The notes beneath the pieces were generated by a model. That model saw nothing but the letters and a program-made list of their open reading frames with translations, did no database searches and was not told the DNA's origin. A stretch of DNA of 64,000 bases. Origin: Methyloversatilis sp. RAC08. Its GTDB lineage: Bacteria; Pseudomonadota; Gammaproteobacteria; Burkholderiales; Rhodocyclaceae. Positions 1 through 64,000 of this stretch are shown here, one piece after another (within the stretch, counting starts at the first letter, position 1; each line of letters starts with the position of its first letter). The DNA is taken from the NCBI RefSeq assembly GCF_001713355.1, contig NZ_CP016448.1:744001-808000 (forward strand). Direction: 5' to 3'. The translations under genes and the position numbers were made by a program.

Positions 1-657
1 GCAGCGGTACAGCGCATGTCCGCTCGCCAGGTATTTGCGCTCGAACGGCGTCATCGGCGCATCGGTCGTGAAGGGCTCGACCCCCGCTTCGAGGCCTGCG
101 ATCAGCCGTGCGGCCAGTGCGAACTCTTCGACATAGATGCGCCAGTTGCTGCGGCACTCGATGACGCCGCCCAACTCCAGCACGACCGGAAACACCGGAT
201 GCGCCGGCCAGCGTCGCGCCAGCTGCCCGATCTTCGGCCACGGGTTCGGATAGAGCATGTACTGGCGCGCCGGGCGGCAGGCGTGGCGCTGCAGCAGCAG
301 CCAGATGTCGGTCATGTCGGCACGCAGAAGCAGCGCATTGCCGGGCAGCGCGGGGGCGCGCGACAAACGGTCGGCAGACTGGTCAATGCCGAGCACGAAG
401 TGGTCTGCAAAACGCTCCGCCAGGTGCCGCGTGCTTTCGCCGACCCCGCAGCCACTGTCGACGATCAGCGCACGCGCCGGATCGCAGGTGCGCGTAAAAC
501 CTGCGAACGCCGCAGCACTGTAGGCCGCGACCGGCTTGCGGAATTCGCCGCGCGCGCGGCGCGCGATCAGCGCTGCAAGATGATCGTGCGGGCCGGTCTG
601 GACACTGTCGGGAAGGCGCGACCTGCCGATGCAAGGCGCCGTGTGGGAACCGTCCAC
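1..657 (-). CDS. TrmB-like class I SAM methyltransferase (3' end outside window)
   Basis: Partial gene: the frame is open from a GTG at 657 down to the left edge, about 219 residues, with no stop reached. A SAM-binding loop is visible (VDSGCGVGEST), followed by an acidic GIDQS strand and a YPNPWPK motif. The last resembles the signature of tRNA (guanine-N7) methyltransferase TrmB. The N-terminal part (PHDHLAALIARR) is longer than I expect for a plain TrmB, so a related methyltransferase is possible. It lies 13 bases after the membrane protein gene at the end of the glycan operon. The GTG start is chosen because it is the first plausible start after that stop; no strong ribosome-binding site is seen. 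Confidence 0.72.
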   Translation of the reverse strand, partial: MDGSHTAPCIGRSRLPDSVQTGPHDHLAALIARRARGEFRKPVAAYSAAAFAGFTRTCDPARALIVDSGCGVGESTRHLAERFADHFVLGIDQSADRLSRAPALPGNALLLRADMTDIWLLLQRHACRPARQYMLYPNPWPKIGQLARRWPAHPVFPVVLELGGVIECRSNWRIYVEEFALAARLIAGLEAGVEPFTTDAPMTPFERKYLASGHALYRC

Positions 658-670
658 TCCGCGGCCTCGA

Positions 671-1321
671 CTACGACAGGTAGCGCCGCTCGAACTGGCT
701 GATCCAGACCGACCAGCCGAGGATCATCGGATGGATCATTTCCATGCCTTCCTCGAATGCCGCCGCGTACAGCTTCACCATGGGGCCGAGCTCGACGCCG
801 TAATCGACCGACAGCGTCGCCGGCAGACGGTCGAGCACCTTGCCGGCGACGACCAGCAGGGTCCCGGCCAGCAGCCATGCGCCCGAGCGGGAGCGCCAGC
901 CGCCACGCAGGAGCAGGAAGCGGCCGATGATGAACCCCGCATAGAGCACCAGTCCGATCAGCACGAGCGCGATGGCGCCGCAGATAAGCTTTTCCTCTAT
1001 CGGTCGCGCGGCATCGCGGTAAAAACTGTTCTTCAGGAAGCTTTCGCCGGTGAAGGCCTTGTGCCAGTCGGCCTCGCGCGCGGCGAACGCGAGGCACAGC
1101 AGCGCGAAGGCCCAGGCACGCGGACCGAGCGGGCGGATGCGCACGATCACGATCAGCGCGGTGACGATCCACGCGGGTTCGGACAGCCGCTCGAAAGGTC
1201 CTGCCTCCGAAAACACCCAGACAAAGGATTCTTCGCTCAACAACAGCGGGAACAGCGCCAGCAGCGCGGTGAACAACGCAATGGCGACAACGATGCGACG
1301 ATCAGCGGGAACCATGTTCAT
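671..1321 (-). CDS. Hypothetical multi-pass inner-membrane protein
   Basis: A 216-residue protein with about five hydrophobic segments (residues about 10-28, 48-66, 70-82, 112-132 and 146-160) and a conserved-looking polar stretch between them (EADWHKAFTGESFLKNSFY). I do not recognise the family. Its ATG overlaps the stop of the upstream glycosyltransferase by four bases (ATGA), so it is translated with the glycan operon and probably works at the membrane in the same surface-polysaccharide process. No catalytic motif is evident. Confidence 0.7.
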   Translation of the reverse strand: MNMVPADRRIVVAIALFTALLALFPLLLSEESFVWVFSEAGPFERLSEPAWIVTALIVIVRIRPLGPRAWAFALLCLAFAAREADWHKAFTGESFLKNSFYRDAARPIEEKLICGAIALVLIGLVLYAGFIIGRFLLLRGGWRSRSGAWLLAGTLLVVAGKVLDRLPATLSVDYGVELGPMVKLYAAAFEEGMEMIHPMILGWSVWISQFERRYLS

Positions 1322-2403
1322 TCCTGTTCAAGCACGCGACGATAGACGGTCAGATTGCCGTCCACCATCGCGTCGACCGAAAAGTCGGCCAGTATGCGCG
1401 CCCGGCCGGCTGCGCCGAGGCGGTGGCGCAGCGGCGGGTCATCCAGCAGGCGACGCAGTGCGGCGGTGAGTGCCGCCACATCGCCCGGTTCGATCAGCAG
1501 GCCACTGACACCGTCGGCTACCGCTTCGGGCAGACCGCCGGCACGGCAGGTCACGATGGGCACCGCGGCGGCCGATGCCTGCAGCAGCGACACACCCAGC
1601 CCCTCCATGTCGGCCGGATGGGCGAGTATGTCCAGTCCACCAAGCCAGCGCGGCAGATCGTTGCGGAAGCCGGCGAAGCGGATGACATCGGCCAGTCCGC
1701 GCGCCCGCACCTCGGCTTCGAGCGCGTCATGCAGCGGCCCCTGGCCGAAAAACAGCACCCGCACATCCGGGTGGGCCGCGCGCAGCGCATCGGCTGCATC
1801 GATCATGTAGCGATGGCCCTTGCGCGGAATCATCTGTGCCACGACGCCGATCACCCGTGCGTCGGGCGGCAGGTCGAATTCGCACCGGAAGGCGGCCGCG
1901 TCGACCGGCTCAAGATAAGGCGTGGCATCGACCGCGCTGCGCACGCAGCTGGCCCGGTGAGCCGCCAGCCCTTCCGACAGCAGCACCTGACGGATACCTT
2001 CGGAAATCGTGATGACATGGTCGAACAGCCGGTACTTCAGCGCGACCAGCCAGCGCGCTTCCGGGTTGTCCACCCGGCGCGACAGCACGCAGCGCGTGCC
2101 GGTCAGCCGCGCTGCGACGCCGCCCCAAAGATCGGCACCGCGCCGGCTGTGCAGATGCACGATGTCGGGGCGCGTCTCGCGGATCAGCGCGGCCAGCCGC
2201 AATGCCATGCCGGCGTCGGCATCGCCGCCCATCTTCATTTCGACCACCTGCGCGTGACCGGCGCACGCGGCGGCGATACCCGCGCCGGGCGGGCAGGCGA
2301 GCACATTCGTCACGCCGCGCCGCGCCAGCCCCTCGACGATGTAGGCGACCTGGCGGGCGCCACCGTAGTAGTGCTTGCCGGCCTCGACATGCAGCACCTT
2401 CAT
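1318..2403 (-). CDS. Glycosyltransferase family 4 (GT-B fold)
   Basis: This 361-residue protein has GT4 architecture. The N-terminus is MKVLHVEAGKHYYGGARQV, with the glycine-rich acceptor loop. A mid-protein VAQMIPRKGH segment starts the nucleotide-sugar domain. The C-terminal LAHPADMEGLGVSLLQASAAAVP segment contains the E-x7-E-type motif typical of retaining GT4 enzymes. The start at 2403 gives a four-base ATGA overlap with the upstream GT9 gene and begins at the conserved beta strand; a longer in-frame extension to 2499 has no family character. It probably adds a sugar during lipopolysaccharide core or O-chain assembly. The sugar specificity cannot be read from sequence. Confidence 0.88.
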   Translation of the reverse strand: MKVLHVEAGKHYYGGARQVAYIVEGLARRGVTNVLACPPGAGIAAACAGHAQVVEMKMGGDADAGMALRLAALIRETRPDIVHLHSRRGADLWGGVAARLTGTRCVLSRRVDNPEARWLVALKYRLFDHVITISEGIRQVLLSEGLAAHRASCVRSAVDATPYLEPVDAAAFRCEFDLPPDARVIGVVAQMIPRKGHRYMIDAADALRAAHPDVRVLFFGQGPLHDALEAEVRARGLADVIRFAGFRNDLPRWLGGLDILAHPADMEGLGVSLLQASAAAVPIVTCRAGGLPEAVADGVSGLLIEPGDVAALTAALRRLLDDPPLRHRLGAAGRARILADFSVDAMVDGNLTVYRRVLEQE

Positions 2404-3434
2404 GCGGATCGCACCCGGGCAACGTCTTCCAGCACCCGCTCCGGTGTGATGTCGCGCAGGCAGGTCCAGGCGCCACCGCAGGTCGGATTGCGCCGGCACG
2501 GCGAACAGCTCATGCCGAGCCAGATTACGAGGGCATTGGCGCGGCCGGTGTTCGTATACGGGCAGGTGGAACCGAAAATGGCCACGGTCGGCACCGAAAA
2601 CGCGATGCCCATGTGCGTGAGGCCGGTATCGACGCCGACCAGCAAACCGGCACTGCGCACCAGCGCCGCCGCTTCAGGCAGCTTCGTCCGCCCGACCAGA
2701 TTGATCAGGCCGGGCGCACCGGCGGCGATGCTGGCCGCCGCGTGCGCATCGGCTGGCCCACCCAGCAGCACCGGCGTGAGCCCGGTCTGCGCCACCAGCT
2801 TCGCAGCCAGCGTTTGCCAGGCGTCTTCGAACCAGTGCTTCTGCGGCCGCGTCGTGAAGGCGGCGAACACGGCGTAACGACCCGGCACCAGACCGTATTC
2901 GGTCAGCAATGCCTGCGCGCGCGCATCGGCCTCGGGTGCCACATGCAGCGCCGGCATGAAGTCGCCGGTGTCAAGTTCGAGTTGCTGCGCCAGGTGCAGG
3001 TATTCGGACGAAATGCGGGCGACGTCGCCGCCGCGCGGCACCACGCGGGTCATCAGCCATTGGCTGCCCTCGCGCGACCCGAGACCGATGCGGGTCGGCG
3101 CGCCCGACAGCCAGGCCAGCACGCCGCTCTTGAGCAGCCCCTGCAGGTCGAGCACGGTATCGAAATGATGGCCGCGCAGTTCGGCACGCAGGGCGCGCAC
3201 GCGGCGCCACAACTCGATGCGCCTGCCGCTGCGCCACAGTTGCACCCACTCCGCCTTCGGCCACAGGATGCGCGCATCGATGGCCGGATCATGGGAGATC
3301 AGCGCATCGATGCCGGGTTCCACCAGCCAGGCGATCCAGGCATCCGGGTGGCTGCGCCGCAGAGCGGCGGCCAGTGGCGATGCGAACACCACGTCGCCGA
3401 TGGCCGAAGTACGCACGATGAGGATGCGTTTCAA
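2400..3434 (-). CDS. Glycosyltransferase family 9, heptosyltransferase-like
   Basis: It carries the GT9 hallmarks: an N-terminal ILIVRTSAIGDVVFASPLAAAL loop, an HFDTVLDLQGLLKSG segment, and a C-terminal VGVDTGLTHMGIAFSVPTVAIFG ADP-heptose-binding motif. These are typical of WaaC/WaaF/RfaQ enzymes that build the LPS inner core at the cytoplasmic face. I place the start at TTG 3434. It gives a four-base overlap (TTGA) with the upstream ligase stop, sits behind a GGAG ribosome-binding site, and begins at the conserved LKRILIV. An ATG at 3461 in the same frame is the alternative. A Cys-containing tail (CSPCRRNPTCGGAWTC) resembles other GT9 proteins. Confidence 0.9.
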   Translation of the reverse strand: MKRILIVRTSAIGDVVFASPLAAALRRSHPDAWIAWLVEPGIDALISHDPAIDARILWPKAEWVQLWRSGRRIELWRRVRALRAELRGHHFDTVLDLQGLLKSGVLAWLSGAPTRIGLGSREGSQWLMTRVVPRGGDVARISSEYLHLAQQLELDTGDFMPALHVAPEADARAQALLTEYGLVPGRYAVFAAFTTRPQKHWFEDAWQTLAAKLVAQTGLTPVLLGGPADAHAAASIAAGAPGLINLVGRTKLPEAAALVRSAGLLVGVDTGLTHMGIAFSVPTVAIFGSTCPYTNTGRANALVIWLGMSCSPCRRNPTCGGAWTCLRDITPERVLEDVARVRSA

Positions 3435-4654
3435 GCTTCGGGCTCCCTGATGCCGCACCACAGGGCGGCAAGGAATACGGCATACATCAGGCTGATGTTG
3501 GAGCGCATCAGATAGGACTCGAACAGACTGATCGTCATGATGAGTACCGGTGGAGCCGTTCTGATGAACTGCCGGCCGTCCGGCGGGTTGTGACGCAGCA
3601 GTGGCAGCAGCAGCAGCACGAGGAGGATCGAACCGCCGAGCACACCGGTCGCCGTCAGCACATACAGGTAGTGGTTATGTGGGTTCCACGCTGTCTTCCA
3701 CTCCGGGGTATGAAGCGCATTCGTCTTGTCGTACTCCGTCGGATAGTCGCCGAGACCCACGCCAAGAACGGGGTTCTGAAGAAAAATCCGCGTCGCGTTG
3801 ATGGCGAAGACGATCCGCAACCCGACCGATGAATTCGGGCGATCTTCGTAATGCATGACTTGATCGACCGCGTCGTCGAAACGGCCCTGGAAATAGCTGT
3901 TTCCGAAATAGCCCGCAGTCAGCACGCCGCTCACGATGGAGGCGGCAAGCATGGCTGCGACAAGTGGTCGCTTCGCAAAGCGCTGGACGATCAGGAGCGC
4001 GACCAGCACGAGGAATCCGACCAGACCCGCACGCCCGCCCGAAAACACGAGGTTGATCGAGGTCGTGGCAAGCAACAGGGCATAGAGCAGGCGCTGGCGC
4101 CGCGAGCGTGCTTCAAACAGCAGCCGGTAGCCCGCCAGATAGCCCGCCAACGCAAGCACCGGCGCGTACATGATGCGATCGACGAAGGGCGCAGTGTCGT
4201 CCGGATTCTTGTCTACTCGTATTCCTTCCGGCAGTTCAAGCCAGAAATTGATCTGTACCCAGTTGTAATAGGCGAGGACCTGGCATAAGGCGATCGAAAT
4301 CAGGAAGGCACTGACATAGCGGTCGAAATGCTCTCGCCTTGCCACACTGAAGTACAGGGCGAACAAAAGGAAGAAGTTCTGCCGCGACAACATGCCGCCC
4401 CCCCATTCGAGGTCCTCCGACCACAGCAGAGACAATGCGAACACCGCGTAGTAGGCGGCGCAGACCCACACCAGGGGTTCCGCCGCCAGCGCACGCAACT
4501 TGGCAGCGTATCGACCTTCCAGCAACCAGAGGATCAGTATCAGCGCGCTGAGCCAGTACGCCGGCGCGACGGTCAGCGGAATTGAGAAGAACACCCCGGC
4601 CAGCAGCCATGAGTTGATCACCGGAATGCGATCGCGAAAACCGGTGACGTTCAT
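3431..4654 (-). CDS. O-antigen ligase/polymerase family membrane protein
   Basis: A 407-residue polytopic protein with about ten to twelve transmembrane segments. A large periplasmic loop near residues 255-330 ends in the motif NPVLGVGLGDYP and later HNHYLYVLTATGVLG, the Wzy_C pattern of WaaL/RfaL O-antigen ligases. WaaL joins undecaprenyl-linked O-polysaccharide to lipid A-core in the periplasm. WaaL and Wzy are hard to tell apart by sequence; the neighbouring heptosyltransferase favours a ligase. The ATG at 4654 overlaps the upstream stop by four bases; another ATG at 4672 is possible. Confidence 0.85.
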   Translation of the reverse strand: MNVTGFRDRIPVINSWLLAGVFFSIPLTVAPAYWLSALILILWLLEGRYAAKLRALAAEPLVWVCAAYYAVFALSLLWSEDLEWGGGMLSRQNFFLLFALYFSVARREHFDRYVSAFLISIALCQVLAYYNWVQINFWLELPEGIRVDKNPDDTAPFVDRIMYAPVLALAGYLAGYRLLFEARSRRQRLLYALLLATTSINLVFSGGRAGLVGFLVLVALLIVQRFAKRPLVAAMLAASIVSGVLTAGYFGNSYFQGRFDDAVDQVMHYEDRPNSSVGLRIVFAINATRIFLQNPVLGVGLGDYPTEYDKTNALHTPEWKTAWNPHNHYLYVLTATGVLGGSILLVLLLLPLLRHNPPDGRQFIRTAPPVLIMTISLFESYLMRSNISLMYAVFLAALWCGIREPEA

Positions 4655-5688
4655 GCGAAGCGCACTCCGCACTGTTCGAAGGCGTTCCTCATATCCGACC
4701 TTTCCTGCTCGCTCTTGAAAAGCACGTCATTCCAGCCAAAGGCAACGACCGGCACGGTCTGCGGATAGATCTGCCGCGCGAACAGCAGTGCGCTGGAACG
4801 TACACCCACGACTGCGTCGTAAGGCGTTCGTGCCATATGCACCTCGAGCGCGCAGTCCGGCTCGATGAGCCGGTAGTCCGGGTGGCGCAGTTCGTGTTCC
4901 GGATCCTTGGGATGCGCCTTGTAATCGATATCCGTGATGCCCTGACGGTCCAGCCACGAACGAATGGCTGCCGTCATCGCAGGCAGCCGGTCCTTCTGCA
5001 GCAATGCGAAGCCGACCAGTGGCTGACCGATGACCAGTGCACGCCGCGACGCCGCCAATGCCGTACCGTCAGCGCCTGCTGGCTCGACCAGCGGCGGCAG
5101 CGCCCGGATCTTCTCCGCCGGATACTGGTGCGGCAATCCGCGCACTACATATATGCAGTCGCAGAAGTCGGCATCCGAACCGATGCGATCGCCGGCGAAG
5201 CAGGCATAGCGCAATTCCGGCGCGAACAGGCTGCGCAGCAAGCGCAGCCGCTGCATCAGCCGCTTCGCGAGCGACAGCGGGTAACGCCGGATGCTGATCA
5301 GGCCGTCGGGCAGGATGCGAGCATGCATTTCGCGTGCACCGGCCCGCCGCGGCAGCGCATGCAGGAAGTAATTGATCGCTTCGGTGTCGAAAACTGCGCT
5401 GTGCAGCAGCAAGGTGTCGCATCGCCCGACCAGCCCGGCCACCAGATCGATGTTTGCGCGCAGCCGGCGGTGCCGCCCGAACCAGCCGGGCAAGGGCTCC
5501 CAGCGCGGCCAGGGCATGTAGGTGCAGGCATCCCATTCGGACGGATCCACGACTGCCTTCATGCCCGGCTTGTACCAGACCAGCACCTGCTTCGCATCGC
5601 GCTCGATGTCGCTGGCAATGCGCCGGGCAGCCAGGTACTGCAGGGGGGATGCGACAAAATAGACGGCAACCGTTCGGTGATCTGACAT
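4651..5688 (-). CDS. Putative sialyl/polysialyltransferase-like glycosyltransferase
   Basis: A 345-residue protein and first gene of the glycan operon. It begins MSDHRTVAVYFVASPLQYLAA, the 'SPLQ' strand found at the N-terminus of bacterial GT52 and polysialyltransferase-type enzymes. It later has a DIDYKAHPKDPE segment and a VVGVRSSALLFA strand that resemble their CMP-sugar-binding region. That places it in the sialyl/polysialyltransferase-like superfamily, but no sialic-acid synthesis genes are in the window, so the donor is unknown. The ATG at 5688 is chosen because conserved sequence starts there; the upstream in-frame extension to 5841 is low-complexity in character. Confidence 0.6.
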   Translation of the reverse strand: MSDHRTVAVYFVASPLQYLAARRIASDIERDAKQVLVWYKPGMKAVVDPSEWDACTYMPWPRWEPLPGWFGRHRRLRANIDLVAGLVGRCDTLLLHSAVFDTEAINYFLHALPRRAGAREMHARILPDGLISIRRYPLSLAKRLMQRLRLLRSLFAPELRYACFAGDRIGSDADFCDCIYVVRGLPHQYPAEKIRALPPLVEPAGADGTALAASRRALVIGQPLVGFALLQKDRLPAMTAAIRSWLDRQGITDIDYKAHPKDPEHELRHPDYRLIEPDCALEVHMARTPYDAVVGVRSSALLFARQIYPQTVPVVAFGWNDVLFKSEQERSDMRNAFEQCGVRFA

Positions 5689-5887
5689 GCCGGCGTTGGG
5701 CGATGTTTCGGGAAGTCGCGATGCTACCTTTTTGTGCCTGCCTGAGGGCGCCCAGCCCGAAGCCGAGGGCGCGCGAACGCGATTGCCGGCATCATTGGCG
5801 GAACACCTGTGTGCGGATGCCGATCGACATGCAGGCCCCATGCACTGACACGACGCACGATGTCGCCTTCCACGGAATCCAGAAACG

Positions 5888-6475
5888 ATGAAGCGGTTCT
5901 ATAGCCTGACTGCACTGCTGCTGTGTGCAGCCTTCCTGACCGGATGTGTCACCCCGCGCCCGCCAATGAGCGAGGCCGAACTCGAACAGGTGCTCACACG
6001 AGCGTATCCGGGCCGCAGCGCGCAGGAGGTCATGGCGGCCGCCACCCGTCTGTGGCGGCTGGCCGATGGTGACGACTTCCGCATCAAGCCGGGTGACAAC
6101 AGCCTGGTGGCCGAACGCGACTGGGTGTTCTACTCGCAGATGGTGCGCATCGTCGGCGACGACACGTGGACCTTGACCGTCAGCGAAGCCGATGGCGCGA
6201 CGAAGGCCCGACTGTCGCTGCTCACCTACCGGCGCAGCACGACGGTATCGTCCTTCGGCATGACGCCGACCACCCAGACCACGCCGCGCATCGGCGGCCC
6301 GGTCAAGGGCAGCGCAATCTACGATCTCTTCTGGGCGCGCATGGACCACCTTCTCGGTGTGCGCGCCGACTGGATGACCTGCGCCGAGGCCGAAGCACGG
6401 GTCAGTGCCGGCACCACCTGGGGCAACAAGGACGCGCTGTGCGCCGGTTACAGCTTCATCGATGCGGCGCCCTGA
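5888..6475 (+). CDS. Hypothetical outer-membrane-type lipoprotein
   Basis: A 195-residue protein with a classical lipoprotein signal: KR, a hydrophobic core (FYSLTALLLCAAFL) and lipobox LTGC at Cys20. The mature part holds no motif I can name; it has a helical first third and a beta-rich middle (FYSQMVRIVGDDTWTLTVSEAD). It is alone on the plus strand between two minus-strand units, so context gives no clue. Cys20 and a second pair of cysteines near the C-terminus (MTCAEAE, DALCAGY) could form a disulfide in the periplasm. Confidence 0.75.
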   Translation: MKRFYSLTALLLCAAFLTGCVTPRPPMSEAELEQVLTRAYPGRSAQEVMAAATRLWRLADGDDFRIKPGDNSLVAERDWVFYSQMVRIVGDDTWTLTVSEADGATKARLSLLTYRRSTTVSSFGMTPTTQTTPRIGGPVKGSAIYDLFWARMDHLLGVRADWMTCAEAEARVSAGTTWGNKDALCAGYSFIDAAP

Positions 6476-6524
6476 TTCGAACTGATTCGCCGGGCAGAGG
6501 CCCGGCAAGACACCCGGCCGCCGG

Positions 6525-7727
6525 TCACGACCGGTCGAGAAAGGTGCCGATCGGCTCCCAGTGTTCGACGTGCGAACACACGACCTTGATGATGATGAGC
6601 ATCGGCACGGCGATAAGCATGCCGGCAATACCCCACAGCCAGCCCCAGAACAGGAAGCTTATGAACACCGCGACCGGATTGAGCGACAGCATGCGCCCGG
6701 CGAACAGCGGCTGGATGAACTGGCCTTCGATGACGGTGATGGCAAGGAAGCTGGCCGGAATCAGCCAGGCTTCGGCCACGCTGTCGAAGTTGATCAGCGC
6801 GGCGAGCGACAGGGCGAGCAGGCAGAGCGTCGGCCCGAGATAGGGAATGAAATTGAGCAGACCGGCCATGACGCCCCAGAGCGCCGGGTTGGGCATGTCG
6901 AGCAGATACATGGCGGCAGCGGTCGCCACGCCCAGCCCGGCATTGATGGTGCTCAGGGTCAGGAAGTAGCGGCCGATGTCCTGCTGTATCTGACGCGCCA
7001 CGCCGATGGCGCGGATCTTGTCGCGCAGGGTCGGCATCAATCGCACCACCTTGCGCAGGAAGCCGTCGCCCGACGCCAGCAGGAAGTAAAGCAGCACCAC
7101 GGTCGAGGCGGCGCCGATCAGGAAGTACTGCGTGCCGGTGAACAGCACCGAACCCAGGCCCGGTTCCTTCAGCACGACCGACCTCACCCTGGAATTGTCG
7201 TTGCTGGAGGTCATCGCCTCCAGGCGCTCCGTCGCCTCGCGCACCTCCTCCACCGGCCGCTGCAACTTCAGCAGCTTCACTTCGACTTCGCGCAGCGCGC
7301 GCGGCGAACGTTCCAGCCAGTCGAGCGCCGGATTGGTCAGAAAGTACAGCCCTGCCCCGACGCCACCGACCATCATCACGACCACCACGCCGGCGGCAAT
7401 CGATTCATGGATGCGCCACTTCTTCAGCAGGGTGACCAGCGGCGCGAGCAGCAGGGCGAACAGCACCGCCAGCACGATGGGCATGAGCAGGGCTCGAGCG
7501 AAGTACACCGCCCCCAGCGCGGCCAGCCAGAACAGCCCGATGAGCGCCCGCGAGCCATTGCGCAGGCGTGGAACTGCAGCGACTGCCTGCACGATCTCGG
7601 GCAGCGATTCCGGTTCGGAGCATGCTGGTGGAAGCACGCTGTCCGCCCCCGGGGAGGCTGATTCGATGCCGGAAGGGGCAGCTTCCGCGGTGTGCGGAGC
7701 GCCGGGTGGCACAGATAGGGTATTCAT
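6525..7727 (-). CDS. AI-2E family transporter (PerM/UPF0118)
   Basis: A 400-residue inner-membrane protein with the AI-2E family layout. A polar N-terminal extension of about 60 residues is followed by paired transmembrane segments (about 63-110), a cytoplasmic or periplasmic helical region (about 125-210), and a C-terminal set of helices with the family motif LLNFIPYLGPTLCLL and VIEGQFIQPLFAGRMLSLNPV. Members export autoinducer-2 or act as ion antiporters; the substrate cannot be inferred here. It is monocistronic as far as can be seen. Confidence 0.9.
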   Translation of the reverse strand: MNTLSVPPGAPHTAEAAPSGIESASPGADSVLPPACSEPESLPEIVQAVAAVPRLRNGSRALIGLFWLAALGAVYFARALLMPIVLAVLFALLLAPLVTLLKKWRIHESIAAGVVVVMMVGGVGAGLYFLTNPALDWLERSPRALREVEVKLLKLQRPVEEVREATERLEAMTSSNDNSRVRSVVLKEPGLGSVLFTGTQYFLIGAASTVVLLYFLLASGDGFLRKVVRLMPTLRDKIRAIGVARQIQQDIGRYFLTLSTINAGLGVATAAAMYLLDMPNPALWGVMAGLLNFIPYLGPTLCLLALSLAALINFDSVAEAWLIPASFLAITVIEGQFIQPLFAGRMLSLNPVAVFISFLFWGWLWGIAGMLIAVPMLIIIKVVCSHVEHWEPIGTFLDRS

Positions 7728-7786
7728 CGACGGATACTACCCGAGCCACCGTCGAACACGCGGGTCCCACTCGCCCTGGAGGGTCG

Positions 7787-8353
7787 TCAGCGCGGATCGA
7801 ACGCCAGCGTCACTTCGACTTCGCGCTCGACATAGACCCACTCGGGCGAGGCGCGCAGCGTGGCGGTGAGGTCGTCGAACACGGCCGCGTCCTGCGGTGC
7901 GAATTCGAACCAGGTCAGGAAGTCGAACGGTTCGGCTTCCGACAGGTCCCGGCAGTGATGCAGCTTGCGCGCCACCGCCGGCAGCGCGCGCATGCCGTGC
8001 GCCACATGGTGCGACTGCTCCTCCAGGATGTCGCGCCGTTCGTCCTGCGTCAGCGCCCACCAGGCGGCCGACTTGCGGATCGGAATCAACACGGCGCTGC
8101 GCGCCTCGGCGCGGGCCAGCGGCGGCTGCAGCGCAAGCAACTGCTGCTTCTCCGGCCGGGTGACGTAGCGTTCGTTGCTGGCGATGCCGCGCAGCGTCCA
8201 CGCTCCGGCCGCTTCAACCGCACCGGCGACGATGTCGAGCCGCGATGCAGTCGCCAGGCCTTCGCCGATCACGGCGTGCACTCCCGTGATGTGCCACGGG
8301 CCGGCGCCGCCGGCTGCAAAGGAAAACAAACGTGGGGGCGCCGTCGCTGACAT
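7787..8353 (-). CDS. Chlorite dismutase family haem protein
   Basis: A 188-residue protein of the short chlorite-dismutase/HemQ superfamily. The C-terminal half carries the recognisable stretch KLHHCRDLSEAEPFDFLTWFEF, followed by the ferredoxin-like repeat ending VYVEREVEVTL. One histidine of the KLHH pair is the likely proximal haem ligand. The length matches the short (lineage II) Cld proteins rather than the periplasmic perchlorate-reducer enzymes, and there is no signal peptide. Whether it degrades chlorite cannot be decided, because I cannot place the distal arginine with confidence. It lies seven bases after the response-regulator stop and so is probably the last gene of that two-component operon. 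Confidence 0.75.
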   Translation of the reverse strand: MSATAPPRLFSFAAGGAGPWHITGVHAVIGEGLATASRLDIVAGAVEAAGAWTLRGIASNERYVTRPEKQQLLALQPPLARAEARSAVLIPIRKSAAWWALTQDERRDILEEQSHHVAHGMRALPAVARKLHHCRDLSEAEPFDFLTWFEFAPQDAAVFDDLTATLRASPEWVYVEREVEVTLAFDPR

Positions 8354-8359
8354 GGCTGC

Positions 8360-9274
8360 TCAGTCGCTTTCGGCTCGCATCGCGAGCGCCGCCGCCGCGG
8401 CACGCGTCTCGACCCCGAGCTTTTCGTACACGTGTTCGAGGTGCTTGTTCACGGTGCGTGGGCTCATGCCGAGGATGTCGCCGATGTCACGGTTGGTCTT
8501 GCCCTTGGCCAGCCAGGACAGCACTTCCGCTTCGCGCGGCGTCAACTGGGCGCCAGCGATGCGGGTGCTCGATTCGCCACGACGGCGCACATCGAGCAGC
8601 AGCATGTGCTCGCCCAGCCCGACTGCGCCCAGACTGCGCGCGTAAAGCGAATTTTCGCCACTTTCACCGATCAGCTTGGCATCGGTACCCGGCTCCTCCG
8701 CCATGCCTGCAAGCTGGGCCAGCGACTCGCCGGGCGACGAGTCGGACGCGTCGATGCCGAACTGCGTCAGGCTGTCTGCCGCACGCGGCGAGCGCCACGC
8801 GATGCGGCCGAGCGCGTCGATCACGAGCACGCCCAGCCCGGCCACGTCCACCGCCTGCCGCGCGATGCGCACGGCTCGCGCATTGCGCACATGGGCCGAC
8901 AGGCGCGCCAGCACCTCTTCGACGCGCAGCGGCTTGACGACATAGTCGGTACCGCCTGCGGTGAAACCTTCGACCACTTCCGCCGTGCCCGACAGGCCGG
9001 TCATGAAGATGACCGGCACATGCGACAGGCCAGGCTCTTCGCGGATCAGGCGGCAGGTTTCGAAACCGGACAGGCCCGGCATGACCGCATCCAGCAGGAT
9101 GGCGTCGGGCACGACCAGTTCGAGCCGGGCCAGCGCCGACTCGCCATCATTGGCGATCAGTACCAGATAGCCGGCCTGGGACAGCGCTTCGCACAGGAAG
9201 CCGAGCGAATCCGGCGCGTCGTCCACCACCAGCACGACCGGCTGATGGAACGGGGAATCATTGGACATGGGCAT
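8360..9274 (-). CDS. LuxR/NarL-type response regulator with an internal sensor-like domain
   Basis: A receiver domain occupies residues about 12-130 (VVLVVDDAPDS; phospho-acceptor Asp62 in ILLDAVMPG; conserved Lys in VVKPL). The middle domain (about 135-230: VAGLGVLVIDALGRIAW) looks PAS-like. The C-terminal LuxR helix-turn-helix covers about 240-300 (LTPREAEVLSWLAKGKTNRDIGDILGMSPRTVNKHL). It overlaps the 3' end of the permease-kinase gene and is its obvious partner. Starts at GTG 9277, ATG 9274 and ATG 9268 are all possible. It likely controls the divergent urt operon, whose upstream region carries perfect inverted repeats. Confidence 0.9.
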   Translation of the reverse strand: MPMSNDSPFHQPVVLVVDDAPDSLGFLCEALSQAGYLVLIANDGESALARLELVVPDAILLDAVMPGLSGFETCRLIREEPGLSHVPVIFMTGLSGTAEVVEGFTAGGTDYVVKPLRVEEVLARLSAHVRNARAVRIARQAVDVAGLGVLVIDALGRIAWRSPRAADSLTQFGIDASDSSPGESLAQLAGMAEEPGTDAKLIGESGENSLYARSLGAVGLGEHMLLLDVRRRGESSTRIAGAQLTPREAEVLSWLAKGKTNRDIGDILGMSPRTVNKHLEHVYEKLGVETRAAAAALAMRAESD

Positions 9275-12200
9275 CACGTTGCAGCAATTCGGTGAAACGG
9301 ATCAGGTCAAAACCATCGATGAGCTTGCGCAGCCGGCCGCAGTCTTCGCGTGCCTCATCCGACCGTTCCGCGATGGCATCGAGCAGGGTCGCGATGCCGT
9401 TCACGTGGCCGAGACGCGACAGCCTGAGCAGCGCCGAGCGTTCCTCTTCGTCCAGCGCCCGCAAGGGTACATCGCCTGCGTCGTTGCGGGATGCAACATT
9501 CGAAGGTTCAGGTGCATCGACGTGCCAGGTCAGGTCGAGCGCGTCGCGCAATTGTTCCAGCAGCTCCGACTCCATGACCGGCTTGGGCACGAAGCCGGCG
9601 CAGCCTGAGTTGCGCAGCAGTTCGCTGCGGTTGTCGAATACGTTGGCCGACACCATGATGACCGGAATCGGCGCGCCGGCAGTGTGCTGCAGGTGGCGCG
9701 CGGTTTCCCAGCCATCCATGCCGTCCATGTTGATATCGAGCAGCACCACGTCGGGGCGCTGCAGCGCGACCCGTTCGAGCCCTTCGCGCCCGCTCGCCGC
9801 CTCGTCGATGCCGAAACCGAGTGGCAGCAGCATGGCCGCGAGCATGTGGCGCTGCGTGGCGTCGTCGTCGATCAGCAGCACGCGCCGGCGCTCGCCGTCG
9901 TAGCCGATGACCTGACGCGTCGGTCTGACCTTGGTCGGCACCGACAGGTACTCCGGCAGGTAGAGCCGCAGTCGGAATGTGCTGCCTCGGCCCGGTTCGC
10001 TTTCCAGCGTCAGTTCGCCGCCCATCAGCGAGGTGAGCATGCGGCTGATGGTCAGGCCCAGGCCGGCTCCGGGTTCGGCCTGGCCGCGGCCGGAACTGCT
10101 GCGCTCGAACGGCACGAAGATGCGTGCATGGTCTTCCTGCGCGATGCCGGGCCCGGTGTCGGCCACTTCGAAGCGCGCCACTTCCATGCGGTAGTCGATG
10201 CGCAGCACCACTTCGCCGCGCGACGTGAATTTCACCGCATTGGCCAGCAGGTTGATCAGCACCTGACGGAGCCGCTTCACATCCACCCGCACATAGTCGG
10301 GCATGCGGCCGGTGGTTTCGATGCGAAAGCGCAGGCCCTTGCGCACGGCCTGCGGCTCGAACATCTTGGCCAGGTCGTCGAGCAGTTCGCGCATCGGCAT
10401 CGGTGACGGATCGAGCCGCAGCTTGCCGGCTTCGATGCGGGCGAGGTCGAGCAGACCGTCGATCAGCCCCAGCAGGTGTTCGCCGCTGCGCAGGATGGTG
10501 CCGAGCGCGCGCCGCTGGGTATCGACCTGGGTCAGCGCACCCGTCGCTGGCGCGCCTTTGGCCGCACCGGCCTGCGCCAGCGAGCCCTGTCCCAGCTCGC
10601 GCAGCAGTATCTGCGCATAGCCGAGAATGCTGTTCAGCGGCGTACGCAGTTCGTGGCTGATGCCGGTCACATAACGCGTTTTCGCGAGGTTGGCCGATTC
10701 GGCGGAATCCTTCGCCTTCTGCAATGCGAGGTCAGTCTTGCGGTGGGCATCCACCTCGCGCATCAGCAGCTGGTTCTGCCGGTTCGACTCGTCCTGCGCC
10801 AGACGCCTGCTTTCCGAGCCGAGCACGATCCACCACGCGCACACCGCGCACAGCAACACCAGCAGCGCGAAGGTCTTGAGCAAGCTCAGCAGCAGGATTT
10901 CACGCGTCGCCGAGTACAGGTCGGCGACCACCGCCTCCTGGTAGTACACGACGCCGAAGATGACCGCCAGCAGCGCAGTAAGCGACAGGAATACGACCAG
11001 GAAGTGGCCGACCCGGAAATTGACCCGGCGCGCCAGCCGCATCGGCAGGATGGCGTTGAGCACCGCATGCAGTTGGGCAGCGGCACTCGCGTCGGTCTTG
11101 CAGCGGTCGTGGCAGCGCGATTCCAGCGTGCAGCACAGCGAGCAGATCGGCTGCCCATAGGCTGGGCAGTAGGCCATGTCTTCCGATTCGAAGCTGTTTT
11201 CGCAGACGTGGCAGGTGACGTTCTGACCCGGTCGCCACTGCATCGTGCTGCGCCGCGCGATGTAGTAGCGGCCGCGCGTCCCCCAGGCGATCAGCGGCGC
11301 AATGACGAAGGCGGTGGCGAGCGAAATGACCGGCGAAAACGCCTGCGCCGCGTCCCCCATCCAGCCGGTGTAGGCCAGTACCGACACGACGGTGGCAATC
11401 GCCATCGACCCCAGCCCGACCGGATTGATTTCGTACAGGTGGGCGCGCTTGAACTCGATGTGCGACGGCGACAGGCCGAGCGGCTTGTTCACCACGAGGT
11501 CGGCCACCAGTGCGCCGACCCAGGCGATGGCGAGGTTGGCGTACAGACCCAGCACGTGCTCCAGCGCCTCGAACACGCCGAGCAGCATCAGCAGCAGCGC
11601 GATGACCACATTGAATACCAGCCATACGACGCGGCCCGGGTGGCTGTGCGTCAGCCGGGCGAAGAAATTCGACCAGGCGAGCGATCCGGCGTAGGCGTTG
11701 GTCACGTTGATCTTGAGCTGCGACACGATGACGAAGACGACGGTCACGGCCAGCACGACCGCCGGGGAATCGAACACATAGCCGTAGCCGGCCAGATACA
11801 TCTGCGTCGGTTCGAGCGCTCGGTCGGCCGGAACCATGGCCTGCAGCGCGAGAAAGGCGAGAAAGGCGCCGCCCAGCATCTTGACCATGCCGGGCACGAT
11901 CCAGCCCGGGCCGGCAATCAGCACGGCCGCCCACCAGCGGTAACGGTTCTCGCGGTTCTTTTCCGGCAGGAAGCGCAGGTAATCGACCTGTTCGCCGATC
12001 TGCACGACGAGAGAAATGGCCACGGTGGAGGCGGCACCGAACATCAGCCAGTCGAAGTCGCTGTTGCCCGACGAGCGGCCACTCATGCTGGTGAAGTCGC
12101 TGAACATTTCCGGCGCCTGCAGCCACACCGCAATGTAGGGCAACACCAGCAGCACGATCCACACCGGCTGCGTCCACAGCTGGATGCGGCTGATCAGCGT

Positions 12201-12707
12201 CACCCCGTGGATCACCAGCGGAATCACCACCACCGCGCACAGCAGATAGGCCCACGCGAGCGGCATGCCGAAGTACAGCTCGAACGCCAGCGCCATGATG
12301 GCCGCCTCGATGGCGAAGAAGATGAAGGTGAAGCTGGCATAGACCAGCGAAGTGATGGTCGAGCCCAGATAGCCGAAACCCGCGCCGCGCGTCAGCAGAT
12401 CCATGTCGACGCCGTACTTGGCGGCGCAATAGCTGATGGGCAGGCCGGTCAGGAAGGTGATCAGGCCAACGAACAGGATGGCCCACAGCGCGTTGGTGAA
12501 GCCGTAGTTCAGCGCGATCGCCCCGCCGATGGCTTCCAGCGCCAGAAAGGACACCGCGCCGAAGGCGGTGTTGGCGACCCGCCACTCCGACCACTTCCGG
12601 AAGCTGCGCGGCGTGTAACGCAGCGCGTAGTCCTCGAGCGTTTCGGTCGCGACCCAGGTGTTGTAGTCGCGGCGAATCTTGAAAATCTGCTGGGTGGCTT
12701 CTGACAT
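9258..12707 (-). CDS. Hybrid histidine kinase with NCS1 permease-like sensor module
   Basis: A 1149-residue fusion. Residues about 35-480 are a twelve-helix-type permease resembling the NCS1 (cytosine/uracil/allantoin/hydantoin) family. Residues 499-536 form a cysteine cluster (Cys499, 502, 514, 522, 525, 526, 532, 536) that looks like a zinc-binding module. Two more transmembrane segments (about 567-590 and 607-630) lead to a kinase with H-box SHELRTP (His685), N-box around NLLANAVKF and G-boxes DTGPGIA and GAGLGLTIS. A receiver follows at about 942-1055 (phospho-acceptor Asp991), then an ill-defined C-terminal tail. The ATG at 12707 is chosen because family similarity starts there; the frame stays open to 12962. 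It probably senses, and perhaps transports, a urea- or amide-related compound. Confidence 0.88.
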   Translation of the reverse strand: MSEATQQIFKIRRDYNTWVATETLEDYALRYTPRSFRKWSEWRVANTAFGAVSFLALEAIGGAIALNYGFTNALWAILFVGLITFLTGLPISYCAAKYGVDMDLLTRGAGFGYLGSTITSLVYASFTFIFFAIEAAIMALAFELYFGMPLAWAYLLCAVVVIPLVIHGVTLISRIQLWTQPVWIVLLVLPYIAVWLQAPEMFSDFTSMSGRSSGNSDFDWLMFGAASTVAISLVVQIGEQVDYLRFLPEKNRENRYRWWAAVLIAGPGWIVPGMVKMLGGAFLAFLALQAMVPADRALEPTQMYLAGYGYVFDSPAVVLAVTVVFVIVSQLKINVTNAYAGSLAWSNFFARLTHSHPGRVVWLVFNVVIALLLMLLGVFEALEHVLGLYANLAIAWVGALVADLVVNKPLGLSPSHIEFKRAHLYEINPVGLGSMAIATVVSVLAYTGWMGDAAQAFSPVISLATAFVIAPLIAWGTRGRYYIARRSTMQWRPGQNVTCHVCENSFESEDMAYCPAYGQPICSLCCTLESRCHDRCKTDASAAAQLHAVLNAILPMRLARRVNFRVGHFLVVFLSLTALLAVIFGVVYYQEAVVADLYSATREILLLSLLKTFALLVLLCAVCAWWIVLGSESRRLAQDESNRQNQLLMREVDAHRKTDLALQKAKDSAESANLAKTRYVTGISHELRTPLNSILGYAQILLRELGQGSLAQAGAAKGAPATGALTQVDTQRRALGTILRSGEHLLGLIDGLLDLARIEAGKLRLDPSPMPMRELLDDLAKMFEPQAVRKGLRFRIETTGRMPDYVRVDVKRLRQVLINLLANAVKFTSRGEVVLRIDYRMEVARFEVADTGPGIAQEDHARIFVPFERSSSGRGQAEPGAGLGLTISRMLTSLMGGELTLESEPGRGSTFRLRLYLPEYLSVPTKVRPTRQVIGYDGERRRVLLIDDDATQRHMLAAMLLPLGFGIDEAASGREGLERVALQRPDVVLLDINMDGMDGWETARHLQHTAGAPIPVIMVSANVFDNRSELLRNSGCAGFVPKPVMESELLEQLRDALDLTWHVDAPEPSNVASRNDAGDVPLRALDEEERSALLRLSRLGHVNGIATLLDAIAERSDEAREDCGRLRKLIDGFDLIRFTELLQRDAHVQ

Positions 12708-12817
12708 CGGATCGGGCGGCTGTAGGTCTGCCCGACGCATGCAAGAAACGCTCCGGGCAAGGTGCGTGAGCACCCGCCCGGAGAACAAGGTACAGCTTCC
12801 CTCCACGCCGCCGAAAG

Positions 12818-12834
12818 CGCACCAGAACAGTGCA
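12818..12834. promoter_or_regulatory. NtrC-like binding site
   Basis: CGCACCAGAACAGTGCA matches the enterobacterial NtrC consensus TGCACCA-N3-TGGTGCA at 11 of 14 half-site positions. A perfect TGGTGCA half-site follows at 12847-12853. NtrC control of urea and amide uptake under nitrogen limitation is common, so the position between the kinase and urtA is sensible. No good sigma-54 promoter was found nearby. Confidence 0.4.
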
Positions 12835-12922
12835 TGAGCCACTTGGTGGTGCAGTGCGTCAGCGCAGGACTTCACCTTAGCACCGAACCCCGCGCATCCC
12901 GAGTGTTGCGCAGCGTACTCAC

Positions 12923-12940
12923 ATACGTCGATTGACGTAT
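12923..12940. promoter_or_regulatory. 18-base inverted repeat, candidate operator
   Basis: ATACGTC-GATT-GACGTAT has two perfect seven-base arms around a four-base spacer. It lies 133 bases before the urtA start and 216 bases before the kinase start. LuxR-type regulators bind short dyads like this, so the linked response regulator is the first candidate; this is inference. Confidence 0.5.
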
Positions 12941-12988
12941 TCCGGCTACACACCCCCGACAACTACTTTTCGGACCGCAGCGACCGGT

Positions 12989-13002
12989 TGCGGTGCACCG
13001 CA
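12989..13002. promoter_or_regulatory. 14-base perfect palindrome TGCGGTGCACCGCA
   Basis: A perfect self-complementary 14-mer lies 71 bases upstream of the urtA start. It could be an operator or, in RNA, a small hairpin in the urtA leader. It does not match the NtrC layout, which has a spacer between outward half-sites. Confidence 0.35.
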
Positions 13003-13073
13003 CAAAAGTGAATCAACGGCCAATACCGGATCGCCTGAAGCTCCCCAACCCGTCCCCGCTCAGGAGAACAGAT

Positions 13074-14348
13074 ATGGCTGACAAGAAAGACCCGATCCAG
13101 ACGCCGCTTACCGATGAACAGCGCCGCAAGGTGCTGATGGGCATGGCCGCGATGCCTGCGATGATGATGCCCGGCATGGCACTGGCCCAGGCTGCGCAGT
13201 TCCCGACGGCCAAGGTGAACACCACCAAGCTGGCGGTGACGGATACCGAGGTCGTCGTCGGTCAGCTGCATTCGGCGACCGGCACCATGGCCATTTCGGA
13301 AACCGGGTCGATCCAGGCCGAACAGCTGGCGATCGACCAGATCAATGCGATGGGCGGCGTGCTCGGTCGCAAGATCCGCGTGATCAAGGAAGACGGCGCA
13401 TCCGACTGGCCGACCTTCGCCGAGAAGTCGAAGAAGCTGCTGGTGCAGGACAAGGTGGCGTGCGTGTTCGGCTGCTGGACGTCGGCTTCGCGCAAGGCGG
13501 TGCTGCCGATCTTCGAAAAAGAAAACGGCATGCTGTACTACCCGACGTTCTACGAAGGTCTGGAACAGTCGAAGAACGTGATCTACACGGGCCAGGAAGC
13601 CACGCAACAGATCCTGTACGGCCTCGACTGGGCAGCGAAGGAAAAAAGCGCCAAGACATTCTTCCTGGTCGGCTCGGACTACATCTGGCCGCGCACCTCG
13701 ATGAAGATCGCACGCAAGCACATCGAGTCCGTTGCCAAGCTGGGCAAGGTCGCCGGCGAAGAGTACTACCCGCTCGGCCACACCAATTTCAACTCGCTGA
13801 TCAACAAGATCAAGCTGGCCAAGCCGGACTGCATCTTCGCAGCCGTGGTCGGCGGCTCGAACGTCGCCTTCTACAAGCAGCTGAAGGCTGCCGGCATCAC
13901 CGCGGACAAGCAGTTCCTGCTGACCATTTCGGTGACCGAAGACGAAGTGCTGGGCATCGGTGGTGAAAACATCGCCGGCTTCTACTCGTCGATGAAGTAC
14001 TTCCAGTCGCTGGACAACGCCAACAACAAGGCTTTCGTCGAGGCATTCAAGAAGGCCTACGGTCCGAAGTCGGTGATCGGCGACGTGACCCAGGCCGGCT
14101 ATCTCGGCCCGTGGATCTGGAAGGCGACCGTCGAGAAGGCCGGCAGCTTCGATGTCGACAAGATCGCCGCCGCCTCCGGTGGCATCGAGTTGAAGACCGC
14201 GCCCGAAGGCTACGTCAAGGTGCATGACAACCACCACCTGTGGAGCAAGGCGCGCATCGGCCAGGCGCAGCTCGACGGCCAGTTCAAGGTGGTCGCCGAG
14301 TCGCCCGAGCTGATCGAGCCGAACCCCTTCCCCAAGGGTTACCAGTAA
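13074..14348 (+). CDS. urtA: Urea/short-chain amide ABC transporter substrate-binding protein
   Basis: A 424-residue periplasmic binding protein of the UrtA/FmdD branch of the Leu/Ile/Val type. The N-terminus has a twin-arginine signal (RR at 17-18, then KVLMGMAAMPAM) and a cleavage region near ALAQA. The mature part begins VVVGQLHSATGTMAISETG and carries the family strings GRKIRVIKEDGASDWPTFAEK, CVFGCWTSASRKAVLPIFE and NGMLYYPTFYEG. It captures urea or small amides outside the inner membrane and passes them to UrtBC. The ATG at 13074 follows an AGGAGA site and lacks the unrelated upstream extension. It heads urtABCDE-fmdAB-porin. The true ligand (urea, formamide or acetamide) is not decided by sequence. 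Confidence 0.92.
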   Translation: MADKKDPIQTPLTDEQRRKVLMGMAAMPAMMMPGMALAQAAQFPTAKVNTTKLAVTDTEVVVGQLHSATGTMAISETGSIQAEQLAIDQINAMGGVLGRKIRVIKEDGASDWPTFAEKSKKLLVQDKVACVFGCWTSASRKAVLPIFEKENGMLYYPTFYEGLEQSKNVIYTGQEATQQILYGLDWAAKEKSAKTFFLVGSDYIWPRTSMKIARKHIESVAKLGKVAGEEYYPLGHTNFNSLINKIKLAKPDCIFAAVVGGSNVAFYKQLKAAGITADKQFLLTISVTEDEVLGIGGENIAGFYSSMKYFQSLDNANNKAFVEAFKKAYGPKSVIGDVTQAGYLGPWIWKATVEKAGSFDVDKIAAASGGIELKTAPEGYVKVHDNHHLWSKARIGQAQLDGQFKVVAESPELIEPNPFPKGYQ

Positions 14349-14469
14349 GCCGGACGGTCCGGGGTCCGTGCGTCTCCTCGCACGGGCTCCGGCCCCGCCC
14401 AGGACGTATCCACAAGCGTTCATCGGCCCACGACCTTCATTTGTGAATACCCCCTAGCCGGAGATCACC

Positions 14470-15384
14470 ATGTCACTGACCGACATCATGAACATCACCC
14501 TGATGCAGGGTTTCGCAGGCCTGAGCCTGTTTTCGGTGCTGCTGCTGATGGGCCTCGGGCTGGCCATCATCTTCGGCCAGATGGGCGTGATCAACATGGC
14601 GCATGGCGAATTCATGACCATCGGCGCCTACACGATCTACATGTTCTCGTCGCTCACCGAAACCTTCCTTCCCGGCTTCGCTTCGATGTACTTCCCGTTT
14701 GCCATCGCGGCGGCGTTCTGCATCGCCTTCGTCTTCGGCTGGTTCATCGAATGGGCGCTGATACGACATCTGTACAAGCGTCCGCTCGACACGCTGCTTG
14801 CCACCTGGGGCCTGTCGCTGGCCATGCAGCAGACCTTCCGCTCGACCTTCGGCGCACGCGAAGTGAGCCCGACGCTGCCCGACTGGCTGCTTGGCTCGTG
14901 GGCGCCGGCCGAAGGTCTCGACATCCCGATCAACGGCCTTTTCGTGCTCGCGCTGACCGCGCTGGTGACCGGCTGCGTGCTGCTCGCCCTGTACCGCTCG
15001 CGCTGGGGCTTGCGTGTGCGTGCCACGGTTGCCAACCGCCCGATGGCCAACGCCACCGGCATCAACACCAGCCGCACCGACCGCCTGACCTTCGCCATCG
15101 GTTGCGGCATTGCCGGCATCGCCGGAGCCGCCTTCACGACGATCGGTTCGACCGGCCCGACCAGCGGTTCGCTGTACATCGTCGATGCCTTCCTGGTGGT
15201 GACCTTCGGCGGCGCAGGCAGCCTGCTCGGCACGGTGGCGTCGGCTTTCGGCATCGCCCAGACGCAATCGATCGCCGAGTTCTTCATGACCGGTTCGATG
15301 GCCAAGGTGCTCACGCTGATGATGATCGTGACCATCCTGATGCTGCGTCCGCAAGGCCTCTTTGCTTCGAAGATCCGCCGCTGA
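14470..15384 (+). CDS. urtB: Urea/amide ABC transporter permease UrtB
   Basis: A 304-residue inner-membrane permease of the LivH type with about eight hydrophobic segments. It carries the typical GLGLAIIFGQMGVINMAHGEFMTIGAY stretch near residue 30 and TFGGAGSLLGTV near the C-terminus. It forms the transmembrane channel with UrtC. A GGAG site precedes the ATG. The 121-base gap after urtA is usual for a highly expressed binding-protein gene followed by its permease. In methylotrophs the equivalent is called FmdE in a formamide transporter. Confidence 0.92.
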   Translation: MSLTDIMNITLMQGFAGLSLFSVLLLMGLGLAIIFGQMGVINMAHGEFMTIGAYTIYMFSSLTETFLPGFASMYFPFAIAAAFCIAFVFGWFIEWALIRHLYKRPLDTLLATWGLSLAMQQTFRSTFGAREVSPTLPDWLLGSWAPAEGLDIPINGLFVLALTALVTGCVLLALYRSRWGLRVRATVANRPMANATGINTSRTDRLTFAIGCGIAGIAGAAFTTIGSTGPTSGSLYIVDAFLVVTFGGAGSLLGTVASAFGIAQTQSIAEFFMTGSMAKVLTLMMIVTILMLRPQGLFASKIRR

Positions 15385-15433
15385 GTCCGGCTGCGCTCCG
15401 ACCCCCGAATACCCACGATCCAAGGAGAACCCA

Positions 15434-16651
15434 ATGGACTCAATCAAGAGCTGGCTGGCACGTAGCGGAATGGGAAGCGTGCTGATACTGGCGCTGATCA
15501 TCGTCGTCGTGTTCCCGCTGACGATGGACCTGTTCCGCCTGAACCTGGTCGGCAAATATCTCACCTACGCCTTCGTCGCTGTCGGCCTCGTCATGCTGTG
15601 GGGCTACGGCGGCGTGCTCAGCCTGGGCCAGGGTGTGTTCTTCGGCCTCGGCGGCTACATGATGGCCATGTTCATGAAGCTGGAGGCGTCCGATCCGGAA
15701 ACCACCAAGATCCAGAGCACGCCGGGCATCCCCGACTTCATGGACTGGAACCAGCTGACCGAGCTGCCGCTCTGGTGGGAGCCGTTCCGCCACCTGCCGC
15801 TGGCGCTTCTGGCGGTCCTGCTGATACCGACGCTTCTAGCTTTCATCATCAGTTTCGCGATGTTCCGGCGCCGGGTCGGTGGCGTGTATTTCGCCATCAT
15901 CACGCAGGCGGTCTGCCTGATCCTCACCGTGCTCATCGTCGGCCAGCAGGGCTACACCGGCGGGGTCAACGGCATCACCGACCTGAAGACCATCCTTGGC
16001 TGGGACACGCGCACCGACGAGGCCAAGTACATCCTGTACTTCCTCAATGCCGGACTGCTGATCGCCTCCATCCTGCTGTGCCGCTGGATCCAGCTGAGCA
16101 AGCTCGGCACGCTGCTGCTGGCGATGCGCGACAAGGAAGATCGCGTGCGCTTCTCCGGTTACGACGTGTCGATGTTCAAGGTGTTCACCTTCTGCCTCGC
16201 GGCGATGCTGTCGGCCATCGGCGGTGCGATGTTCGTGCTGCAGGTCGGCTTCATGTCGCCGTCACTGGTCGGCATCGTGCCGTCGATCGAAATGGTCATC
16301 TTCGCCGCCGTCGGCGGACGCATGTCGCTGGTCGGTGCGGTGTATGGCGCGCTGCTGGTCAATTTCGGCAAGACCTACTTCTCCGAAAGCTTCCCCGACC
16401 TGTGGCTGTTCCTGATGGCTGCACTGTTCATCGGCGTCGTGATGGCGTTCCCGAACGGGCTGGCCGGCCTGTACGAAAGCCACGTCAAGCCGCGCCTGGG
16501 CAAACGCAGGGACAAGCCCGCTGCCGGCACCGACAGCACATCGTCGTCCGACGTTCCGCCCGCCACCACGCTGCACAGCGGCGCACCGCACGGCGGCAAG
16601 CCGCTGGCACGCACCGCACTGCCTGACGGCGTGCAGGGCACATCCGCCTGA
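15434..16651 (+). CDS. urtC: Urea/amide ABC transporter permease UrtC
   Basis: A 405-residue LivM-type permease. It has about ten hydrophobic segments, the conserved LMLWGYGGVLSLGQGVFFGLGGYMMAM region (about 50-75) and VGAVYGALLVNFGKTYFSE near residue 305. It pairs with UrtB. The ATG at 15434 follows AAGGAG; the longer frame back into urtB is not used. The C-terminal 45 residues after FPNGLAGLYE are a polar, low-complexity tail, somewhat longer than I expect for this family. Confidence 0.92.
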   Translation: MDSIKSWLARSGMGSVLILALIIVVVFPLTMDLFRLNLVGKYLTYAFVAVGLVMLWGYGGVLSLGQGVFFGLGGYMMAMFMKLEASDPETTKIQSTPGIPDFMDWNQLTELPLWWEPFRHLPLALLAVLLIPTLLAFIISFAMFRRRVGGVYFAIITQAVCLILTVLIVGQQGYTGGVNGITDLKTILGWDTRTDEAKYILYFLNAGLLIASILLCRWIQLSKLGTLLLAMRDKEDRVRFSGYDVSMFKVFTFCLAAMLSAIGGAMFVLQVGFMSPSLVGIVPSIEMVIFAAVGGRMSLVGAVYGALLVNFGKTYFSESFPDLWLFLMAALFIGVVMAFPNGLAGLYESHVKPRLGKRRDKPAAGTDSTSSSDVPPATTLHSGAPHGGKPLARTALPDGVQGTSA

Positions 16652-16668
16652 TCCGAACGGAGACCGAC

Positions 16669-17412
16669 ATGAGCAATACCGACTTCGTACTTGCGGTGGA
16701 AGACCTCACCGTGTCCTTCGACGGTTTCAAGGCCATCGACGCGCTGACCCTGTACGTGGATCGCGGCGAGCTGCGCGTAATCATCGGCCCGAACGGTGCC
16801 GGCAAGACCACGCTGCTCGACCTGATCTGCGGCAAGACGCGCGCCAGCAGCGGCAGCATCAAGTTCAAGAATACGGAGATGACCAAGATGTCCGAGCACA
16901 AGATCGTGCGCTCGGGCATCGGCCGCAAATTCCAGACGCCGTCGATCTACGAAAACCTCTCCGTCTTCAAGAATCTTGAAGTGTCCTTCCCGCGCGGTCG
17001 CAGCGTGTTCGGCGCACTGGGTTTCCGGTGCACCGACGAAGTCAAGGCACGCGTGCAGTCGGTGGCCGACGAAATCAGCCTGGGCGACTCGCTCGACGTC
17101 GAAGCGGGCCTGCTGAGCCACGGCCAGAAGCAGTGGCTCGAGATCGGCATGTTGCTGATGCAGGAACCCGAACTTCTGATGCTCGACGAGCCGATCGCCG
17201 GCATGAGCGTGCGCGAGCGCGAACTGACAGGCGAGCTCCTGCAGCGCATCTGCAAGGGGCGCTCGGTGATCGTGATCGAGCACGACATGGATTTCGTCAA
17301 GCGCATCGCACACAAGGTCACCGTCATGCACCAGGGAAAGATCCTCGCCGAAGGATCGATGGACAAGGTGCAGAACGATCCCAAGGTCATCGACGTTTAT
17401 CTGGGTCACTGA
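16669..17412 (+). CDS. urtD: Urea/amide ABC transporter ATPase UrtD
   Basis: A 247-residue ABC ATPase. Walker A is GPNGAGKTT (about 39-47). The signature region is the variant LLSHGQKQWLEIGMLL, followed by Walker B ELLMLDEPIAGMS and the switch histidine in VIEHDMDFV. The SHGQKQ form of the signature is typical of UrtD/LivG relatives. It energises UrtBC together with UrtE. It lies 17 bases after urtC. Confidence 0.93.
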   Translation: MSNTDFVLAVEDLTVSFDGFKAIDALTLYVDRGELRVIIGPNGAGKTTLLDLICGKTRASSGSIKFKNTEMTKMSEHKIVRSGIGRKFQTPSIYENLSVFKNLEVSFPRGRSVFGALGFRCTDEVKARVQSVADEISLGDSLDVEAGLLSHGQKQWLEIGMLLMQEPELLMLDEPIAGMSVRERELTGELLQRICKGRSVIVIEHDMDFVKRIAHKVTVMHQGKILAEGSMDKVQNDPKVIDVYLGH

Positions 17413-17482
17413 GTCTGGGCCACCGAGTCCCGACTACCGATCCCGCACACGCCACCCGCATCGAACACGAGAGGACACCACC

Positions 17483-18172
17483 ATGCTCAACGTCAAGGAT
17501 CTCCACGTTGCCTACGGTCAGAGCGAGGCCCTGCACGGCATTTCGTTCGAAGCGAACAGGAACGAGACGATCGCCATCATGGGCCGCAACGGCATGGGCA
17601 AGACCACGCTGTTCAAATCGCTGATCGGCATCCTGCCGATCAAGAGCGGCCACATCGAAGTCGCCGGCAAGGAAGTGTCCAAGGACGAAAGCTACAAGCG
17701 CGTCGCCAAGGGCATCGCCTACGTGCCGCAGGGCCGCATGATTTTCCCGACGCTGACGGTCGAGGAAAACATCCACACCGGCCTGGAAAATGCCAAGGTC
17801 AAGAAGGTGCCGGAAGAGATCTACGCCCTGTTCCCGGTGCTGTGGGAAATGCGCAGCCGCAAGGGCGGCAACCTGTCCGGCGGCCAGCAGCAGCAGCTGG
17901 CCATCGCGCGCGCGCTGGTCACCGACCCCAAGGTGCTGCTGCTCGACGAACCGACCGAAGGCATCCAGCCCTCGATCATCAAGGACATCGCGAAGGCGCT
18001 GAACGAAATCCGCAAGCTGCGTGAAATCACCATCGTCGTGTCCGAGCAGGTCCTCAGTTTCGCAATGGATGTGGCCGACCGCCTGTTCGTCATCGAAGGC
18101 GGACGCCTTGTCCATGAAAGCACGCGCGCCGACACGGATACCGCGCGCATCAAGCAGTTCCTGTCCGTCTGA
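17483..18172 (+). CDS. urtE: Urea/amide ABC transporter ATPase UrtE
   Basis: A 229-residue LivF-type ABC ATPase with Walker A GRNGMGKTT, signature LSGGQQQQLAIARAL and Walker B VLLLDEPTEGIQPSI. The phrase IAYVPQGRMIFPTLTVEENI is characteristic of UrtE. The Walker B helix is followed by an unusual switch (VSEQVLSFA) with Gln in place of His, as is common in this family. It completes the five-gene transporter and is followed 38 bases later by the formamidase gene. Confidence 0.93.
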   Translation: MLNVKDLHVAYGQSEALHGISFEANRNETIAIMGRNGMGKTTLFKSLIGILPIKSGHIEVAGKEVSKDESYKRVAKGIAYVPQGRMIFPTLTVEENIHTGLENAKVKKVPEEIYALFPVLWEMRSRKGGNLSGGQQQQLAIARALVTDPKVLLLDEPTEGIQPSIIKDIAKALNEIRKLREITIVVSEQVLSFAMDVADRLFVIEGGRLVHESTRADTDTARIKQFLSV

Positions 18173-18210
18173 GTGCCCACCATCCGCCCACACATCCAAA
18201 GGAGATCAAC

Positions 18211-19440
18211 ATGGCCGAGACCCTGATCAAGGTTGACCTGAAGCAGTCGCCGTACGAGAACGACATGGTGCACAACCGCTGGCACCCCGACATCCCCATC
18301 GTCGCATGGGTCAAGCCGGGTGACGATTTCAAGATCGAAACCTACGACTGGACCGGCGGTTTCATCCAGAACAACGACAGCGCGGACGACGTGCGCGACA
18401 TCGACCTGACGACGGTGCACTTCCTGTCCGGTCCGATCGGCGTCGAAGGCTGCGAGCCGGGCGACCTGCTGGTGGTCGACATCCTGGACATCGGTGCCAA
18501 GGAAGACAGCCTGTGGGGCTTCAACGGCTTCTTCTCGAAGAAGAACGGCGGCGGCTTCCTGACCGAGCACTTCCCGGAAGCCCAGAAGTCGATCTGGGAC
18601 ATCAAGGGCATGTTCACCGAATCGCGCCACGTGCCGGGCGTCAAGTACGCCGGCCTGATCCACCCGGGTCTGATCGGCTGCCTGCCGGACCCGAAGCTGC
18701 TGGCCGACTGGAACGAGCGCGAAATCGATTTCATCAACACCGAGCCGGACCGCGTGCCGCCGCTGGGCTGCCCGCCGTGCGCACCGACCGCGCACATGGG
18801 CCGCCTGAAGGGCGAGGCGCGCGACAAGGCGGCTGCCGAAGCCGCCCGCACCGTGCCGCCGCGCGAGCACGGCGGCAACTGCGACATCAAGGATCTGTCG
18901 CGCGGCTCGCGCATCTACTTCCCGGTCTATGTGAAGGGCGGCGGCCTGTCGATGGGCGACCTGCACTTCTCGCAGGGCGACGGCGAAATCACCTTCTGCG
19001 GCGCCATCGAAATGGCCGGCTGGCTGCATCTGCGGGTGAGCATCATCAAGGACGGCATGAAGAAGTACGCCATCAAGAACCCGATCTTCAAGCCAAGCCC
19101 GATCACGCCCAAGTACGACGACTACCTGATCTTCGAAGGCATTTCGGTCGACGAGCAGGGCAAGCAGCACTACCTCGACGTGCATGTCGCGTACCGCCAG
19201 GCCTGCCTGAATGCCATCGAATACCTGAAGAAATTCGGCTACTCGGGCGCACAGGCCTATTCGATCCTCGGTACGGCACCGGTTCAGGGCCACATCAGCG
19301 GCGTGGTCGACATTCCGAACGCCTGCGCCACGCTGTGGCTGCCGACCGACATTTTCGACTTCGACATCATGCCGAACGAAGCCGGTCCGGTGAAGTTCAT
19401 CGACGGCAGCATCCAGATGCCGCTGTCGCCGGATCTCTGA
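18211..19440 (+). CDS. fmdA: Formamidase
   Basis: A 409-residue formamidase of the FmdA/AmdA acetamidase family, which hydrolyses formamide to formate and ammonia in the cytoplasm. Characteristic strings include HNRWHPDIPIVAWVKPGDDF, GPIGVEGCEPGDLLVVDILDIG and HPGLIGCLPDP, then REHGGNCDIKDLSRGSRIYFPVYVKGGGLSMGDLHFSQGDGE, each quoted here only in part of the family core. Length fits FmdA. A strong AAAGGAG site precedes the ATG. Placed behind the urt transporter, it links uptake of formamide to hydrolysis; formamide can arise inside the cell or be imported. Confidence 0.93.
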   Translation: MAETLIKVDLKQSPYENDMVHNRWHPDIPIVAWVKPGDDFKIETYDWTGGFIQNNDSADDVRDIDLTTVHFLSGPIGVEGCEPGDLLVVDILDIGAKEDSLWGFNGFFSKKNGGGFLTEHFPEAQKSIWDIKGMFTESRHVPGVKYAGLIHPGLIGCLPDPKLLADWNEREIDFINTEPDRVPPLGCPPCAPTAHMGRLKGEARDKAAAEAARTVPPREHGGNCDIKDLSRGSRIYFPVYVKGGGLSMGDLHFSQGDGEITFCGAIEMAGWLHLRVSIIKDGMKKYAIKNPIFKPSPITPKYDDYLIFEGISVDEQGKQHYLDVHVAYRQACLNAIEYLKKFGYSGAQAYSILGTAPVQGHISGVVDIPNACATLWLPTDIFDFDIMPNEAGPVKFIDGSIQMPLSPDL

Positions 19441-19450
19441 GGCCGCCGCC

Positions 19451-19780
19451 ATGCCGACCTACGACTATCAGTGCGAGGCGCATGGCGGATTTTCCGCCCT
19501 GCGCAGCATCGCCCAGCGCGACGCCGCCTGCCTGTGCCCGGAGTGCGGTTCGCCCGCGCAGCGGGTGCTGGTGACGGCACCGTCCTTCGCCGACATGCCG
19601 CACGAGACCCGCTTCGCACACGCCACCAACGAACGCAGCCGCCATGAACCCGTACTTGCCAGCCGCAAGCACGGTCCCGGGTGTTCGTGCTGCAGCAGCA
19701 AACCCAGCCGAACGACCGCGGTAGGCAAGGACGGATCGAAGGCTTTCCCCACCAAACGTCCCTGGATGATCAGTCACTGA
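19451..19780 (+). CDS. fmdB: FmdB family zinc-ribbon protein
   Basis: A 109-residue protein. It opens with the FmdB signature MPTYDYQCEAHGGF and carries a zinc ribbon built from Cys8 and the CPECGSPAQRVL knuckle. A distal CSCCSS cluster (about residues 83-88) is extra. FmdB was named from the formamidase cluster of Methylophilus and is thought to be regulatory; its mechanism is not established. It starts 10 bases after fmdA. Confidence 0.85.
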   Translation: MPTYDYQCEAHGGFSALRSIAQRDAACLCPECGSPAQRVLVTAPSFADMPHETRFAHATNERSRHEPVLASRKHGPGCSCCSSKPSRTTAVGKDGSKAFPTKRPWMISH

Positions 19781-19848
19781 TTGCCGGGTTTTCGTAACCA
19801 GCCCCCTCCACCTTCAACTTGCACTTCAACAACCGGGAGTCCTGCACC

Positions 19849-21015
19849 ATGAAAAGCACCCTCAAAAACCGTCTGCGGAGCCTGTCATCCGTCCCGCGCC
19901 TCGGCGCGCTCGCCGTTGCACTGGCCACGGCCGGCACCGCCAACGCCGGCGTGACCGTATCCGGCCCCGGCGAAAGCTATCTCACGCTTGGTCTGTGGAT
20001 GCGTACGTCCTTCACCAGCGCGGATGACGGCGCCCCGAACGGCACGTCGCGCTCGAAGGATTTCGCGGTCGATTCCATCCGTATCATCACCAGCGGCAAG
20101 ATCACCAAGCAGATCGGCGGCATGGTGAATTTCGAGCGCCAGTCAGACGAATCGATGCGCCTGCTCGACGTGGTCGCCCAGTTCGAACTGATGGACGGCC
20201 TCAACCTGTGGTTCGGCCGCATGCTGCCGCCGACCGACCGTGCCAACCTCGCCGGCCCGTACTTCGCCAACGTGTGGGAATACCCGATGGTGTCGCAGTA
20301 CCCGAACGCCTTCACCGGTCGTGACGACGGCGCGCTGCTGTGGGGCAATGTGCTCGGCGGCAAGCTGCTGTACGCCCTCGGCGCCTACCAGGGCAAGAAC
20401 CGCGGCGCCGGTCTGTCGAACGACTCCGACAAGCTGCTGTACGCCGGTCGTCTGGCTTACAGCTTCTGGGATCCGGAACTGGGCTACTACGGCACCAACA
20501 CCTACTACGGCGGCAAGGAAATCCTGACCATCGGCGCAGCTGTCCAGACGCAGAAGAACGGTGTCGGCATCGCCGGTGCATCGGGTGATTACACGGCGTG
20601 GAACATCGATGCGCTGATGGAAACCAAGTTCTCGAACGGCGGCGTGCTGACGCTCGAAGGCGCCTACTACGATTACGACACCGATGGCGTGGCCGACACC
20701 GGTCCGGCGGTCGCTGCGGCCTGCGGTCTGGTCAATGTCAACAACTGCGGTGGCGCAACCGAAGGCGAAGCCTACCTGCTGACGGCCGCCTACCTGATTC
20801 CGGGCAAGTTCGGCATCGGCCAGTTCCAGCCCTACTACCGCTACCAGGAATTCGATCCGCAAGGCGGTTCCAAGGCCGACCAGTGGGATCTGGGCGTGAC
20901 CTACGTGATGGCCGGCCACAACGCGCGCATCACCGCGGTGTATTCGGACATGGATCCGGGCGGCGCAGCCCAGTCGATCGACAAGTTCATCGTCGGCGTG
21001 CAGCTGATGTATTGA
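19849..21015 (+). CDS. fmdC: FmdC-type outer-membrane porin (copy 1)
   Basis: A 388-residue beta-barrel porin with an N-terminal signal peptide (about 1-33, cleavage near TANAG). The barrel is rich in alternating aromatic strands and ends with the aromatic C-terminal residue (VGVQLMY) needed for outer-membrane assembly. It resembles the amide/urea porin FmdC found with formamidase genes. A second, clearly related copy is at 35308-36441: both contain GPYFANVWEYPMVS and YQGKNRG-like or FQGKNRG stretches and end GLQLMY/GVQLMY. It closes the urt-fmd operon and is followed by a strong terminator. Confidence 0.85.
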   Translation: MKSTLKNRLRSLSSVPRLGALAVALATAGTANAGVTVSGPGESYLTLGLWMRTSFTSADDGAPNGTSRSKDFAVDSIRIITSGKITKQIGGMVNFERQSDESMRLLDVVAQFELMDGLNLWFGRMLPPTDRANLAGPYFANVWEYPMVSQYPNAFTGRDDGALLWGNVLGGKLLYALGAYQGKNRGAGLSNDSDKLLYAGRLAYSFWDPELGYYGTNTYYGGKEILTIGAAVQTQKNGVGIAGASGDYTAWNIDALMETKFSNGGVLTLEGAYYDYDTDGVADTGPAVAAACGLVNVNNCGGATEGEAYLLTAAYLIPGKFGIGQFQPYYRYQEFDPQGGSKADQWDLGVTYVMAGHNARITAVYSDMDPGGAAQSIDKFIVGVQLMY

Positions 21016-21024
21016 TCCGGTAAC

Positions 21025-21088
21025 GACCCGGCCGCACTGCGCGCCGGGTCGCTTCCGCTTCAGGGGCACGCTCAGGCGTGCCCCTTTT
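21025..21088. terminator. Two hairpins between porin and ureD (convergent terminator)
   Basis: Arms 21025-21032 and 21043-21050 (GACCCGGC/GCCGGGTC) form a first stem. Arms 21063-21071 and 21076-21084 (GGGGCACGC/GCGTGCCCC) with loop TCAG and a TTTT run form an intrinsic terminator for the plus-strand operon. The ureD stop on the other strand begins four bases later. Confidence 0.8.
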
Positions 21089-21091
21089 CGT

Positions 21092-21886
21092 TTACGGCTG
21101 CAATGACCCAAGCGCGGCGACGCGCGCCGCGGCCATCGCCTTGCCGACCACGATCGCATCGGCACCGAGCGCACGGAACACCCACCCGGCTTCGCCCGGC
21201 AGCGCCGAGGCCCCGGCATACAGCCCTTCGCCAGAGATCGCGCGCAGCGCGTCCGGCAAGCCGGCGCATGCAGTCTGAGTCAGTATCCAGAGGCTACCCT
21301 GCACGCTGAACCCACCCGATACGCCGGGTTGCGCAGCGAGCCAGTCAGCGCCACGGATGCGCATCCGTTCGCGCGCCAGCAGCCGAGCGTCGCGGCCGGT
21401 GATGTCGATCGCCGTATCGATCAGCGCGAATGGCGCACCGCAGGCCGTCGGGTCGTGCGCGAGATAGGTTTCCGACACCAGCACGAGGGCACCCTCACCC
21501 AGCTTGACGCCGATGCGGGTATGCAGATGACTGCCCGGAAAAAGGATCTGCGGCGCCTGCAGATACTCGACCCGCGCGCCAGCACCGGCATCGATGTCGA
21601 CGGTCTGCGTCGCGCAGCCGCCGCGCATGGTGTGCACGATGGTCGATGCGGGCGTCGCCACATGCGCACGCGCACCCGACGCCACGGCAATGCGCCCGGT
21701 CACCGTGTCGTGCTCGAACAAGCCGCCCGACACCGACTGCAGGAAGACCGTGCAGCGACCGCGATCGATCGGATCTGTATACAGCGCGCGGCCGACATGC
21801 ACCGGGTAACGAACGTATTGCCGGGCAACGAAGCTGCGACCTTCCGCCGAAGCGAAATCCAGCTCGAAGCTGTGGCGTTCAGTCAA
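21092..21886 (-). CDS. ureD: Urease accessory protein UreD (UreH)
   Basis: A 264-residue UreD, which binds apo-urease with UreF and UreG so that nickel can be delivered. Family features are the N-terminal [29 protein letters not shown], the [14 protein letters not shown] segment, and [13 protein letters not shown], a UreD core. I place the start at TTG 21886: it lies eight bases inside the end of ureG, follows a GGAG site and gives the usual N-terminus. Upstream in-frame starts to 21937 only add ureG-overlapping sequence. It is the last gene of the urease operon. Confidence 0.88.
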
Positions 21887-22520
21887 ACAGAACTCCGCGC
21901 ACGATGGCATCGACCACCGCATCGACGCCTTCGCCACTGGCGCAGTTGGTGAGCAGGGTCGGCTTGCCGGCCCGCACCTCTTCGGCTTCGCGCGTCATGC
22001 GCGCCAGGTCCACGCGCACGAATGGCGCCAGGTCGGTCTTGTTGATGACCAGCAGGTCGCACTGCAGGACGCCCAGACCGCGCTTGCGCGGAATGTCGTC
22101 GCCGCCCGCGACATCGATGACGAACAGCCAGTAATCGACCAGGTCGAGCGAGAACGACGACGCCAGATTGTCGCCGCCACTTTCCACCAGAATCAGTTCC
22201 AGGCCCGGAAAGGTCCGGTCAAGTTCATCGGCCGCGGCGAGGTTGAGCGTCGGGTCTTCGCGTATCGCGGTGTGCGGACAGGCGCCGGTTTCGACCGCCA
22301 GCACGCGCTCCGGCGCGATGATGCCGCTGCGCCGGATGCGTTCGGCGTCTTCCGCGGTCACCAGATCATTGGTGATGACGGCGATATCGGTACCGCGTGC
22401 AATGAAGCGCGGAATGAGCTGTTCGAGCAGCGCCGTCTTGCCCGATCCGACCGGGCCGCCGACACCGACACGCGCCGCACCGCGCGGCTTCGCATACTGC
22501 AGGGGCATGACCGATGACAT
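21879..22520 (-). CDS. ureG: Urease accessory GTPase UreG
   Basis: A 213-residue SIMIBI-class GTPase that powers nickel insertion into urease. It has the P-loop [17 protein letters not shown], the metal-binding CPH motif in [31 protein letters not shown], and NKTDLAPFV for guanine recognition. Length is normal for UreG. It starts six bases after the end of ureC. Confidence 0.96.
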
Positions 22521-22526
22521 ACGGGG

Positions 22527-24239
22527 CTACCTCATCATGTAAAGGCGATTCAGCGGCACGTGGGTCGCCGGCGCGCAGCCGATCACGTGGTTGTCGACGC
22601 TGACTTCGAAGGTTTGCGGATTGACCGTGATGTTCGGCAGCGTGCCGTTGCGCACCATGTCGGCCTTGGTCAAGGTGCGCGTGCCGTGCACCGGCAGCAG
22701 TGCCTTGTGCAGATCGAGCCGCCCCTCGAGGTCGCGGCCGAGCGAAGCGGCGCAGACGAAGTTGGCCGACAGCGCCTGCGGTGCGCGGCCGAAGGCGCCC
22801 CACTGCGGTCGCATGATGAGCGGCTCGCAGGTCATCAGCGACGCAGCCGAATCGCCCATCGCGCCATAGGCGATGAAACCGCCCTTGACGACGATTTCCG
22901 GCTTGATGCCGAAGAAGGCGGGACGCCACAGCACGATGTCGGCCAGCTTGCCGGGTTCCAGCGATCCGACGTGCTGATCCACGCCGAAGGAGCGCGCCGC
23001 GTTGATCGTGTACTTCGCGATGTAGCGCAGGATGCGTTCGTTGTCGGCGCCGCGCGTGCGCTCCTCCGGCAGGCGGCCGAACTGGTCCTTCATCTTGCTG
23101 GCCAGTTGCCAGGTGCGGCAGATCACTTCATTGATGCGCCCCATGCCCTGGCTGTCGGAGCCCAGCATCGAGATCGCACCCATGTCGTGCAGCACGTCTT
23201 CGGCGGCAATGGTCTGCGCGCGGATGCGGCTTTCGGCGAACGCCACGTCCTCCGGCACGGCCGGGTTCAGGTGATGGCACACCATGATCATGTCGAGGTG
23301 TTCGTCGAAGGTGTTCACCGTGTAGGGGTTGGTCGGATTGGTCGATGACGGCAGGCAGTTGGCCTGGCCGACGACGCTGATCACGTCCGGCGCATGACCG
23401 CCGCCGGCGCCCTCGGTGTGATACATGTGGATGGTGCGGCCTTTGGTCGCCGCCAGCGTGTCTTCGAGAAAACCGGATTCGTTCAGCGTGTCGGTGTGCA
23501 GCTGCACCTGGAAATCCATGTCGTCGGCGACCGACAGGCAGGTGTCGATGGTGGCCGGCGTGGCCCCCCAGTCCTCGTGGATCTTCAGGCCGATGCAGCC
23601 GGCCTGCATCTGCTCGACCAGCGATTCCGGACGCGACGAATTGCCGCGGCCGAGAAAGCCGAAATTCATCGGCCATTGTTCCGACGCCTGCAGCATGCGC
23701 GCCACGTTCCATGCGCCGCCACAATCGATGCCGACCGTGATCGGGCCGAGCGAGCCGCCGAACATCGTCGTGATGCCGGACGCCAGCGCGTGCTCGACCA
23801 GTTGCGCCGAGTCGAAATGCACATGCACGTCGAGCCCGCCCGCCGTGGCGATCAGCCCTTCGCCATCGCGCACCGTCGTCGCGTTGCCGACCAGCAGCTG
23901 CGGATGCACGCCATCCATCACATGCGGATTGCCCGCCTTGCCGATGGCGACGATGCGCCCGTCCTTGATGCCGATGTCGCCCTTGACGATGCCGACCACC
24001 GCGTCGATCACCACGACATTGCTGATCAGCATGTCGAGTGCGCCCTGCGCCGAGGTCAGCCCGCCCATCATGCCCAGCCCGTCGCGCAGCGTCTTGCCAC
24101 CGCCGTGCAGGCATTCGTCGCCGGGTACGGCGAAGTCGTGTTCGATTTCGGCCAGCAGCGAGGTGTCGCCCAGACGCACCATGTCGCCCTGGGTCGGTCC
24201 GTACATCGCCGCATAGTCGCGACGGGTCAGCCATGCCAT
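22527..24239 (-). CDS. ureC: Urease catalytic subunit UreC (alpha)
   Basis: A 570-residue urease catalytic subunit, which hydrolyses urea to ammonia and carbamate at a dinuclear nickel centre. Visible active-site elements are GGLDVHVHF (HxH ligands; HVH in place of the more usual HIH), the carbamylated lysine in [20 protein letters not shown], the mobile-flap MVCHHL histidines, and [10 protein letters not shown] with the aspartate ligand. Full length. It follows the fused gamma-beta gene by 33 bases and probably assembles with it as an (AB-C) complex of the Helicobacter type. Confidence 0.96.
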
Positions 24240-24272
24240 GTCAATTCTCCCGGCAGTTCTTGTTCATGTCGG

Positions 24273-24983
24273 TCATGCCCCCCTGAAGCCGGCCTGCCGC
24301 GCGCGCACCAGCGCATCGGCCAGGCCGGCCTCGGTGTTGCTCGCGCCTTCGGTCAGCCGGTTCAGGCCGAACACCTCGCCCGTGCCACCGAAGGCGACCA
24401 GCGTGACTTCCTTCGATTCGCCCGGCTCGAAGCGAACGGCGGTGCCGGCTGCGATATCCAGATGCATGCCCCAAGCCAGCGCACGGTCGAAGTCGAGCGC
24501 GCGATTGACTTCGAAGAAATGGAAGTGACTGCCGATCTGTATCGGGCGATCTCCGGTATTGAGCGCTTTCAGCGTCGCGCTGCGGCGGCCTGCATTGACC
24601 TCGATGCTGCCTTCGGCTGGAATGATTTCTCCCGGTATGCGTGCGCGGCTGCCGCCGTTCGACATCTGTGCGCCGGGGCCGGGCCGTATCGGGTCATGCA
24701 CGGTCACCAGCTTGGTGCCGTCAGGAAAGCTGGCTTCGATCTGGATCATCGGCATCAGCGCCGCGACACCGGGCAGCACGTCGTCGGAATTCAGGATCTG
24801 CGAACCGAAGGCAATCATTTCCGCCACCGTGCGGCCGTCGCGCGCGCCTTCGAGAATCTCATCGACGATGAAGGCGATCGCCTCCGGGCAATTGAGCTTG
24901 AGCCCACGCGCACGTCGCCGCCGCGACAGTTCCGCCGCGTTGAAGATGGTCAGGCGTTCCAGTTCGGTCGGGGTCAGCAGCAT
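24273..24983 (-). CDS. ureAB: Fused urease gamma-beta subunit
   Basis: A 236-residue fusion. Residues 1-100 are the gamma subunit ([39 protein letters not shown]). Residues about 108-236 are the beta subunit ([51 protein letters not shown]). Most proteobacterial ureases have separate ureA and ureB genes; fusions are known in Helicobacter and some other lineages. Both halves look intact and the joint has no frameshift. There is an 82-base gap to ureF upstream. Confidence 0.95.
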
Positions 24984-25065
24984 GTCGTGCTCCTTCGCAG
25001 TTCATTCATCCGGTCGGTCCCTGTGTATGGCGCCATCGGTACTCCAGTCGGCATTCAGATGGTCT

Positions 25066-25776
25066 TCAATTGGCAAACAGACGCGCGCTGCGCGCTTCGT
25101 GGCGCATGGCGGCGATATCGAGTGCAGGCGTGCCGCTGCTCATGTCCTCGCGCGCTGGCGGCGGCTGCGACAGCACGCCGGCAATGACCGGACGCATGCG
25201 GGTCAGCAGACGCTGGCCATCGACGTGCCCGATCATCCCCATGCGCAGCGCAGCACCGATGATCGACGTGCACAGCCCGCCCGCCGCCATGGCATCGCAA
25301 CTGCCCGCGGGCAACCGGTACGCCGCCCACAGTGCGCCCTGCACCACCGGCAGGTGGCCCGGGGCGTGCCCGCCGCGCACAGTTTCCAGATAGCGCTGCG
25401 CGCACGCGACGCCGAGATCGGCGTGCATGCGGAGCTGCGTGAAGCCGAGTCGGCGACTGGCTTCGCGCCAGCCGCGCGTCAGCGACATCGCTTCGCACAG
25501 GCGGTCGAGGTCGCACAGGACATCGAGCAAGGCCGGTGTGTCGCCGCACGCCGTGAAGGCCTGGTGCGCCAGCTGCATCAGCGGCCGGTCGAGGCCAGCC
25601 CAGCGATGGCTCACCTGCGCCTGCAGCAGACCGAACACCTGTTCCGCATTGCTGACCTGCACGTCCAGGCGCAGCGATTCCAGCCCCCACGAAAAGGCGG
25701 TGGCACCGCCGGGAAAGAAGCTGTCGGAAAACTGCAGCATCGCCAGCTGCTGGTCGATGCCTGAGTCAATGTGCAT
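25066..25776 (-). CDS. ureF: Urease accessory protein UreF
   Basis: A 236-residue all-helical UreF, which bridges UreG and UreD during urease maturation. Family features are LQFSDSFFPGGATAFSWGLESL at the N-terminus, and a mid-region with repeated helices ending GHLPVVQGALWAAYRLPAG. The start overlaps the end of ureE by 11 bases. No nickel transporter gene lies nearby. Confidence 0.92.
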   Translation of the reverse strand: MHIDSGIDQQLAMLQFSDSFFPGGATAFSWGLESLRLDVQVSNAEQVFGLLQAQVSHRWAGLDRPLMQLAHQAFTACGDTPALLDVLCDLDRLCEAMSLTRGWREASRRLGFTQLRMHADLGVACAQRYLETVRGGHAPGHLPVVQGALWAAYRLPAGSCDAMAAGGLCTSIIGAALRMGMIGHVDGQRLLTRMRPVIAGVLSQPPPAREDMSSGTPALDIAAMRHEARSARLFAN

Positions 25777-26293
25777 GCGGCACCGGGATGTAGCGCACGC
25801 CGCCAGGGCCGGCGGGCGGCGCAGGATGCGGGTCGGCGCTTGGCCCGGCCTCGTCGCACACCTGCACGCAACCCCGCTGGATCAGGTGGGCGAGGCGCTG
25901 CAGATAGGCTTCCCGCGGGCCGTCCAGTGCGATGCACAGGCGTTCGCCGTCGAACCTGACCTTCCAGTGCATGTTGCCCGCGAAGTAGCCAAGTTCGAGC
26001 GCGTCCGCCGCATTGCCGGCCTGCAGCACGAGCCAGTGCGGTTCGTCGAGCAGCACGAGCACGGCGCGATCGTCGTCGAGCCACAGCACGGAGCCGTTCT
26101 GCAGCGTGGCGTCGCGGTCCAGCATCAGCGCCACCACGCTGCCGCGGTCGGTCCGCAGCTGCTGTCGGCGGCGCGCCATGTCACTGCGCGAGAGGCGCAC
26201 CGTTTCCAGGCCGCCTCGATGTTCGATGTCATGCAGCCTGTCCGCCAGCGCGGCGTCTGCGGCGCAGCCCAGAATGGTGGTCACACGAAGCAT
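25766..26293 (-). CDS. ureE: Urease accessory nickel chaperone UreE
   Basis: A 175-residue UreE. The N-terminal peptide-binding domain (LETVRLSRSDMARRRQQLRTDRG) is followed by the metal-binding domain with the conserved AGNMHWKVRFDGERL-type region, seen here as YFAGNMHWKV. The C-terminus ends VPHAH, a very short His-containing tail compared with the His-rich tails of Klebsiella UreE. It is the first gene of the urease operon and probably has its own promoter in the 184-base gap upstream. Confidence 0.88.
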   Translation of the reverse strand: MLRVTTILGCAADAALADRLHDIEHRGGLETVRLSRSDMARRRQQLRTDRGSVVALMLDRDATLQNGSVLWLDDDRAVLVLLDEPHWLVLQAGNAADALELGYFAGNMHWKVRFDGERLCIALDGPREAYLQRLAHLIQRGCVQVCDEAGPSADPHPAPPAGPGGVRYIPVPHAH

Positions 26294-26477
26294 TGACGGG
26301 TCCGGTTCAAGATGGGATTAGCAAGTCGGGTAGCAAGTCGGCTTGACACATGTTCGAGAACACGCCGGTGCTGAAGGCACGTCACGTGCCCCCAGCGTGT
26401 GCCCGGAGCGCTGTTTGCCAACAACCCGCCGCCGAACGGCCGCACACCGTCCGACGGCGGGCGCAGCAACTACCCGC
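26294..26477. other. Intergenic region upstream of ureE with repeats
   Basis: It holds a GC-rich hairpin directly after the orphan urtA stop, two palindromes (TGTTC-GA-GAACA at 26351-26362 and GGCACGT-C-ACGTGCC at 26376-26390) and a tandem direct repeat TAGCAAGTCGG at 26319-26329 and 26331-26341. These may be operators for ureE. No clear -35/-10 pair reading toward ureE was found. Confidence 0.5.
26425..26461 (-). terminator. GC-rich hairpin after orphan urtA
   Basis: Arms CCCGCCG-T-CGGACGG and CCGTTCG-G-CGGCGGG (minus strand reading) can pair across a short loop starting 16 bases after the urtA stop. The following run is only GTTGTTGG, so it is a weak terminator or a processing/stability hairpin. 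Read-through into the urease operon is possible. Confidence 0.45.
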
Positions 26478-27656
26478 TCAGATAGTCGGGAAAGGGTTGG
26501 GCTCGATCAGCGGTGATTCGTAAATCATGTTGACCTGACCGTCGGCGCCGAATGCACCGATGCGCGCCTGCTTCCACAGGTGATGGTTGGTGCCGTGGAA
26601 TCTCACCAGGCCTTCCGGTCCGGTGAATTCGAGATTGGCCGACGCGGCGATCACCTTGTCCACATCGAAACTCTTGGCCTTTTCCACCGCCATCTTCCAC
26701 AGATAGACCGCGGTGTAGGCGCACGCCAGCGTGTCGCCGGTGACGCGCTTCTGGCCGTACTTGGCCTTGAACGCAGCCACGAATTTCTTGTTCGCCGGAT
26801 TGTCGAGACTCTGCAGGTAGCTCATGCAGGTCAGCACGTCCTGCACGTTCTCGTTGCCGATGCCCGACACCTCTTCTTCCGACACGGCGAAGGCCATCAC
26901 CGTGGTTTTCTTCATGTTGACGCCGGCCGCCTTCAGCTGCTTGTAGAACGCCACGTTCGATCCGCCGACGATGGTGCTCAGGATGATGTCGGGCTTGACC
27001 GCCTTGATCTTGTTGATGGTCGAGCCGAAGGACGTGCTGCCCAGCGGCATGTATTCCTCGCCGAGCACCGACCCGCCACCCTTGACGATGGTCGGCCGGG
27101 CAATCTTGTTGGTGACGCGCGGCCAGATGTAGTCGGAACCGATCAGGTAGAAGGTCTTGCCGCGGTTTTCGAGCAGCCAGTTGCAGCCCTGCACGCATTG
27201 CTGGGTCGCTTCGTGCGCGGTGTACAGGATGTTGGGCGACTGTTCCTGTCCTTCGTAGTAGGTCGGGTAATAAAGCAGCCCCTTGGCCTGTTCGAACACC
27301 GGCAGCACCGCCTTGCGCGATGCCGACGTGTAGCAGCCGAACACCGCGGCCACCTTGTCCTGTCCGAGCAGTTTCCGGGCCTTTTCGGCGAAGGTGGGCC
27401 AGTCGCTCGCGCCGTCTTCGACCACCGGCACGATCTTCTTGCCGAGCACGCCGCCGGCTGCATTGATTTCGTCGATGGCGAGCTTTTCGGCGTCGACCAC
27501 AGAAGCTTCGGCCAAAGCGATGGTACCGGTCAGCGAATGCAGGATGCCGACCTTCACCACATCCTGCTGCGCGAACGCAGTACGCATCATCGTCGGGCCC
27601 GCCACGGATGCCAGGGCGAGTGCTTTCACCAGATCACGACGCAGATTACTTTTCAT
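26478..27656 (-). CDS. Second UrtA-like substrate-binding protein without its own permease
   Basis: A 392-residue UrtA/FmdD-type periplasmic binding protein. The signal peptide (MKSNLRRDLVKALALASVAGP, cleavage near FAQQ) has a possible twin-arginine motif. The core begins VVKVGILHSLTGTIALAEAS and has the same strings as the first UrtA (IVPVVEDGASDWPTFAEKA, GLLYYPTYYEGQE). No permease or ATPase follows, so it probably feeds UrtBCDE with a different ligand. The ATG at 27656 follows GAGGG. Its 5' leader contains a promoter, a hairpin and an intrinsic terminator matching those upstream of dmfA1, predicting amide-induced antitermination. Confidence 0.9.
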   Translation of the reverse strand: MKSNLRRDLVKALALASVAGPTMMRTAFAQQDVVKVGILHSLTGTIALAEASVVDAEKLAIDEINAAGGVLGKKIVPVVEDGASDWPTFAEKARKLLGQDKVAAVFGCYTSASRKAVLPVFEQAKGLLYYPTYYEGQEQSPNILYTAHEATQQCVQGCNWLLENRGKTFYLIGSDYIWPRVTNKIARPTIVKGGGSVLGEEYMPLGSTSFGSTINKIKAVKPDIILSTIVGGSNVAFYKQLKAAGVNMKKTTVMAFAVSEEEVSGIGNENVQDVLTCMSYLQSLDNPANKKFVAAFKAKYGQKRVTGDTLACAYTAVYLWKMAVEKAKSFDVDKVIAASANLEFTGPEGLVRFHGTNHHLWKQARIGAFGADGQVNMIYESPLIEPNPFPTI

Positions 27657-27764
27657 GTTTCCCTCGAAAGAAATGGGTGGATAAGGTTTGGATGACTCAA
27701 GACAGCACAGCGCAGACGACAAAATTTGCTGCAACGCCACATTGCCATTTGCGAAAAAAGAACG

Positions 27765-27807
27765 AAAAAAAGGCCTGGCGGATCCGGGGATCCGCACAGG
27801 CCTTTTT
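27765..27807 (-). terminator. Leader attenuator terminator upstream of orphan urtA
   Basis: Reading the minus strand, AGGCCTG, a bulged T, then GCGGATC pair with GATCCGC and CAGGCCT across the tetraloop CCCG. This is a 14-base-pair stem followed by a T-rich tract (A run at 27765-27770 on the plus strand). It lies about 110 bases before the start codon, inside the leader, so it should stop transcription unless prevented. The same structure with the same bulge is at 33083-33124. Confidence 0.85.
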
Positions 27808-27817
27808 GCCTTTCTTT

Positions 27818-27839
27818 GCACCGGCAATGCTGGCGATGC
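27818..27839 (-). promoter_or_regulatory. Leader hairpin P1, candidate ANTAR target (urtA copy)
   Basis: Reading the minus strand, GCATCG pairs with CGGTGC. Inside is a C-G pair closing the hexaloop AGCATT next to a C/C mismatch. It begins about eight bases after the predicted transcription start and 14 bases before the terminator stem. A second hexaloop stem (AGGC/GCCT) can form just upstream of and overlapping the terminator, so it would compete with it. Confidence 0.55.
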
Positions 27840-27853
27840 GAAGAGTTACATTG

Positions 27854-27882
27854 ATACTAGTGAGCCGATTGCAGCGAGTCAA
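27854..27882 (-). promoter_or_regulatory. Sigma-70 promoter for orphan urtA
   Basis: The minus strand reads TTGACT, a 17-base spacer, then TAGTAT. Both boxes are near consensus and the spacing is optimal. The predicted start is near 27847, giving a leader of about 190 bases. Confidence 0.75.
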
Positions 27883-28002
27883 GCACTGTTTTCAGTAAAT
27901 CGAATACGCCGAATTTGCACTTTTTTTGTTGCAACGCATCACCCGCGCAGAGGCAAACCGCCGGGCTCCGATTTCCCCCGGCTCGGCACTTCAGGCATGC
28001 CG

Positions 28003-28296
28003 TCAGCCGCGCATCCGGTACATGAAGATGCAGCGCCCCTGCTGCCCCGCTTCGAAGCCGGCGACCGGATGGAGCCGGTGTCTTGCCACCATGAAGTCGA
28101 CGACCGTACGGGCGGCGGCAGGCGACAAGGTCGGCTTCCATATCCATATGTCTTGCTGGCTGTCGATGCCGCAGACCGAAAAGAGCGCCTGCTCGGCATC
28201 GTCCGCCATGCCAATGGCCCACTCTTCCGTCTTCGCGCCGAATTCCTTGATGTAGCTGAGGCACTCGAACTTGATCTGCTGCACGCTGAAGGTCAT
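28003..28296 (-). CDS. Unknown 97-residue protein, last gene of the dmf operon
   Basis: A small soluble protein: MTFSVQQIKFECLSYIKEFG at the N-terminus, a central IDSQQDIWIWKP strand and a C-terminal GRCIFMYRMRG. I recognise no family. It has three cysteines spread out (about 12, 42 and 89) and no signal peptide. It starts four bases after the Sel1 gene stop and is therefore co-translated with the dimethylformamidase operon. A role in enzyme maturation or in handling the product is possible but unsupported. Confidence 0.7.
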   Translation of the reverse strand: MTFSVQQIKFECLSYIKEFGAKTEEWAIGMADDAEQALFSVCGIDSQQDIWIWKPTLSPAAARTVVDFMVARHRLHPVAGFEAGQQGRCIFMYRMRG

Positions 28297-28300
28297 CGTG

Positions 28301-28981
28301 TCACCCCGGAACCGGCACCAGTCGAGCAGGCGATGACACCGCTGCCGTCCGGGTCCGCCATTGATCGAACTGCGTCGCCCCCCGGTGCTTCTCTTCCACC
28401 GACATCTGACCGACGATGCCTTCGAGCGCGCTCAGCGCGGTGCCGACGCCATGCTGCGCGGCCAGCGAAAGCCAGGCGAAGGCCTGCGCGCGGTCCTTCT
28501 CCACACCGAGTCCGTTCGCGTACATGAAGCCCAGGCGCGCCTGCGACGGGTAGTGACCCTGTTCGGCCGCGCGTCGATACCAGTGTGCGGCGGCCGCCTC
28601 GTCGTGCGGTACGCGGTCGCCCTTGAAGTGGAGCGTGGCGAGATTGCTCTGCGCCATGGCGTCACCGGCCTGCGCGGCGCGGGTCAGCCAGTGCAGTCCA
28701 GCCACGGGATCGGCAACCGTGCCCTGCCCCATGACGAGCATCGCGCCGACATTGGTCTGCGCCGGAACATGATCCTGCTCGGCCGCCCGCAGATACCACG
28801 CGAACGCCGCTTCGAGATCGGCCGTCACCCCTTCGCCATTGGCATGCAGCGACCCGAACCACGCCTGCGCCTCCGGGTCTCCCGCCTCAGCCAGCGCGGC
28901 AAAGCGTTCATGGGCGTCGGCCAGGTGGCCTTCGCGGTAGGCTGCGACGGCTGCATCAACGGGTCTTGACGAGGTGTTCAC
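28301..28981 (-). CDS. Sel1-repeat (TPR-like) protein
   Basis: A 226-residue protein built of Sel1-like repeats: AQAWFGSLHANGEGV, AQTNVGAMLVMGQGT, AQSNLATLHFKGDRV and SQARLGFMYANGLGV, each about 36 residues. There is no signal peptide. Sel1 repeats are protein-interaction scaffolds. I choose the GTG at 28981, which follows AAGGA and lies 10 bases after the upstream stop; a longer frame begins at 29008. Its place in the dmf operon suggests a scaffold or assembly factor for the dimethylformamidase, which is inference. Confidence 0.82.
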   Translation of the reverse strand: MNTSSRPVDAAVAAYREGHLADAHERFAALAEAGDPEAQAWFGSLHANGEGVTADLEAAFAWYLRAAEQDHVPAQTNVGAMLVMGQGTVADPVAGLHWLTRAAQAGDAMAQSNLATLHFKGDRVPHDEAAAAHWYRRAAEQGHYPSQARLGFMYANGLGVEKDRAQAFAWLSLAAQHGVGTALSALEGIVGQMSVEEKHRGATQFDQWRTRTAAVSSPARLVPVPG

Positions 28982-28991
28982 GGGGTGTCCT

Positions 28992-29936
28992 TCATGGGTT
29001 CGTTGCAAGATCGAAGGCGTCGAGGCGCTGCGTCATTTCGCAGGCCAGCCATGACGCGACGGCGTCGTCGGCCCGGGTCGGTGCATCTGCCGCCCTGTCC
29101 GACAGACGTTCTCCGATCAGCGCCAGCCAGTCACTCAAGGGCAGTGCGCCTTCACCCAGCACGGTGATACGGCACAGCGTGCGCGTCAGCGCGACGGGTT
29201 GCAGCACGACGGCACACACGGCGTGCTGCAGCGCCAGCAAAACGAGATTCGGAAACAGCCAGAGCGCCCTGGCCGGCAGGCCGGCGAGGGTGGTGTCAGC
29301 CAGCAGTACCGAGGCACCGAAGGCACGCGGCAGTTGTTCCGCGGCGAGCAGACGCTGAGCCACGCGCTTCCAGTTGCCGTCGACCTCCTGCCATTGACTG
29401 CCCTGCAGCGGCATGTCCTGCTGCGACAGCACTGGAACCGCGGCCTGCAGCGATCTGGCCGTGTCGATGATCGCCGCGCCGTGCGGATCGAGATTGACGC
29501 ACAGCAGCGGCCCGATCCGGTCGACGCGGACCGGCAGCAGGCGCTCCGGTCGCAGACCGAGATACTGGTGCATTTCAGGCGTCGCATCGCCCAGTTCCGA
29601 CGCCGCAATGACCGGCCGGTCGCGGCTGTGTCCGCACGACGTGAATGAGCACGGTGTCTTCGTGCCCTGCTGGCATTGCACCGGCACCACACGGCAGCCG
29701 CCGTGCTGGGCCTTGTTGAATCGACCCGTGAGTACGTCACCCGCCATCCTCTGGATATGAACGGCGTGATCGCCCGCAGTGAAGGGCAACAGATCACCCA
29801 CACCCGCCAGTTCATGCGTCGTTCCGACGCACACCCAGTCGCGTGTCCAGATCACATCGTCTTCGCGCCGGGCCATGCGCAGCGACCGGAACGCCGAGGC
29901 ATCCAGCGCGACCGGTCGAATCATTTCATCCAGCAT
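28992..29936 (-). CDS. Degenerate ring-hydroxylating oxygenase alpha-subunit homologue
   Basis: A 314-residue protein whose N-terminal half follows the Rieske oxygenase alpha-subunit pattern (DWVCVGTTHEL, then QHGGCRVVP, then MHQYLGLRPERLLPVRVDRIGPLLCVNLDP). The metal ligands are changed. The usual C-x-H is Ala76-Gln-His78. The usual C-x-x-H is Ser100-Cys-Gly-His103. The region after the NWK motif (188-190) lacks the D-x2-H-x4-H iron ligands. It therefore probably holds neither a normal 2Fe-2S nor a mononuclear iron centre. The ATG at 29936 follows a strong GGAGG. The position right after dmfA2 suggests an accessory rather than catalytic role. Confidence 0.78.
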   Translation of the reverse strand: MLDEMIRPVALDASAFRSLRMARREDDVIWTRDWVCVGTTHELAGVGDLLPFTAGDHAVHIQRMAGDVLTGRFNKAQHGGCRVVPVQCQQGTKTPCSFTSCGHSRDRPVIAASELGDATPEMHQYLGLRPERLLPVRVDRIGPLLCVNLDPHGAAIIDTARSLQAAVPVLSQQDMPLQGSQWQEVDGNWKRVAQRLLAAEQLPRAFGASVLLADTTLAGLPARALWLFPNLVLLALQHAVCAVVLQPVALTRTLCRITVLGEGALPLSDWLALIGERLSDRAADAPTRADDAVASWLACEMTQRLDAFDLATNP

Positions 29937-30012
29937 GCAGCCTCCTTCCGCGACAGCTTCGTATGGCTGGCGCGCGCCTGCCCACCGATATTGCAGCGGG
30001 CAGGCGCGGCGC

Positions 30013-32409
30013 TCAGGTGGATGACGCCAGCGCCGGCGACTCGTAATCCGCGCGACCGCGGTGCTTGAACGCTTCCTTCGGCGCAGCCGGCAGCGGGCCG
30101 TCCTGCATGAAGCGGTCGAGCACATTCTTGGTCAGACGCGAAATGTTGTTGTCGCAGTTGTTCCAAGGCAGCGAACCGCAGTAGGCGATCGAGCTGAACG
30201 CGAAGCAGCCGCCGCCATTCGGCGTTTCGTGGAAGGTCACGTCGGCACGCACCCGCGGATGCACGGTGCCGTCCAGACCTTGCTGGTTGAAGCCGAAATC
30301 CTCCATCACCAGCAGGTAGGCCTCGGTATGGCGGCCGGCCGACGTGGCGACGGTGAGGATGTGCGGCGGCGAACCGAGCATGGTGTCGACGATGTCCAGT
30401 TCCAGTCCGGCCGCGCCACCGCCGACCAGACCGAAATTGCCCAGATCCTCTTCATAGGTGATGCCGTCGAAGGCCCAGCTCACTCGCGGATCCAGGCTTT
30501 CCGGCGTGCGCGTGAAGTAGGACGAAATATCGAAGCCTTCGGACGACATGCCGGTACCGGCCACCGAATGAAGGTAGCGGCCGCGATAGCGCCACATGCC
30601 GCCGAGCTCACCGGTACCCTGGTGGTAGTACTCGCCGGGGTCGGCGCGCCAGGTGCGGATGCCGGATTCGCAGCGGCGCATTTCGGTGACGACGCCACGG
30701 CCCAGACCGTCGTAGGCCGGGTGGAATGAATGCACCCAGTACCAGGCGTCGGCACCCATATACATCAGGCGACCGCCACGCTGCGTGTAGTTGTGCAGGG
30801 CATCGAGCTGGGTGCCCGAGTTGTGCTCCGGGTGCGAGCCGGTGATGATGACGTTGTAGTTCTCCAGCCGCGCCAGACCGTCGTAGGTCGCGTCTTCGTC
30901 GGTGAACACGTCGTACTCGTAGCCCATCTGTTCGAGCCAGCAGATCAGATGCAGGTCGGCCGGGTACTGCCAGGGTGCCTGGGCCAGGAAGTGGTCGTAC
31001 TTCGGTCGGATGCTCAGGATGGGGCGCAGCCGCGACGACAGGCAGATGCCGCTGCCGTCGGTGTGGGTGTCGTAGATCGAGCCGCCGTATTCGCGGTGCT
31101 CGGCGAGGAACATGTTCTGCTGCTGCATGATGGGCACGCGGTAGATGAACAGTTCCGCACCGCCTGCGTTGCACGCCACATGCTCGTTCGCGTAGGCCAT
31201 GTAACTGATGGTCGGCACCATGACCGCGATCTTCGACTGTTCCTGGCCGATCTTCGGCACGATCCAGAACGGGATGTACTCTTCATCGCCCTCGGGCGTG
31301 GTCAGCTTGGCGGCATAGAAACGGCTCTTGATGTCGGTCGGTACCGTCCACTCGAAGCTCACCTCCCAGCGCGCGTTGTCGAGGTCGTCGTCGTGGAAGT
31401 GAATGGCGCCATATTCCTTCGGCGCCACCTTCCAGTCGAAGGTCTGGCCAGCCCAGTTGTAGCCGGTCAGCGCACGCGTCGGACAATTCACCAGGGTGGC
31501 GTTGAAACGATACGGACCGGCGTCCTTCGCCACCAGCGTGTCGATGCCATCGGAAAAATCCCAGGCAGCCACGATGGCTTCCGACAGTGCGCCGGTCGGG
31601 CCTGCGTTGCGGCGTTCGGTCAGGCCGGGCTGCGCGCCGCCCTTCATCATTTCGATCTCGAAGCGCGACAGGGCGCGATTGCACAGGCGCGGGCTGTCCA
31701 ATTTGCCGTTGTAGTGGCCACCGACGATGACGCCTTGCGGCAGCGACGGCAGCCCCAGTGGGCCCGGCTCGAGATGATCGACATAGCCGGCGATCACCAG
31801 TGGCTGGTCGGTGTGTTCAACCTTGCCCTTGAACACCGCCTTGAGCGGCGGAATCTCCGGGTCCAGCGCATAGACGACCTGCGGCTCGTGGTGCAGCACC
31901 ACTTCGCCGGTCAGCGCGTCGAAGCTGGCGGCGATGAAGTGCCAGGCGTGGTCGCGCAGCGGCGCACCATTCGTGTAAGTCTCGCCATTGATGCGCAGCT
32001 CGACGCAGCCGTCGGTGTTGATGAACAGGCCGTAGCCCTTGCCACCGGACCACTTGGTCACCAGCCCCTGTGCACCGTGCTTCCAGTAGCGCTTGTCGGT
32101 CTTGGGCGTGGTCGGCCAGATCCAGCACTGCAGCGTGAAACTGTCTGGCTTGAGTTGCGGCGCGTCAGGCACGAAGCCGTACGAGCCGCCGTAGACGACC
32201 TGCTTGATGCCGTCATACACGCCTTCGCAATCGGCCTTCACCGCCTTCTCGATGAAGCCGGGGCCGCGCGGATTGGTGTCGCCGTTGATCATCTGCACGA
32301 CGGACGCTTCGTACTTCGCGGGACCGTCGCAATTGACGTAGAACCTGATCGTATCGCCCGGGTGGACGCCGAACTTGTCGGCGTATCCGGTCAGTCGCAT
32401 TGCACACAT
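30013..32409 (-). CDS. dmfA2: N,N-dimethylformamidase large subunit
   Basis: A 798-residue large (beta) subunit of dimethylformamidase, which hydrolyses N,N-dimethylformamide to dimethylamine and formate. Residues about 85-255 form a LamG/concanavalin-like domain (FTLQCWIWP, SRFEIEMMKGG). Residues about 390-700 form a domain with a glutamine-amidotransferase-like stretch (CWLEQMGYEYDVFTDEDATYD, NVIITGSHPEHNS). The Paracoccus enzyme uses an iron centre with two tyrosines and a glutamate. Candidates here are Tyr403 or Tyr406, Tyr441 or Tyr446, and Glu528, by position only. The start at 32409 follows GGAGAAA; ATG 32400 is an alternative. It lies 134 bases after the small-subunit gene. Confidence 0.9.
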   Translation of the reverse strand: MCAMRLTGYADKFGVHPGDTIRFYVNCDGPAKYEASVVQMINGDTNPRGPGFIEKAVKADCEGVYDGIKQVVYGGSYGFVPDAPQLKPDSFTLQCWIWPTTPKTDKRYWKHGAQGLVTKWSGGKGYGLFINTDGCVELRINGETYTNGAPLRDHAWHFIAASFDALTGEVVLHHEPQVVYALDPEIPPLKAVFKGKVEHTDQPLVIAGYVDHLEPGPLGLPSLPQGVIVGGHYNGKLDSPRLCNRALSRFEIEMMKGGAQPGLTERRNAGPTGALSEAIVAAWDFSDGIDTLVAKDAGPYRFNATLVNCPTRALTGYNWAGQTFDWKVAPKEYGAIHFHDDDLDNARWEVSFEWTVPTDIKSRFYAAKLTTPEGDEEYIPFWIVPKIGQEQSKIAVMVPTISYMAYANEHVACNAGGAELFIYRVPIMQQQNMFLAEHREYGGSIYDTHTDGSGICLSSRLRPILSIRPKYDHFLAQAPWQYPADLHLICWLEQMGYEYDVFTDEDATYDGLARLENYNVIITGSHPEHNSGTQLDALHNYTQRGGRLMYMGADAWYWVHSFHPAYDGLGRGVVTEMRRCESGIRTWRADPGEYYHQGTGELGGMWRYRGRYLHSVAGTGMSSEGFDISSYFTRTPESLDPRVSWAFDGITYEEDLGNFGLVGGGAAGLELDIVDTMLGSPPHILTVATSAGRHTEAYLLVMEDFGFNQQGLDGTVHPRVRADVTFHETPNGGGCFAFSSIAYCGSLPWNNCDNNISRLTKNVLDRFMQDGPLPAAPKEAFKHRGRADYESPALASST

Positions 32410-32543
32410 GGTGTTCGTTTCTCCAGGTCGAGCGCCGCCCTCCGGGGTGTCGGATGCGTTGCTTGAAATTGTCGGAAAGTGCGTACCCGGGCGTCGGTGC
32501 CGGGGTCGCTGGATGAACTGCTGTCGGCGCGACCGGCGCGGTG

Positions 32544-32984
32544 TCAGGTGACCGGCCAGTTGTCGTCGCGGCGCTTGTAGCCTTCGTGGTAATGCTCGGG
32601 GAAGCCGTCGGATTCGGGCATCTCATCGAGTCGCATCAGGAAGATGGCGTGCTGGATGTCCTGCTCGCTGGTATAGACATCGTCGGTCGCGAAGACCGGC
32701 GGCACGCCACGGATGCCTGACAAGCGCCCGATGCGCCATTCGGCATCGATGCGGGTACAGATGACGACCAGCTTGCCCTTCGTCGAGGCGCCGCGCATGC
32801 GCAGCAGCACGCGCTTGAGCAGCGGGTCTTCATGCACGCCGCCGCTGATGACGGTGGTGTCGCCCGGCGTGGCGCACTTGAGCACCGAAAAACCGGCGAC
32901 GCCCGCCATCGACTGCACGCACTCGAGATGCTCCCGGATCAGGCGATCGCGCTCCGGCGTGCCTTTCTTCGGTATTGAAATCAT
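32544..32984 (-). CDS. dmfA1: N,N-dimethylformamidase small subunit
   Basis: A 146-residue small (alpha) subunit of dimethylformamidase (MISIPKKGTPERDRLIREHL; C-terminal HYHEGYKRRDDNWPVT). It partners the large subunit in an alpha2-beta2-type enzyme in the cytoplasm. Size and position directly before dmfA2 agree with the known dmfA1-dmfA2 pair. A strong AAGGAG site precedes the ATG. Its leader carries a promoter, a hairpin and an intrinsic terminator, so expression should be controlled by antitermination. Confidence 0.87.
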   Translation of the reverse strand: MISIPKKGTPERDRLIREHLECVQSMAGVAGFSVLKCATPGDTTVISGGVHEDPLLKRVLLRMRGASTKGKLVVICTRIDAEWRIGRLSGIRGVPPVFATDDVYTSEQDIQHAIFLMRLDEMPESDGFPEHYHEGYKRRDDNWPVT

Positions 32985-33082
32985 CGGTCAGACTCCTTCA
33001 GAACACGGAAATTGGATGGAAAACCGATCATCAATCCCTGGACGCTGCAGCCAGCCTGTTGCAGCGCGGCAAGACAAAAGAC

Positions 33083-33124
33083 AAAAAAAAGGGCCTGCCG
33101 AATCCGGAGATTCGAGCAGGCCCT
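33083..33124 (-). terminator. Leader attenuator terminator upstream of dmfA1
   Basis: Reading the minus strand, GGGCCTGC, a bulged T, then CGAATC pair with GATTCG and GCAGGCCC across the tetraloop TCCG, followed by eight T. The stem has 14 base pairs and the same single bulged T as the copy upstream of the orphan urtA, with different bases in several pairs. It lies about 100 bases before the dmfA1 start. Confidence 0.87.
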
Positions 33125-33137
33125 TTTGCCTTGCCCC

Positions 33138-33159
33138 ACATCGGCAGTGCTGGCGATGT
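33138..33159 (-). promoter_or_regulatory. Leader hairpin P1, candidate ANTAR target (dmfA1 copy)
   Basis: Reading the minus strand, ACATCG pairs perfectly with CGATGT. The inside has a C-G pair closing the hexaloop AGCACT. Against the urtA copy, the outer pair changes G-C to A-T and another changes T-G to T-A, so pairing is kept while bases differ. The distance to the terminator (14 bases) is identical in both copies. Confidence 0.6.
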
Positions 33160-33173
33160 GAAGAGATAGCTCA

Positions 33174-33203
33174 ATACTAGTCACGCCCGCTGCACTGCGT
33201 CAA
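33174..33203 (-). promoter_or_regulatory. Sigma-70 promoter for dmfA1
   Basis: The minus strand reads TTGACG, an 18-base spacer, then TAGTAT. The predicted start is near 33167. The -35 side lies within the 49 bases before the divergent amiC start, where a plus-strand TAGTAT (33211-33216) could serve as the amiC -10, so the two promoters may overlap. Confidence 0.7.
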
Positions 33204-33251
33204 GCTCTGTTAGTATCAATTTCGTTTTTCGCTCTCCGCTTTCACTGTCCT

Positions 33252-34424
33252 GTGTCCAACTCCGATCCGGTCAAGGTCGGCGTCCTGTTTTCGCGCGAGG
33301 GCGTGACCTCGCGCATCGAAAACTCGATGCTGCTCGGCACGCTCTTCGCCATACGTGAAATCAACGATGCCGGTGGCCTGAATGGCCGCGAACTGGTGCC
33401 GGTGTATTACGACCCGCACTCCAGCCCGCAGATGTTCAAGTCCCTCGCCACGCGGCTGGTGCTTGAAGACAAGGTGAATGTCATCTTCGGCTGCTACATG
33501 TCGAGCACGCGCAAGGCGATACTTCCGGTGGTCGAGAAGTGGAACCGCCTGCTGTTCTGCCCGACCATGTACGAAGGCTTCGAGTTTTCGGACAACGTCA
33601 TCTACACCGGCGGCGCACCGAACCAGAACAGCGCACTGCTGGCCGACTACATGGCGAGCCGCTTCGGCGCGCGGGTCTACATGGTGGGCAGCGACTACAT
33701 CTTTCCGTATGAGTCGAACCGCATCATGAGCGACTTCGTACACCAGCGGCAGGGCGGCGCGAAACTCGGTGAGCGCTACGTCCGGCTGGACGCCCAGGAA
33801 AGCGCCTTCGCGCCCATCATCAAGGACATTAAGGCCAAACAGCCCGATTTCATTTTCTCGACGGTCGTTGGACGGACGACCCGCATGTTCTATCAGGCCT
33901 TCGCCGATGCAGGCCTTGATCCGGCGCGCATGCCGATAGCCAGCCTGTGCACCAGCGAGGAGGAAATCGCCGAAATGGGCACGCGCATCGCCGAAGGTCA
34001 CTACACGGCGGGCCCCTATTTCCAGTCGATCGACACCGAACGCAACCGCAGCTGCCTGGCGCACTTCCGCAAGCTTTTCGGTACCCAGGTCGAACCCAAC
34101 ATGAGCTGGGAGTCGTCTTACAACCAGGTGCACCTGTTCGCCGGCGCATATGCCGCCGCAGGCAGCGACGAACGCGATGTGCTGCTGCCGCACCTGCTGG
34201 GCCTGGAATTCGATGCGCCGCAGGGCCGCATCCGCGTCAATCCGAACAATCACCACACGCGGCTTTTTCCGCGCATCGGTCGCGTCAACGCCAGCGGGCA
34301 ATTCACGATACTGGCGGAAACGCTGTCGGGCGTTGAACCTGACCCCTATCTGGTCAGTCATTCGTTCGACGACTGGAGCAATCGCCTGCGCGTGCTTTCC
34401 GACGACCAGACCCGTCGTGAGTAG
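33252..34424 (+). CDS. amiC: AmiC-like cytoplasmic amide sensor
   Basis: A 390-residue periplasmic-binding-protein fold without a signal peptide (begins MSNSDPVKVGVLFSREG), as expected for the cytoplasmic amide receptor AmiC. Family strings are NVIFGCYMSSTRKAILPVVE, RLLFCPTMYEGFEFSDNVIYTGG and VYMVGSDYIFPYESNRI. In Pseudomonas, AmiC binds AmiR and holds it inactive until an amide binds. The GTG at 33252 is the first start in frame; no clear ribosome-binding site is seen. It overlaps amiR by eight bases. The ligand is likely dimethylformamide, formamide or a similar small amide. Confidence 0.9.
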   Translation: MSNSDPVKVGVLFSREGVTSRIENSMLLGTLFAIREINDAGGLNGRELVPVYYDPHSSPQMFKSLATRLVLEDKVNVIFGCYMSSTRKAILPVVEKWNRLLFCPTMYEGFEFSDNVIYTGGAPNQNSALLADYMASRFGARVYMVGSDYIFPYESNRIMSDFVHQRQGGAKLGERYVRLDAQESAFAPIIKDIKAKQPDFIFSTVVGRTTRMFYQAFADAGLDPARMPIASLCTSEEEIAEMGTRIAEGHYTAGPYFQSIDTERNRSCLAHFRKLFGTQVEPNMSWESSYNQVHLFAGAYAAAGSDERDVLLPHLLGLEFDAPQGRIRVNPNNHHTRLFPRIGRVNASGQFTILAETLSGVEPDPYLVSHSFDDWSNRLRVLSDDQTRRE

Positions 34425-35052
34425 CCCGGCCCGCCCCTCCAGCCGCGGCGCGCGGCTCACGCCGGAATTCCTCAGGCAGCTGCGCAGCCTGCGCGTCGCC
34501 GTGCTGCATCCGAAGGACGAAGACGGCGAAACCCTGACCCAGCAGTTGCAGCGCATCGGCTGTCAGGTGCAGACCTTCTGGCCGCCGGTGCCCGATTTGC
34601 CTGACAACGTTGACCTGGTGTTCTGTGCCGTTGACCAGGATGTGCTCGGCATGTCGTTCAACTGGGTCCGTCAGGAACAGCCGCCGGCGGTGATTGCCAT
34701 CATCAGCTATGAAAACCCGACCATCTTCGACGCCATGATCAAGCTGGGTGCAACAGGCGTGCTCACGGCGCCGATCCGTTCGACCGGCATCCTGTCGACC
34801 CTGGTGCTCACGGTCGGTCTGAACGAAGCGATGCGCAAGGCCGAGAAACGCGTGCTCAGGCTCGAGCAGAAGCTGCTGGGCATCAACCAGATCAACGAAG
34901 CGAAATCCATCCTGATGCGCACGCGCAATGTCGGCGACAGCGAGGCCTACCGCATCATCCGCGAACAGGCGATGAGCCGTCGCGTGCCGACCGAAGAAAT
35001 CGCGCGCGCCATCATTCACGCGAATTCCATCCTGTCAGGGCCGACGGGTTAA
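34417..35052 (+). CDS. amiR: AmiR-like ANTAR transcription antiterminator
   Basis: A 211-residue protein. Residues about 25-130 form a pseudo-receiver (LRVAVLHPKDEDGETLTQQL, VDLVFCAVDQD) in which a proper phospho-acceptor site is not evident. A coiled-coil linker (about 137-160) leads to a C-terminal ANTAR RNA-binding domain (about 160-207: INEAKSILMRTRNVGDSEAYRIIREQAM). I choose GTG 34417, which overlaps the amiC stop by eight bases, giving coupled translation of sensor and antiterminator. ANTAR proteins bind paired hairpins in leader RNA and prevent terminators; two such leaders lie close by. Confidence 0.93.
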   Translation: MSSPARPSSRGARLTPEFLRQLRSLRVAVLHPKDEDGETLTQQLQRIGCQVQTFWPPVPDLPDNVDLVFCAVDQDVLGMSFNWVRQEQPPAVIAIISYENPTIFDAMIKLGATGVLTAPIRSTGILSTLVLTVGLNEAMRKAEKRVLRLEQKLLGINQINEAKSILMRTRNVGDSEAYRIIREQAMSRRVPTEEIARAIIHANSILSGPTG

Positions 35053-35080
35053 GGCCTGCCGGCATATCTGCAGTACCGAA

Positions 35081-35106
35081 GGGCGTGCATGGGCACGCCC
35101 TTTTTT
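35081..35106 (+). terminator. Intrinsic terminator after amiCR
   Basis: GGGCGTGC (35081-35088) and GCACGCCC (35093-35100) pair across ATGG, followed by six T. It lies 28 bases after the amiR stop. Confidence 0.9.
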
Positions 35107-35157
35107 GTTTCTGCACGCGCGGAAGCACCGGAAATCCCTTGGTTCGACTCGACCTTC

Positions 35158-35174
35158 TGCACCAACTTGGTGCA
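35158..35174. promoter_or_regulatory. NtrC-consensus palindrome upstream of porin copy 2
   Basis: TGCACCAACTTGGTGCA matches the NtrC consensus TGCACCA-N3-TGGTGCA in all 14 half-site bases. It is 134 bases before the porin start, a usual enhancer distance. I could not find a good sigma-54 box in between: TGGGGCATGGCCGGCT at about 35218-35233 keeps only the GG/GC spacing. Confidence 0.55.
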
Positions 35175-35307
35175 CAATGCGCCGCGCATCACCCGGCCAC
35201 CCCGTCACGCCCCACGATGGGGCATGGCCGGCTGCATCAAGCGGAGACCCGGCAGCACAGAACCGGGTCCCGCACCGAGCCACGGCACACCAAAGGACAC
35301 TCACCCC

Positions 35308-36441
35308 ATGACGAAGAGGACTTCCCGCCTGCGACGCGGGCCGCTCGCCTTCACGCTCGCTACCGGTCTGGCCGCCGCGGGCAATGCCTTCGCCGGCCCG
35401 ACCTTCACCGGACCGGGCGACAGTTCGCTGACGCTCGGGCTGTGGTCGAGCGCAGCCTATACGAGCGCCGAACAGGCCGACGGGTCGCATGACAGCGACC
35501 TGCGGCTCGATTCATTCCGCATCATCACGGTCGCGAGATTCACGAAACAGATCGGCCTGATGACCAATTTCGCGCGCCTGTCGGGTGAGTCGATGCGCCT
35601 GCTCGATCTGGTCGGGCAATTCACACTGACCGACAGCGTCAATCTGTGGGTCGGCCGCCACGTCGTGCCGGGCGACCGGCAGCAGATGGCCGGGCCCTAC
35701 TTCGCCAATGTGTGGGAGTACCCCATGGTGTCGCGCAACCCCAACGCCTACACCGGGCGCGATGACGGTGCGACGTTGTGGGGCAGCGTGTTCGACCGTC
35801 GGCTGCAATACATGGTCGGCGCATTCCAGGGCAAGAACCGCGGTGAGGACATGTCGAACGCGTCGCATCAGCTGCTGTACGCGACCCGCTTCGCATGGAG
35901 CTTCCGCGACCGGGAATCGGAGTATTTCAACAGCAACCACTACTACGGTGAAAAGGAAATACTGACCCTCGGCGCCGCCTGGCGGACCCAGAAGGACGGC
36001 GTAGGCACAGCGCTGAACCGCGGTGACTACACCGCCTGGAGCCTCGACGCACTGATGCAGACACGCCTGTCCGACGGCGCCGTGGTGACGCTCGAAGGCG
36101 CCTGGTACGACTACGACACCGACGGCGTCGCCGACATTTCACCGGCCGATCCGGGCTGCAGCCGTGTCACGAACTGCGGCGGTGCCGTCCAGGGCGACGC
36201 CTGGCTGGTCACGGCCGGCTACCTGTTCCCGACGAAGATCGGCATCGGCCGCTTCGAGCCGAACATCCGCTATCAGGAATTCCGGCCCGACACAGGCGCC
36301 CGCAACGACCAGTGGGACGTCGGCGTGAATTACGTCATTTCGGGTCATAACGCGCGGCTGAGTGCCTTTTACTCAGAGATGGGCAGCGACGGCGCAAGCT
36401 CGCGCAACCGCTTCATCCTCGGGCTGCAACTGATGTACTGA
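35308..36441 (+). CDS. FmdC-type outer-membrane porin (copy 2)
   Basis: A 377-residue porin with a signal peptide (about 1-31, cleavage near NAFAG) and a C-terminal aromatic residue (GLQLMY). It is clearly a paralogue of the porin at 19849-21015: shared stretches include GPYFANVWEYPMVS, AYTGRDDGA/AFTGRDDGA and the YDYDTDGVAD strand. It probably passes amides or urea across the outer membrane. An AAAGGA site precedes the ATG. It is a single-gene unit behind the amiCR terminator with an NtrC-like site upstream, so it may respond to nitrogen status rather than to amides. Confidence 0.85.
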   Translation: MTKRTSRLRRGPLAFTLATGLAAAGNAFAGPTFTGPGDSSLTLGLWSSAAYTSAEQADGSHDSDLRLDSFRIITVARFTKQIGLMTNFARLSGESMRLLDLVGQFTLTDSVNLWVGRHVVPGDRQQMAGPYFANVWEYPMVSRNPNAYTGRDDGATLWGSVFDRRLQYMVGAFQGKNRGEDMSNASHQLLYATRFAWSFRDRESEYFNSNHYYGEKEILTLGAAWRTQKDGVGTALNRGDYTAWSLDALMQTRLSDGAVVTLEGAWYDYDTDGVADISPADPGCSRVTNCGGAVQGDAWLVTAGYLFPTKIGIGRFEPNIRYQEFRPDTGARNDQWDVGVNYVISGHNARLSAFYSEMGSDGASSRNRFILGLQLMY

Positions 36442-36699
36442 TCGCGCTCGACATGCCGGCACGCAAGCTGCCCGACAGGTCGCGCGCAGGACACGCTGCG
36501 GTGTGCCCATTTTTCGGCTGCCGCAACATCGGCACGGGAGCCGCCCCGTCCGCCCCTCCGTTTGTGTGGACAAGTGTATCCACCCACGGCGTGCCGAACA
36601 TCGATCCGAGTGACGGAGCGTGCCCGCCGTGCCGGACATCCGCCTGCCGCGAACGGGCAGCCCGGACAACCGGATGGTGGCGCCGCGACCAAGGAAAAA
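36442..36699. other. Non-coding gap before small ORF
   Basis: I see no convincing gene, promoter or repeat here. The short open frames on both strands have no family character and no ribosome-binding site. Confidence 0.4.
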
Positions 36700-36702
36700 T
36701 TG

Positions 36703-36906
36703 TTGAAAGACAATGGAAATTCATTTCCCATCAAACACCTGCGTTATTTCATCGTCGATCCGGGCGGCCATCGCGCATCCGTCCTCAATGTTTCCGACGA
36801 CAGTCCGACCGACGAGCGTGTGAAAGCATGCATGCACTGTGACCACCCCGACAGACACCCGGACGCACTGGCCGGAACACCTTCGCCCGCTCAAGCAGTC
36901 GCCTGA
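36703..36906 (+). CDS. Possible 67-residue protein with Cys/His-rich tail
   Basis: A short frame starting at TTG 36703 (or TTG 36700) just after an AAGGA site. It encodes MLKDNGNSFPIKHLRYFIVD and ends with a metal-ligand-like tail KACMHCDHPDRHPD. I recognise no family. The only supports are the ribosome-binding site, a codon pattern that looks coding, and the CxxC/His motif. It lies 59 bases before the GGDEF-EAL gene on the same strand. Confidence 0.35.
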   Translation: MKDNGNSFPIKHLRYFIVDPGGHRASVLNVSDDSPTDERVKACMHCDHPDRHPDALAGTPSPAQAVA

Positions 36907-36965
36907 GTAAGCCGATACACATCGACCATCAACTCAACAACCGGGTCACACTGCCCGCCGACCCG

Positions 36966-39440
36966 ATGGACGTGGATCCCCCGTCACTTGCGACTGCCGT
37001 TCGCTGCCCGTCCACTGCTGCAGCGACGAAGACCGGCGCAGGCATGCTGACCCGAGCCCGCGATGCCATCAGGCGCTTCTTCCGCCTGTACGAACCCGAT
37101 GATGTCCTGGCCGCGCGCTATCGCGGTCGTCAGATCGAAGCCATGCTGCGCTTCACCCCTGTGGCCATGGCCATCAACGTCACCAACGCGATCGTGGTGG
37201 TACTGACCGCGTGGTCCTACGGCCTGCGTCTTTTCCTCGTGTGCTGGGCGCTCGCGGTGACGATTGCCGCCTGCATGGGTCTGCGCGGCTGGCTGCGAGC
37301 CCGTTGCCGCAGTATCGAAACCGCTTCGCCGAGAACATTCCGACACGCCAGCATGCAGGCCGGCGTACTCGCGGCACTGTGGGCAAGCATGGCCATCGTG
37401 CTGTTCCCGTCACCGGATGATTCGCTGCGGCTGTTCGTCGGCCTGGTGACCACCGGCATGATCTGCGGCGGAGGCTTCGCATTGTCCAGCGTGCCCGGCG
37501 CGGCGACCAGCTACGTGGCCGTACTGGGCACCGGCAGCGCCGTCGCCGTGGCACTGTCCGACATGGATCATGCTTCGGGCATCGGCATCATGCTCGCGGC
37601 CTACAGCCTGATCGTCATCTTCAGCGCGTGGACGACGGCGCGCAACTTCGTCGCGCGACTCGTCGCAGAAATGAAGGCCGATCAGCAAAGCGAGGTGATC
37701 GCCTTGCTTTTGCGCGATTTCGAGAACCACGCCAGCGATGTACTTTGGGAACTCGATCGATACGGACGTTTCATCCATGCATCGAAGCGGCTCGAAGCCT
37801 GTCTGCACCTGACGTCCCAGGAGGCCCTCAGCAAGAGAGCGGCGCAGCTGCTCCGGCATCGCCTTGGCCGCTCGCCCGAAGAACGTGCAGCGGCCTGGCA
37901 GCGCCTTCGTCACGTCTTTCTCGGACGCAAGCCCTTTCGCGATGAAATCATTCATCTTGTCGGCAAGGGCGGTGCGCAGAGCTGGTCGCTGAGCGCCAGT
38001 CCGCTGTACGACAGCCGCGGAAAGTGGGCCGGATGGCGGGGCGTGGCGACCGAGATCACGGCGCGCCAGATGGCTGTGGAACGGATGGAATGGCTGGCAC
38101 ATCACGACACGCTGACAGGCCTTTTCAACCGTGCCTACTTGCGCTCGGCACTGCGCGAACGTCTGACATGCACCACCGGCAAACGCTTTGCGGTCGTGTG
38201 TTTCGACCTCGACGGCTTCAAGAAGATCAACGATACGCTGGGCCATGCCGCTGGCGACAGCTATCTGCAGGAATTCAGTCGGCGGCTGAAGGCCTGCCTG
38301 ACGAATGAGGATGTCGCAAGTCGAACCGGCGGCGACGAATTCGCGCTCTTGCTGCCCGATCTGTGTCGCGAGGAGGATATCGCGGCAAGACTTGAGGCGC
38401 TGAATGCCTTGCTGGCAGCACCCTGCCGGATCGCCGGCCACATCGTACCGATGCGCACCAGCATGGGCATCGCGCTTGCGCCGAAAGACGGACATGACGT
38501 GGACAGCCTGCTCGGCTCCGCTGATCTTGCGCTCTACGCCGCGAAACGCGATGGCGGCGCGTGCTGGCGATTCTTTGACCTGTCGATGAGCGAACAGGCG
38601 CGTCGCCGGACCGTGCTCGAGATGGCCCTGCGCGATGCCATCGCCGACCGGCAGCTGCATCTTGCCTTCCAGCCACAACTGATGTTGAGCAGCAGTTCCA
38701 TCTGCGGCTTCGAGGCCTTGCTGCGCTGGCGCCATCCGGAACTTGGCGACATTTCTCCGGCCGAGTTCATCCCGATCGCAGAAGCGACCGGTCAGATGGA
38801 AGGCATCGGCAATTGGGTGCTGGACGAAGCGAGCCGGCATGCCGCGACCTGGCCCGACACCATTTCAGTCTCCATCAATGTGTCCGCGGTGCAGCTGGGT
38901 ACCGACAGTTTTCTGCACCACGTGCTGCAATCATCGGCCGTGGTCGCACCGCAGAGGGTCGAATTCGAGATCACCGAATCACTGCTGCTCGAATGCACCG
39001 ACTCTGCCGCTGCACAGTTGCGCGATCTGCGCGCCATGGGCTACCGCATCGCGCTTGACGACTTCGGGACCGGCTATTCAGCGCTCACCTATCTGCGCAC
39101 CTTCTCCTTCGACACACTGAAGATCGACCAGAGCTTCGTGCGCGACATGGGCAAGTCGGACAAGGCATGTGCCATCGTCGATACATTGCTGGCGATGTCG
39201 GTCGCACTGAACATGCAGACGGTCGCCGAAGGCGTCGAAACCCTGTCGGACTTCCAGACCCTGAGCAGAAAGAAATGCGGAATGGTCCAGGGCTATCTGG
39301 TCAGTCGGCCGATCCCCCCGGCGGATGTCGCCGGGTTCCTTGTCACGTGGCGCGGCATTGCGGGCGTTCCGGCCGTGGCGTACGCGGATGGAAGGTCGCG
39401 CCCGAAAGGCACACCGAATCACATCCCTGTCGCCTTTTGA
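36966..39440 (+). CDS. Membrane-bound PAS-GGDEF-EAL cyclic-di-GMP protein
   Basis: An 824-residue signalling protein. The N-terminal part (about 60-235) has some six transmembrane helices in three pairs. A PAS-like domain (about 255-370: SDVLWELDRYGRFIHASKRLEACL) follows. The GGDEF domain has an intact RTGGDEFALLL and HHDTLTGLFNRAYL. The EAL domain has GFEALLRWRHPELG, LDDFGTGYSALTYLRTFSFDTLKIDQ and TVAEGVET. Both catalytic motifs look intact, so it could make or degrade c-di-GMP. The start at 36966 is uncertain; ATG 37044 is an alternative. A small hairpin (39441-39460) follows the stop. Confidence 0.92.
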   Translation: MDVDPPSLATAVRCPSTAAATKTGAGMLTRARDAIRRFFRLYEPDDVLAARYRGRQIEAMLRFTPVAMAINVTNAIVVVLTAWSYGLRLFLVCWALAVTIAACMGLRGWLRARCRSIETASPRTFRHASMQAGVLAALWASMAIVLFPSPDDSLRLFVGLVTTGMICGGGFALSSVPGAATSYVAVLGTGSAVAVALSDMDHASGIGIMLAAYSLIVIFSAWTTARNFVARLVAEMKADQQSEVIALLLRDFENHASDVLWELDRYGRFIHASKRLEACLHLTSQEALSKRAAQLLRHRLGRSPEERAAAWQRLRHVFLGRKPFRDEIIHLVGKGGAQSWSLSASPLYDSRGKWAGWRGVATEITARQMAVERMEWLAHHDTLTGLFNRAYLRSALRERLTCTTGKRFAVVCFDLDGFKKINDTLGHAAGDSYLQEFSRRLKACLTNEDVASRTGGDEFALLLPDLCREEDIAARLEALNALLAAPCRIAGHIVPMRTSMGIALAPKDGHDVDSLLGSADLALYAAKRDGGACWRFFDLSMSEQARRRTVLEMALRDAIADRQLHLAFQPQLMLSSSSICGFEALLRWRHPELGDISPAEFIPIAEATGQMEGIGNWVLDEASRHAATWPDTISVSINVSAVQLGTDSFLHHVLQSSAVVAPQRVEFEITESLLLECTDSAAAQLRDLRAMGYRIALDDFGTGYSALTYLRTFSFDTLKIDQSFVRDMGKSDKACAIVDTLLAMSVALNMQTVAEGVETLSDFQTLSRKKCGMVQGYLVSRPIPPADVAGFLVTWRGIAGVPAVAYADGRSRPKGTPNHIPVAF

Positions 39441-39554
39441 ATCCGGCCGCTGCGCCGGATCGCGACGACGGATGAGCGACGGAGCGCACGGTGCAACTTA
39501 AAAAATCCACCGGACGTCACTGCCCTGTCACACGTACAAGCTTGAATCCACGGT

Positions 39555-40370
39555 GTGAATGCTCCAGATCCCCTCGTGCGCCACGTCCGGGCCATCTTCC
39601 TGTCGGACATCCATCTCGGTACGCGCGGATGTCAGGCCGAGGCGCTGCTCGATTTTCTTCGTTACCACGAATCCGATTATCTCTACCTGGTCGGAGACAT
39701 CATCGACTTCTGGGCGATGAGCCGCTCGATCCACTGGACCCCGGCACAGAACACCGTAGTTCAGAAAGTGTTGCGGCGCGCTCGCAAGGGAACGCAGGTC
39801 GTCTTCATCCCGGGTAATCACGACGAGGCGCTGCGCGAATATGCCGGGACGGTGTTCGGTGACATTGCGGTCCATCTTGATCGTATCCATGTCGCCGCAG
39901 ACGGCAAGCGCTACTGGCTGGTGCATGGCGACGACTTCGACCAGGTGACGCGCCATCATCGCTGGGTCGCACTGCTCGGCGACGTGGCCTACAACGCGCT
40001 CGTGCGGATCAATGCGTGGATGTCGCGCGTGCGCCGCCGGCTTGGCATTGCCGGCTACTGGTCACTGGCCGGCTACGCCAAGCGCAAGGTGAAGAGCGCG
40101 GTGAGTTTCATCTATGACTTCGAGGACTCGGTCATGCACGAGGCGCGCAGCCGGGGCGTCGATGGCGTCATCTGCGGCCACATCCATGCGGTCGCACAGC
40201 GCACCATCGACGGGCTCGTCTACATGAACTGCGGTGACTGGGTGGACAGTTGCACCGCCATTGTCGAACATGCTGACGGCCAATTTTCCGTCGTCGACTG
40301 GGGCCAGGCGCTGCGCAGCCCGGGTGTCGGCATGACGCTGCCGGTCGCCGAGGAAGTGATGGGCCACTGA
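39555..40370 (+). CDS. UDP-2,3-diacylglucosamine hydrolase-like metallophosphoesterase
   Basis: A 271-residue calcineurin-like phosphoesterase. Metal-binding motifs are in order: AIFLSDIHLG (D-x-H), LVGDIIDFW (GD-x2-D), FIPGNHDEAL (GNHD), LVHGDDFDQ and VICGHIHAVAQ (GH-x-H). It resembles LpxH relatives that cut UDP-2,3-diacylglucosamine, but is about 30 residues longer, with a Lys/Arg-rich helix (RINAWMSRVRRRLG). Such longer LpxH2-type proteins are also common, so lipid A synthesis is only one possibility. The start is GTG 39555. Confidence 0.85.
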   Translation: MNAPDPLVRHVRAIFLSDIHLGTRGCQAEALLDFLRYHESDYLYLVGDIIDFWAMSRSIHWTPAQNTVVQKVLRRARKGTQVVFIPGNHDEALREYAGTVFGDIAVHLDRIHVAADGKRYWLVHGDDFDQVTRHHRWVALLGDVAYNALVRINAWMSRVRRRLGIAGYWSLAGYAKRKVKSAVSFIYDFEDSVMHEARSRGVDGVICGHIHAVAQRTIDGLVYMNCGDWVDSCTAIVEHADGQFSVVDWGQALRSPGVGMTLPVAEEVMGH

Positions 40371-40610
40371 GCGCGGTCGTGCGAGGCCTAGACTCAATGC
40401 TGCCATTTTCAGTCATCGGCAACTGCTCCGGACTTTCGGACACCTTTTTTCTGCAAAGCACTTGAATCGGGGTCCTGCCGCGCAAGTTCCCCCTGAGTGC
40501 GGGCGGCCGCGTCGCGCCCGCTGGCCGGCCGGCGGCATTCGCGCTAAGGTGTGCTCCCGGCTGCCGCGCAAGCGTCCCGGGCCCTGAAATCTCCGATTCA
40601 TCCGTACAGC

Positions 40611-41357
40611 ATGGAGCGAATCATCGTCATCACGGGCGGCAGTCGCGGTATCGGCGCGGCGACTGCGCGTCTGGCCGCCGCGCAGGGCGATGCCGTAGTG
40701 GTCAGCTACCTGCGGCAGCGCGCTGCCGCTGAGGCACTGGTCCGCGACATCACCCACGCCGGCGGCACGGCGCTCGCACTGGCGGCCGACGTGAGCATCG
40801 AGGCGGACGTGGAACGGCTGTTCCGCGACGTCGATAGCGCCTTCGGCGGCCTGTCGGCGCTGGTGAACAATGCCGGCATGCTCGAAGCGCAGAGCCGGGT
40901 CGAAGACATGGGCGCGGCGCGACTGACCCGCATCTTCGCAACCAATGTGATCGGCAGCATGCTGTGCGCACGCGAGGCAGTGCGCCGCATGTCGCGCCGA
41001 CATGGCGGCGCCGGCGGCGCCATCGTCAATCTGTCGTCGGCCGCGTCGCGGCTTGGCTCGCCCGATGAGTACGTCGACTACGCCGCGTCGAAGGGTGCCA
41101 TCGACACCTTCACCATCGGTCTGGCGAAGGAAGTGGCGGCTGATGGCATTCGCGTGAACGCGGTCCGCCCCGGCGTCATCCGCACGGACATCCACGCCGC
41201 TGGCGGCGAACCCGATCGGGTGAACCGGGTGAAATCATCGGTGCCGCTGCAGCGCGGCGGCGAGCCGGAAGAAGTGGCGCGCGCCATCCTGTGGTTGCTG
41301 TCGGACGACGCTTCGTACACCACCGGCGCACTGCTGGACGTCAGCGGCGGCCGCTGA
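40611..41357 (+). CDS. Short-chain dehydrogenase/reductase
   Basis: A 248-residue classical SDR. It has the NAD(P)-binding TGGSRGIG (about 8-15), NNAG at about 86-89, the catalytic Ser in NLSSAAS, Tyr-x3-Lys as YAASK (about 160-164) and a C-terminal Asp-Val-Ser-Gly-Gly stretch. An acidic residue after the second strand is absent (SYLRQR), suggesting NADP(H). The substrate is unknown. The ATG at 40611 begins the fold directly (MERIIVITGG); an in-frame start at 40551 adds only a non-conserved extension. Confidence 0.9.
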   Translation: MERIIVITGGSRGIGAATARLAAAQGDAVVVSYLRQRAAAEALVRDITHAGGTALALAADVSIEADVERLFRDVDSAFGGLSALVNNAGMLEAQSRVEDMGAARLTRIFATNVIGSMLCAREAVRRMSRRHGGAGGAIVNLSSAASRLGSPDEYVDYAASKGAIDTFTIGLAKEVAADGIRVNAVRPGVIRTDIHAAGGEPDRVNRVKSSVPLQRGGEPEEVARAILWLLSDDASYTTGALLDVSGGR

Positions 41358-41889
41358 GCCGTTCCGGCCGACAGTTCGACACGTCGAAATGCGCCCCGCG
41401 ACCGTTCGCGGGGCCAGGCTTTGATGACGCGACGCAACAGCCTCGGTTCACCCGAAACCAACCAGACAGACCCGCGCACATCAAGGCACTCGCGAGAACT
41501 TATCGCGCTAATCTTTTGCTGGCAACGAAGAATCTGCTGATGTGCAATGCCGGCGCACCTTTGCGGACGATGCGTCGCCGACAGCGGTCGAGCCGACTGC
41601 GGAAGATGGTGCGGCGCAGAAGCAATATTCCTCAACACATTGTTTCAACAAGAAAAAACAGTTTAAAAAAACCCTTGAAACGGCTTGATTGATGTCTTAC
41701 TTTGAATCTGGCAGCCAGCATGTCGCAGGCTGAATCAACCCACGGAGTGCAGGTAGCGGGGCCCAAGGGACACAAGAAAAGCCGCGCGCGATACAGCGCT
41801 GACGGCGTAACCGGAATCACCAGTGGTCAATGGTTGCACTCAGTTTCTATTCAAGGCTCACGTCACAGACATCTCAACGGAGGTTGGTT
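41358..41889. other. Gene-poor region upstream of small gene pair
   Basis: 532 bases. A hairpin (GCCCCGCGA/TCGCGGGGC, 41393-41414) lies 35 bases after the SDR stop and may end its transcript. From about 41640 to 41700 the sequence turns A-rich with an imperfect inverted repeat GTTTCAA...TTGAAAC, unlike the GC-rich surroundings; it could hold the promoter of the small genes. No other gene is supported. Confidence 0.5.
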
Positions 41890-42096
41890 ATGACAATGCT
41901 CACACTGGATCAGGCGAAGGCTCTTTTCAACAGCGGCAAGGCGGCACAGATGTCGACGATGTACAACCACCACAGCAACAAGACATTCGGGGTGGTCGAC
42001 AATCGTTCGGCGAAGCGCACCGATCACTACCTCATCGGCGAAGGGGATCTCACCCACGTGGTTCCGGAAAAGTCTCCGACCTTCGATAGGGCGTGA
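41890..42096 (+). CDS. Small 68-residue protein of unknown function
   Basis: MTMLTLDQAKALFNSGKAAQ and later HHSNKTFGVVDNRSAKRTDH with a polar C-terminus. There is a strong GGAGG site seven bases before the ATG. I do not recognise the family; there is no signal peptide or membrane segment. It shares a TGATG junction with the next small gene and the pair ends in a strong terminator, so the two form a small operon. Confidence 0.7.
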   Translation: MTMLTLDQAKALFNSGKAAQMSTMYNHHSNKTFGVVDNRSAKRTDHYLIGEGDLTHVVPEKSPTFDRA

Positions 42097-42257
42097 TGTC
42101 GCGGTCACCGCACGGCGGCACCCGTGTCGGTGCCGGCCGAAAACCCGTTGATCCGACTGTACCTGTCACCATCCGGCTCACACCGGAACAACGCGAGGTA
42201 CTGAGGCGACGTGGCGTCGCAAAATGGTTGCGACCGCTGCTCGACAAGACAGGCTGA
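42096..42257 (+). CDS. Tiny basic 53-residue protein with GxGAGRKP motif
   Basis: The gene overlaps the upstream stop by one base (TGATG). The product begins MSRSPHGGTRVGAGRKPVDP, then has a ribbon-and-helix-like VTIRLTPEQREVLRRRG and ends WLRPLLDKTG. The GxRxGAGRKP opening followed by a short strand and helix resembles small DNA-binding ribbon-helix-helix proteins, some of which occur in phages and plasmids. It is very basic, so nucleic-acid binding is likely. It is too short for routine gene finding but is well supported by context. Confidence 0.7.
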   Translation: MSRSPHGGTRVGAGRKPVDPTVPVTIRLTPEQREVLRRRGVAKWLRPLLDKTG

Positions 42258-42275
42258 CAGGTTTCCTGCTTCATT

Positions 42276-42309
42276 CGCCGCCGGCGCTCTGCACGCCGGC
42301 GGCGTTTTT
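42276..42309 (+). terminator. Strong intrinsic terminator
   Basis: CGCCGCCGGCG (42276-42286) pairs with CGCCGGCGGCG (42294-42304), followed by five T. It lies 18 bases after the tiny gene and closes the small operon, and faces the convergent ispF gene. Confidence 0.9.
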
Positions 42310-42352
42310 CATTCTGGCGGACCGCATTCAGCATGCAGACCTCTTGTGATCG

Positions 42353-42877
42353 TCACCCCATGGAAGGTGGCGGTGGCGCAATCAGCAGGGCTACGGCCTG
42401 CGCCGCAATGCCTTCACCGCGACCTGTATAACCCAGCTTTTCGGACGTCTTTCCCTTGACGTTTACGGCGTTCGGCGCGATGCCGCAGTCAGCCGCGATG
42501 TGGGCTGTCATCTGTGCCGCATGCGGCGTGATCTTCGGCTGTTCGCAGATCACCGTCGCATCGATGTTGCCAATCTGCCAGCCGGTCAGGCGCACTCGCC
42601 TGACCGCTTCGCGCAGCAGCTCACGGCTGTCGGCGCCTGCGTAGGTCGCATCGGTGTCCGGGAACAGCCGGCCGATGTCGCCCAGGCCGGCAGCACCGAG
42701 CAGGGCATCGGTGATCGCGTGCAGCAGCACATCCGCGTCGGAATGACCGAGCAGGCCCTTCTCATGCGGAATGTCGACGCCGCCGATGATGCACTTGCGG
42801 CCGGCGACAAGTCGGTGGACGTCAAAGCCCTGACCGATGCGGAAGGGAAGCGGTGCCGCTTGTATAAGGTTGTTCAT
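42353..42877 (-). CDS. ispF: 2-C-methyl-D-erythritol 2,4-cyclodiphosphate synthase
   Basis: A 174-residue IspF of the MEP isoprenoid pathway, converting CDP-methylerythritol phosphate to the cyclic diphosphate. It has the metal-binding GQGFDVHRL (D-x-H), [18 protein letters not shown], and the C-terminal [16 protein letters not shown]. The ATG at 42877 overlaps ispD by four bases. Upstream in-frame sequence belongs to ispD. Confidence 0.96.
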
Positions 42878-43569
42878 TGCGATGCCTCCCGGGTGCGCAG
42901 GATCAATTCGGCCAGATCCATGTCTTCCGGCCAGGTCACCTTCAGGTTGCCGGCGCTCGATGCAACCAGCTTCGGCGCCAGTCCCGCCGCCTCGATCGCC
43001 GAAGCCTCGTCGGTGACATCGGTGCCGCGATCGAGCGCGTCGTGCAGCAGCGCAAGCCGGAACATCTGCGGTGTCTGCGCCTGCCACATGGCCGCACGTG
43101 GCACGGTGCATTCCACCCGGCCATGGGCGTCGGCGCGCTTGAGCGTGTCGGCGACCGGCACGGCGAGCAGGCCGCCGACGGCGTCATCGGCCAGTTCGGT
43201 GATCAACCTGTCCAGCAGCTGACGGCCAAGGCAGGGACGCGCGGCGTCGTGCACCAGCACCCAGTCGTCAGGGCGCGCCCAGCCGGTCAGTTCGAACAGG
43301 CCGTTGCGCACCGACACCGCCCGGCTGGCACCGCCGCAATGCACCGGCATCAGTTTCGGCCCGAGCGCCGACCAGTCGTGGTCGCGCCAGTACAGGTCGT
43401 CCGGCGACAGCACGACCACCACCCGGTCGATGCGCGGATGCGCACACAATGTGGCCAGCGCATGATGGATCAGCGGTTTGCCGGCCAGCGGCAGATACTG
43501 CTTCGGCAGATGCGCACCGAAACGGCTGCCGCTGCCGGCGGCGGGAACGAGTGCGATGTGGCGCGGCAT
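42874..43569 (-). CDS. ispD: 2-C-methyl-D-erythritol 4-phosphate cytidylyltransferase
   Basis: A 231-residue IspD, third step of the MEP pathway. It has the CTP-binding [33 protein letters not shown], and the C-terminal QTPQMFR and [10 protein letters not shown]. The start (MPRHIALVP) at 43569 is followed directly by the fold; a longer frame overlaps the metZ gene. Co-translated with ispF (ATGA). Confidence 0.96.
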
Positions 43570-43574
43570 GCGGC

Positions 43575-44789
43575 TCAGACGGCCAGCCAGCGCGACAGGT
43601 CGCGCTTCATGTCGTCGACCGATTCCAGGCCTATGGCAAGCCGGATGAGGCTGTCCTTGATGCCCGAGGCGTCGCGCGCCTCCTGAGAAATACGGCCATG
43701 CGTCGTCGTCGCCGGGTGCGTGATCGTCGTTTTGGTGTCGCCCAGATTGGCGGTGATGGACAGCATGCGGGTCGAATCGATCAACGCCCATGCCTCGTCG
43801 CGCCCGCCCTGCACCTCGAACGCCACCACCGCGGCGCCGGACTTCTGTTGGCGCATCGCGATCGCATGCTGTGGGTGCGACGGCAATCCGGGGTAGTAGA
43901 CGCGATCTACCCACGGCTGCTTCTCAAGCCAGATGGACAGTTCATGGGCCTTCGCCGACTGCGCTTCCATGCGGATCGCCAGCGTTTCCAGCCCCTTCAG
44001 GATGATCCAGGCGTTGAACGGCGACAGCGTGGGGCCGGCCGTGCGCAGGAAGCGCAGCACCTCGTCCATCTCCGCCTTGCGGCCGCACACCGCGCCGCCG
44101 AGCACGCGGCCCTGCCCGTCCAGATACTTGGTGGCCGAGTGGATGATGATGTCGGCCCCCAGTTCGAGCGGCTTCTGCAGCGCCGGCGAACAGAAGCAGT
44201 TGTCGACCGCCAGCAGCGCACCAGCCTCATGCGCCACCTCGGCGACGGCCGCGATGTCGATCACCTCGGTCAGCGGGTTCGACGGCGTTTCGATGAAGAA
44301 CAGCCGGGTGGTCGGCCGCACGGCCGCACGGTAGGCCGCGATGTCCGTCGCATCGACCAGCGTGGTCGAAATGCCGAACTTTTCGAAGTAATTGGCGAAC
44401 AGCTGCTGGGTCGAGCCGAAAATGCTGCGCGAGGCGATGATGTGGTCGCCGCCCTTGAGCAGCGCCATCACCATCGACAGGATGGCCGACATGCCGGAGC
44501 TGGTCGCCACACACGCTTCGGCGCCTTCCAGCGCGGCGAGGCGGTCCTGCATCATCGTGACCGTCGGATTGGTGAAACGCGCGTAAACGTTGCCGGGTGT
44601 GGCTCCGGAAAAACGCGCCGCCGCCTCGGCGGCATTGTTGAACACGAAGCTCGATGTCAGATAGAGCGCTTCGCTGTGTTCGCCGAACTGGCTGCGCTCG
44701 ATGCCGGCGCGCACCGCCAGTGTTTCCGGATCGTACTGCTCCGGATCGAATGCCGCCCGTTCGGACGGCCGATGTTCAGAACTGCTCAT
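43575..44789 (-). CDS. metZ: O-succinylhomoserine sulfhydrylase
   Basis: A 404-residue PLP enzyme of the Cys/Met metabolism family. It carries [21 protein letters not shown], the PLP-phosphate region SSGMSAI, and the Schiff-base lysine in [16 protein letters not shown]. It makes homocysteine from an O-acylhomoserine and sulfide. The start at 44789 lies five bases behind GGAG. A stem GCCGGC/GCCGGC (44801-44818) sits just upstream of the ribosome-binding site and could affect translation. Confidence 0.92.
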
Positions 44790-44871
44790 GCTGTGCTCCA
44801 GCCGGCGCAAGTGCCGGCAACCAGGTATCGAAAAAGCAGAAGACGGAAAAGCGAAACCACCGGCCCAAATG

Positions 44872-44905
44872 AAAAACCCGTTTTGCCTGTAGGGCAAAAC
44901 GGGTT
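44872..44905 (-). terminator. Intrinsic terminator between purF and metZ
   Basis: On the minus strand AACCCGTTTTGCC pairs with GGCAAAACGGGTT and is followed by TTT. It is 13 base pairs long and separates the purF transcript from metZ. Confidence 0.85.
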
Positions 44906-45080
44906 CGGGAATGCATTCGTTTCGCCGCTTTAGCCGTATTTGTCCGGGTCGATGTCTCGACGAAACGTCAACCCGCGCGCCCGCAAGCTGGATTCAAATC
45001 GGCGCGAATGCCGACATTACTGCCGGTTCGCCGGGCAGGTCAAGCCGGATATCGGGAAAGCTCATGAGCCGGAGACATGC

Positions 45081-46610
45081 TCAGGCGTTTTCTTCCGACG
45101 TGACCAGATTCAGGTCGAGCTGACCGCTGTCGTCTTCGGACTGTCGCGGCGCGCCCTTGCGCTGGTTCTCGACGCCATCGAGGTAGGCGGCGGTCACATC
45201 GCCGGTGACGTAGCAGCCATCGAAGCACGACGTTTCGAACTGTTCGATCGACGGGTTGCAAGCGGTGATCGAGGCCTTGAGCATGTCCAGTGTCTGGTAG
45301 ATCAATTCGTCGGCACCGATGGCGACGCGGATTTCCTCGTCTGAGCGGTTGGCTGCTATCAGCTCGTCGCGCGTCGGCATGTCGATTCCGTACACGTTGG
45401 CGAAACGCACCGGCGGCGCAGCCGACGCGAAGTACACCTTGAGCGCGCCCGCTTCGCGCGCCATCGCAACGATTTCCTGGCTGGTCGTGCCGCGCACGAT
45501 CGAGTCATCGACCAGCAGCACGTTCTTGCCGCGGAACTCCTGCGTGATCGCATTGAGCTTCTGGCGCACCGATTTGCGGCGTACCGCCTGGCCCGGCATG
45601 ATGAAGGTGCGGCCGATGTAGCGGTTCTTCACGAACCCCTCGCGGTACGGTACGTCGAGCACGCGGGCCAGTTCCATCGCCGACGGACGGCTCGAATCCG
45701 GGATAGGGATGACCGCGTCGATCTGCAGCCCGCCGTGGTCGCGCTGGATCTTCTGGGCGAGGAATTCGCCCATCTTCACGCGCGACTCATACACCGACAC
45801 GCCATCCATCAGTGAATCCGGACGCGCCAGATAGACGTATTCGAACAGACAGGGCGCCTGGGTCGGATGCGCCGCGCACTGCAGCGACTGCATCGTGCCC
45901 TCCGGCGAGATGAGTACGGCTTCGCCCGGCGCGATGTCGCGCAGCAGCGTGAAGCCCAGCGTATCGAGCGCGACGCTTTCCGAAGCGACCAGCCATTCGG
46001 TGCCCTGTTCGGTCTCGTGTGTGCCGATGACCAGCGGGCGGATGCCGTACGGGTCGCGGAACGCCAGCAGGCCAAAGCCGGCGATCATCGCCACCACGGC
46101 GTAAGCGCCTCGACAGCGGCGATGCACGCCAGCCACGGCGCGGAACACCGTCTGCTCGTCGAAGGTCGGCCGCTCGCGCAGCGACTGCATCATTTCGTGC
46201 GCCAGCACGTTCAGCAGCACTTCGGAATCCGACGTGGTGTTGATGTGCCGCAGGTCGGTGCGGAACATGTCGACCTTCAGTTCTTCCGAATTCGTCAGGT
46301 TGCCGTTGTGCGCCAGCACGATGCCGAACGGCGAATTGACGTAGAAGGGCTGCGCCTCGGCCGCGTTGTAGGCGGATCCGGCCGTCGGGTAGCGCACGTG
46401 CGCAATACCCCAGTCACCGAGCAGGGTACGCATGTTGCGCGTGCGGAACACATCGCGCACCAGTCCGGAACTCTTGTGCATGTGGAACTTCTGGCCCTGC
46501 GCGGTGGCGATGCCGGCCGCGTCCTGGCCGCGGTGCTGCAGCACGAGCAGTCCGTCGTACAGGAGCTGATTGACGGGAGAGGTGGCAACGACGCCGAGTA
46601 TTCCGCACAT
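45081..46610 (-). CDS. purF: Amidophosphoribosyltransferase
   Basis: A 509-residue PurF, first enzyme of purine synthesis. The catalytic Cys2 (MCGILGVV) starts the Ntn glutaminase domain with HNGNLTN and RDPYGIRPL. The phosphoribosyltransferase domain has the PRPP loop [14 protein letters not shown] and IPDSSRPSA. The C-terminal [15 protein letters not shown] stretch resembles the Fe-S or cysteine region of the family. It lies five bases after cvpA. Confidence 0.97.
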
Positions 46611-46615
46611 GATGG

Positions 46616-47110
46616 TCAGGCCTTAAATCGAATCTTCTTTGCCACTGCATCCGGCAGCCACGGGCGCAGGGCGATTGCTGCAGTTTCCAGCGGCGGCGTC
46701 AGCGCCGCCGCGCGCCACCACGGTTGTTCGGGGGCGGGCGTGAAGGCCGCACCGACCACGATCAGAAGCAGTATAAATGCGGCCCGAGCCAGCCCGAACA
46801 AGCCCCCCAGCACACGATCGGGAAAATCGAGCCCGGTCGCCTTGATCAGCGAGCGCAAAACCCAGCGCAATACGCCGCACAACAGCAGCACCGCGACGAA
46901 GGCGAGCGCGAAACCGCTGACCATGCGCAAGCCCGGATCCTGCAGGCCGGCCGGCAGCAGCATGGCGACATCGGCGCCGAACTGCCGAGCGACAATGAAG
47001 GCGAGCACCCAAGCCGCCAGAGCAATCACTTCGCTGACCAGACCGCGCATCAACCCGATCGCCGTGGACACCGCCACGATGGCGATCAGGATGTAGTCCA
47101 GCACGGTCAT
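46616..47110 (-). CDS. cvpA: CvpA family membrane protein
   Basis: A 164-residue protein with four transmembrane helices (about 5-25, 30-48, 66-88, 105-125) and the family opening [24 protein letters not shown]. CvpA is linked to colicin V production and envelope homeostasis and typically precedes purF, as here. Its ATG overlaps the SPOR protein stop by four bases. Confidence 0.93.
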
Positions 47111-47754
47111 GCAGCCGGCGCCATCATGGAACGCATGCCGGCACCTTCAAGCTTGCGCTGCGCGGCTTCGGCTGCTGCGCGAGTTGGGAACGGGCCGACC
47201 TTTACGCGCGTACGCGACTGGCCGTTTTCCAGCTTTACCGGTTCGGTAAAGGTCGGAAAGCCCAGCTCCTTGGCACGCGCGCGGAGTTTGGCCACATTGG
47301 CGGCATCGCTGAACACCCCCAGTTGCAATGCGAAGGATCCCGACTTGCCATCGAGCAGGGCCGCCACGCGAGACGCTTCGCTGACTGGCGCGGGCGCAGC
47401 AGCCTGTTTGGTCGGCTCGGCCTTTGGTGGCACGGCAACCGGCGCGGGTGGCGAAGGCGGCACAACAGGAACTGATTCGGTCGTCGCCGGCGCAGCAGAT
47501 TCGGTATCCGGCGGCGCAGGCGGAATCATTACATCGGCGTCAGCCGGTTCGGGTCGAGCCGGCTGGGCCAGCGCCGGCAGGCTGTCACGCGGCGGAATGC
47601 GCACGGCGATGTCCTGCGCCGGGGCACGCGGCTCGTGGTCCATCACGACCGGCAGCACGATGGCCGCGGTCAGTGCCAGTGCGATGGCACCGAGCAGGCG
47701 CCGGCGGGCGCGCTTGCGCAACTCAGTCTGGAGGTCAGGGGCGGTAGAAGCCAC
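47107..47754 (-). CDS. SPOR-domain protein (DedD-like)
   Basis: A 215-residue protein: a cytoplasmic start (ELRKRARRRLLG), one transmembrane helix (about 18-37), a Pro/Ala-rich linker (about 60-130) and a SPOR domain (about 135-212: GSFALQLGVFSDAANVAKLRARAKELGF ... GPFPTRAAAEAAQRKL). SPOR domains bind septal peptidoglycan. Position between folC and cvpA is the usual place of dedD. Confidence 0.9.
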   Translation of the reverse strand: MASTAPDLQTELRKRARRRLLGAIALALTAAIVLPVVMDHEPRAPAQDIAVRIPPRDSLPALAQPARPEPADADVMIPPAPPDTESAAPATTESVPVVPPSPPAPVAVPPKAEPTKQAAAPAPVSEASRVAALLDGKSGSFALQLGVFSDAANVAKLRARAKELGFPTFTEPVKLENGQSRTRVKVGPFPTRAAAEAAQRKLEGAGMRSMMAPAA

Positions 47755-47778
47755 GTCGGGCGCATCCTGCGGGTGGGT

Positions 47779-49071
47779 TCAGCCTTTTGCAGGCAAGGGC
47801 GAGCGCGCGTATTCGCGCATGACTTCGGCGACGGTGAGGAAGGATCCGAACACGACGATTCTATCATCTGCACCCACCCGTTCCCGGGTGGCCTGCCACG
47901 CATCGACCGGACTGGCGAAGGTCGACACGCTGCCCGGAATACCTTGTTCGGCGATCATTGCAGCGATGTCGCTGGCGAGCGTACCGCGCGGACCGCCGAG
48001 ATCGCACAGCATCCAGTGGTCGATGCGTCCCTTGAGCCGGTCGAGCACGCCCGCGATGTCCTTGTCGCGCAGCATGCCGAGCACGGCCCAGGTTTCCGGG
48101 TAGAACCCCATGCTCGACAGGTTCTCGTTCAGCACCGAGGCGGCGTGCGGGTTGTGCGCGACGTCGAAGATGACGGCCGGCCGGCCGGGCATCACCTGGA
48201 AGCGACCCGGCAGTTCGACCGTGGCCAGCCCGAGACGGATGTCACCGACCGACACCGGGACCTGGTCGGACATGGCGTCCAGCGCCGTGATCACCGCCGA
48301 TGCATTCAGCAGCTGGTTGGCACCGCGCAACGCCGGATAGCCCAGCCCGCCACGCTTGACCAGCCGTTCAGGCTCGCGCCGCCAGTAGCCCCACTGCTGC
48401 CGGTCACCGCCAAAGCCGAAATCGCGGCCTGACACCTTGAGCACCGCGCCGATCGTTTGGGCGTACTCGATCACCGTGGCTGGCGGCATCGGATCACCGA
48501 CGATGGCCGGCCGCCCTGCACGGAAGATGCCGGCCTTCTCGCGGCCGATCAGCTCTCGCGTATCACCGAGATATTCCATGTGGTCGAGATCGACGCTGGT
48601 GACGATGGCGCAATCGGCATCGAATGCGTTCACGGCATCAAGACGGCCGCCCAGCCCAACTTCCATCACGATCACATCGAGCTCGGCGCGCTCGAACACC
48701 TGCCACGCGCCCAAGGTGCCGAACTCGAAGTAGGTCAGCGCGGTATCGCCGCGCGCCTGTTCGACCTCGGCAAAGCCGGCGCACAGTGCGTCATCGCTGG
48801 CCGGTTCGCCGTTGATGCGAACGCGTTCGTTGTAGGCCAGCAGGTGCGGCGACGTGTAGGTGCCGACGCGATAGCCTGCGCATCGCAGGATGCGTTCGAG
48901 CATCGCACAGGTCGAGCCCTTGCCATTGGTGCCGCCGACGATGAACAGCGGAACGCGCTGCGTGATGCCGAGCGCCGCCTTGACGCTGAGCACGCGGTCC
49001 AGCCCGAGCTGGATCACCTTCGGATGCAGGCCTTCGAGGTGCTGCAGCCACTCGGTCAGCGTCAGTGGCAT
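47779..49071 (-). CDS. folC: Folylpolyglutamate/dihydrofolate synthase
   Basis: A 430-residue FolC, which joins glutamate to dihydropteroate or folate. It has the P-loop VGGTNGKGSTCAMLERIL, SPHLLAYNERVRING, EVGLGGRLDAVNAFD, HMEYLGDTRELIGREKAGIF and the C-terminal-domain core VIFDVAHNPHAA. Length is normal. Confidence 0.95.
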   Translation of the reverse strand: MPLTLTEWLQHLEGLHPKVIQLGLDRVLSVKAALGITQRVPLFIVGGTNGKGSTCAMLERILRCAGYRVGTYTSPHLLAYNERVRINGEPASDDALCAGFAEVEQARGDTALTYFEFGTLGAWQVFERAELDVIVMEVGLGGRLDAVNAFDADCAIVTSVDLDHMEYLGDTRELIGREKAGIFRAGRPAIVGDPMPPATVIEYAQTIGAVLKVSGRDFGFGGDRQQWGYWRREPERLVKRGGLGYPALRGANQLLNASAVITALDAMSDQVPVSVGDIRLGLATVELPGRFQVMPGRPAVIFDVAHNPHAASVLNENLSSMGFYPETWAVLGMLRDKDIAGVLDRLKGRIDHWMLCDLGGPRGTLASDIAAMIAEQGIPGSVSTFASPVDAWQATRERVGADDRIVVFGSFLTVAEVMREYARSPLPAKG

Positions 49072-49129
49072 GTGATCGACGGGCCGGACACGGTTGTCAC
49101 GCGACGCAGGGGACGCGGATGCTGACGGT

Positions 49130-49999
49130 TCAGCACGTCAATGCCGGCATACGTTGCAATGCGGACAGCAGGCCGGCGATGCGGTCAGGCATTTCGCGCC
49201 GATCGACAATCATGTCGACAGCGCCCTTCTCGACCAGGAACTCTGCGCGCTGGAATCCTTCCGGAAGTTTTTCGCGCACGGTCTGTTCGATCACGCGCGG
49301 GCCGGCGAAGCCTATCAGCGCGCCCGGCTCGGCGATGACGATGTCGCCCATGAACGCAAAGCTGGCCGACACACCGCCCATGGTCGGATCGGTCAGCACC
49401 GAAATGAAGGGCAGCCTGTGCTGCGCAAGCTGGGTCAGCGCAGCGGTGGTCTTGGCCATCTGCATCAATGAAAAGAGACCTTCCTGCATGCGAGCACCGC
49501 CACTGGCCGCGATGCACACGAAGGGCAGGCGCTGTTCGACCGCGACGCGCACGCCACGCACGAAGCGTTCGCCAACGACCGAACCCATCGATCCGCCAAG
49601 AAATTCGAATTCGAAACAGGCGACAACTACCGGCACCGTCCGGATCGCGCCCTGCATGACGATCAGTGCATCCCCCTCGCCGGTTTCGTCGGCAGCCGCG
49701 TTCAGGCGGTCGGCGTAGCGTTTGCTGTCGCGGAACTTCAGCGGATCGACCGGCATGACTTCGGCGCCGATCTCGAAGCGGCCTTCACGGTCGAGCAGGG
49801 AATCAAGGCGTACGCGGGCGCGTACCCGCGAGTGGTGATTGCACTTCGGGCAGACGCCGGTATTGGCCGCCAGATCGGCGGTGTAGAGCACGGCTTCGCA
49901 AGCCGGGCACTTCGACCACAGGCCTTCGGGAACCGACTTGCGCCCAGCTGCCTCGCTGCGGTTTATCTTCGGCGGCAGCAGCTTCTGCAGCCAGCTCAT
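49130..49999 (-). CDS. accD: Acetyl-CoA carboxylase carboxyltransferase subunit beta
   Basis: A 289-residue AccD, part of the fatty-acid-synthesis carboxyltransferase. A four-Cys zinc ribbon (CPACEAVLY...CPKCNHH) sits at about 33-57. The crotonase-like core has [41 protein letters not shown] and [21 protein letters not shown]. Its ATG overlaps the trpA stop by four bases. Confidence 0.97.
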
Positions 50000-50808
50000 G
50001 CCGTCACCTCGACGCTGTCCATCGCAGCGCGGATGCCGCTCAGCAGCGTCTTCACGCGCGGCAGTATTTGGTCTGCCGGGCTGTTCTCGATTTCCTCGAT
50101 GATGCGGCTGCCGATGACGACCGCGTCCGCCACCGCCGCCAGCGCCTTCGCCGAGGCGCCATCACGCACGCCGAAGCCGACGCCAACCGGCAGGCCGACC
50201 ATGTCGCGAATCAGCGGAATGCGCTTCGATACGGCATCGATGTCGATGTGGCCGGCGCCGGTCACGCCCTTCAAGGATACGTAATAGATGTAGCCGCTGC
50301 CGATCTCTCCGACGGCGCGGATGCGAACGTCGGTCGAGGTCGGTGCCAGCAGGAAGATGACATCCAGCCCTGCAGCGCGCACCACCCTGGCGAATTCGCG
50401 CGACTCTTCCGGCGGGTAATCCACCACCAGCACGCCATCCGCGCCGGCGGCCGACGCTGCGTCAGCGAAGGCATCTACACCCATTGCCTCGATCGGGTTG
50501 GCATAGCCCATCAGTACGACCGGCGTCGTCGTGTTGCGGGTGCGGAATTCGGCTACCGCCGCAATCACCTGGCGCAGCGACACCTTCTTCAGCAACGCCC
50601 GTTCGGACGCGCGCTGTATCGTCGGGCCATCGGCCATCGGGTCGGAGAAAGGCACCCCGAGTTCGATGATGTCGGCACCCGCCTCGACCAGCGTGTGCAT
50701 CAGCGGCACCGTCACCGACAGGTCGGGGTCGCCCGCTGTGACAAATGGAATCAGCGCCTTGCGGCCTGCGGCGTCCAGCGCGGACAGTGTTTGAGTGATT
50801 CGGGACAT
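49996..50808 (-). CDS. trpA: Tryptophan synthase alpha subunit
   Basis: A 270-residue TrpA which cleaves indole-3-glycerol phosphate. It has the catalytic Glu in [20 protein letters not shown] (FSDP) and the second acidic residue in [11 protein letters not shown], and [13 protein letters not shown] for phosphate binding. The start at 50808 (MSRITQTL) is the family start; an in-frame extension to 50841 is unlikely. Confidence 0.96.
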
Positions 50809-50872
50809 TTTCGGAAACCGTCGCCGGGCGGCTTCCGCCACCCGGCTGACAACAGGATGGTGGAAAAGCTGG

Positions 50873-52105
50873 TCAGAACTTGATGCCGGACTTCTCGGCC
50901 ACGGTGTGCATGTCCTTGTCGCCGCGGCCGGACAGATTGACCAGCAGCACCGCGTCCTTCGACATGCCGGCCGCCATCTTCATCGCGTAGGCGACGGCGT
51001 GCGACGATTCGAGCGCCGGGATGATGCCTTCCATGCGGCAGGTCTTGTGGAAGGCCGCCAGCGCTTCCTCGTCGTCGATGGCCACATATTCGGCGCGACC
51101 GCAGTCCTTCAGCCAGGCGTGCTCCGGGCCGACGCCAGGATAGTCGAGGCCGGCCGACACCGAATGCGTTTCGATGATCTGACCATTTTCATCCTGCAGC
51201 AGATAGGTGCGATTGCCGTGCAGCACACCCGGACGTCCGGCACACAGCGACGCCGAATGCATTCCGGTCGAAATGCCGTGCCCGGCCGCCTCGACGCCAA
51301 TCAGACGCACGTCCGGATAGGGGATGTAGGGATAGAAGATGCCCATCGCATTCGATCCACCGCCAACGCAGGCGATCACGGCATCCGGCTGACGACCGAT
51401 CATTTCCGGCATCTGCCACTTGCACTCCTCGCCGATGACCGACTGGAAGTCGCGCACCATCATCGGATACGGATGCGGACCGGCCACGGTGCCGATGATG
51501 TAGAAGGTGTTGGCGACATTGGTCACCCAGTCACGCATGGCTTCGTTCAGCGCGTCCTTCAAAGTCTTGGAGCCGCATTCGACAGGTACGACCGTGGCAC
51601 CGAGCAGCTTCATGCGATAGACGTTGGCGGCCTGACGCTTCACGTCCTCGCTGCCCATGTAGACAACGCATTCCATGCCGAGCCTGGCGGCGATCGTCGC
51701 GGTGGCGACACCGTGCTGGCCGGCACCGGTTTCCGCGATCACGCGCGGCTTGCCCATGTGCTTGGCCACCATGGCCTGACCGATCACATTGTTGATCTTG
51801 TGGGCGCCGGTGTGGTTCAGGTCTTCGCGCTTGAGGTAGATCTGCGCACCACCCGCCGCTTCGGACAGGCGACGCGCGTGGAAGATCGGGCTCGGGCGGC
51901 CGACGTAGTGCTTCAGCTCGTACTCGAATTCCGCGCGGAACGCCGGTTCGTCCTTCAGTGACTCGTAGGTATCCCGCAGCTCATCGAGCGCGGCAATCAG
52001 GGTTTCCGCAACAAAAGTGCCACCGTACGGACCAAAATGTCCGGTCGTGTCCGGCAGGTTGTAGGCGGAGGCAGATACCTCAGCCGGCAGGTCGAGCTTC
52101 CCCAT
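50873..52105 (-). CDS. trpB: Tryptophan synthase beta subunit
   Basis: A 410-residue PLP-dependent TrpB. It has [29 protein letters not shown] with the PLP lysine, [24 protein letters not shown], and the C-terminal [11 protein letters not shown]. The start at 52105 follows AGGAG. It overlaps the upstream trpF by 26 bases, more than the usual four. Confidence 0.97.
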
Positions 52106-52718
52106 TTTCAACTCCTGATATGAACGCAGCCACCCTGGCCACGTCCTTGATTCCTTTGGCGGATTCAACTCCGCTGCTCACATCGACCGCAGCCGGCGCC
52201 ACGCGCCGAACCGCGTCTGCCACGGTTTCCGGGTCCAGACCGCCGGACAGGATGACCGGCAGTGGAAGGTCGGGCGGGATCAGCGACCAGTCGAAACTCT
52301 TGCCGGAGCCCCCCCAGGCATCGGAGTAGGCATCCAGCAGCAGTGCTCGCGCTGCACGAAACCTGACCGCGTATTCTAGCAAATCCAGCCCCGGCCTCAC
52401 CCGGACTGCTTTGATGTATGGCAGGCCGAAACGTTCGCAATCATCCGGCGTCTCGTCGCCATGAAACTGCAGGCAATCCAGGCGCGCCCCGCTCGCCGCT
52501 TCGCCGATCAATCCAGCATCTTCATTGACGAACAGTCCGACCCGCGTGACGAACGGCGGCACCCGCAACGCCAGCAACGCAGCCCGCTCGACGGTCACCG
52601 CGCGCGGGCTGGGCGGATAGAGCACGAAACCGACGGCGTCTACACCGAGCGCCAGGGAAGCTTCGAGGTCACTTTCGCGGGTGAAGCCGCAGATCTTGAT
52701 ACGGGTCTTGCGCACCAT
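52080..52718 (-). CDS. trpF: Phosphoribosylanthranilate isomerase
   Basis: A 212-residue TIM-barrel TrpF. It has the catalytic Cys in [20 protein letters not shown], the LQFHGDET strand, the catalytic Asp in [19 protein letters not shown], and the phosphate-binding SGGLDPETV and DVSSGVES. It heads trpFBA-accD-folC. Confidence 0.96.
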
Positions 52719-52756
52719 GCGTCCTCAAGGATGATCGTAGCAGCATCAGCAGGGCG

Positions 52757-53551
52757 TCAACCCGGTCCGATCGGCGGAAGCCTCATTCCGCACTGGATTT
52801 CCGGCAAATGCCACGCCGCATCGTAGCCCACCCCGACCAGATAGAGGCCACTGGCAGAAAAAGTCGGCGCCCCCAGGCGCCGGTCCCGCCCCGCCAGCAG
52901 TTCGCCCACCCAGGACGGATCACGCCGGCTGCACCCCACTTCGACCAGTGCGCCGACGATGTTGCGCACCATGTGATGCAGAAACGCGTTGGCGGTCAGG
53001 TCGAGCAGGATCCAGTCGCCCCGACGCACCAGCGACAGTTCAGACAAGGTACGTACAGGACTGTGCGCCTGGCATTCCGACGACCGGAAGGCGGAAAAGT
53101 CATGCGTGCCGATCAGATCGGCGCCAGCCGCCTGCATGCGGACCTCGTCGAGCGGACGATGGAACCAGCCGGCAAGCGTGGCTGCCAGCGCCGGACGGAC
53201 CGGATGGTTGTAAAGGCAATAGCGGTAGCTGCGGGAATGCGCCGAAAAACGCGCGTTGAAATCGTCGGCAACCGGCTTGGCCCAACGCACGGCAACCGAC
53301 GGGGGCAGCAGCGCATTGCAGCCACGGACCCATGCCATGTCCGGGCGTTGTGCCGAAGTATCGAAATGCACTACCTGAGCCGTCGCGTGCACGCCGGTAT
53401 CGGTGCGGCCGGATGCCTGCACGCGAACCGGATGAGCCGCAATGGCGGACAAGGCGGCCTCCAGCGTGTCCTGCACCGTCAGGCCGGACGCCTGCGACTG
53501 CCAGCCGCGAAAGGCCGATCCGTCGTACTCGACACCGAGCGCGATGCGCAC
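52757..53551 (-). CDS. truA: tRNA pseudouridine(38-40) synthase
   Basis: A 264-residue TruA. It has LGVEYDGSAFRGWQSQ, the catalytic Asp in QASGRTDTGVHATAQVVHFD, and FLHHMVRNIVGALVEVG. The GTG at 53551 is chosen because it starts the family fold and comes one base after the upstream stop; a longer frame begins at 53605. It modifies the anticodon arm of several tRNAs. Confidence 0.95.
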   Translation of the reverse strand: MRIALGVEYDGSAFRGWQSQASGLTVQDTLEAALSAIAAHPVRVQASGRTDTGVHATAQVVHFDTSAQRPDMAWVRGCNALLPPSVAVRWAKPVADDFNARFSAHSRSYRYCLYNHPVRPALAATLAGWFHRPLDEVRMQAAGADLIGTHDFSAFRSSECQAHSPVRTLSELSLVRRGDWILLDLTANAFLHHMVRNIVGALVEVGCSRRDPSWVGELLAGRDRRLGAPTFSASGLYLVGVGYDAAWHLPEIQCGMRLPPIGPG

Positions 53552-53552
53552 G

Positions 53553-54179
53553 TCAGGCCCAGTGCCAGAGTGCAAGCAGGCATGCGGCAGCAGCCAGCAC
53601 GACACGATCCAATGCAGCTAACGGCGCACACGCCTCGACCGGAAGGGACGTTCCGCTGTCGCCTTCTTCCAGCCACGAACGCCAATTGCGTCCCGGCATC
53701 CGGTGATCGACTTCGTGCAGTACCAGTTGCAGGCGCAAGGCGAAGCTTCCGGGCGCTGGATGATCCGCCGACAACGGATGAACCAGCCGGTGAATGGCCC
53801 CGGTCAGCCGGGCGGGCGTCATCCGATCCAGCAGTATGGCTACGGCTGCGGCCATACCGATCAGCTTGCTCATCGCGGACAGGGCTGCAAGCAAGCCTTC
53901 GATACTCGGACCCGCCGGGAAATCAGGTACCAGCAGTCGCCCCGGCGTGGCAAGCGCGAAGGTGAGCAGGATGGCGAGCAGCAGCCAGCGCAGACGGCGC
54001 ACCAGACGAAGGAAAGGACGCGCGGCCAGAAGGAGGGCGCACGCGATCGACATGCCGGACCACAGCTCATGCCAGGGGGAACCCGCCACCTGCCCGGCAA
54101 GCAGCCAGACCAGCCAGAGCGCGAGCAGAGTAGCCGCGTGCAGGCGGGGTGCAGGAGGGTCAGTTTCGGTAACGTACAT
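53553..54179 (-). CDS. CbiQ/EcfT-like transmembrane protein
   Basis: A 208-residue protein with about four to five transmembrane helices (about 15-35, 42-58, 65-82, 97-115, 190-207). The ending of the core, LTGAIHRLVHPLSADHPAPGSFALRLQLVLHEV, resembles the energy-coupling EcfT/CbiQ family where a helix and a conserved L..PL motif contact the ATPases. No ATPase or substrate-binding S-component gene is beside it, so the assignment is tentative. It is tightly coupled to truA. Confidence 0.5.
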   Translation of the reverse strand: MYVTETDPPAPRLHAATLLALWLVWLLAGQVAGSPWHELWSGMSIACALLLAARPFLRLVRRLRWLLLAILLTFALATPGRLLVPDFPAGPSIEGLLAALSAMSKLIGMAAAVAILLDRMTPARLTGAIHRLVHPLSADHPAPGSFALRLQLVLHEVDHRMPGRNWRSWLEEGDSGTSLPVEACAPLAALDRVVLAAAACLLALWHWA

Positions 54180-54330
54180 GGGGATGGCGCAGGCTCATTG
54201 CGTCAAGCATAGCGCCGGGCAAGGCCCGAACGAACAGGACTCACCTGCAGATTTTCAGCCGGGGCCCGTTCGGACAGACTGCGCGGAGCGGATCGACCCG
54301 AAGGCCGATCCATCGGCGGCAATATACTGA

Positions 54331-57192
54331 TCAGGCAAGTTTCGCGAGCATTTCGCTCGCCTGCGACTGCTGATCCGCCGTGCCTTCGCGGACCACCTCC
54401 TGCAGCAGTTCGCGCGCACCTTCCTTGTCGCCCATCTCTTCGTAAGCGCGCGCCAGTTCGAGCTTGGTCTCCGCCTCTTCGGCTGCCGTTTGCGGCGGCT
54501 CCTCGGTGGCGAGCATATCTTCCGGATTGATCACTGTGGATACCGACGACTCGCTCAGGTCAGGCAGTGCCTGCGGAGGTGCTTCGTCGAACGCCTGCAC
54601 CGCGTCGCCGACCACATCCGTTTCCAGTGCATGCAGGGGGTCGCCGACAATGTCGGTTTCAAGCGTGGACGGATCGGTACCCAGATCGAGATTGATGTCG
54701 GACAGATCGATCACCGGTTCGGCTGTCGCCTGAGCCGGCGCATCCGATGCGTCAAAATTGAAGTCGATCAGATTGCCCACATCCGTACGTTCAAGATCGA
54801 CCACAGCACCACCGGCCGCGGCATCCGGATTGGCATCGCCCGCCGCCGGCAGTGACAGATCAAGATCGAATCCCTGCGACGACTGGGCAAGCGACTCCGC
54901 AGTATCAGCGACATTCTTTTCAAGAACGACGGTGCTGACGTCCTTCTTCGATTCGTCGGACGTGAAGTCGAGCCCAAGATCGAAATCAAGCGAAGAATCG
55001 GCGTCGGACTCGTCACCCGGCTTGGTCATCGTCGTGGCCACGCCAACAGCCGGCGCTTCCAAAAGCGGCTCCGCGGACTGAATGTCGAGATCGAAATCGA
55101 GATCCGTATCGACCTTCGCTGCCGGCACTTCCGGGGTACCGAGGTCGAGCTTGTTCAGATCCAGAGCAATCGTCGGTTCGCTGCCCGATGCAAGCTGGCC
55201 AATGTCACCCGGCAAGGTCCAGGTATCACGCATCTTGTCGGCGCCCGATACGACGACGGTAGCCGCCATCGACGCCTGTTCGTCAAAACCGTCATCCGGC
55301 GCCTCGCCGCCGCCGTACAGCGGATTGGTCGGGTCAACCGAGCGACCCAGCAAGGCGGCCTTTTCCCAGTCAGCACCACGGCCACCGGTCTGCGCATAGA
55401 GCTCGGTAGCCATTGTTTCGAATGGCTTGACCGATTTCCGCTGAGCATAGATTTCGAGCAGCTTCAGATGAATGGCGTGACGACTCGGCTCGGTCTTCAG
55501 CGCTTCAAGCAGGATCTCTTCCGCCTGCGCATCGCGACCGTAAGCCATGTAGACATCCGCTTCCGCAACCGGATCCACCCCTTCATCGGCGTCGATCGAC
55601 GACAGCGAAGACTGGCTGAAATCCGTCTGGATCGAACTGGCGCTGGTATCAACGCTCTGCCCGCCGCCCGTTGCGCCGATTACCGACGATGCGGCGGGCA
55701 CGGCTTCAAGGCCGGCTGTGGTCGAAGGCGTTGCGTCGGGCACGGCCTGACGCGCCTTCGACTTGCGGTAGCCCAGATAACCGAGCACCAGCAGCAACAC
55801 GGCGCCCAGACCGCCCAGAGTCTTGGGGTCGGAGAACAGCCCCGGCTGTTCAGATTCGGGCTCGGGTTCGGGCACCGGAGCAGGTGTGGCGACCGGCGGC
55901 ACGGGTTCCGCCTTGGGCGGCTCGACAGCCACCGGGGGCTCGGCCGGCTTTTCGACCGGTGCCTCATCGGCCAGCGCCACCAGATCCGGCACTTCCTTAT
56001 CTTCGGGCTTCGCCGCGTCGGCGGCGAGATCCGGCACCGGCTTTTCGGACGGTGCGACGACAGGCGCCGGCGCGGGAACGGGAACGGGCGCCGGTACAGG
56101 CGCGGGCGGCGTTGCGGCCTGCTGCTGCGCCTGCGCCATCGGCGTGTTCTTGAGTTCGACCAGCTTCTGCAACTCGCGAACATTGCGTTCGAGATCGGCC
56201 AGACGGCTGTTGGCGTCCTTGAGCGCGCGTTCCTTGGCGACCACCTCCTCCTCGAGCGCGCTGATCTTGCGGTCGCTTTCGGCAGCGGATTTCGACACCC
56301 TGACCTGGTCGGATGCGGCGGCTGCGGAGGGTGCGCGATCGTCAACCCGCGCTTCGATCCTGCCCGACGCGGCGCGACTGCCGGTGTCTGCCGCCAGCGG
56401 TGCGTCGGCCACAGCGCCTGCCAGGCGAGCACGATAGGCCGCGAAGTCACTGGTCTGCGCCATCACGATCTTGCGCGCTTCCTGCGGTGATACGGCTTGC
56501 GCAGCCGCCTGATCGGGAATCGCGAGAATGCGCCCGGCACGCAGCCGATTCATGTTGCCGTTGTCGAAGGCTTCGGGATTGGCCTGAACCAGCGCCACGA
56601 GCATCTGGTCGAGACTGACGCCGGCCGGCACATACTCGCCTGCGATACGACTCAGCGTATCGCCGCGCTTAACTTCATAGATGTTGTCAGCGGGCGCACG
56701 CGTTGGCGCGGTGGGCGCGGTGGGCGCCCTCGTCACTGCACGTGGCTCTGCACTCTTGACGACGACCGGATCGACCGGCGCCTGTCGGGGCATGTCAGCC
56801 GGATCCAGCAGGAAGGTGTATTCACGGACCAGCTTGCCGGATGACCAGTTGAGCTCGATCAGGACGTCCAGATAGGGCTCATTGACCACCCGTTCGCTGG
56901 TCACGACCAGCACCGGACGCGACCCGCGCTTTTCGACTGCGACCTTGACGCCGCTCAGGCTGGTGGCGTATTCGACGCCGGCCTGCTTGAAGGCACTTGG
57001 CGGCGCGAGCCTGGCGGTCATCGAAGCGAGTTCATCCGCATTGGCGGACAACTCGACTTCGGCACGGAGGGTCTGTCCGATGGCGGACTGAACGGTGAGT
57101 TTGCCCAAACCTGCTGCACCGGCTGTCAGCGGGAGCGCTGACAGCAACGCGGTCAACAGGCGGATCGAATGTTTTTTATCGCTATGACGCAC
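54331..57192 (-). CDS. fimV: FimV-type pilus assembly/polar protein
   Basis: A 953-residue protein. The signal peptide ends near GAAG (about 27). A FimV N-terminal domain (GKLTVQSAIGQTLRAEVEL) is followed by a LysM peptidoglycan-binding domain (about 171-232: IYEVKRGDTLSRIAGEYV), a coiled coil (about 300-345), Pro/Ala-rich linker, one transmembrane helix (about 458-475), a very acidic cytoplasmic region with repeated DLDFDL-like strings, and a C-terminal TPR pair (ELARAYEEMGDKEGARELLQEV). This is the FimV layout, which organises type IV pili and polar proteins. Confidence 0.93.
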   Translation of the reverse strand: MRHSDKKHSIRLLTALLSALPLTAGAAGLGKLTVQSAIGQTLRAEVELSANADELASMTARLAPPSAFKQAGVEYATSLSGVKVAVEKRGSRPVLVVTSERVVNEPYLDVLIELNWSSGKLVREYTFLLDPADMPRQAPVDPVVVKSAEPRAVTRAPTAPTAPTRAPADNIYEVKRGDTLSRIAGEYVPAGVSLDQMLVALVQANPEAFDNGNMNRLRAGRILAIPDQAAAQAVSPQEARKIVMAQTSDFAAYRARLAGAVADAPLAADTGSRAASGRIEARVDDRAPSAAAASDQVRVSKSAAESDRKISALEEEVVAKERALKDANSRLADLERNVRELQKLVELKNTPMAQAQQQAATPPAPVPAPVPVPAPAPVVAPSEKPVPDLAADAAKPEDKEVPDLVALADEAPVEKPAEPPVAVEPPKAEPVPPVATPAPVPEPEPESEQPGLFSDPKTLGGLGAVLLLVLGYLGYRKSKARQAVPDATPSTTAGLEAVPAASSVIGATGGGQSVDTSASSIQTDFSQSSLSSIDADEGVDPVAEADVYMAYGRDAQAEEILLEALKTEPSRHAIHLKLLEIYAQRKSVKPFETMATELYAQTGGRGADWEKAALLGRSVDPTNPLYGGGEAPDDGFDEQASMAATVVVSGADKMRDTWTLPGDIGQLASGSEPTIALDLNKLDLGTPEVPAAKVDTDLDFDLDIQSAEPLLEAPAVGVATTMTKPGDESDADSSLDFDLGLDFTSDESKKDVSTVVLEKNVADTAESLAQSSQGFDLDLSLPAAGDANPDAAAGGAVVDLERTDVGNLIDFNFDASDAPAQATAEPVIDLSDINLDLGTDPSTLETDIVGDPLHALETDVVGDAVQAFDEAPPQALPDLSESSVSTVINPEDMLATEEPPQTAAEEAETKLELARAYEEMGDKEGARELLQEVVREGTADQQSQASEMLAKLA

Positions 57193-57291
57193 CGCGTTTT
57201 CCTCGCGCGCTAAAACCCAAATCTCAAAATAACATCATGGTCTTAGCACTGCAAGCTAAACAGTCGCTTTATGTTGCGATACTGTCTGTTA

Positions 57292-57324
57292 CGACACATC
57301 ACGCAGAGATGGCGCGATGTGTCG
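57292..57324. terminator. Hairpin after asd
   Basis: CGACACATC (57292-57300) pairs with GATGTGTCG (57316-57324), and inside it CGC pairs with GCG. It lies eight bases after the asd stop. No T run follows on the minus strand, so it is more a stability hairpin or a factor-aided terminator than a classical one. Confidence 0.5.
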
Positions 57325-57332
57325 ATGCGTGG

Positions 57333-58448
57333 TCAGGCTTCGATCAGGATGCGCAGCATGCGCCGGAGCGGTTCGGCGGCGCCCCACAGCAACTGGTCGC
57401 CGCACGTGAATGCGCCGAGATAGTCCGGTCCCATATTGAGTTTGCGTACGCGACCGACCGGAATGGTCAGCGAACCGCTGACCGCAGCCGGCGTCAGGTC
57501 GCGCATGCTGTCCTCGCGATGGTTGGGGACAAACTTCACCCAGGCATTCGCTTCGCGGATCATGCTTTCGATTTCGTCCAACGGCACATCGCGGCGCAAC
57601 TTGATAGTGAGCGCCTGCGAATGACAGCGCATCGCGCCGACGCGAACGCAGATACCGTCGATCGGGATGATCTCCGATCCCGTACGACCGAGGATCTTGT
57701 TGGTTTCGGCCTGTCCCTTCCACTCTTCCTTGCTCTGACCGCTGTCCAGCTCCTTGTCGATGTACGGGATCAGCGAGCCGGCCAGCGGCACGCCGAAATT
57801 CGCTTTCGGAAAATCGGCACTGCGCAGGCTGTCCGTGACCGCCCGATCGATGTCGAGGATGGCGGACGAGCTGTCCTTCAGCATCGGCGCGGCAACGCCA
57901 TGCAACGTACCCATCTGCGACAGCAGTTCGCGCATGTTCTGCGCGCCCGCACCCGATGCCGCCTGATAGGTCATGGCGCTCATCCACTCGACCAGACCGG
58001 CCGAGAACAGCGCGCCGACACCCATCAGCATCAGGCTGACCGTGCAGTTGCCGCCGATGTAGTTCTTCACGCCGCCAACCAGACCGGCCTTGATCACGTC
58101 CATGTTGACCGGATCAAGGATGATGATGGCGTCGTCCTTCATGCGCAGCGCCGACGCGGCGTCGATCCAGTAGCCCTTCCAGCCGGCGGCGCGCAGCTTC
58201 GGGAACACCTCGTTCGTATAGTCGCCGCCCTGGCAGGTGATGATGATGTCCATCTTCGCCAGCTGGCCGACGTCGGCCGCGTCAAGCAGCGGCGCGCTGC
58301 CCTGCCCCACGTCCGGGCCCGCCGCACCGACGCTGGACGTGGTGAAGAACACCGGCTCGACCAGCGAAAAGTCGTTCTCTTCGCGCATGCGCTGCATGAG
58401 TACGGAACCCACCATGCCGCGCCAACCCACCATACCCAGCTTCAACAT
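57333..58448 (-). CDS. asd: Aspartate-semialdehyde dehydrogenase
   Basis: A 371-residue Asd of the gram-negative type. It has the NADP-binding [43 protein letters not shown], and the catalytic Cys in [12 protein letters not shown], and [11 protein letters not shown]. It makes the semialdehyde for Lys, Thr, Met and cell-wall diaminopimelate. It follows leuB by 18 bases. Confidence 0.96.
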
Positions 58449-58466
58449 TGTCTTGCCCTCTGAGCG

Positions 58467-59540
58467 TTACAGCGCCGCGATGACCGCGTCGCCCATTTCC
58501 TTCGTACCCACGCGCTGCGTGCCCGCTTCGTAGATGTCGCCGGTGCGCAAGCCCTGGGCCAGCACCTTGCGCACCGCATTCTCGATGCGCACCGCGTTCG
58601 CCTCGTCCTCGCCGCTGTAGCGCAGCAGCATCGCCGCCGACAGGATGGTCGCCAGCGGATTGGCCACGCCCTTGCCTGCGATGTCCGGCGCCGAACCGTG
58701 GCTGGGTTCGTACAGCCCCTTGTTGTTCGCATCCAGCGAAGCCGACGGCAGCATGCCGATCGAACCCGTCAGCATCGACGCCTCGTCCGACAGGATGTCG
58801 CCGAACATGTTGCCGGTGACGATCACGTCGAACTGCTTCGGCGCCTTCACCAGCTGCATCGCGGCGTTGTCGACCAGCATGTGCGACAGCTCGACATCCG
58901 GATAATCAGCGGCCATGGCGGTGATGACCTCGCGCCACAACTGGGTGCATTCGAGCACATTCATCTTGTCGACCGAACAGAGCTTGCCACCGCGCTTGCG
59001 CGCCGCCTCGAAGGCAACGCGACCGATGCGGCGGATTTCCTCTTCAGCGTAGATCATCGTGTTCCAGCCGACACGCTGACGGCCCCACTGCGTGTCGCGT
59101 TCCTCAATGCCGCGCGGCTGGCCGAAATAGATGTCGCCGGTCAGTTCGCGCACGATCAGGATGTCCAGGCCTGATACGACTTCCGGCTTCAGTGACGAAG
59201 CGTTGGCCAGTTCCGGATACAGGATGGCCGGGCGCAGATTGGCGAACACGCCCAGTTCTGCGCGGATGCCAAGCAACCCGCGCTCCGGACGCTGTTCACG
59301 CGGCAGTACATCCCATTTCGGACCGCCGACCGCACCGAGCAGGATGGCGTCGGCTTCGCGCGCAAGCTTCGAGGTCGCTTCCGGATACGGCTTGCCGGTG
59401 GCGTCCACCGCGCAGCCGCCGAGCAGCGCCTGTTCGAATTCGATCTTCAAACCATCGCCGCGCAGCGCCTCGAGCACGCGCAGCGCCTCGGCAGTGATTT
59501 CGATGCCGATGCCGTCACCGGGAATAACGCAGACTTTCAA
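58467..59540 (-). CDS. leuB: 3-isopropylmalate dehydrogenase
   Basis: A 357-residue LeuB. It has [33 protein letters not shown], the [13 protein letters not shown] motif, [11 protein letters not shown] with catalytic residues, and [22 protein letters not shown]. It starts 15 bases after leuD and belongs to leuCD-leuB-asd. Confidence 0.97.
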
Positions 59541-59555
59541 TGGACGCTCCAGAGT

Positions 59556-60194
59556 TCAGGCAAACAGCCAGGGTTGTTCGATGCGGCGACGGGCTTCGAA
59601 TTCGCGGATCTTGTCCGCCTGACGCAAGGTCAGGCCGATGTCGTCGAAGCCGTTCAGCAGGCAGTACTTGCGGAAAGCTTCGACATCGAAGCGGATGACG
59701 TGGCCGTCGGGCCGGATCACGGTCTGGCTTTCCAGGTCGATGCGCAGCCGGTAGCCGGGCGTGCCGGCGCACTGCAGGAACAGCTGTTCCAGCTCGGTCT
59801 GCGGCAGGCGGATCGGCAGCAGGCCGTTCTTGAAGCAGTTGTTGAAGAAGATGTCGGCAAACGTGGTGCCGAGGATGGCGCGGAAGCCGAAATCCTCGAT
59901 CGCCCACGGCGCGTGTTCGCGCGACGAGCCGCAACCGAAGTTCTCGCGTACCAGCAGGATGCTGGCGCCCTGGAAGCGTGGCTGGTTCAGCACGAAGTCG
60001 GGATTGAGCGGGCGCTTCGAGTGGTCCTGCCCCGGCTGGCCGACATCGAGATAGCGCCATTCGTCGAACAGCGTCGGACCGAAGCCCGAGCGTTTGATCG
60101 ACTTCAGGTACTGCTTCGGAATGATGGCGTCGGTGTCGACGTTCGCGCGGTCCAGCGGCGCGACCAGTCCGTCAAGCGTGGTGAATGGATTCAT
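59556..60194 (-). CDS. leuD: 3-isopropylmalate dehydratase small subunit
   Basis: A 212-residue LeuD. It has [49 protein letters not shown] and [17 protein letters not shown]. The start at 60194 (MNPFTTLDG) is the family start; the in-frame stretch to 60260 overlaps the small lipoprotein gene on the same strand and is not family sequence. Confidence 0.97.
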
Positions 60195-60228
60195 TGCGTG
60201 TTTTGCCTGGCTCGTTCGCTGACTTTGG

Positions 60229-60351
60229 CTACTTCGCCGACTTCTCGATGGCTTCGCCACCCTTCTTGATGTCCTTGCCCAGCCCTTCGACGGTATTGCA
60301 ACCCGCCAGCAGCAGCGCCATGGCGCTCATGCACACTACGATCAGCTTCAT
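60229..60351 (-). CDS. Entericidin-like small lipoprotein inside the leu cluster
   Basis: A 40-residue lipoprotein: [20 protein letters not shown] gives a signal with lipobox LAGC (Cys18), followed by [16 protein letters not shown], the short amphipathic tail typical of the entericidin EcnA/EcnB family. It sits between leuC (18 bases after its stop) and leuD, in the same direction. The same placement is seen in other betaproteobacteria as far as I recall. It is too short for common cut-offs. Confidence 0.8.
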
Positions 60352-60369
60352 GCCCACTCTCCCGAATTT

Positions 60370-61776
60370 TCAAACGACATCGCGCACATCGGCGAAGCGG
60401 CCGGCGATTGCCGCCGCCGCCGCCATCTGCGGACTGACCAGATGGGTGCGTCCGCCGGCACCCTGGCGGCCTTCGAAATTGCGGTTCGAGGTCGACGCAC
60501 AACGCTCGCCTGGGTCGAGCCGGTCGGCATTCATGCCCAGACACATCGAACAGCCCGGCTCGCGCCACTCGAAGCCCGCCGCCTTGAACACCTTGTCCAG
60601 CCCTTCGGCTTCCGCCTGCGCCCGGACCAGGCCGGAGCCCGGCACCACCATCGCCAGCTTCACGTTGTCGGCGATGTGCCGGCCCTGCACCACCTTGGCG
60701 GCTGCACGCAGGTCTTCGATGCGCGAGTTGGTACAGGAACCGATGAATACCTTGTCGATCCGGATCTGGTCGATCGGCGTACGCGGGGTCAGCCCCATGT
60801 ACTGCAGCGCGCGCGCCACGCCCTCGCGCTGCACCGGATCGGCGAAATCCTCGGGCGCCGGCACCTGGCCGCGGATGTCGGTCACCATTTCCGGCGACGT
60901 GCCCCAGGTGACCTGCGGTGTGATGCGGCGCGCATCGATGTCGACCACGCGGTCGTGCTGTGCGCCGTCGTCGGATTTCAGCGTGCGCCAGTACTCGACC
61001 GCCCGCTCCCACTGTTCGTCGCGCGGCGCAAACGGCCGGCCGCGCAGGTAGTCGATCGTCGTCTGATCGACGGCGACCATGCCGGCCCGCGCACCAGCCT
61101 CGATCGCCATGTTGCACAGGGTCATCCGGCCTTCCATCGACAGCGCGCGGATGGCCGAGCCGCCGAATTCGATCGCGTAGCCGGTCCCGCCGGCAGTGCC
61201 GATCTGACCGATCACGTACAGCGCGATGTCCTTGGCGCTGACGCCCCGGCCAAGTTCGCCCTCGACCCGGACCAGCATCGATTTCGATTTCTTCTGCAGC
61301 AGGCACTGCGTGGCCAGCACGTGCTCGACTTCCGACGTGCCGATGCCCTGCGCCAGACAGGCGAATGCGCCGTGCGTCGAGGTGTGCGAGTCGCCGCACA
61401 CCACGGTCATGCCGGGCAGCGTCACGCCGTTTTCCGGTCCGATCACGTGCACGATGCCCTGCCGCTTGTCGCGATAGGGAAAGTAGGCCAGCGCGCCGTA
61501 GGTGCGGATGTTGTCGTCCAGCGTTTCGACCTGGGCGCGCGAGGTCGGGTCGGCCACCGCCAGATCCGAGCCGTCGGTCGGCACGTTGTGATCGGCGGTC
61601 GCCACGATGGAACCGGTTCGCCAGGGCTTGCGCCCGGCCAGGCGCAGGCCTTCGTAGGCCTGCGGGCTGGTCACCTCGTGCACCAGGTGGCGGTCGATGT
61701 ATAGCAGCGTCGTGCCGTCGTCTTCGGTATGCACGACATGGCCGGACCACAACTTGTCGTAAAGCGTTTGCGCCAT
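60370..61776 (-). CDS. leuC: 3-isopropylmalate dehydratase large subunit
   Basis: A 468-residue LeuC, an aconitase-family 4Fe-4S enzyme. It has the first cluster Cys in [15 protein letters not shown] and the second pair in [11 protein letters not shown], with [13 protein letters not shown] and the ATADHNVPT region. The start at 61776 ([10 protein letters not shown]) is preferred to GTG 61785. Confidence 0.97.
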
Positions 61777-61831
61777 TGAAACCAATCCCGCTGATCAGCC
61801 AAACCGGAGATTATAACCGGCCGGCGGGCGC

Positions 61832-62989
61832 TCAGCCGTGACCGGGCGCGCTTTCCGGGCGCCACATCCAGCGCAGCAAGGCGTAGCCGGCGACCGCGAA
61901 CAGCGCACTGACCGAGAATGCCCAGGCGCCACCTAAGGGCGCCCACATCCAGCCGGCCAGCAACCCGCCCACCATGCCGCCGGCGCCGAAGGACACGCTG
62001 CCGTACAGGGCCTGCGCCCGCGCCTGCTGGCGCGCATCGAACCACTGGTTCAGCGCCGCCACCGAACCGGCGTGAAAGGCGCCGAATGTCAGACCGTGCA
62101 GCAGTTGCGCGCCGATCAGCCAGAGCGGTGCGGAGACTGCCCAGCCGATGACCGCGAAGCGAAGCACCGCCGCCATCAGTGCCACCAGCAACAGTGCGCG
62201 CAGCGTGAAACGGCGCAGCAGCCAGGGCATGCACAGGAAAACGCCAATCTCGGCCAGCACGCCCAGCGTCCACAGCCCGCCGATCACCCGCTTGCTGTAG
62301 CCGTGTTCGTCGAGATGGATCGAATAAAAGACATACAGCGCGCCGTGCGCACAGCTCATGAAGAATGCAGCGCCGAAAAGACCGGCAACCGGACGGCTGC
62401 GCAGGATGGCGCGCAGCGACTGCGTGGCAGCCACCGCGCCCGCGTGCACCGGCGCCTCCGGCACACACATCGCGAACAGGAAGATGCCGGCCAGCAGCAG
62501 GCTGCATGCCCACAGCACCGCATCCAGTCCGGTGCGTTCCAGTACATCGCCCAGCACCAGCACCGTGACTACAAAGCCGATCGATCCCCAGACCCGGATG
62601 GCGCCATAGCGCGACACACTGGATTTCAAGTGCTCCAGCGTCAGCGCTTCGACCAGCGGCAGCGACGCACTCCAGAAGAAGGACATCAGCGCCATGGCGA
62701 CGAAAACGCCAGCGAACTGGTCGGTGGTGAAGAAGATCAGGAAGCCGGCCAGGCTGGCCAACCCGGCCGCTCGCACGATGGGCACCCGGGCGCCGATGCG
62801 GTCGGCCAGCCATCCCCACAGACTGGGCGCGAGGATCCGCATCACCTGCATCAGCGACATGACAATGGCGATGTCGGCCGCTGAAAAATGAATGGAAGAG
62901 AGGTAGAGGCCGAAGTAGGGCGAAAAGGCGCCTACAAAGGCGAAATAGAAGAAGTAATAGGCGGACAGCCGCCAGTAGGGAAGAGGCAT
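61832..62989 (-). CDS. MFS transporter (phenylpropionate-permease-like)
   Basis: A 385-residue twelve-helix MFS protein of the MFS_1-like/HcaT group: YYFFYFAFVGAFSPYFGLYL, GWLADRIGARVPIVRAAGLA (loop 2-3 motif), RYGAIRVWGSIGFVVTVLVLG and the C-terminal GSVSFGAGGMVGGLLAGW. The substrate is unknown. It follows leuC's start region convergently only in strand order, being a separate upstream unit; the 55-base gap may let it read into leuC. Confidence 0.88.
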   Translation of the reverse strand: MPLPYWRLSAYYFFYFAFVGAFSPYFGLYLSSIHFSAADIAIVMSLMQVMRILAPSLWGWLADRIGARVPIVRAAGLASLAGFLIFFTTDQFAGVFVAMALMSFFWSASLPLVEALTLEHLKSSVSRYGAIRVWGSIGFVVTVLVLGDVLERTGLDAVLWACSLLLAGIFLFAMCVPEAPVHAGAVAATQSLRAILRSRPVAGLFGAAFFMSCAHGALYVFYSIHLDEHGYSKRVIGGLWTLGVLAEIGVFLCMPWLLRRFTLRALLLVALMAAVLRFAVIGWAVSAPLWLIGAQLLHGLTFGAFHAGSVAALNQWFDARQQARAQALYGSVSFGAGGMVGGLLAGWMWAPLGGAWAFSVSALFAVAGYALLRWMWRPESAPGHG

Positions 62990-63027
62990 CGGGCGAAGTC
63001 TACCCGAGCTGCCCGGGGCATCGCAGG

Positions 63028-63477
63028 CTAGCGTGTGCCGTGCCGGAGCTGGATGACGCCCTCGCCCACCCGCTGCGCGATCAGGTCGGACTGAATGCCT
63101 TCGCTGTAGCTGACGATCTCATAGCCGGCGTAGCCGCCCGAGCGGGCCAGCTGTTCAGCACGACGCCGGAACACCATGCGCGCCTCGCCCTCGCCGCCCG
63201 AGCGCATGCGCACCTTCTTCATGCCCAGGTAGTAGGTGTCTTCGGACAGCTTCGCCTCGTCGATGGACCAGTTCGGCGTCATCGGGTCGAGTACCAGATA
63301 AGCCACGTAGGCGGCGCCGGCAAAGTAGATCAGCTTCTCCGGCGTGGTGGCGTATCCGGGCGTCAGCTGCAGCTTGGTATTCGGAATGACCGAACCTGAA
63401 TTCGGCAGCGTACGGTCGAGTGACGTACACGCAGCCAGCAGGCAGGGAGCGATCAACGCGATCATCCGGATGTTCAT
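63028..63477 (-). CDS. Hypothetical lipoprotein
   Basis: A 149-residue protein with a lipoprotein signal (MNIRMIALIAPCLLAACTSL; lipobox LAAC, Cys17). The mature part has LQLTPGYATTPEKLIYFAGAAYVAYLVLDP and ends in a beta-rich region with FRRRAEQLARSGGYAGYEIVSYSEGIQSD. No known family is recognised by eye. It starts eight bases after the flgL stop. Confidence 0.75.
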   Translation of the reverse strand: MNIRMIALIAPCLLAACTSLDRTLPNSGSVIPNTKLQLTPGYATTPEKLIYFAGAAYVAYLVLDPMTPNWSIDEAKLSEDTYYLGMKKVRMRSGGEGEARMVFRRRAEQLARSGGYAGYEIVSYSEGIQSDLIAQRVGEGVIQLRHGTR

Positions 63478-63485
63478 GGCGCGCC

Positions 63486-64000
63486 TCAGATGTAGTTGAA
63501 CAGCGACAGTCCGGACACCTTCAGGAAGGACTGCTGCGCCGCCTGCAGATAGGTCTGCTGCTGCGTCAGGCGGCTGATCGCCTCGGTGTAGTTCAGGTCC
63601 CGCAGGTCGGCCAGCTGCGACTGGAACTGCAGATCGACATCGGCGCCGAGCGAATTCAGCGCATCCAGCTCGGCCGTGCGCGCGCCAATGCGTGAGCGAA
63701 CGGTGAGCAGGGCTTCCTGCGCCTGATCGATATTGCCTATCGTGGCCGACAGCGTGTTGTTCAGGGCCGCGATGGCCACCGGATTGCCGTTGGTGCCGCG
63801 TTCAAGTGCCAGGACCACATCGGAGATCGTTTCGAACACGCTCTGCGTGGCGCTGCGATCGAGCGAAAAACTGTCACCGTCGGCTGGCGAACCGGTGATC
63901 GAGAAACGCGCACCGAGATTGAATGCGGGTTCGGCGCCCTGCGAAGCCAGCGTAATCGTGTCTCCGGCCACATAGGTCCGCGGATAAGGCGCGGCACCCG
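63486..64000 (-). CDS. flgL: Flagellar hook-associated protein 3 (C-terminal part; runs off the window)
   Basis: The frame is open from the right edge to a stop at 63486, about 171 residues. The end is typical of FlgL/flagellin-type proteins: ALLTVRSRIGARTAELDALNSLGADVDLQFQSQLADLRDLNYTEAISRLTQQQTYLQAAQQSFLKVSGLSLFNYI covers the C-terminal coiled coil, of which I cite only this family ending. FlgL joins hook and filament. The N-terminus lies beyond 64000. Confidence 0.9.
   Translation of the reverse strand, partial: GAAPYPRTYVAGDTITLASQGAEPAFNLGARFSITGSPADGDSFSLDRSATQSVFETISDVVLALERGTNGNPVAIAALNNTLSATIGNIDQAQEALLTVRSRIGARTAELDALNSLGADVDLQFQSQLADLRDLNYTEAISRLTQQQTYLQAAQQSFLKVSGLSLFNYI

Follow-up and report, generated by a model that had tools for sequence, protein, structure and literature searches.

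Twin AmiR-type attenuator leaders with A1/A4 hexaloops predicted before a dimethylformamidase-family operon and urtA-urease genes in Methyloversatilis

Introduction

Antitermination by ANTAR proteins at leaders with two hexaloop hairpins is a known mode of control. In Pseudomonas aeruginosa, the amiE leader governed by AmiC-AmiR consists, according to the descriptions in PMC3369931 and PMC3369936, of hairpin P1, hairpin P2, and a terminator, and both loops are of the A1/G4 type by the former account. The leaders recognized by Enterococcus faecalis EutV likewise have two hexaloop hairpins, the second overlapping the terminator. Glu160 of EutV hydrogen-bonds loop G4, and its replacement by Ala is described as causing a 60-fold loss of binding (PMC8934654). 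ANTAR antitermination also operates in nitrogen metabolism, at the NasR/NasT leaders of nitrate-assimilation operons.

Here we analyze a 64,000-nt stretch of the Methyloversatilis sp. RAC08 genome (NZ_CP016448.1, positions 744,001 to 808,000; "the window," whose numbering is used for all features), in which AmiC and AmiR homologs accompany two leaders of the amiE plan, with different target genes and with A1/A4 instead of A1/G4 loops.

Results and Discussion

The two leaders each lie between promoter-like boxes and a gene, dmfA1 or urtA, and comprise P1, a terminator, and an alternative P2 (Table 1). The common architecture proposed for them in a first-pass annotation was borne out by scanning, folding, and matching of the coordinates to the sequence. 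A combined P1-P2-terminator scan returned three sites in the window against a total of two in 20 shuffled windows; the third, at 36449, was judged a chance or coding-region match and not taken as a leader. The TTGAC(T/G) and TAGTAT boxes are present at both leaders, but the consensus scan found three sites between 17000 and 36500, two of them those of the leaders, versus 2.8 in shuffles; since this is no excess, the boxes alone are not significant.

Folding, the check that the annotation had proposed, gave z scores of -5.45 (dmfA1) and -4.85 (urtA) relative to dinucleotide shuffles. The terminator stems (-25.0 and -24.1 kcal/mol) share, as noted previously, a single bulged T. The spacer of 14 bases between P1 and terminator is exact for dmfA1, but by eye measures 14 to 15 for urtA depending on the A-T pairs counted. 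The second stem, AGGC/GCCT with a hexaloop, is also as described: it has -4.3 kcal/mol in each leader, and the 3′ arm of this stem falls within the 5′ arm of the terminator. P1 carries the hexaloop AGCACT in the dmfA1 leader (33146-33151) and AGCATT in the urtA leader (27826-27831), in both cases with a C-G closing pair and a C.C mismatch below. The lowest-energy single-sequence fold of P1 is a tetraloop with an A1-U6 pair (-6.2 and -7.3; the hexaloop form has -5.3 and -6.4). All four loops of the two leaders have A at position 4.

Table 1. Features of the leaders and neighboring genes (window numbering)
Feature	Position	Strand	Basis or detail
Urease genes downstream of urtA	21092..26293	-	Family matches; further names from sequence features
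UreC	22527-24239	-	Family match
UreAB	24273-24983	-	Family match
urtA, urea-type ABC transporter binding protein	26478..27656	-	TIGR03407 over cut-off; first gene past second leader
Intrinsic terminator, urtA leader	27765..27805	-	Stem from 27772, A-T extension to 27805; T tract 27765-27771
P2 hairpin, urtA leader	27798..27811	-	AGGC-AAAAAG-GCCT
P1 hairpin, urtA leader	27814..27843	-	Conserved, compensatory changes
Promoter-like boxes, urtA leader	27854..27882	-	TTGACT, 17, TAGTAT; consensus scan
DmfA2-like large subunit gene	30013..32409	-	PF20254 DMFA2_C, E 1.4e-90; 6lvb_A, E 1e-155
dmfA1-like small subunit gene	32544..32984	-	6lvb_B (DMFase small subunit) matched weakly, E 0.03
Intrinsic terminator, dmfA1 leader	33083..33123	-	Stem 33091-33123; T tract 33083-33090
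P2 (antiterminator) hairpin, dmfA1 leader	33118..33131	-	AGGC-AAAAGG-GCCT
P1 hairpin, dmfA1 leader	33134..33163	-	Conserved, compensatory changes
Promoter-like boxes, dmfA1 leader	33174..33203	-	TTGACG, 18, TAGTAT; consensus scan
amiC, amide-sensor partner of AmiR	33252..34424	+	AmiC of 1pea/1qo0, E 9.9e-87
amiR, AmiR_N + ANTAR	34426..35052	+	PF21332, PF03861; 1qo0_D, E 1.5e-25; start codon provisional

The ANTAR regulator previously placed next to dmfA1 belongs to an amiC-amiR pair, with amiC divergent from dmfA1; its AmiR_N and ANTAR domains and its AmiC partner identify it as an AmiR-type protein. The equivalents of EutV Lys149, Tyr164, Arg168, Met172, and Arg175 are retained, whereas Arg142 is replaced by Ile and Glu160 by Asp (codon GAC, 34936-34938; residue 171 when numbered from 34426), leaving two of the four G4-contacting residues (Arg142, Lys149, Glu160, and Tyr164 in EutV; Ile, Lys, Asp, and Tyr here). 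By alignment, positions 160 and 164 are occupied by Glu and His in the AmiR of 1qo0.

AmiR is encoded in 11 of 13 Methyloversatilis genomes. Every one of these 11 gives exactly two strong matches to the leader models, and the two AmiR-negative genomes give none, among the 126 or 150 first-look candidates scored per genome. Pairing is conserved with compensatory changes across the 22 genus leaders (a one-base bulge being permitted where it improved pairing, in four of them). Position 4 is A in both loops of all 22, a set first gathered with a pattern demanding A1 and A4; a scan blind to position 4 recovered 20 of them, and the models added none. Both loops also begin with A in 22/22, although A1 was a requirement of the pattern and scans, which leaves the two window leaders as the only independent test of this base.

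In a wider set of 39 AmiR-system leaders, 93.7% of P1 and terminator cells are paired versus 69.9% after shuffling, a percentage biased upward because the scan demanded the hairpins. Two-sided changes occur at 16 of 20 P1/terminator pairs, the covariation score is 0.682 (0.230 shuffled), and two positions common to P2, the shared arm, and the terminator vary as triples. The stem bases thus differ while pairing is kept, as the first-pass annotation had it, and the paired structure, the loss of which in homologous leaders it had named as grounds for abandoning the idea, is retained. In the consensus structure P1 is a hexaloop over a mismatch. Both P1 and P2 are closed by C-G in 39/39 leaders, under a scan that required C-G at P1 and accepted either C-G or G-C at P2, giving two C:G-closed hexaloop hairpins upstream of or within the terminator. 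The same plan recurs at AmiR loci of other families, and a urtA relative lies within 1.5 kb downstream at 27 of 48 AmiR leader loci outside the genus. Eight scan matches representing six P1 strings (window 36449, L034, L037, L125, L140, L159, L160, and L172) were removed by hand as chance or coding-region hits. Elsewhere in RAC08 the R2 model gave two weak matches, one of 38.5 bits at 502482 and one of 30.4 bits at 684597; by eye they resemble terminators just past gene ends, and the P1+P2 scan accepted nothing in either region.

The A4 loops had been taken as a weakened match to the ANTAR consensus. While A does indeed replace G4, the substitution is fixed in the genus and paired with Asp at the Glu160 equivalent, and is hence not a failed match. 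All 13 genomes also encode a NasT-like ANTAR protein with Glu160; 11 of the 13 NasT loci, including that of RAC08, yielded a leader, which is G4/G4 in 11/11. Compared with NasR/NasT leaders, those of AmiR here differ in loop code and in having AmiC as the sensor partner of their regulator. Among 107 AmiR rows (excluding 23 of 130 rows without a leader and the six distant ANTAR proteins L277-L282; for each row only the leader listed first supplied P1), Glu160 goes with P1 G4 in 55/55 and any other residue with A4 in 51/52. Of the columns tested, column 160 predicted the P1 base best (0.91, versus 0.80 for the next column and a baseline of 0.53); its EutV residue bonds G4 in the crystal. Some genomes are present twice, which was handled by weighting at 80% identity (39.1 effective rows in the row analysis) or by counting distinct AmiR-leader combinations; the latter, without the 15 of 111 loci having no leader, gave P1 G4 in 40/40 for Glu and A4 in 54/57 for non-Glu.

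Exceptions are L178 (Thr149, Asp160, Phe164), with G4 in P1; Paraburkholderia oxyphila, with G4 and T4 in two second-unit leaders and Lys160; and one Asp160 genome with a leader having G4 in P2. In seven distant Glu rows (L266, L272, L273, L275, L276, L283, and L294) the leader matches are weak (18.7 to 31.7 bits), and P2 starts with T in three of them. Residue 160 fits better than Asn143 as a determinant, as L130 and L135 combine Arg143 with A4. A link between Lys147 and P2 G4 was dropped because NasT (Arg147, G4) and L077, L080, and L083 (Arg147, A4) disagree.

AmiR-type antitermination at both leaders, the prediction of the annotation, is well supported by the joint conservation of leaders and AmiR, the compensatory changes, the P2/terminator overlap, and the adjacency of amiC-amiR, all of which are readings of genome sequence. 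We consider it quite probable that both are AmiR-controlled attenuators whose A1/A4 loops are read via Asp160. Without inducer, AmiC would keep AmiR inactive, and RNA polymerase would halt at the strong hairpin that precedes each of dmfA1 and urtA. An amide ligand would cause AmiC to release AmiR, the ANTAR domains of which would bind the P1 and P2 hexaloops; P2, thus stabilized, would occupy the base of the terminator 5′ arm and block termination, so that the dmfA-like operon and the urtA-urease genes would be coexpressed. The Methyloversatilis AmiR lineage is proposed to read A1/A4 rather than A1/G4 loops because the G4-bonding Glu160 of EutV is Asp here. As the NasT of the same cell keeps Glu and G4, the two systems would be insulated from each other.

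Alternatively, AmiR could control both leaders with position 4 merely relaxed, the match with residue 160 reflecting shared ancestry and not recognition. Residue and loop base are inherited by clade, and independent switches are few (three to four); supported branches yield only three independent pairs. Across 200 pairings, the same direction of base change was seen in 2.8 and the opposite direction never (median sign-test p 0.25), a test that cannot reach significance with so few pairs. In addition, P2 of Glu160 systems has A4 in 29/39 and A4 or T4 in 31/39, and Glu is thus compatible with A4 in that hairpin. The near-complete partition of P1 bases by residue 160 argues against mere relaxation, as do the identity of the best-predicting column and the occurrence of A4 also in separate Lys and Arg/His lineages and in Ile and Ala rows nested among Asp rows. 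We therefore regard relaxation as unlikely, if still a serious contender. The corresponding general code, in which Glu160 selects P1 G4 while Asp, Lys, Arg, His, Ile, and Ala go with A, and in which switched lineages changed protein and hairpins jointly and need not cross-talk with the NasT of the same cell, seems to us about evenly balanced, with a slight lean in its favor.

The strong stems, and the divergence of amiC and dmfA1, might suggest plain terminators insulating divergent transcription, without regulation; however, the hairpins sit between promoter-like boxes and gene, and no role would remain for P2, for the invariant core of the P1 loop, or for the triple changes that link P2 to the terminator, making this very improbable. 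Action of NasT or another genomic ANTAR protein on both leaders would accord with the ubiquity of NasT in the genus, but the two genomes with NasT and no AmiR lack the leaders, and those adjoining nasT carry different loops, of the G4 type; this we rate a shade lower still. Least probable of all is a small-molecule riboswitch or a ribosome-controlled attenuator of another kind: a short structured leader before metabolic genes would suit either, but no Rfam family reached its gathering score in the window, and the P1-P2-terminator plan fits ANTAR targets and co-occurs with AmiR.

Dual-hexaloop antitermination being known, it is the A4/Asp160 variant in AmiR leaders that appears to be new. Among the literature matches listed (titles and abstract openings, largely from outside subscription journals), we found no report of an A4 loop code or of AmiR control of a DMFase-family operon or urease. 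The first search for ANTAR targets is described as seeded with A1/G4 loops (PMC3369931), and a later actinobacterial one as permitting a single point variation, A1 and G4 being >50% conserved (PMC8164766). Should A4 systems prove real, some targets of AmiR may have been overlooked or underscored, and a rule of ANTAR specificity could be tested by a single swap. The locus would further point to a circuit that probably controls a DMFase-family operon along with a urease cluster in methylotrophs.

The urtA gene, annotated as an orphan, has UreAB and UreC downstream of it in the same orientation, and may share a transcript with the urease genes. The cluster presumably includes UreE, UreF, UreG, and UreD, names that we assign from sequence features. 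As to the dmfA-like operon, assignment to the DMFase family stands: the large subunit has the DMFA2_C domain and the Fe ligands Y399, Y440, and E521, and by hand count residues identical to S395, Y399, Y440, H519, and E521 of Paracoccus N,N-dimethylformamidase (6LVB). N547 of 6LVB aligns with Asp, and the small subunit match is marginal. A paralog elsewhere in the genome matches 6LVB better (649 versus 523 bits); judged from homology, the enzyme is a DMFase-family protein with dimethylformamide as a putative substrate. No such leader was found in the 12 kb scanned around the paralog. One gene lies between dmfA2 and a Sel1-repeat gene.

Leaders and AmiR in the genus

Both operons, the dmfA operon and the urtA-urease cluster, are very probably controlled by AmiR antitermination, in a variant with A rather than G at position 4 of the hexaloops (A4 and G4 below, and likewise for other bases and positions). 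The common plan that the first-pass annotation had ascribed to the twin leaders, with promoter-like boxes, the hexaloop hairpin P1, a linker and a single bulged T in the terminator, was seen in both. The proposed second stem was likewise found in each: P2 (AGGC-hexaloop-GCCT), the weaker hairpin, takes up the opening bases of the terminator's 5′ arm, which makes P2 and the terminator mutually exclusive.

Features discussed in the text (window coordinates for RAC08 unless marked)
Feature	Position	Strand	Remarks
Leader 1	P1 33134-33163; terminator 33083-33123	minus	ahead of dmfA1-like gene; promoter-like boxes, P1, linker, terminator with one bulged T
Leader 2	P1 27814-27843; terminator 27765-27805	minus	ahead of urtA; same elements
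amiR	34426-35052	plus	
Rieske-type-oxygenase-like gene	28992-30125	minus	between dmfA2 and Sel1-repeat gene; weak match to glycine betaine monooxygenase, E 3.3e-7
Sel1-repeat gene			downstream of dmfA2 and the preceding entry
urt-formamidase operon	12993-21015	plus	
Sensor-kinase-like ORF	9258-12962	minus	1,234 aa from a TTG start; HisKA, HATPase_c, receiver domain
Response-regulator-like gene (by eye)	8360-9277	minus	adjoins the preceding ORF
Second DMFase-family large subunit (L010/L306)	genome 3053385-3055664		
Tandem units, Paraburkholderia oxyphila	L228 6075-6260; L229 5683-5864	plus	two complete P1-P2-terminator units, starts ~105 bases apart

AmiR is present in 11 of 13 Methyloversatilis genomes, and a pattern search found both leaders in the window (its genome a single contig of 3.94 Mb) and in the regions of all 10 other AmiR-bearing genomes, 22 leaders in total. 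With a covariance model built from these, every one of the 11 genomes gave exactly two matches above 90 bits; in those lacking AmiR the model reached at most 29.6 bits (G201) or had no match (G202). A second model, from 39 diverse AmiR-system leaders, agreed: each AmiR-bearing genome gave two matches above 60 bits, and nothing else among the 13 exceeded 40 bits. Because genus leaders went into both models, the scores are not independent evidence; the lack of leaders in the two genomes without AmiR is. Because NasT-like ANTAR proteins occur in all 13 genomes and the leaders are missing from those two, the leaders track AmiR. A covariance search of the kind suggested at first pass thus recovered them in 11/11 AmiR-bearing genomes and 0/2 others.

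The paired structure is kept despite base changes, as had been claimed. Genus P1 comprises 13 distinct arm pairs with 96% pairing over the first eight pairs, versus a mean of 82% with 3′ arms swapped (0 of 2,000 shuffles reached the observed value). Across the 39 leaders, from many families, two-sided changes were found at 16 of 20 P1/terminator pairs and at two of the four P2 pairs (89.1% of P2 cells paired), those in P2 accompanying changes in the terminator 3′ arm. The triple at columns 34/46/79 (P2 and terminator 3′ arm) reads GCG or ATA in 39/39, and that at 33/47/78 GCG in 14 and ATA in 7, the other 18 having no standard P2 pair (16) or G-U (2). Such covariation is the pattern expected of a terminator/antiterminator pair.

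Loop position 4 and residue 160

Both loops of published ANTAR targets have A at position 1 and G at position 4 (PMC3369931, PMC7496416, PMC3369936). Of the known kinds, the window leaders belong with the ANTAR dual-hexaloop system, but as a variant and not a standard member, because a check of loop position 4 found no G there. The A at position 4 noted at first pass is fixed, with A1, in both loops of 22/22 genus leaders, gathered with a pattern that required A at both positions; a scan blind to position 4 recovered 20 of the 22. In the EutV-RNA crystal, Arg142, Lys149 and Glu160 make bonds to G4 of P2, which stacks on Tyr164, and E160A lowers affinity 60-fold (PMC8934654). Compared with EutV, the window AmiR keeps Lys149 and Tyr164 but has Asp at position 160.

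For a chance test of this link, AmiR loci were gathered from other families, their leaders being scanned with A1 required and position 4 ignored and gaps filled with the second model. Glu160 went with P1 G4 in 40/40 distinct AmiR-leader combinations and other residues with P1 A4 in 54/57; L178 and the second units of two P. oxyphila tandems made up the exceptions. Once distant lineages were included, giving 107 rows, Glu160 went with G4 in 55/55, several distant Glu rows resting on weak leader matches, and Asp, Lys, Arg, His, Ile or Ala with A4 in 51/52. Among alignment columns with enough data, column 160 best predicted the P1 base in other sequence clusters (0.91; next column, 0.80; baseline, 0.53). 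P2 had A4 in 56/57 combinations without Glu160, and A4 in 29, G4 in 8 and T4 in 2 of the 39 with it. The tree requires a minimum of four changes at residue 160 and five of the P1 base, with only three independent pairs on supported branches; the base moves the same way in 2.8 of these on average, never the opposite way. Given so few pairs, the association is suggestive, not conclusive, and we lean only marginally towards a loop code in which residue 160 of AmiR is matched to base 4 of P1. Confidence in this code and in AmiR control is slightly reduced because the first genus pattern required A4 and because of the weak distant matches. In the P. oxyphila tandem units, P1 has A4 in the first and G4 or T4 in the second.

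The NasT-like protein has Glu160 in 13/13 genus genomes. A search requiring A1, not position 4, found a leader adjoining its gene at 11 of the 13 loci; P1 reads AACGNN and P2 ARGGGY there, and G4 stands in both loops (11/11). The leader scan found none within ~1.5 kb of a further ANTAR protein, present in eight genus genomes (L319-L326). Both codes, AmiR A4 and NasT G4, thus occur together in 10 of the 11 AmiR-bearing genomes.

Genes behind the leaders

The reading of a dimethylformamidase operon stands in part: DmfA2 belongs to the DMFase family, but a paralog at 3.05 Mb scores above it against the Paracoccus enzyme 6LVB. By hand count on the alignment, DmfA2 keeps S395, Y399, Y440, H519 and E521 of 6LVB and has Asp at N547 (residue roles after PMC7686228). 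No AmiR-type leader was found in the 12 kb scanned around the paralog. DmfA2 relatives were found in 19 of 136 compared loci, within limited flanks; every one belongs to the window, to its genus genomes or to another record of one of these genomes.

Nor is urtA an "orphan": UreAB and UreC lie behind it in the same orientation, as do genes that we take to be ureE, ureF, ureG and ureD. Outside the genus, a urtA relative lies ≤1.5 kb after the leader in 27 of 48 leader-bearing loci, leaving out L082 and L086, where the match is amiC itself (29 with them); two more contigs end too soon.

Neither model matched a leader at the urt-formamidase operon, which may have its own sensor, given the divergent sensor-kinase-like ORF. 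By eye, the long N-terminal part of this ORF resembles a membrane transporter.
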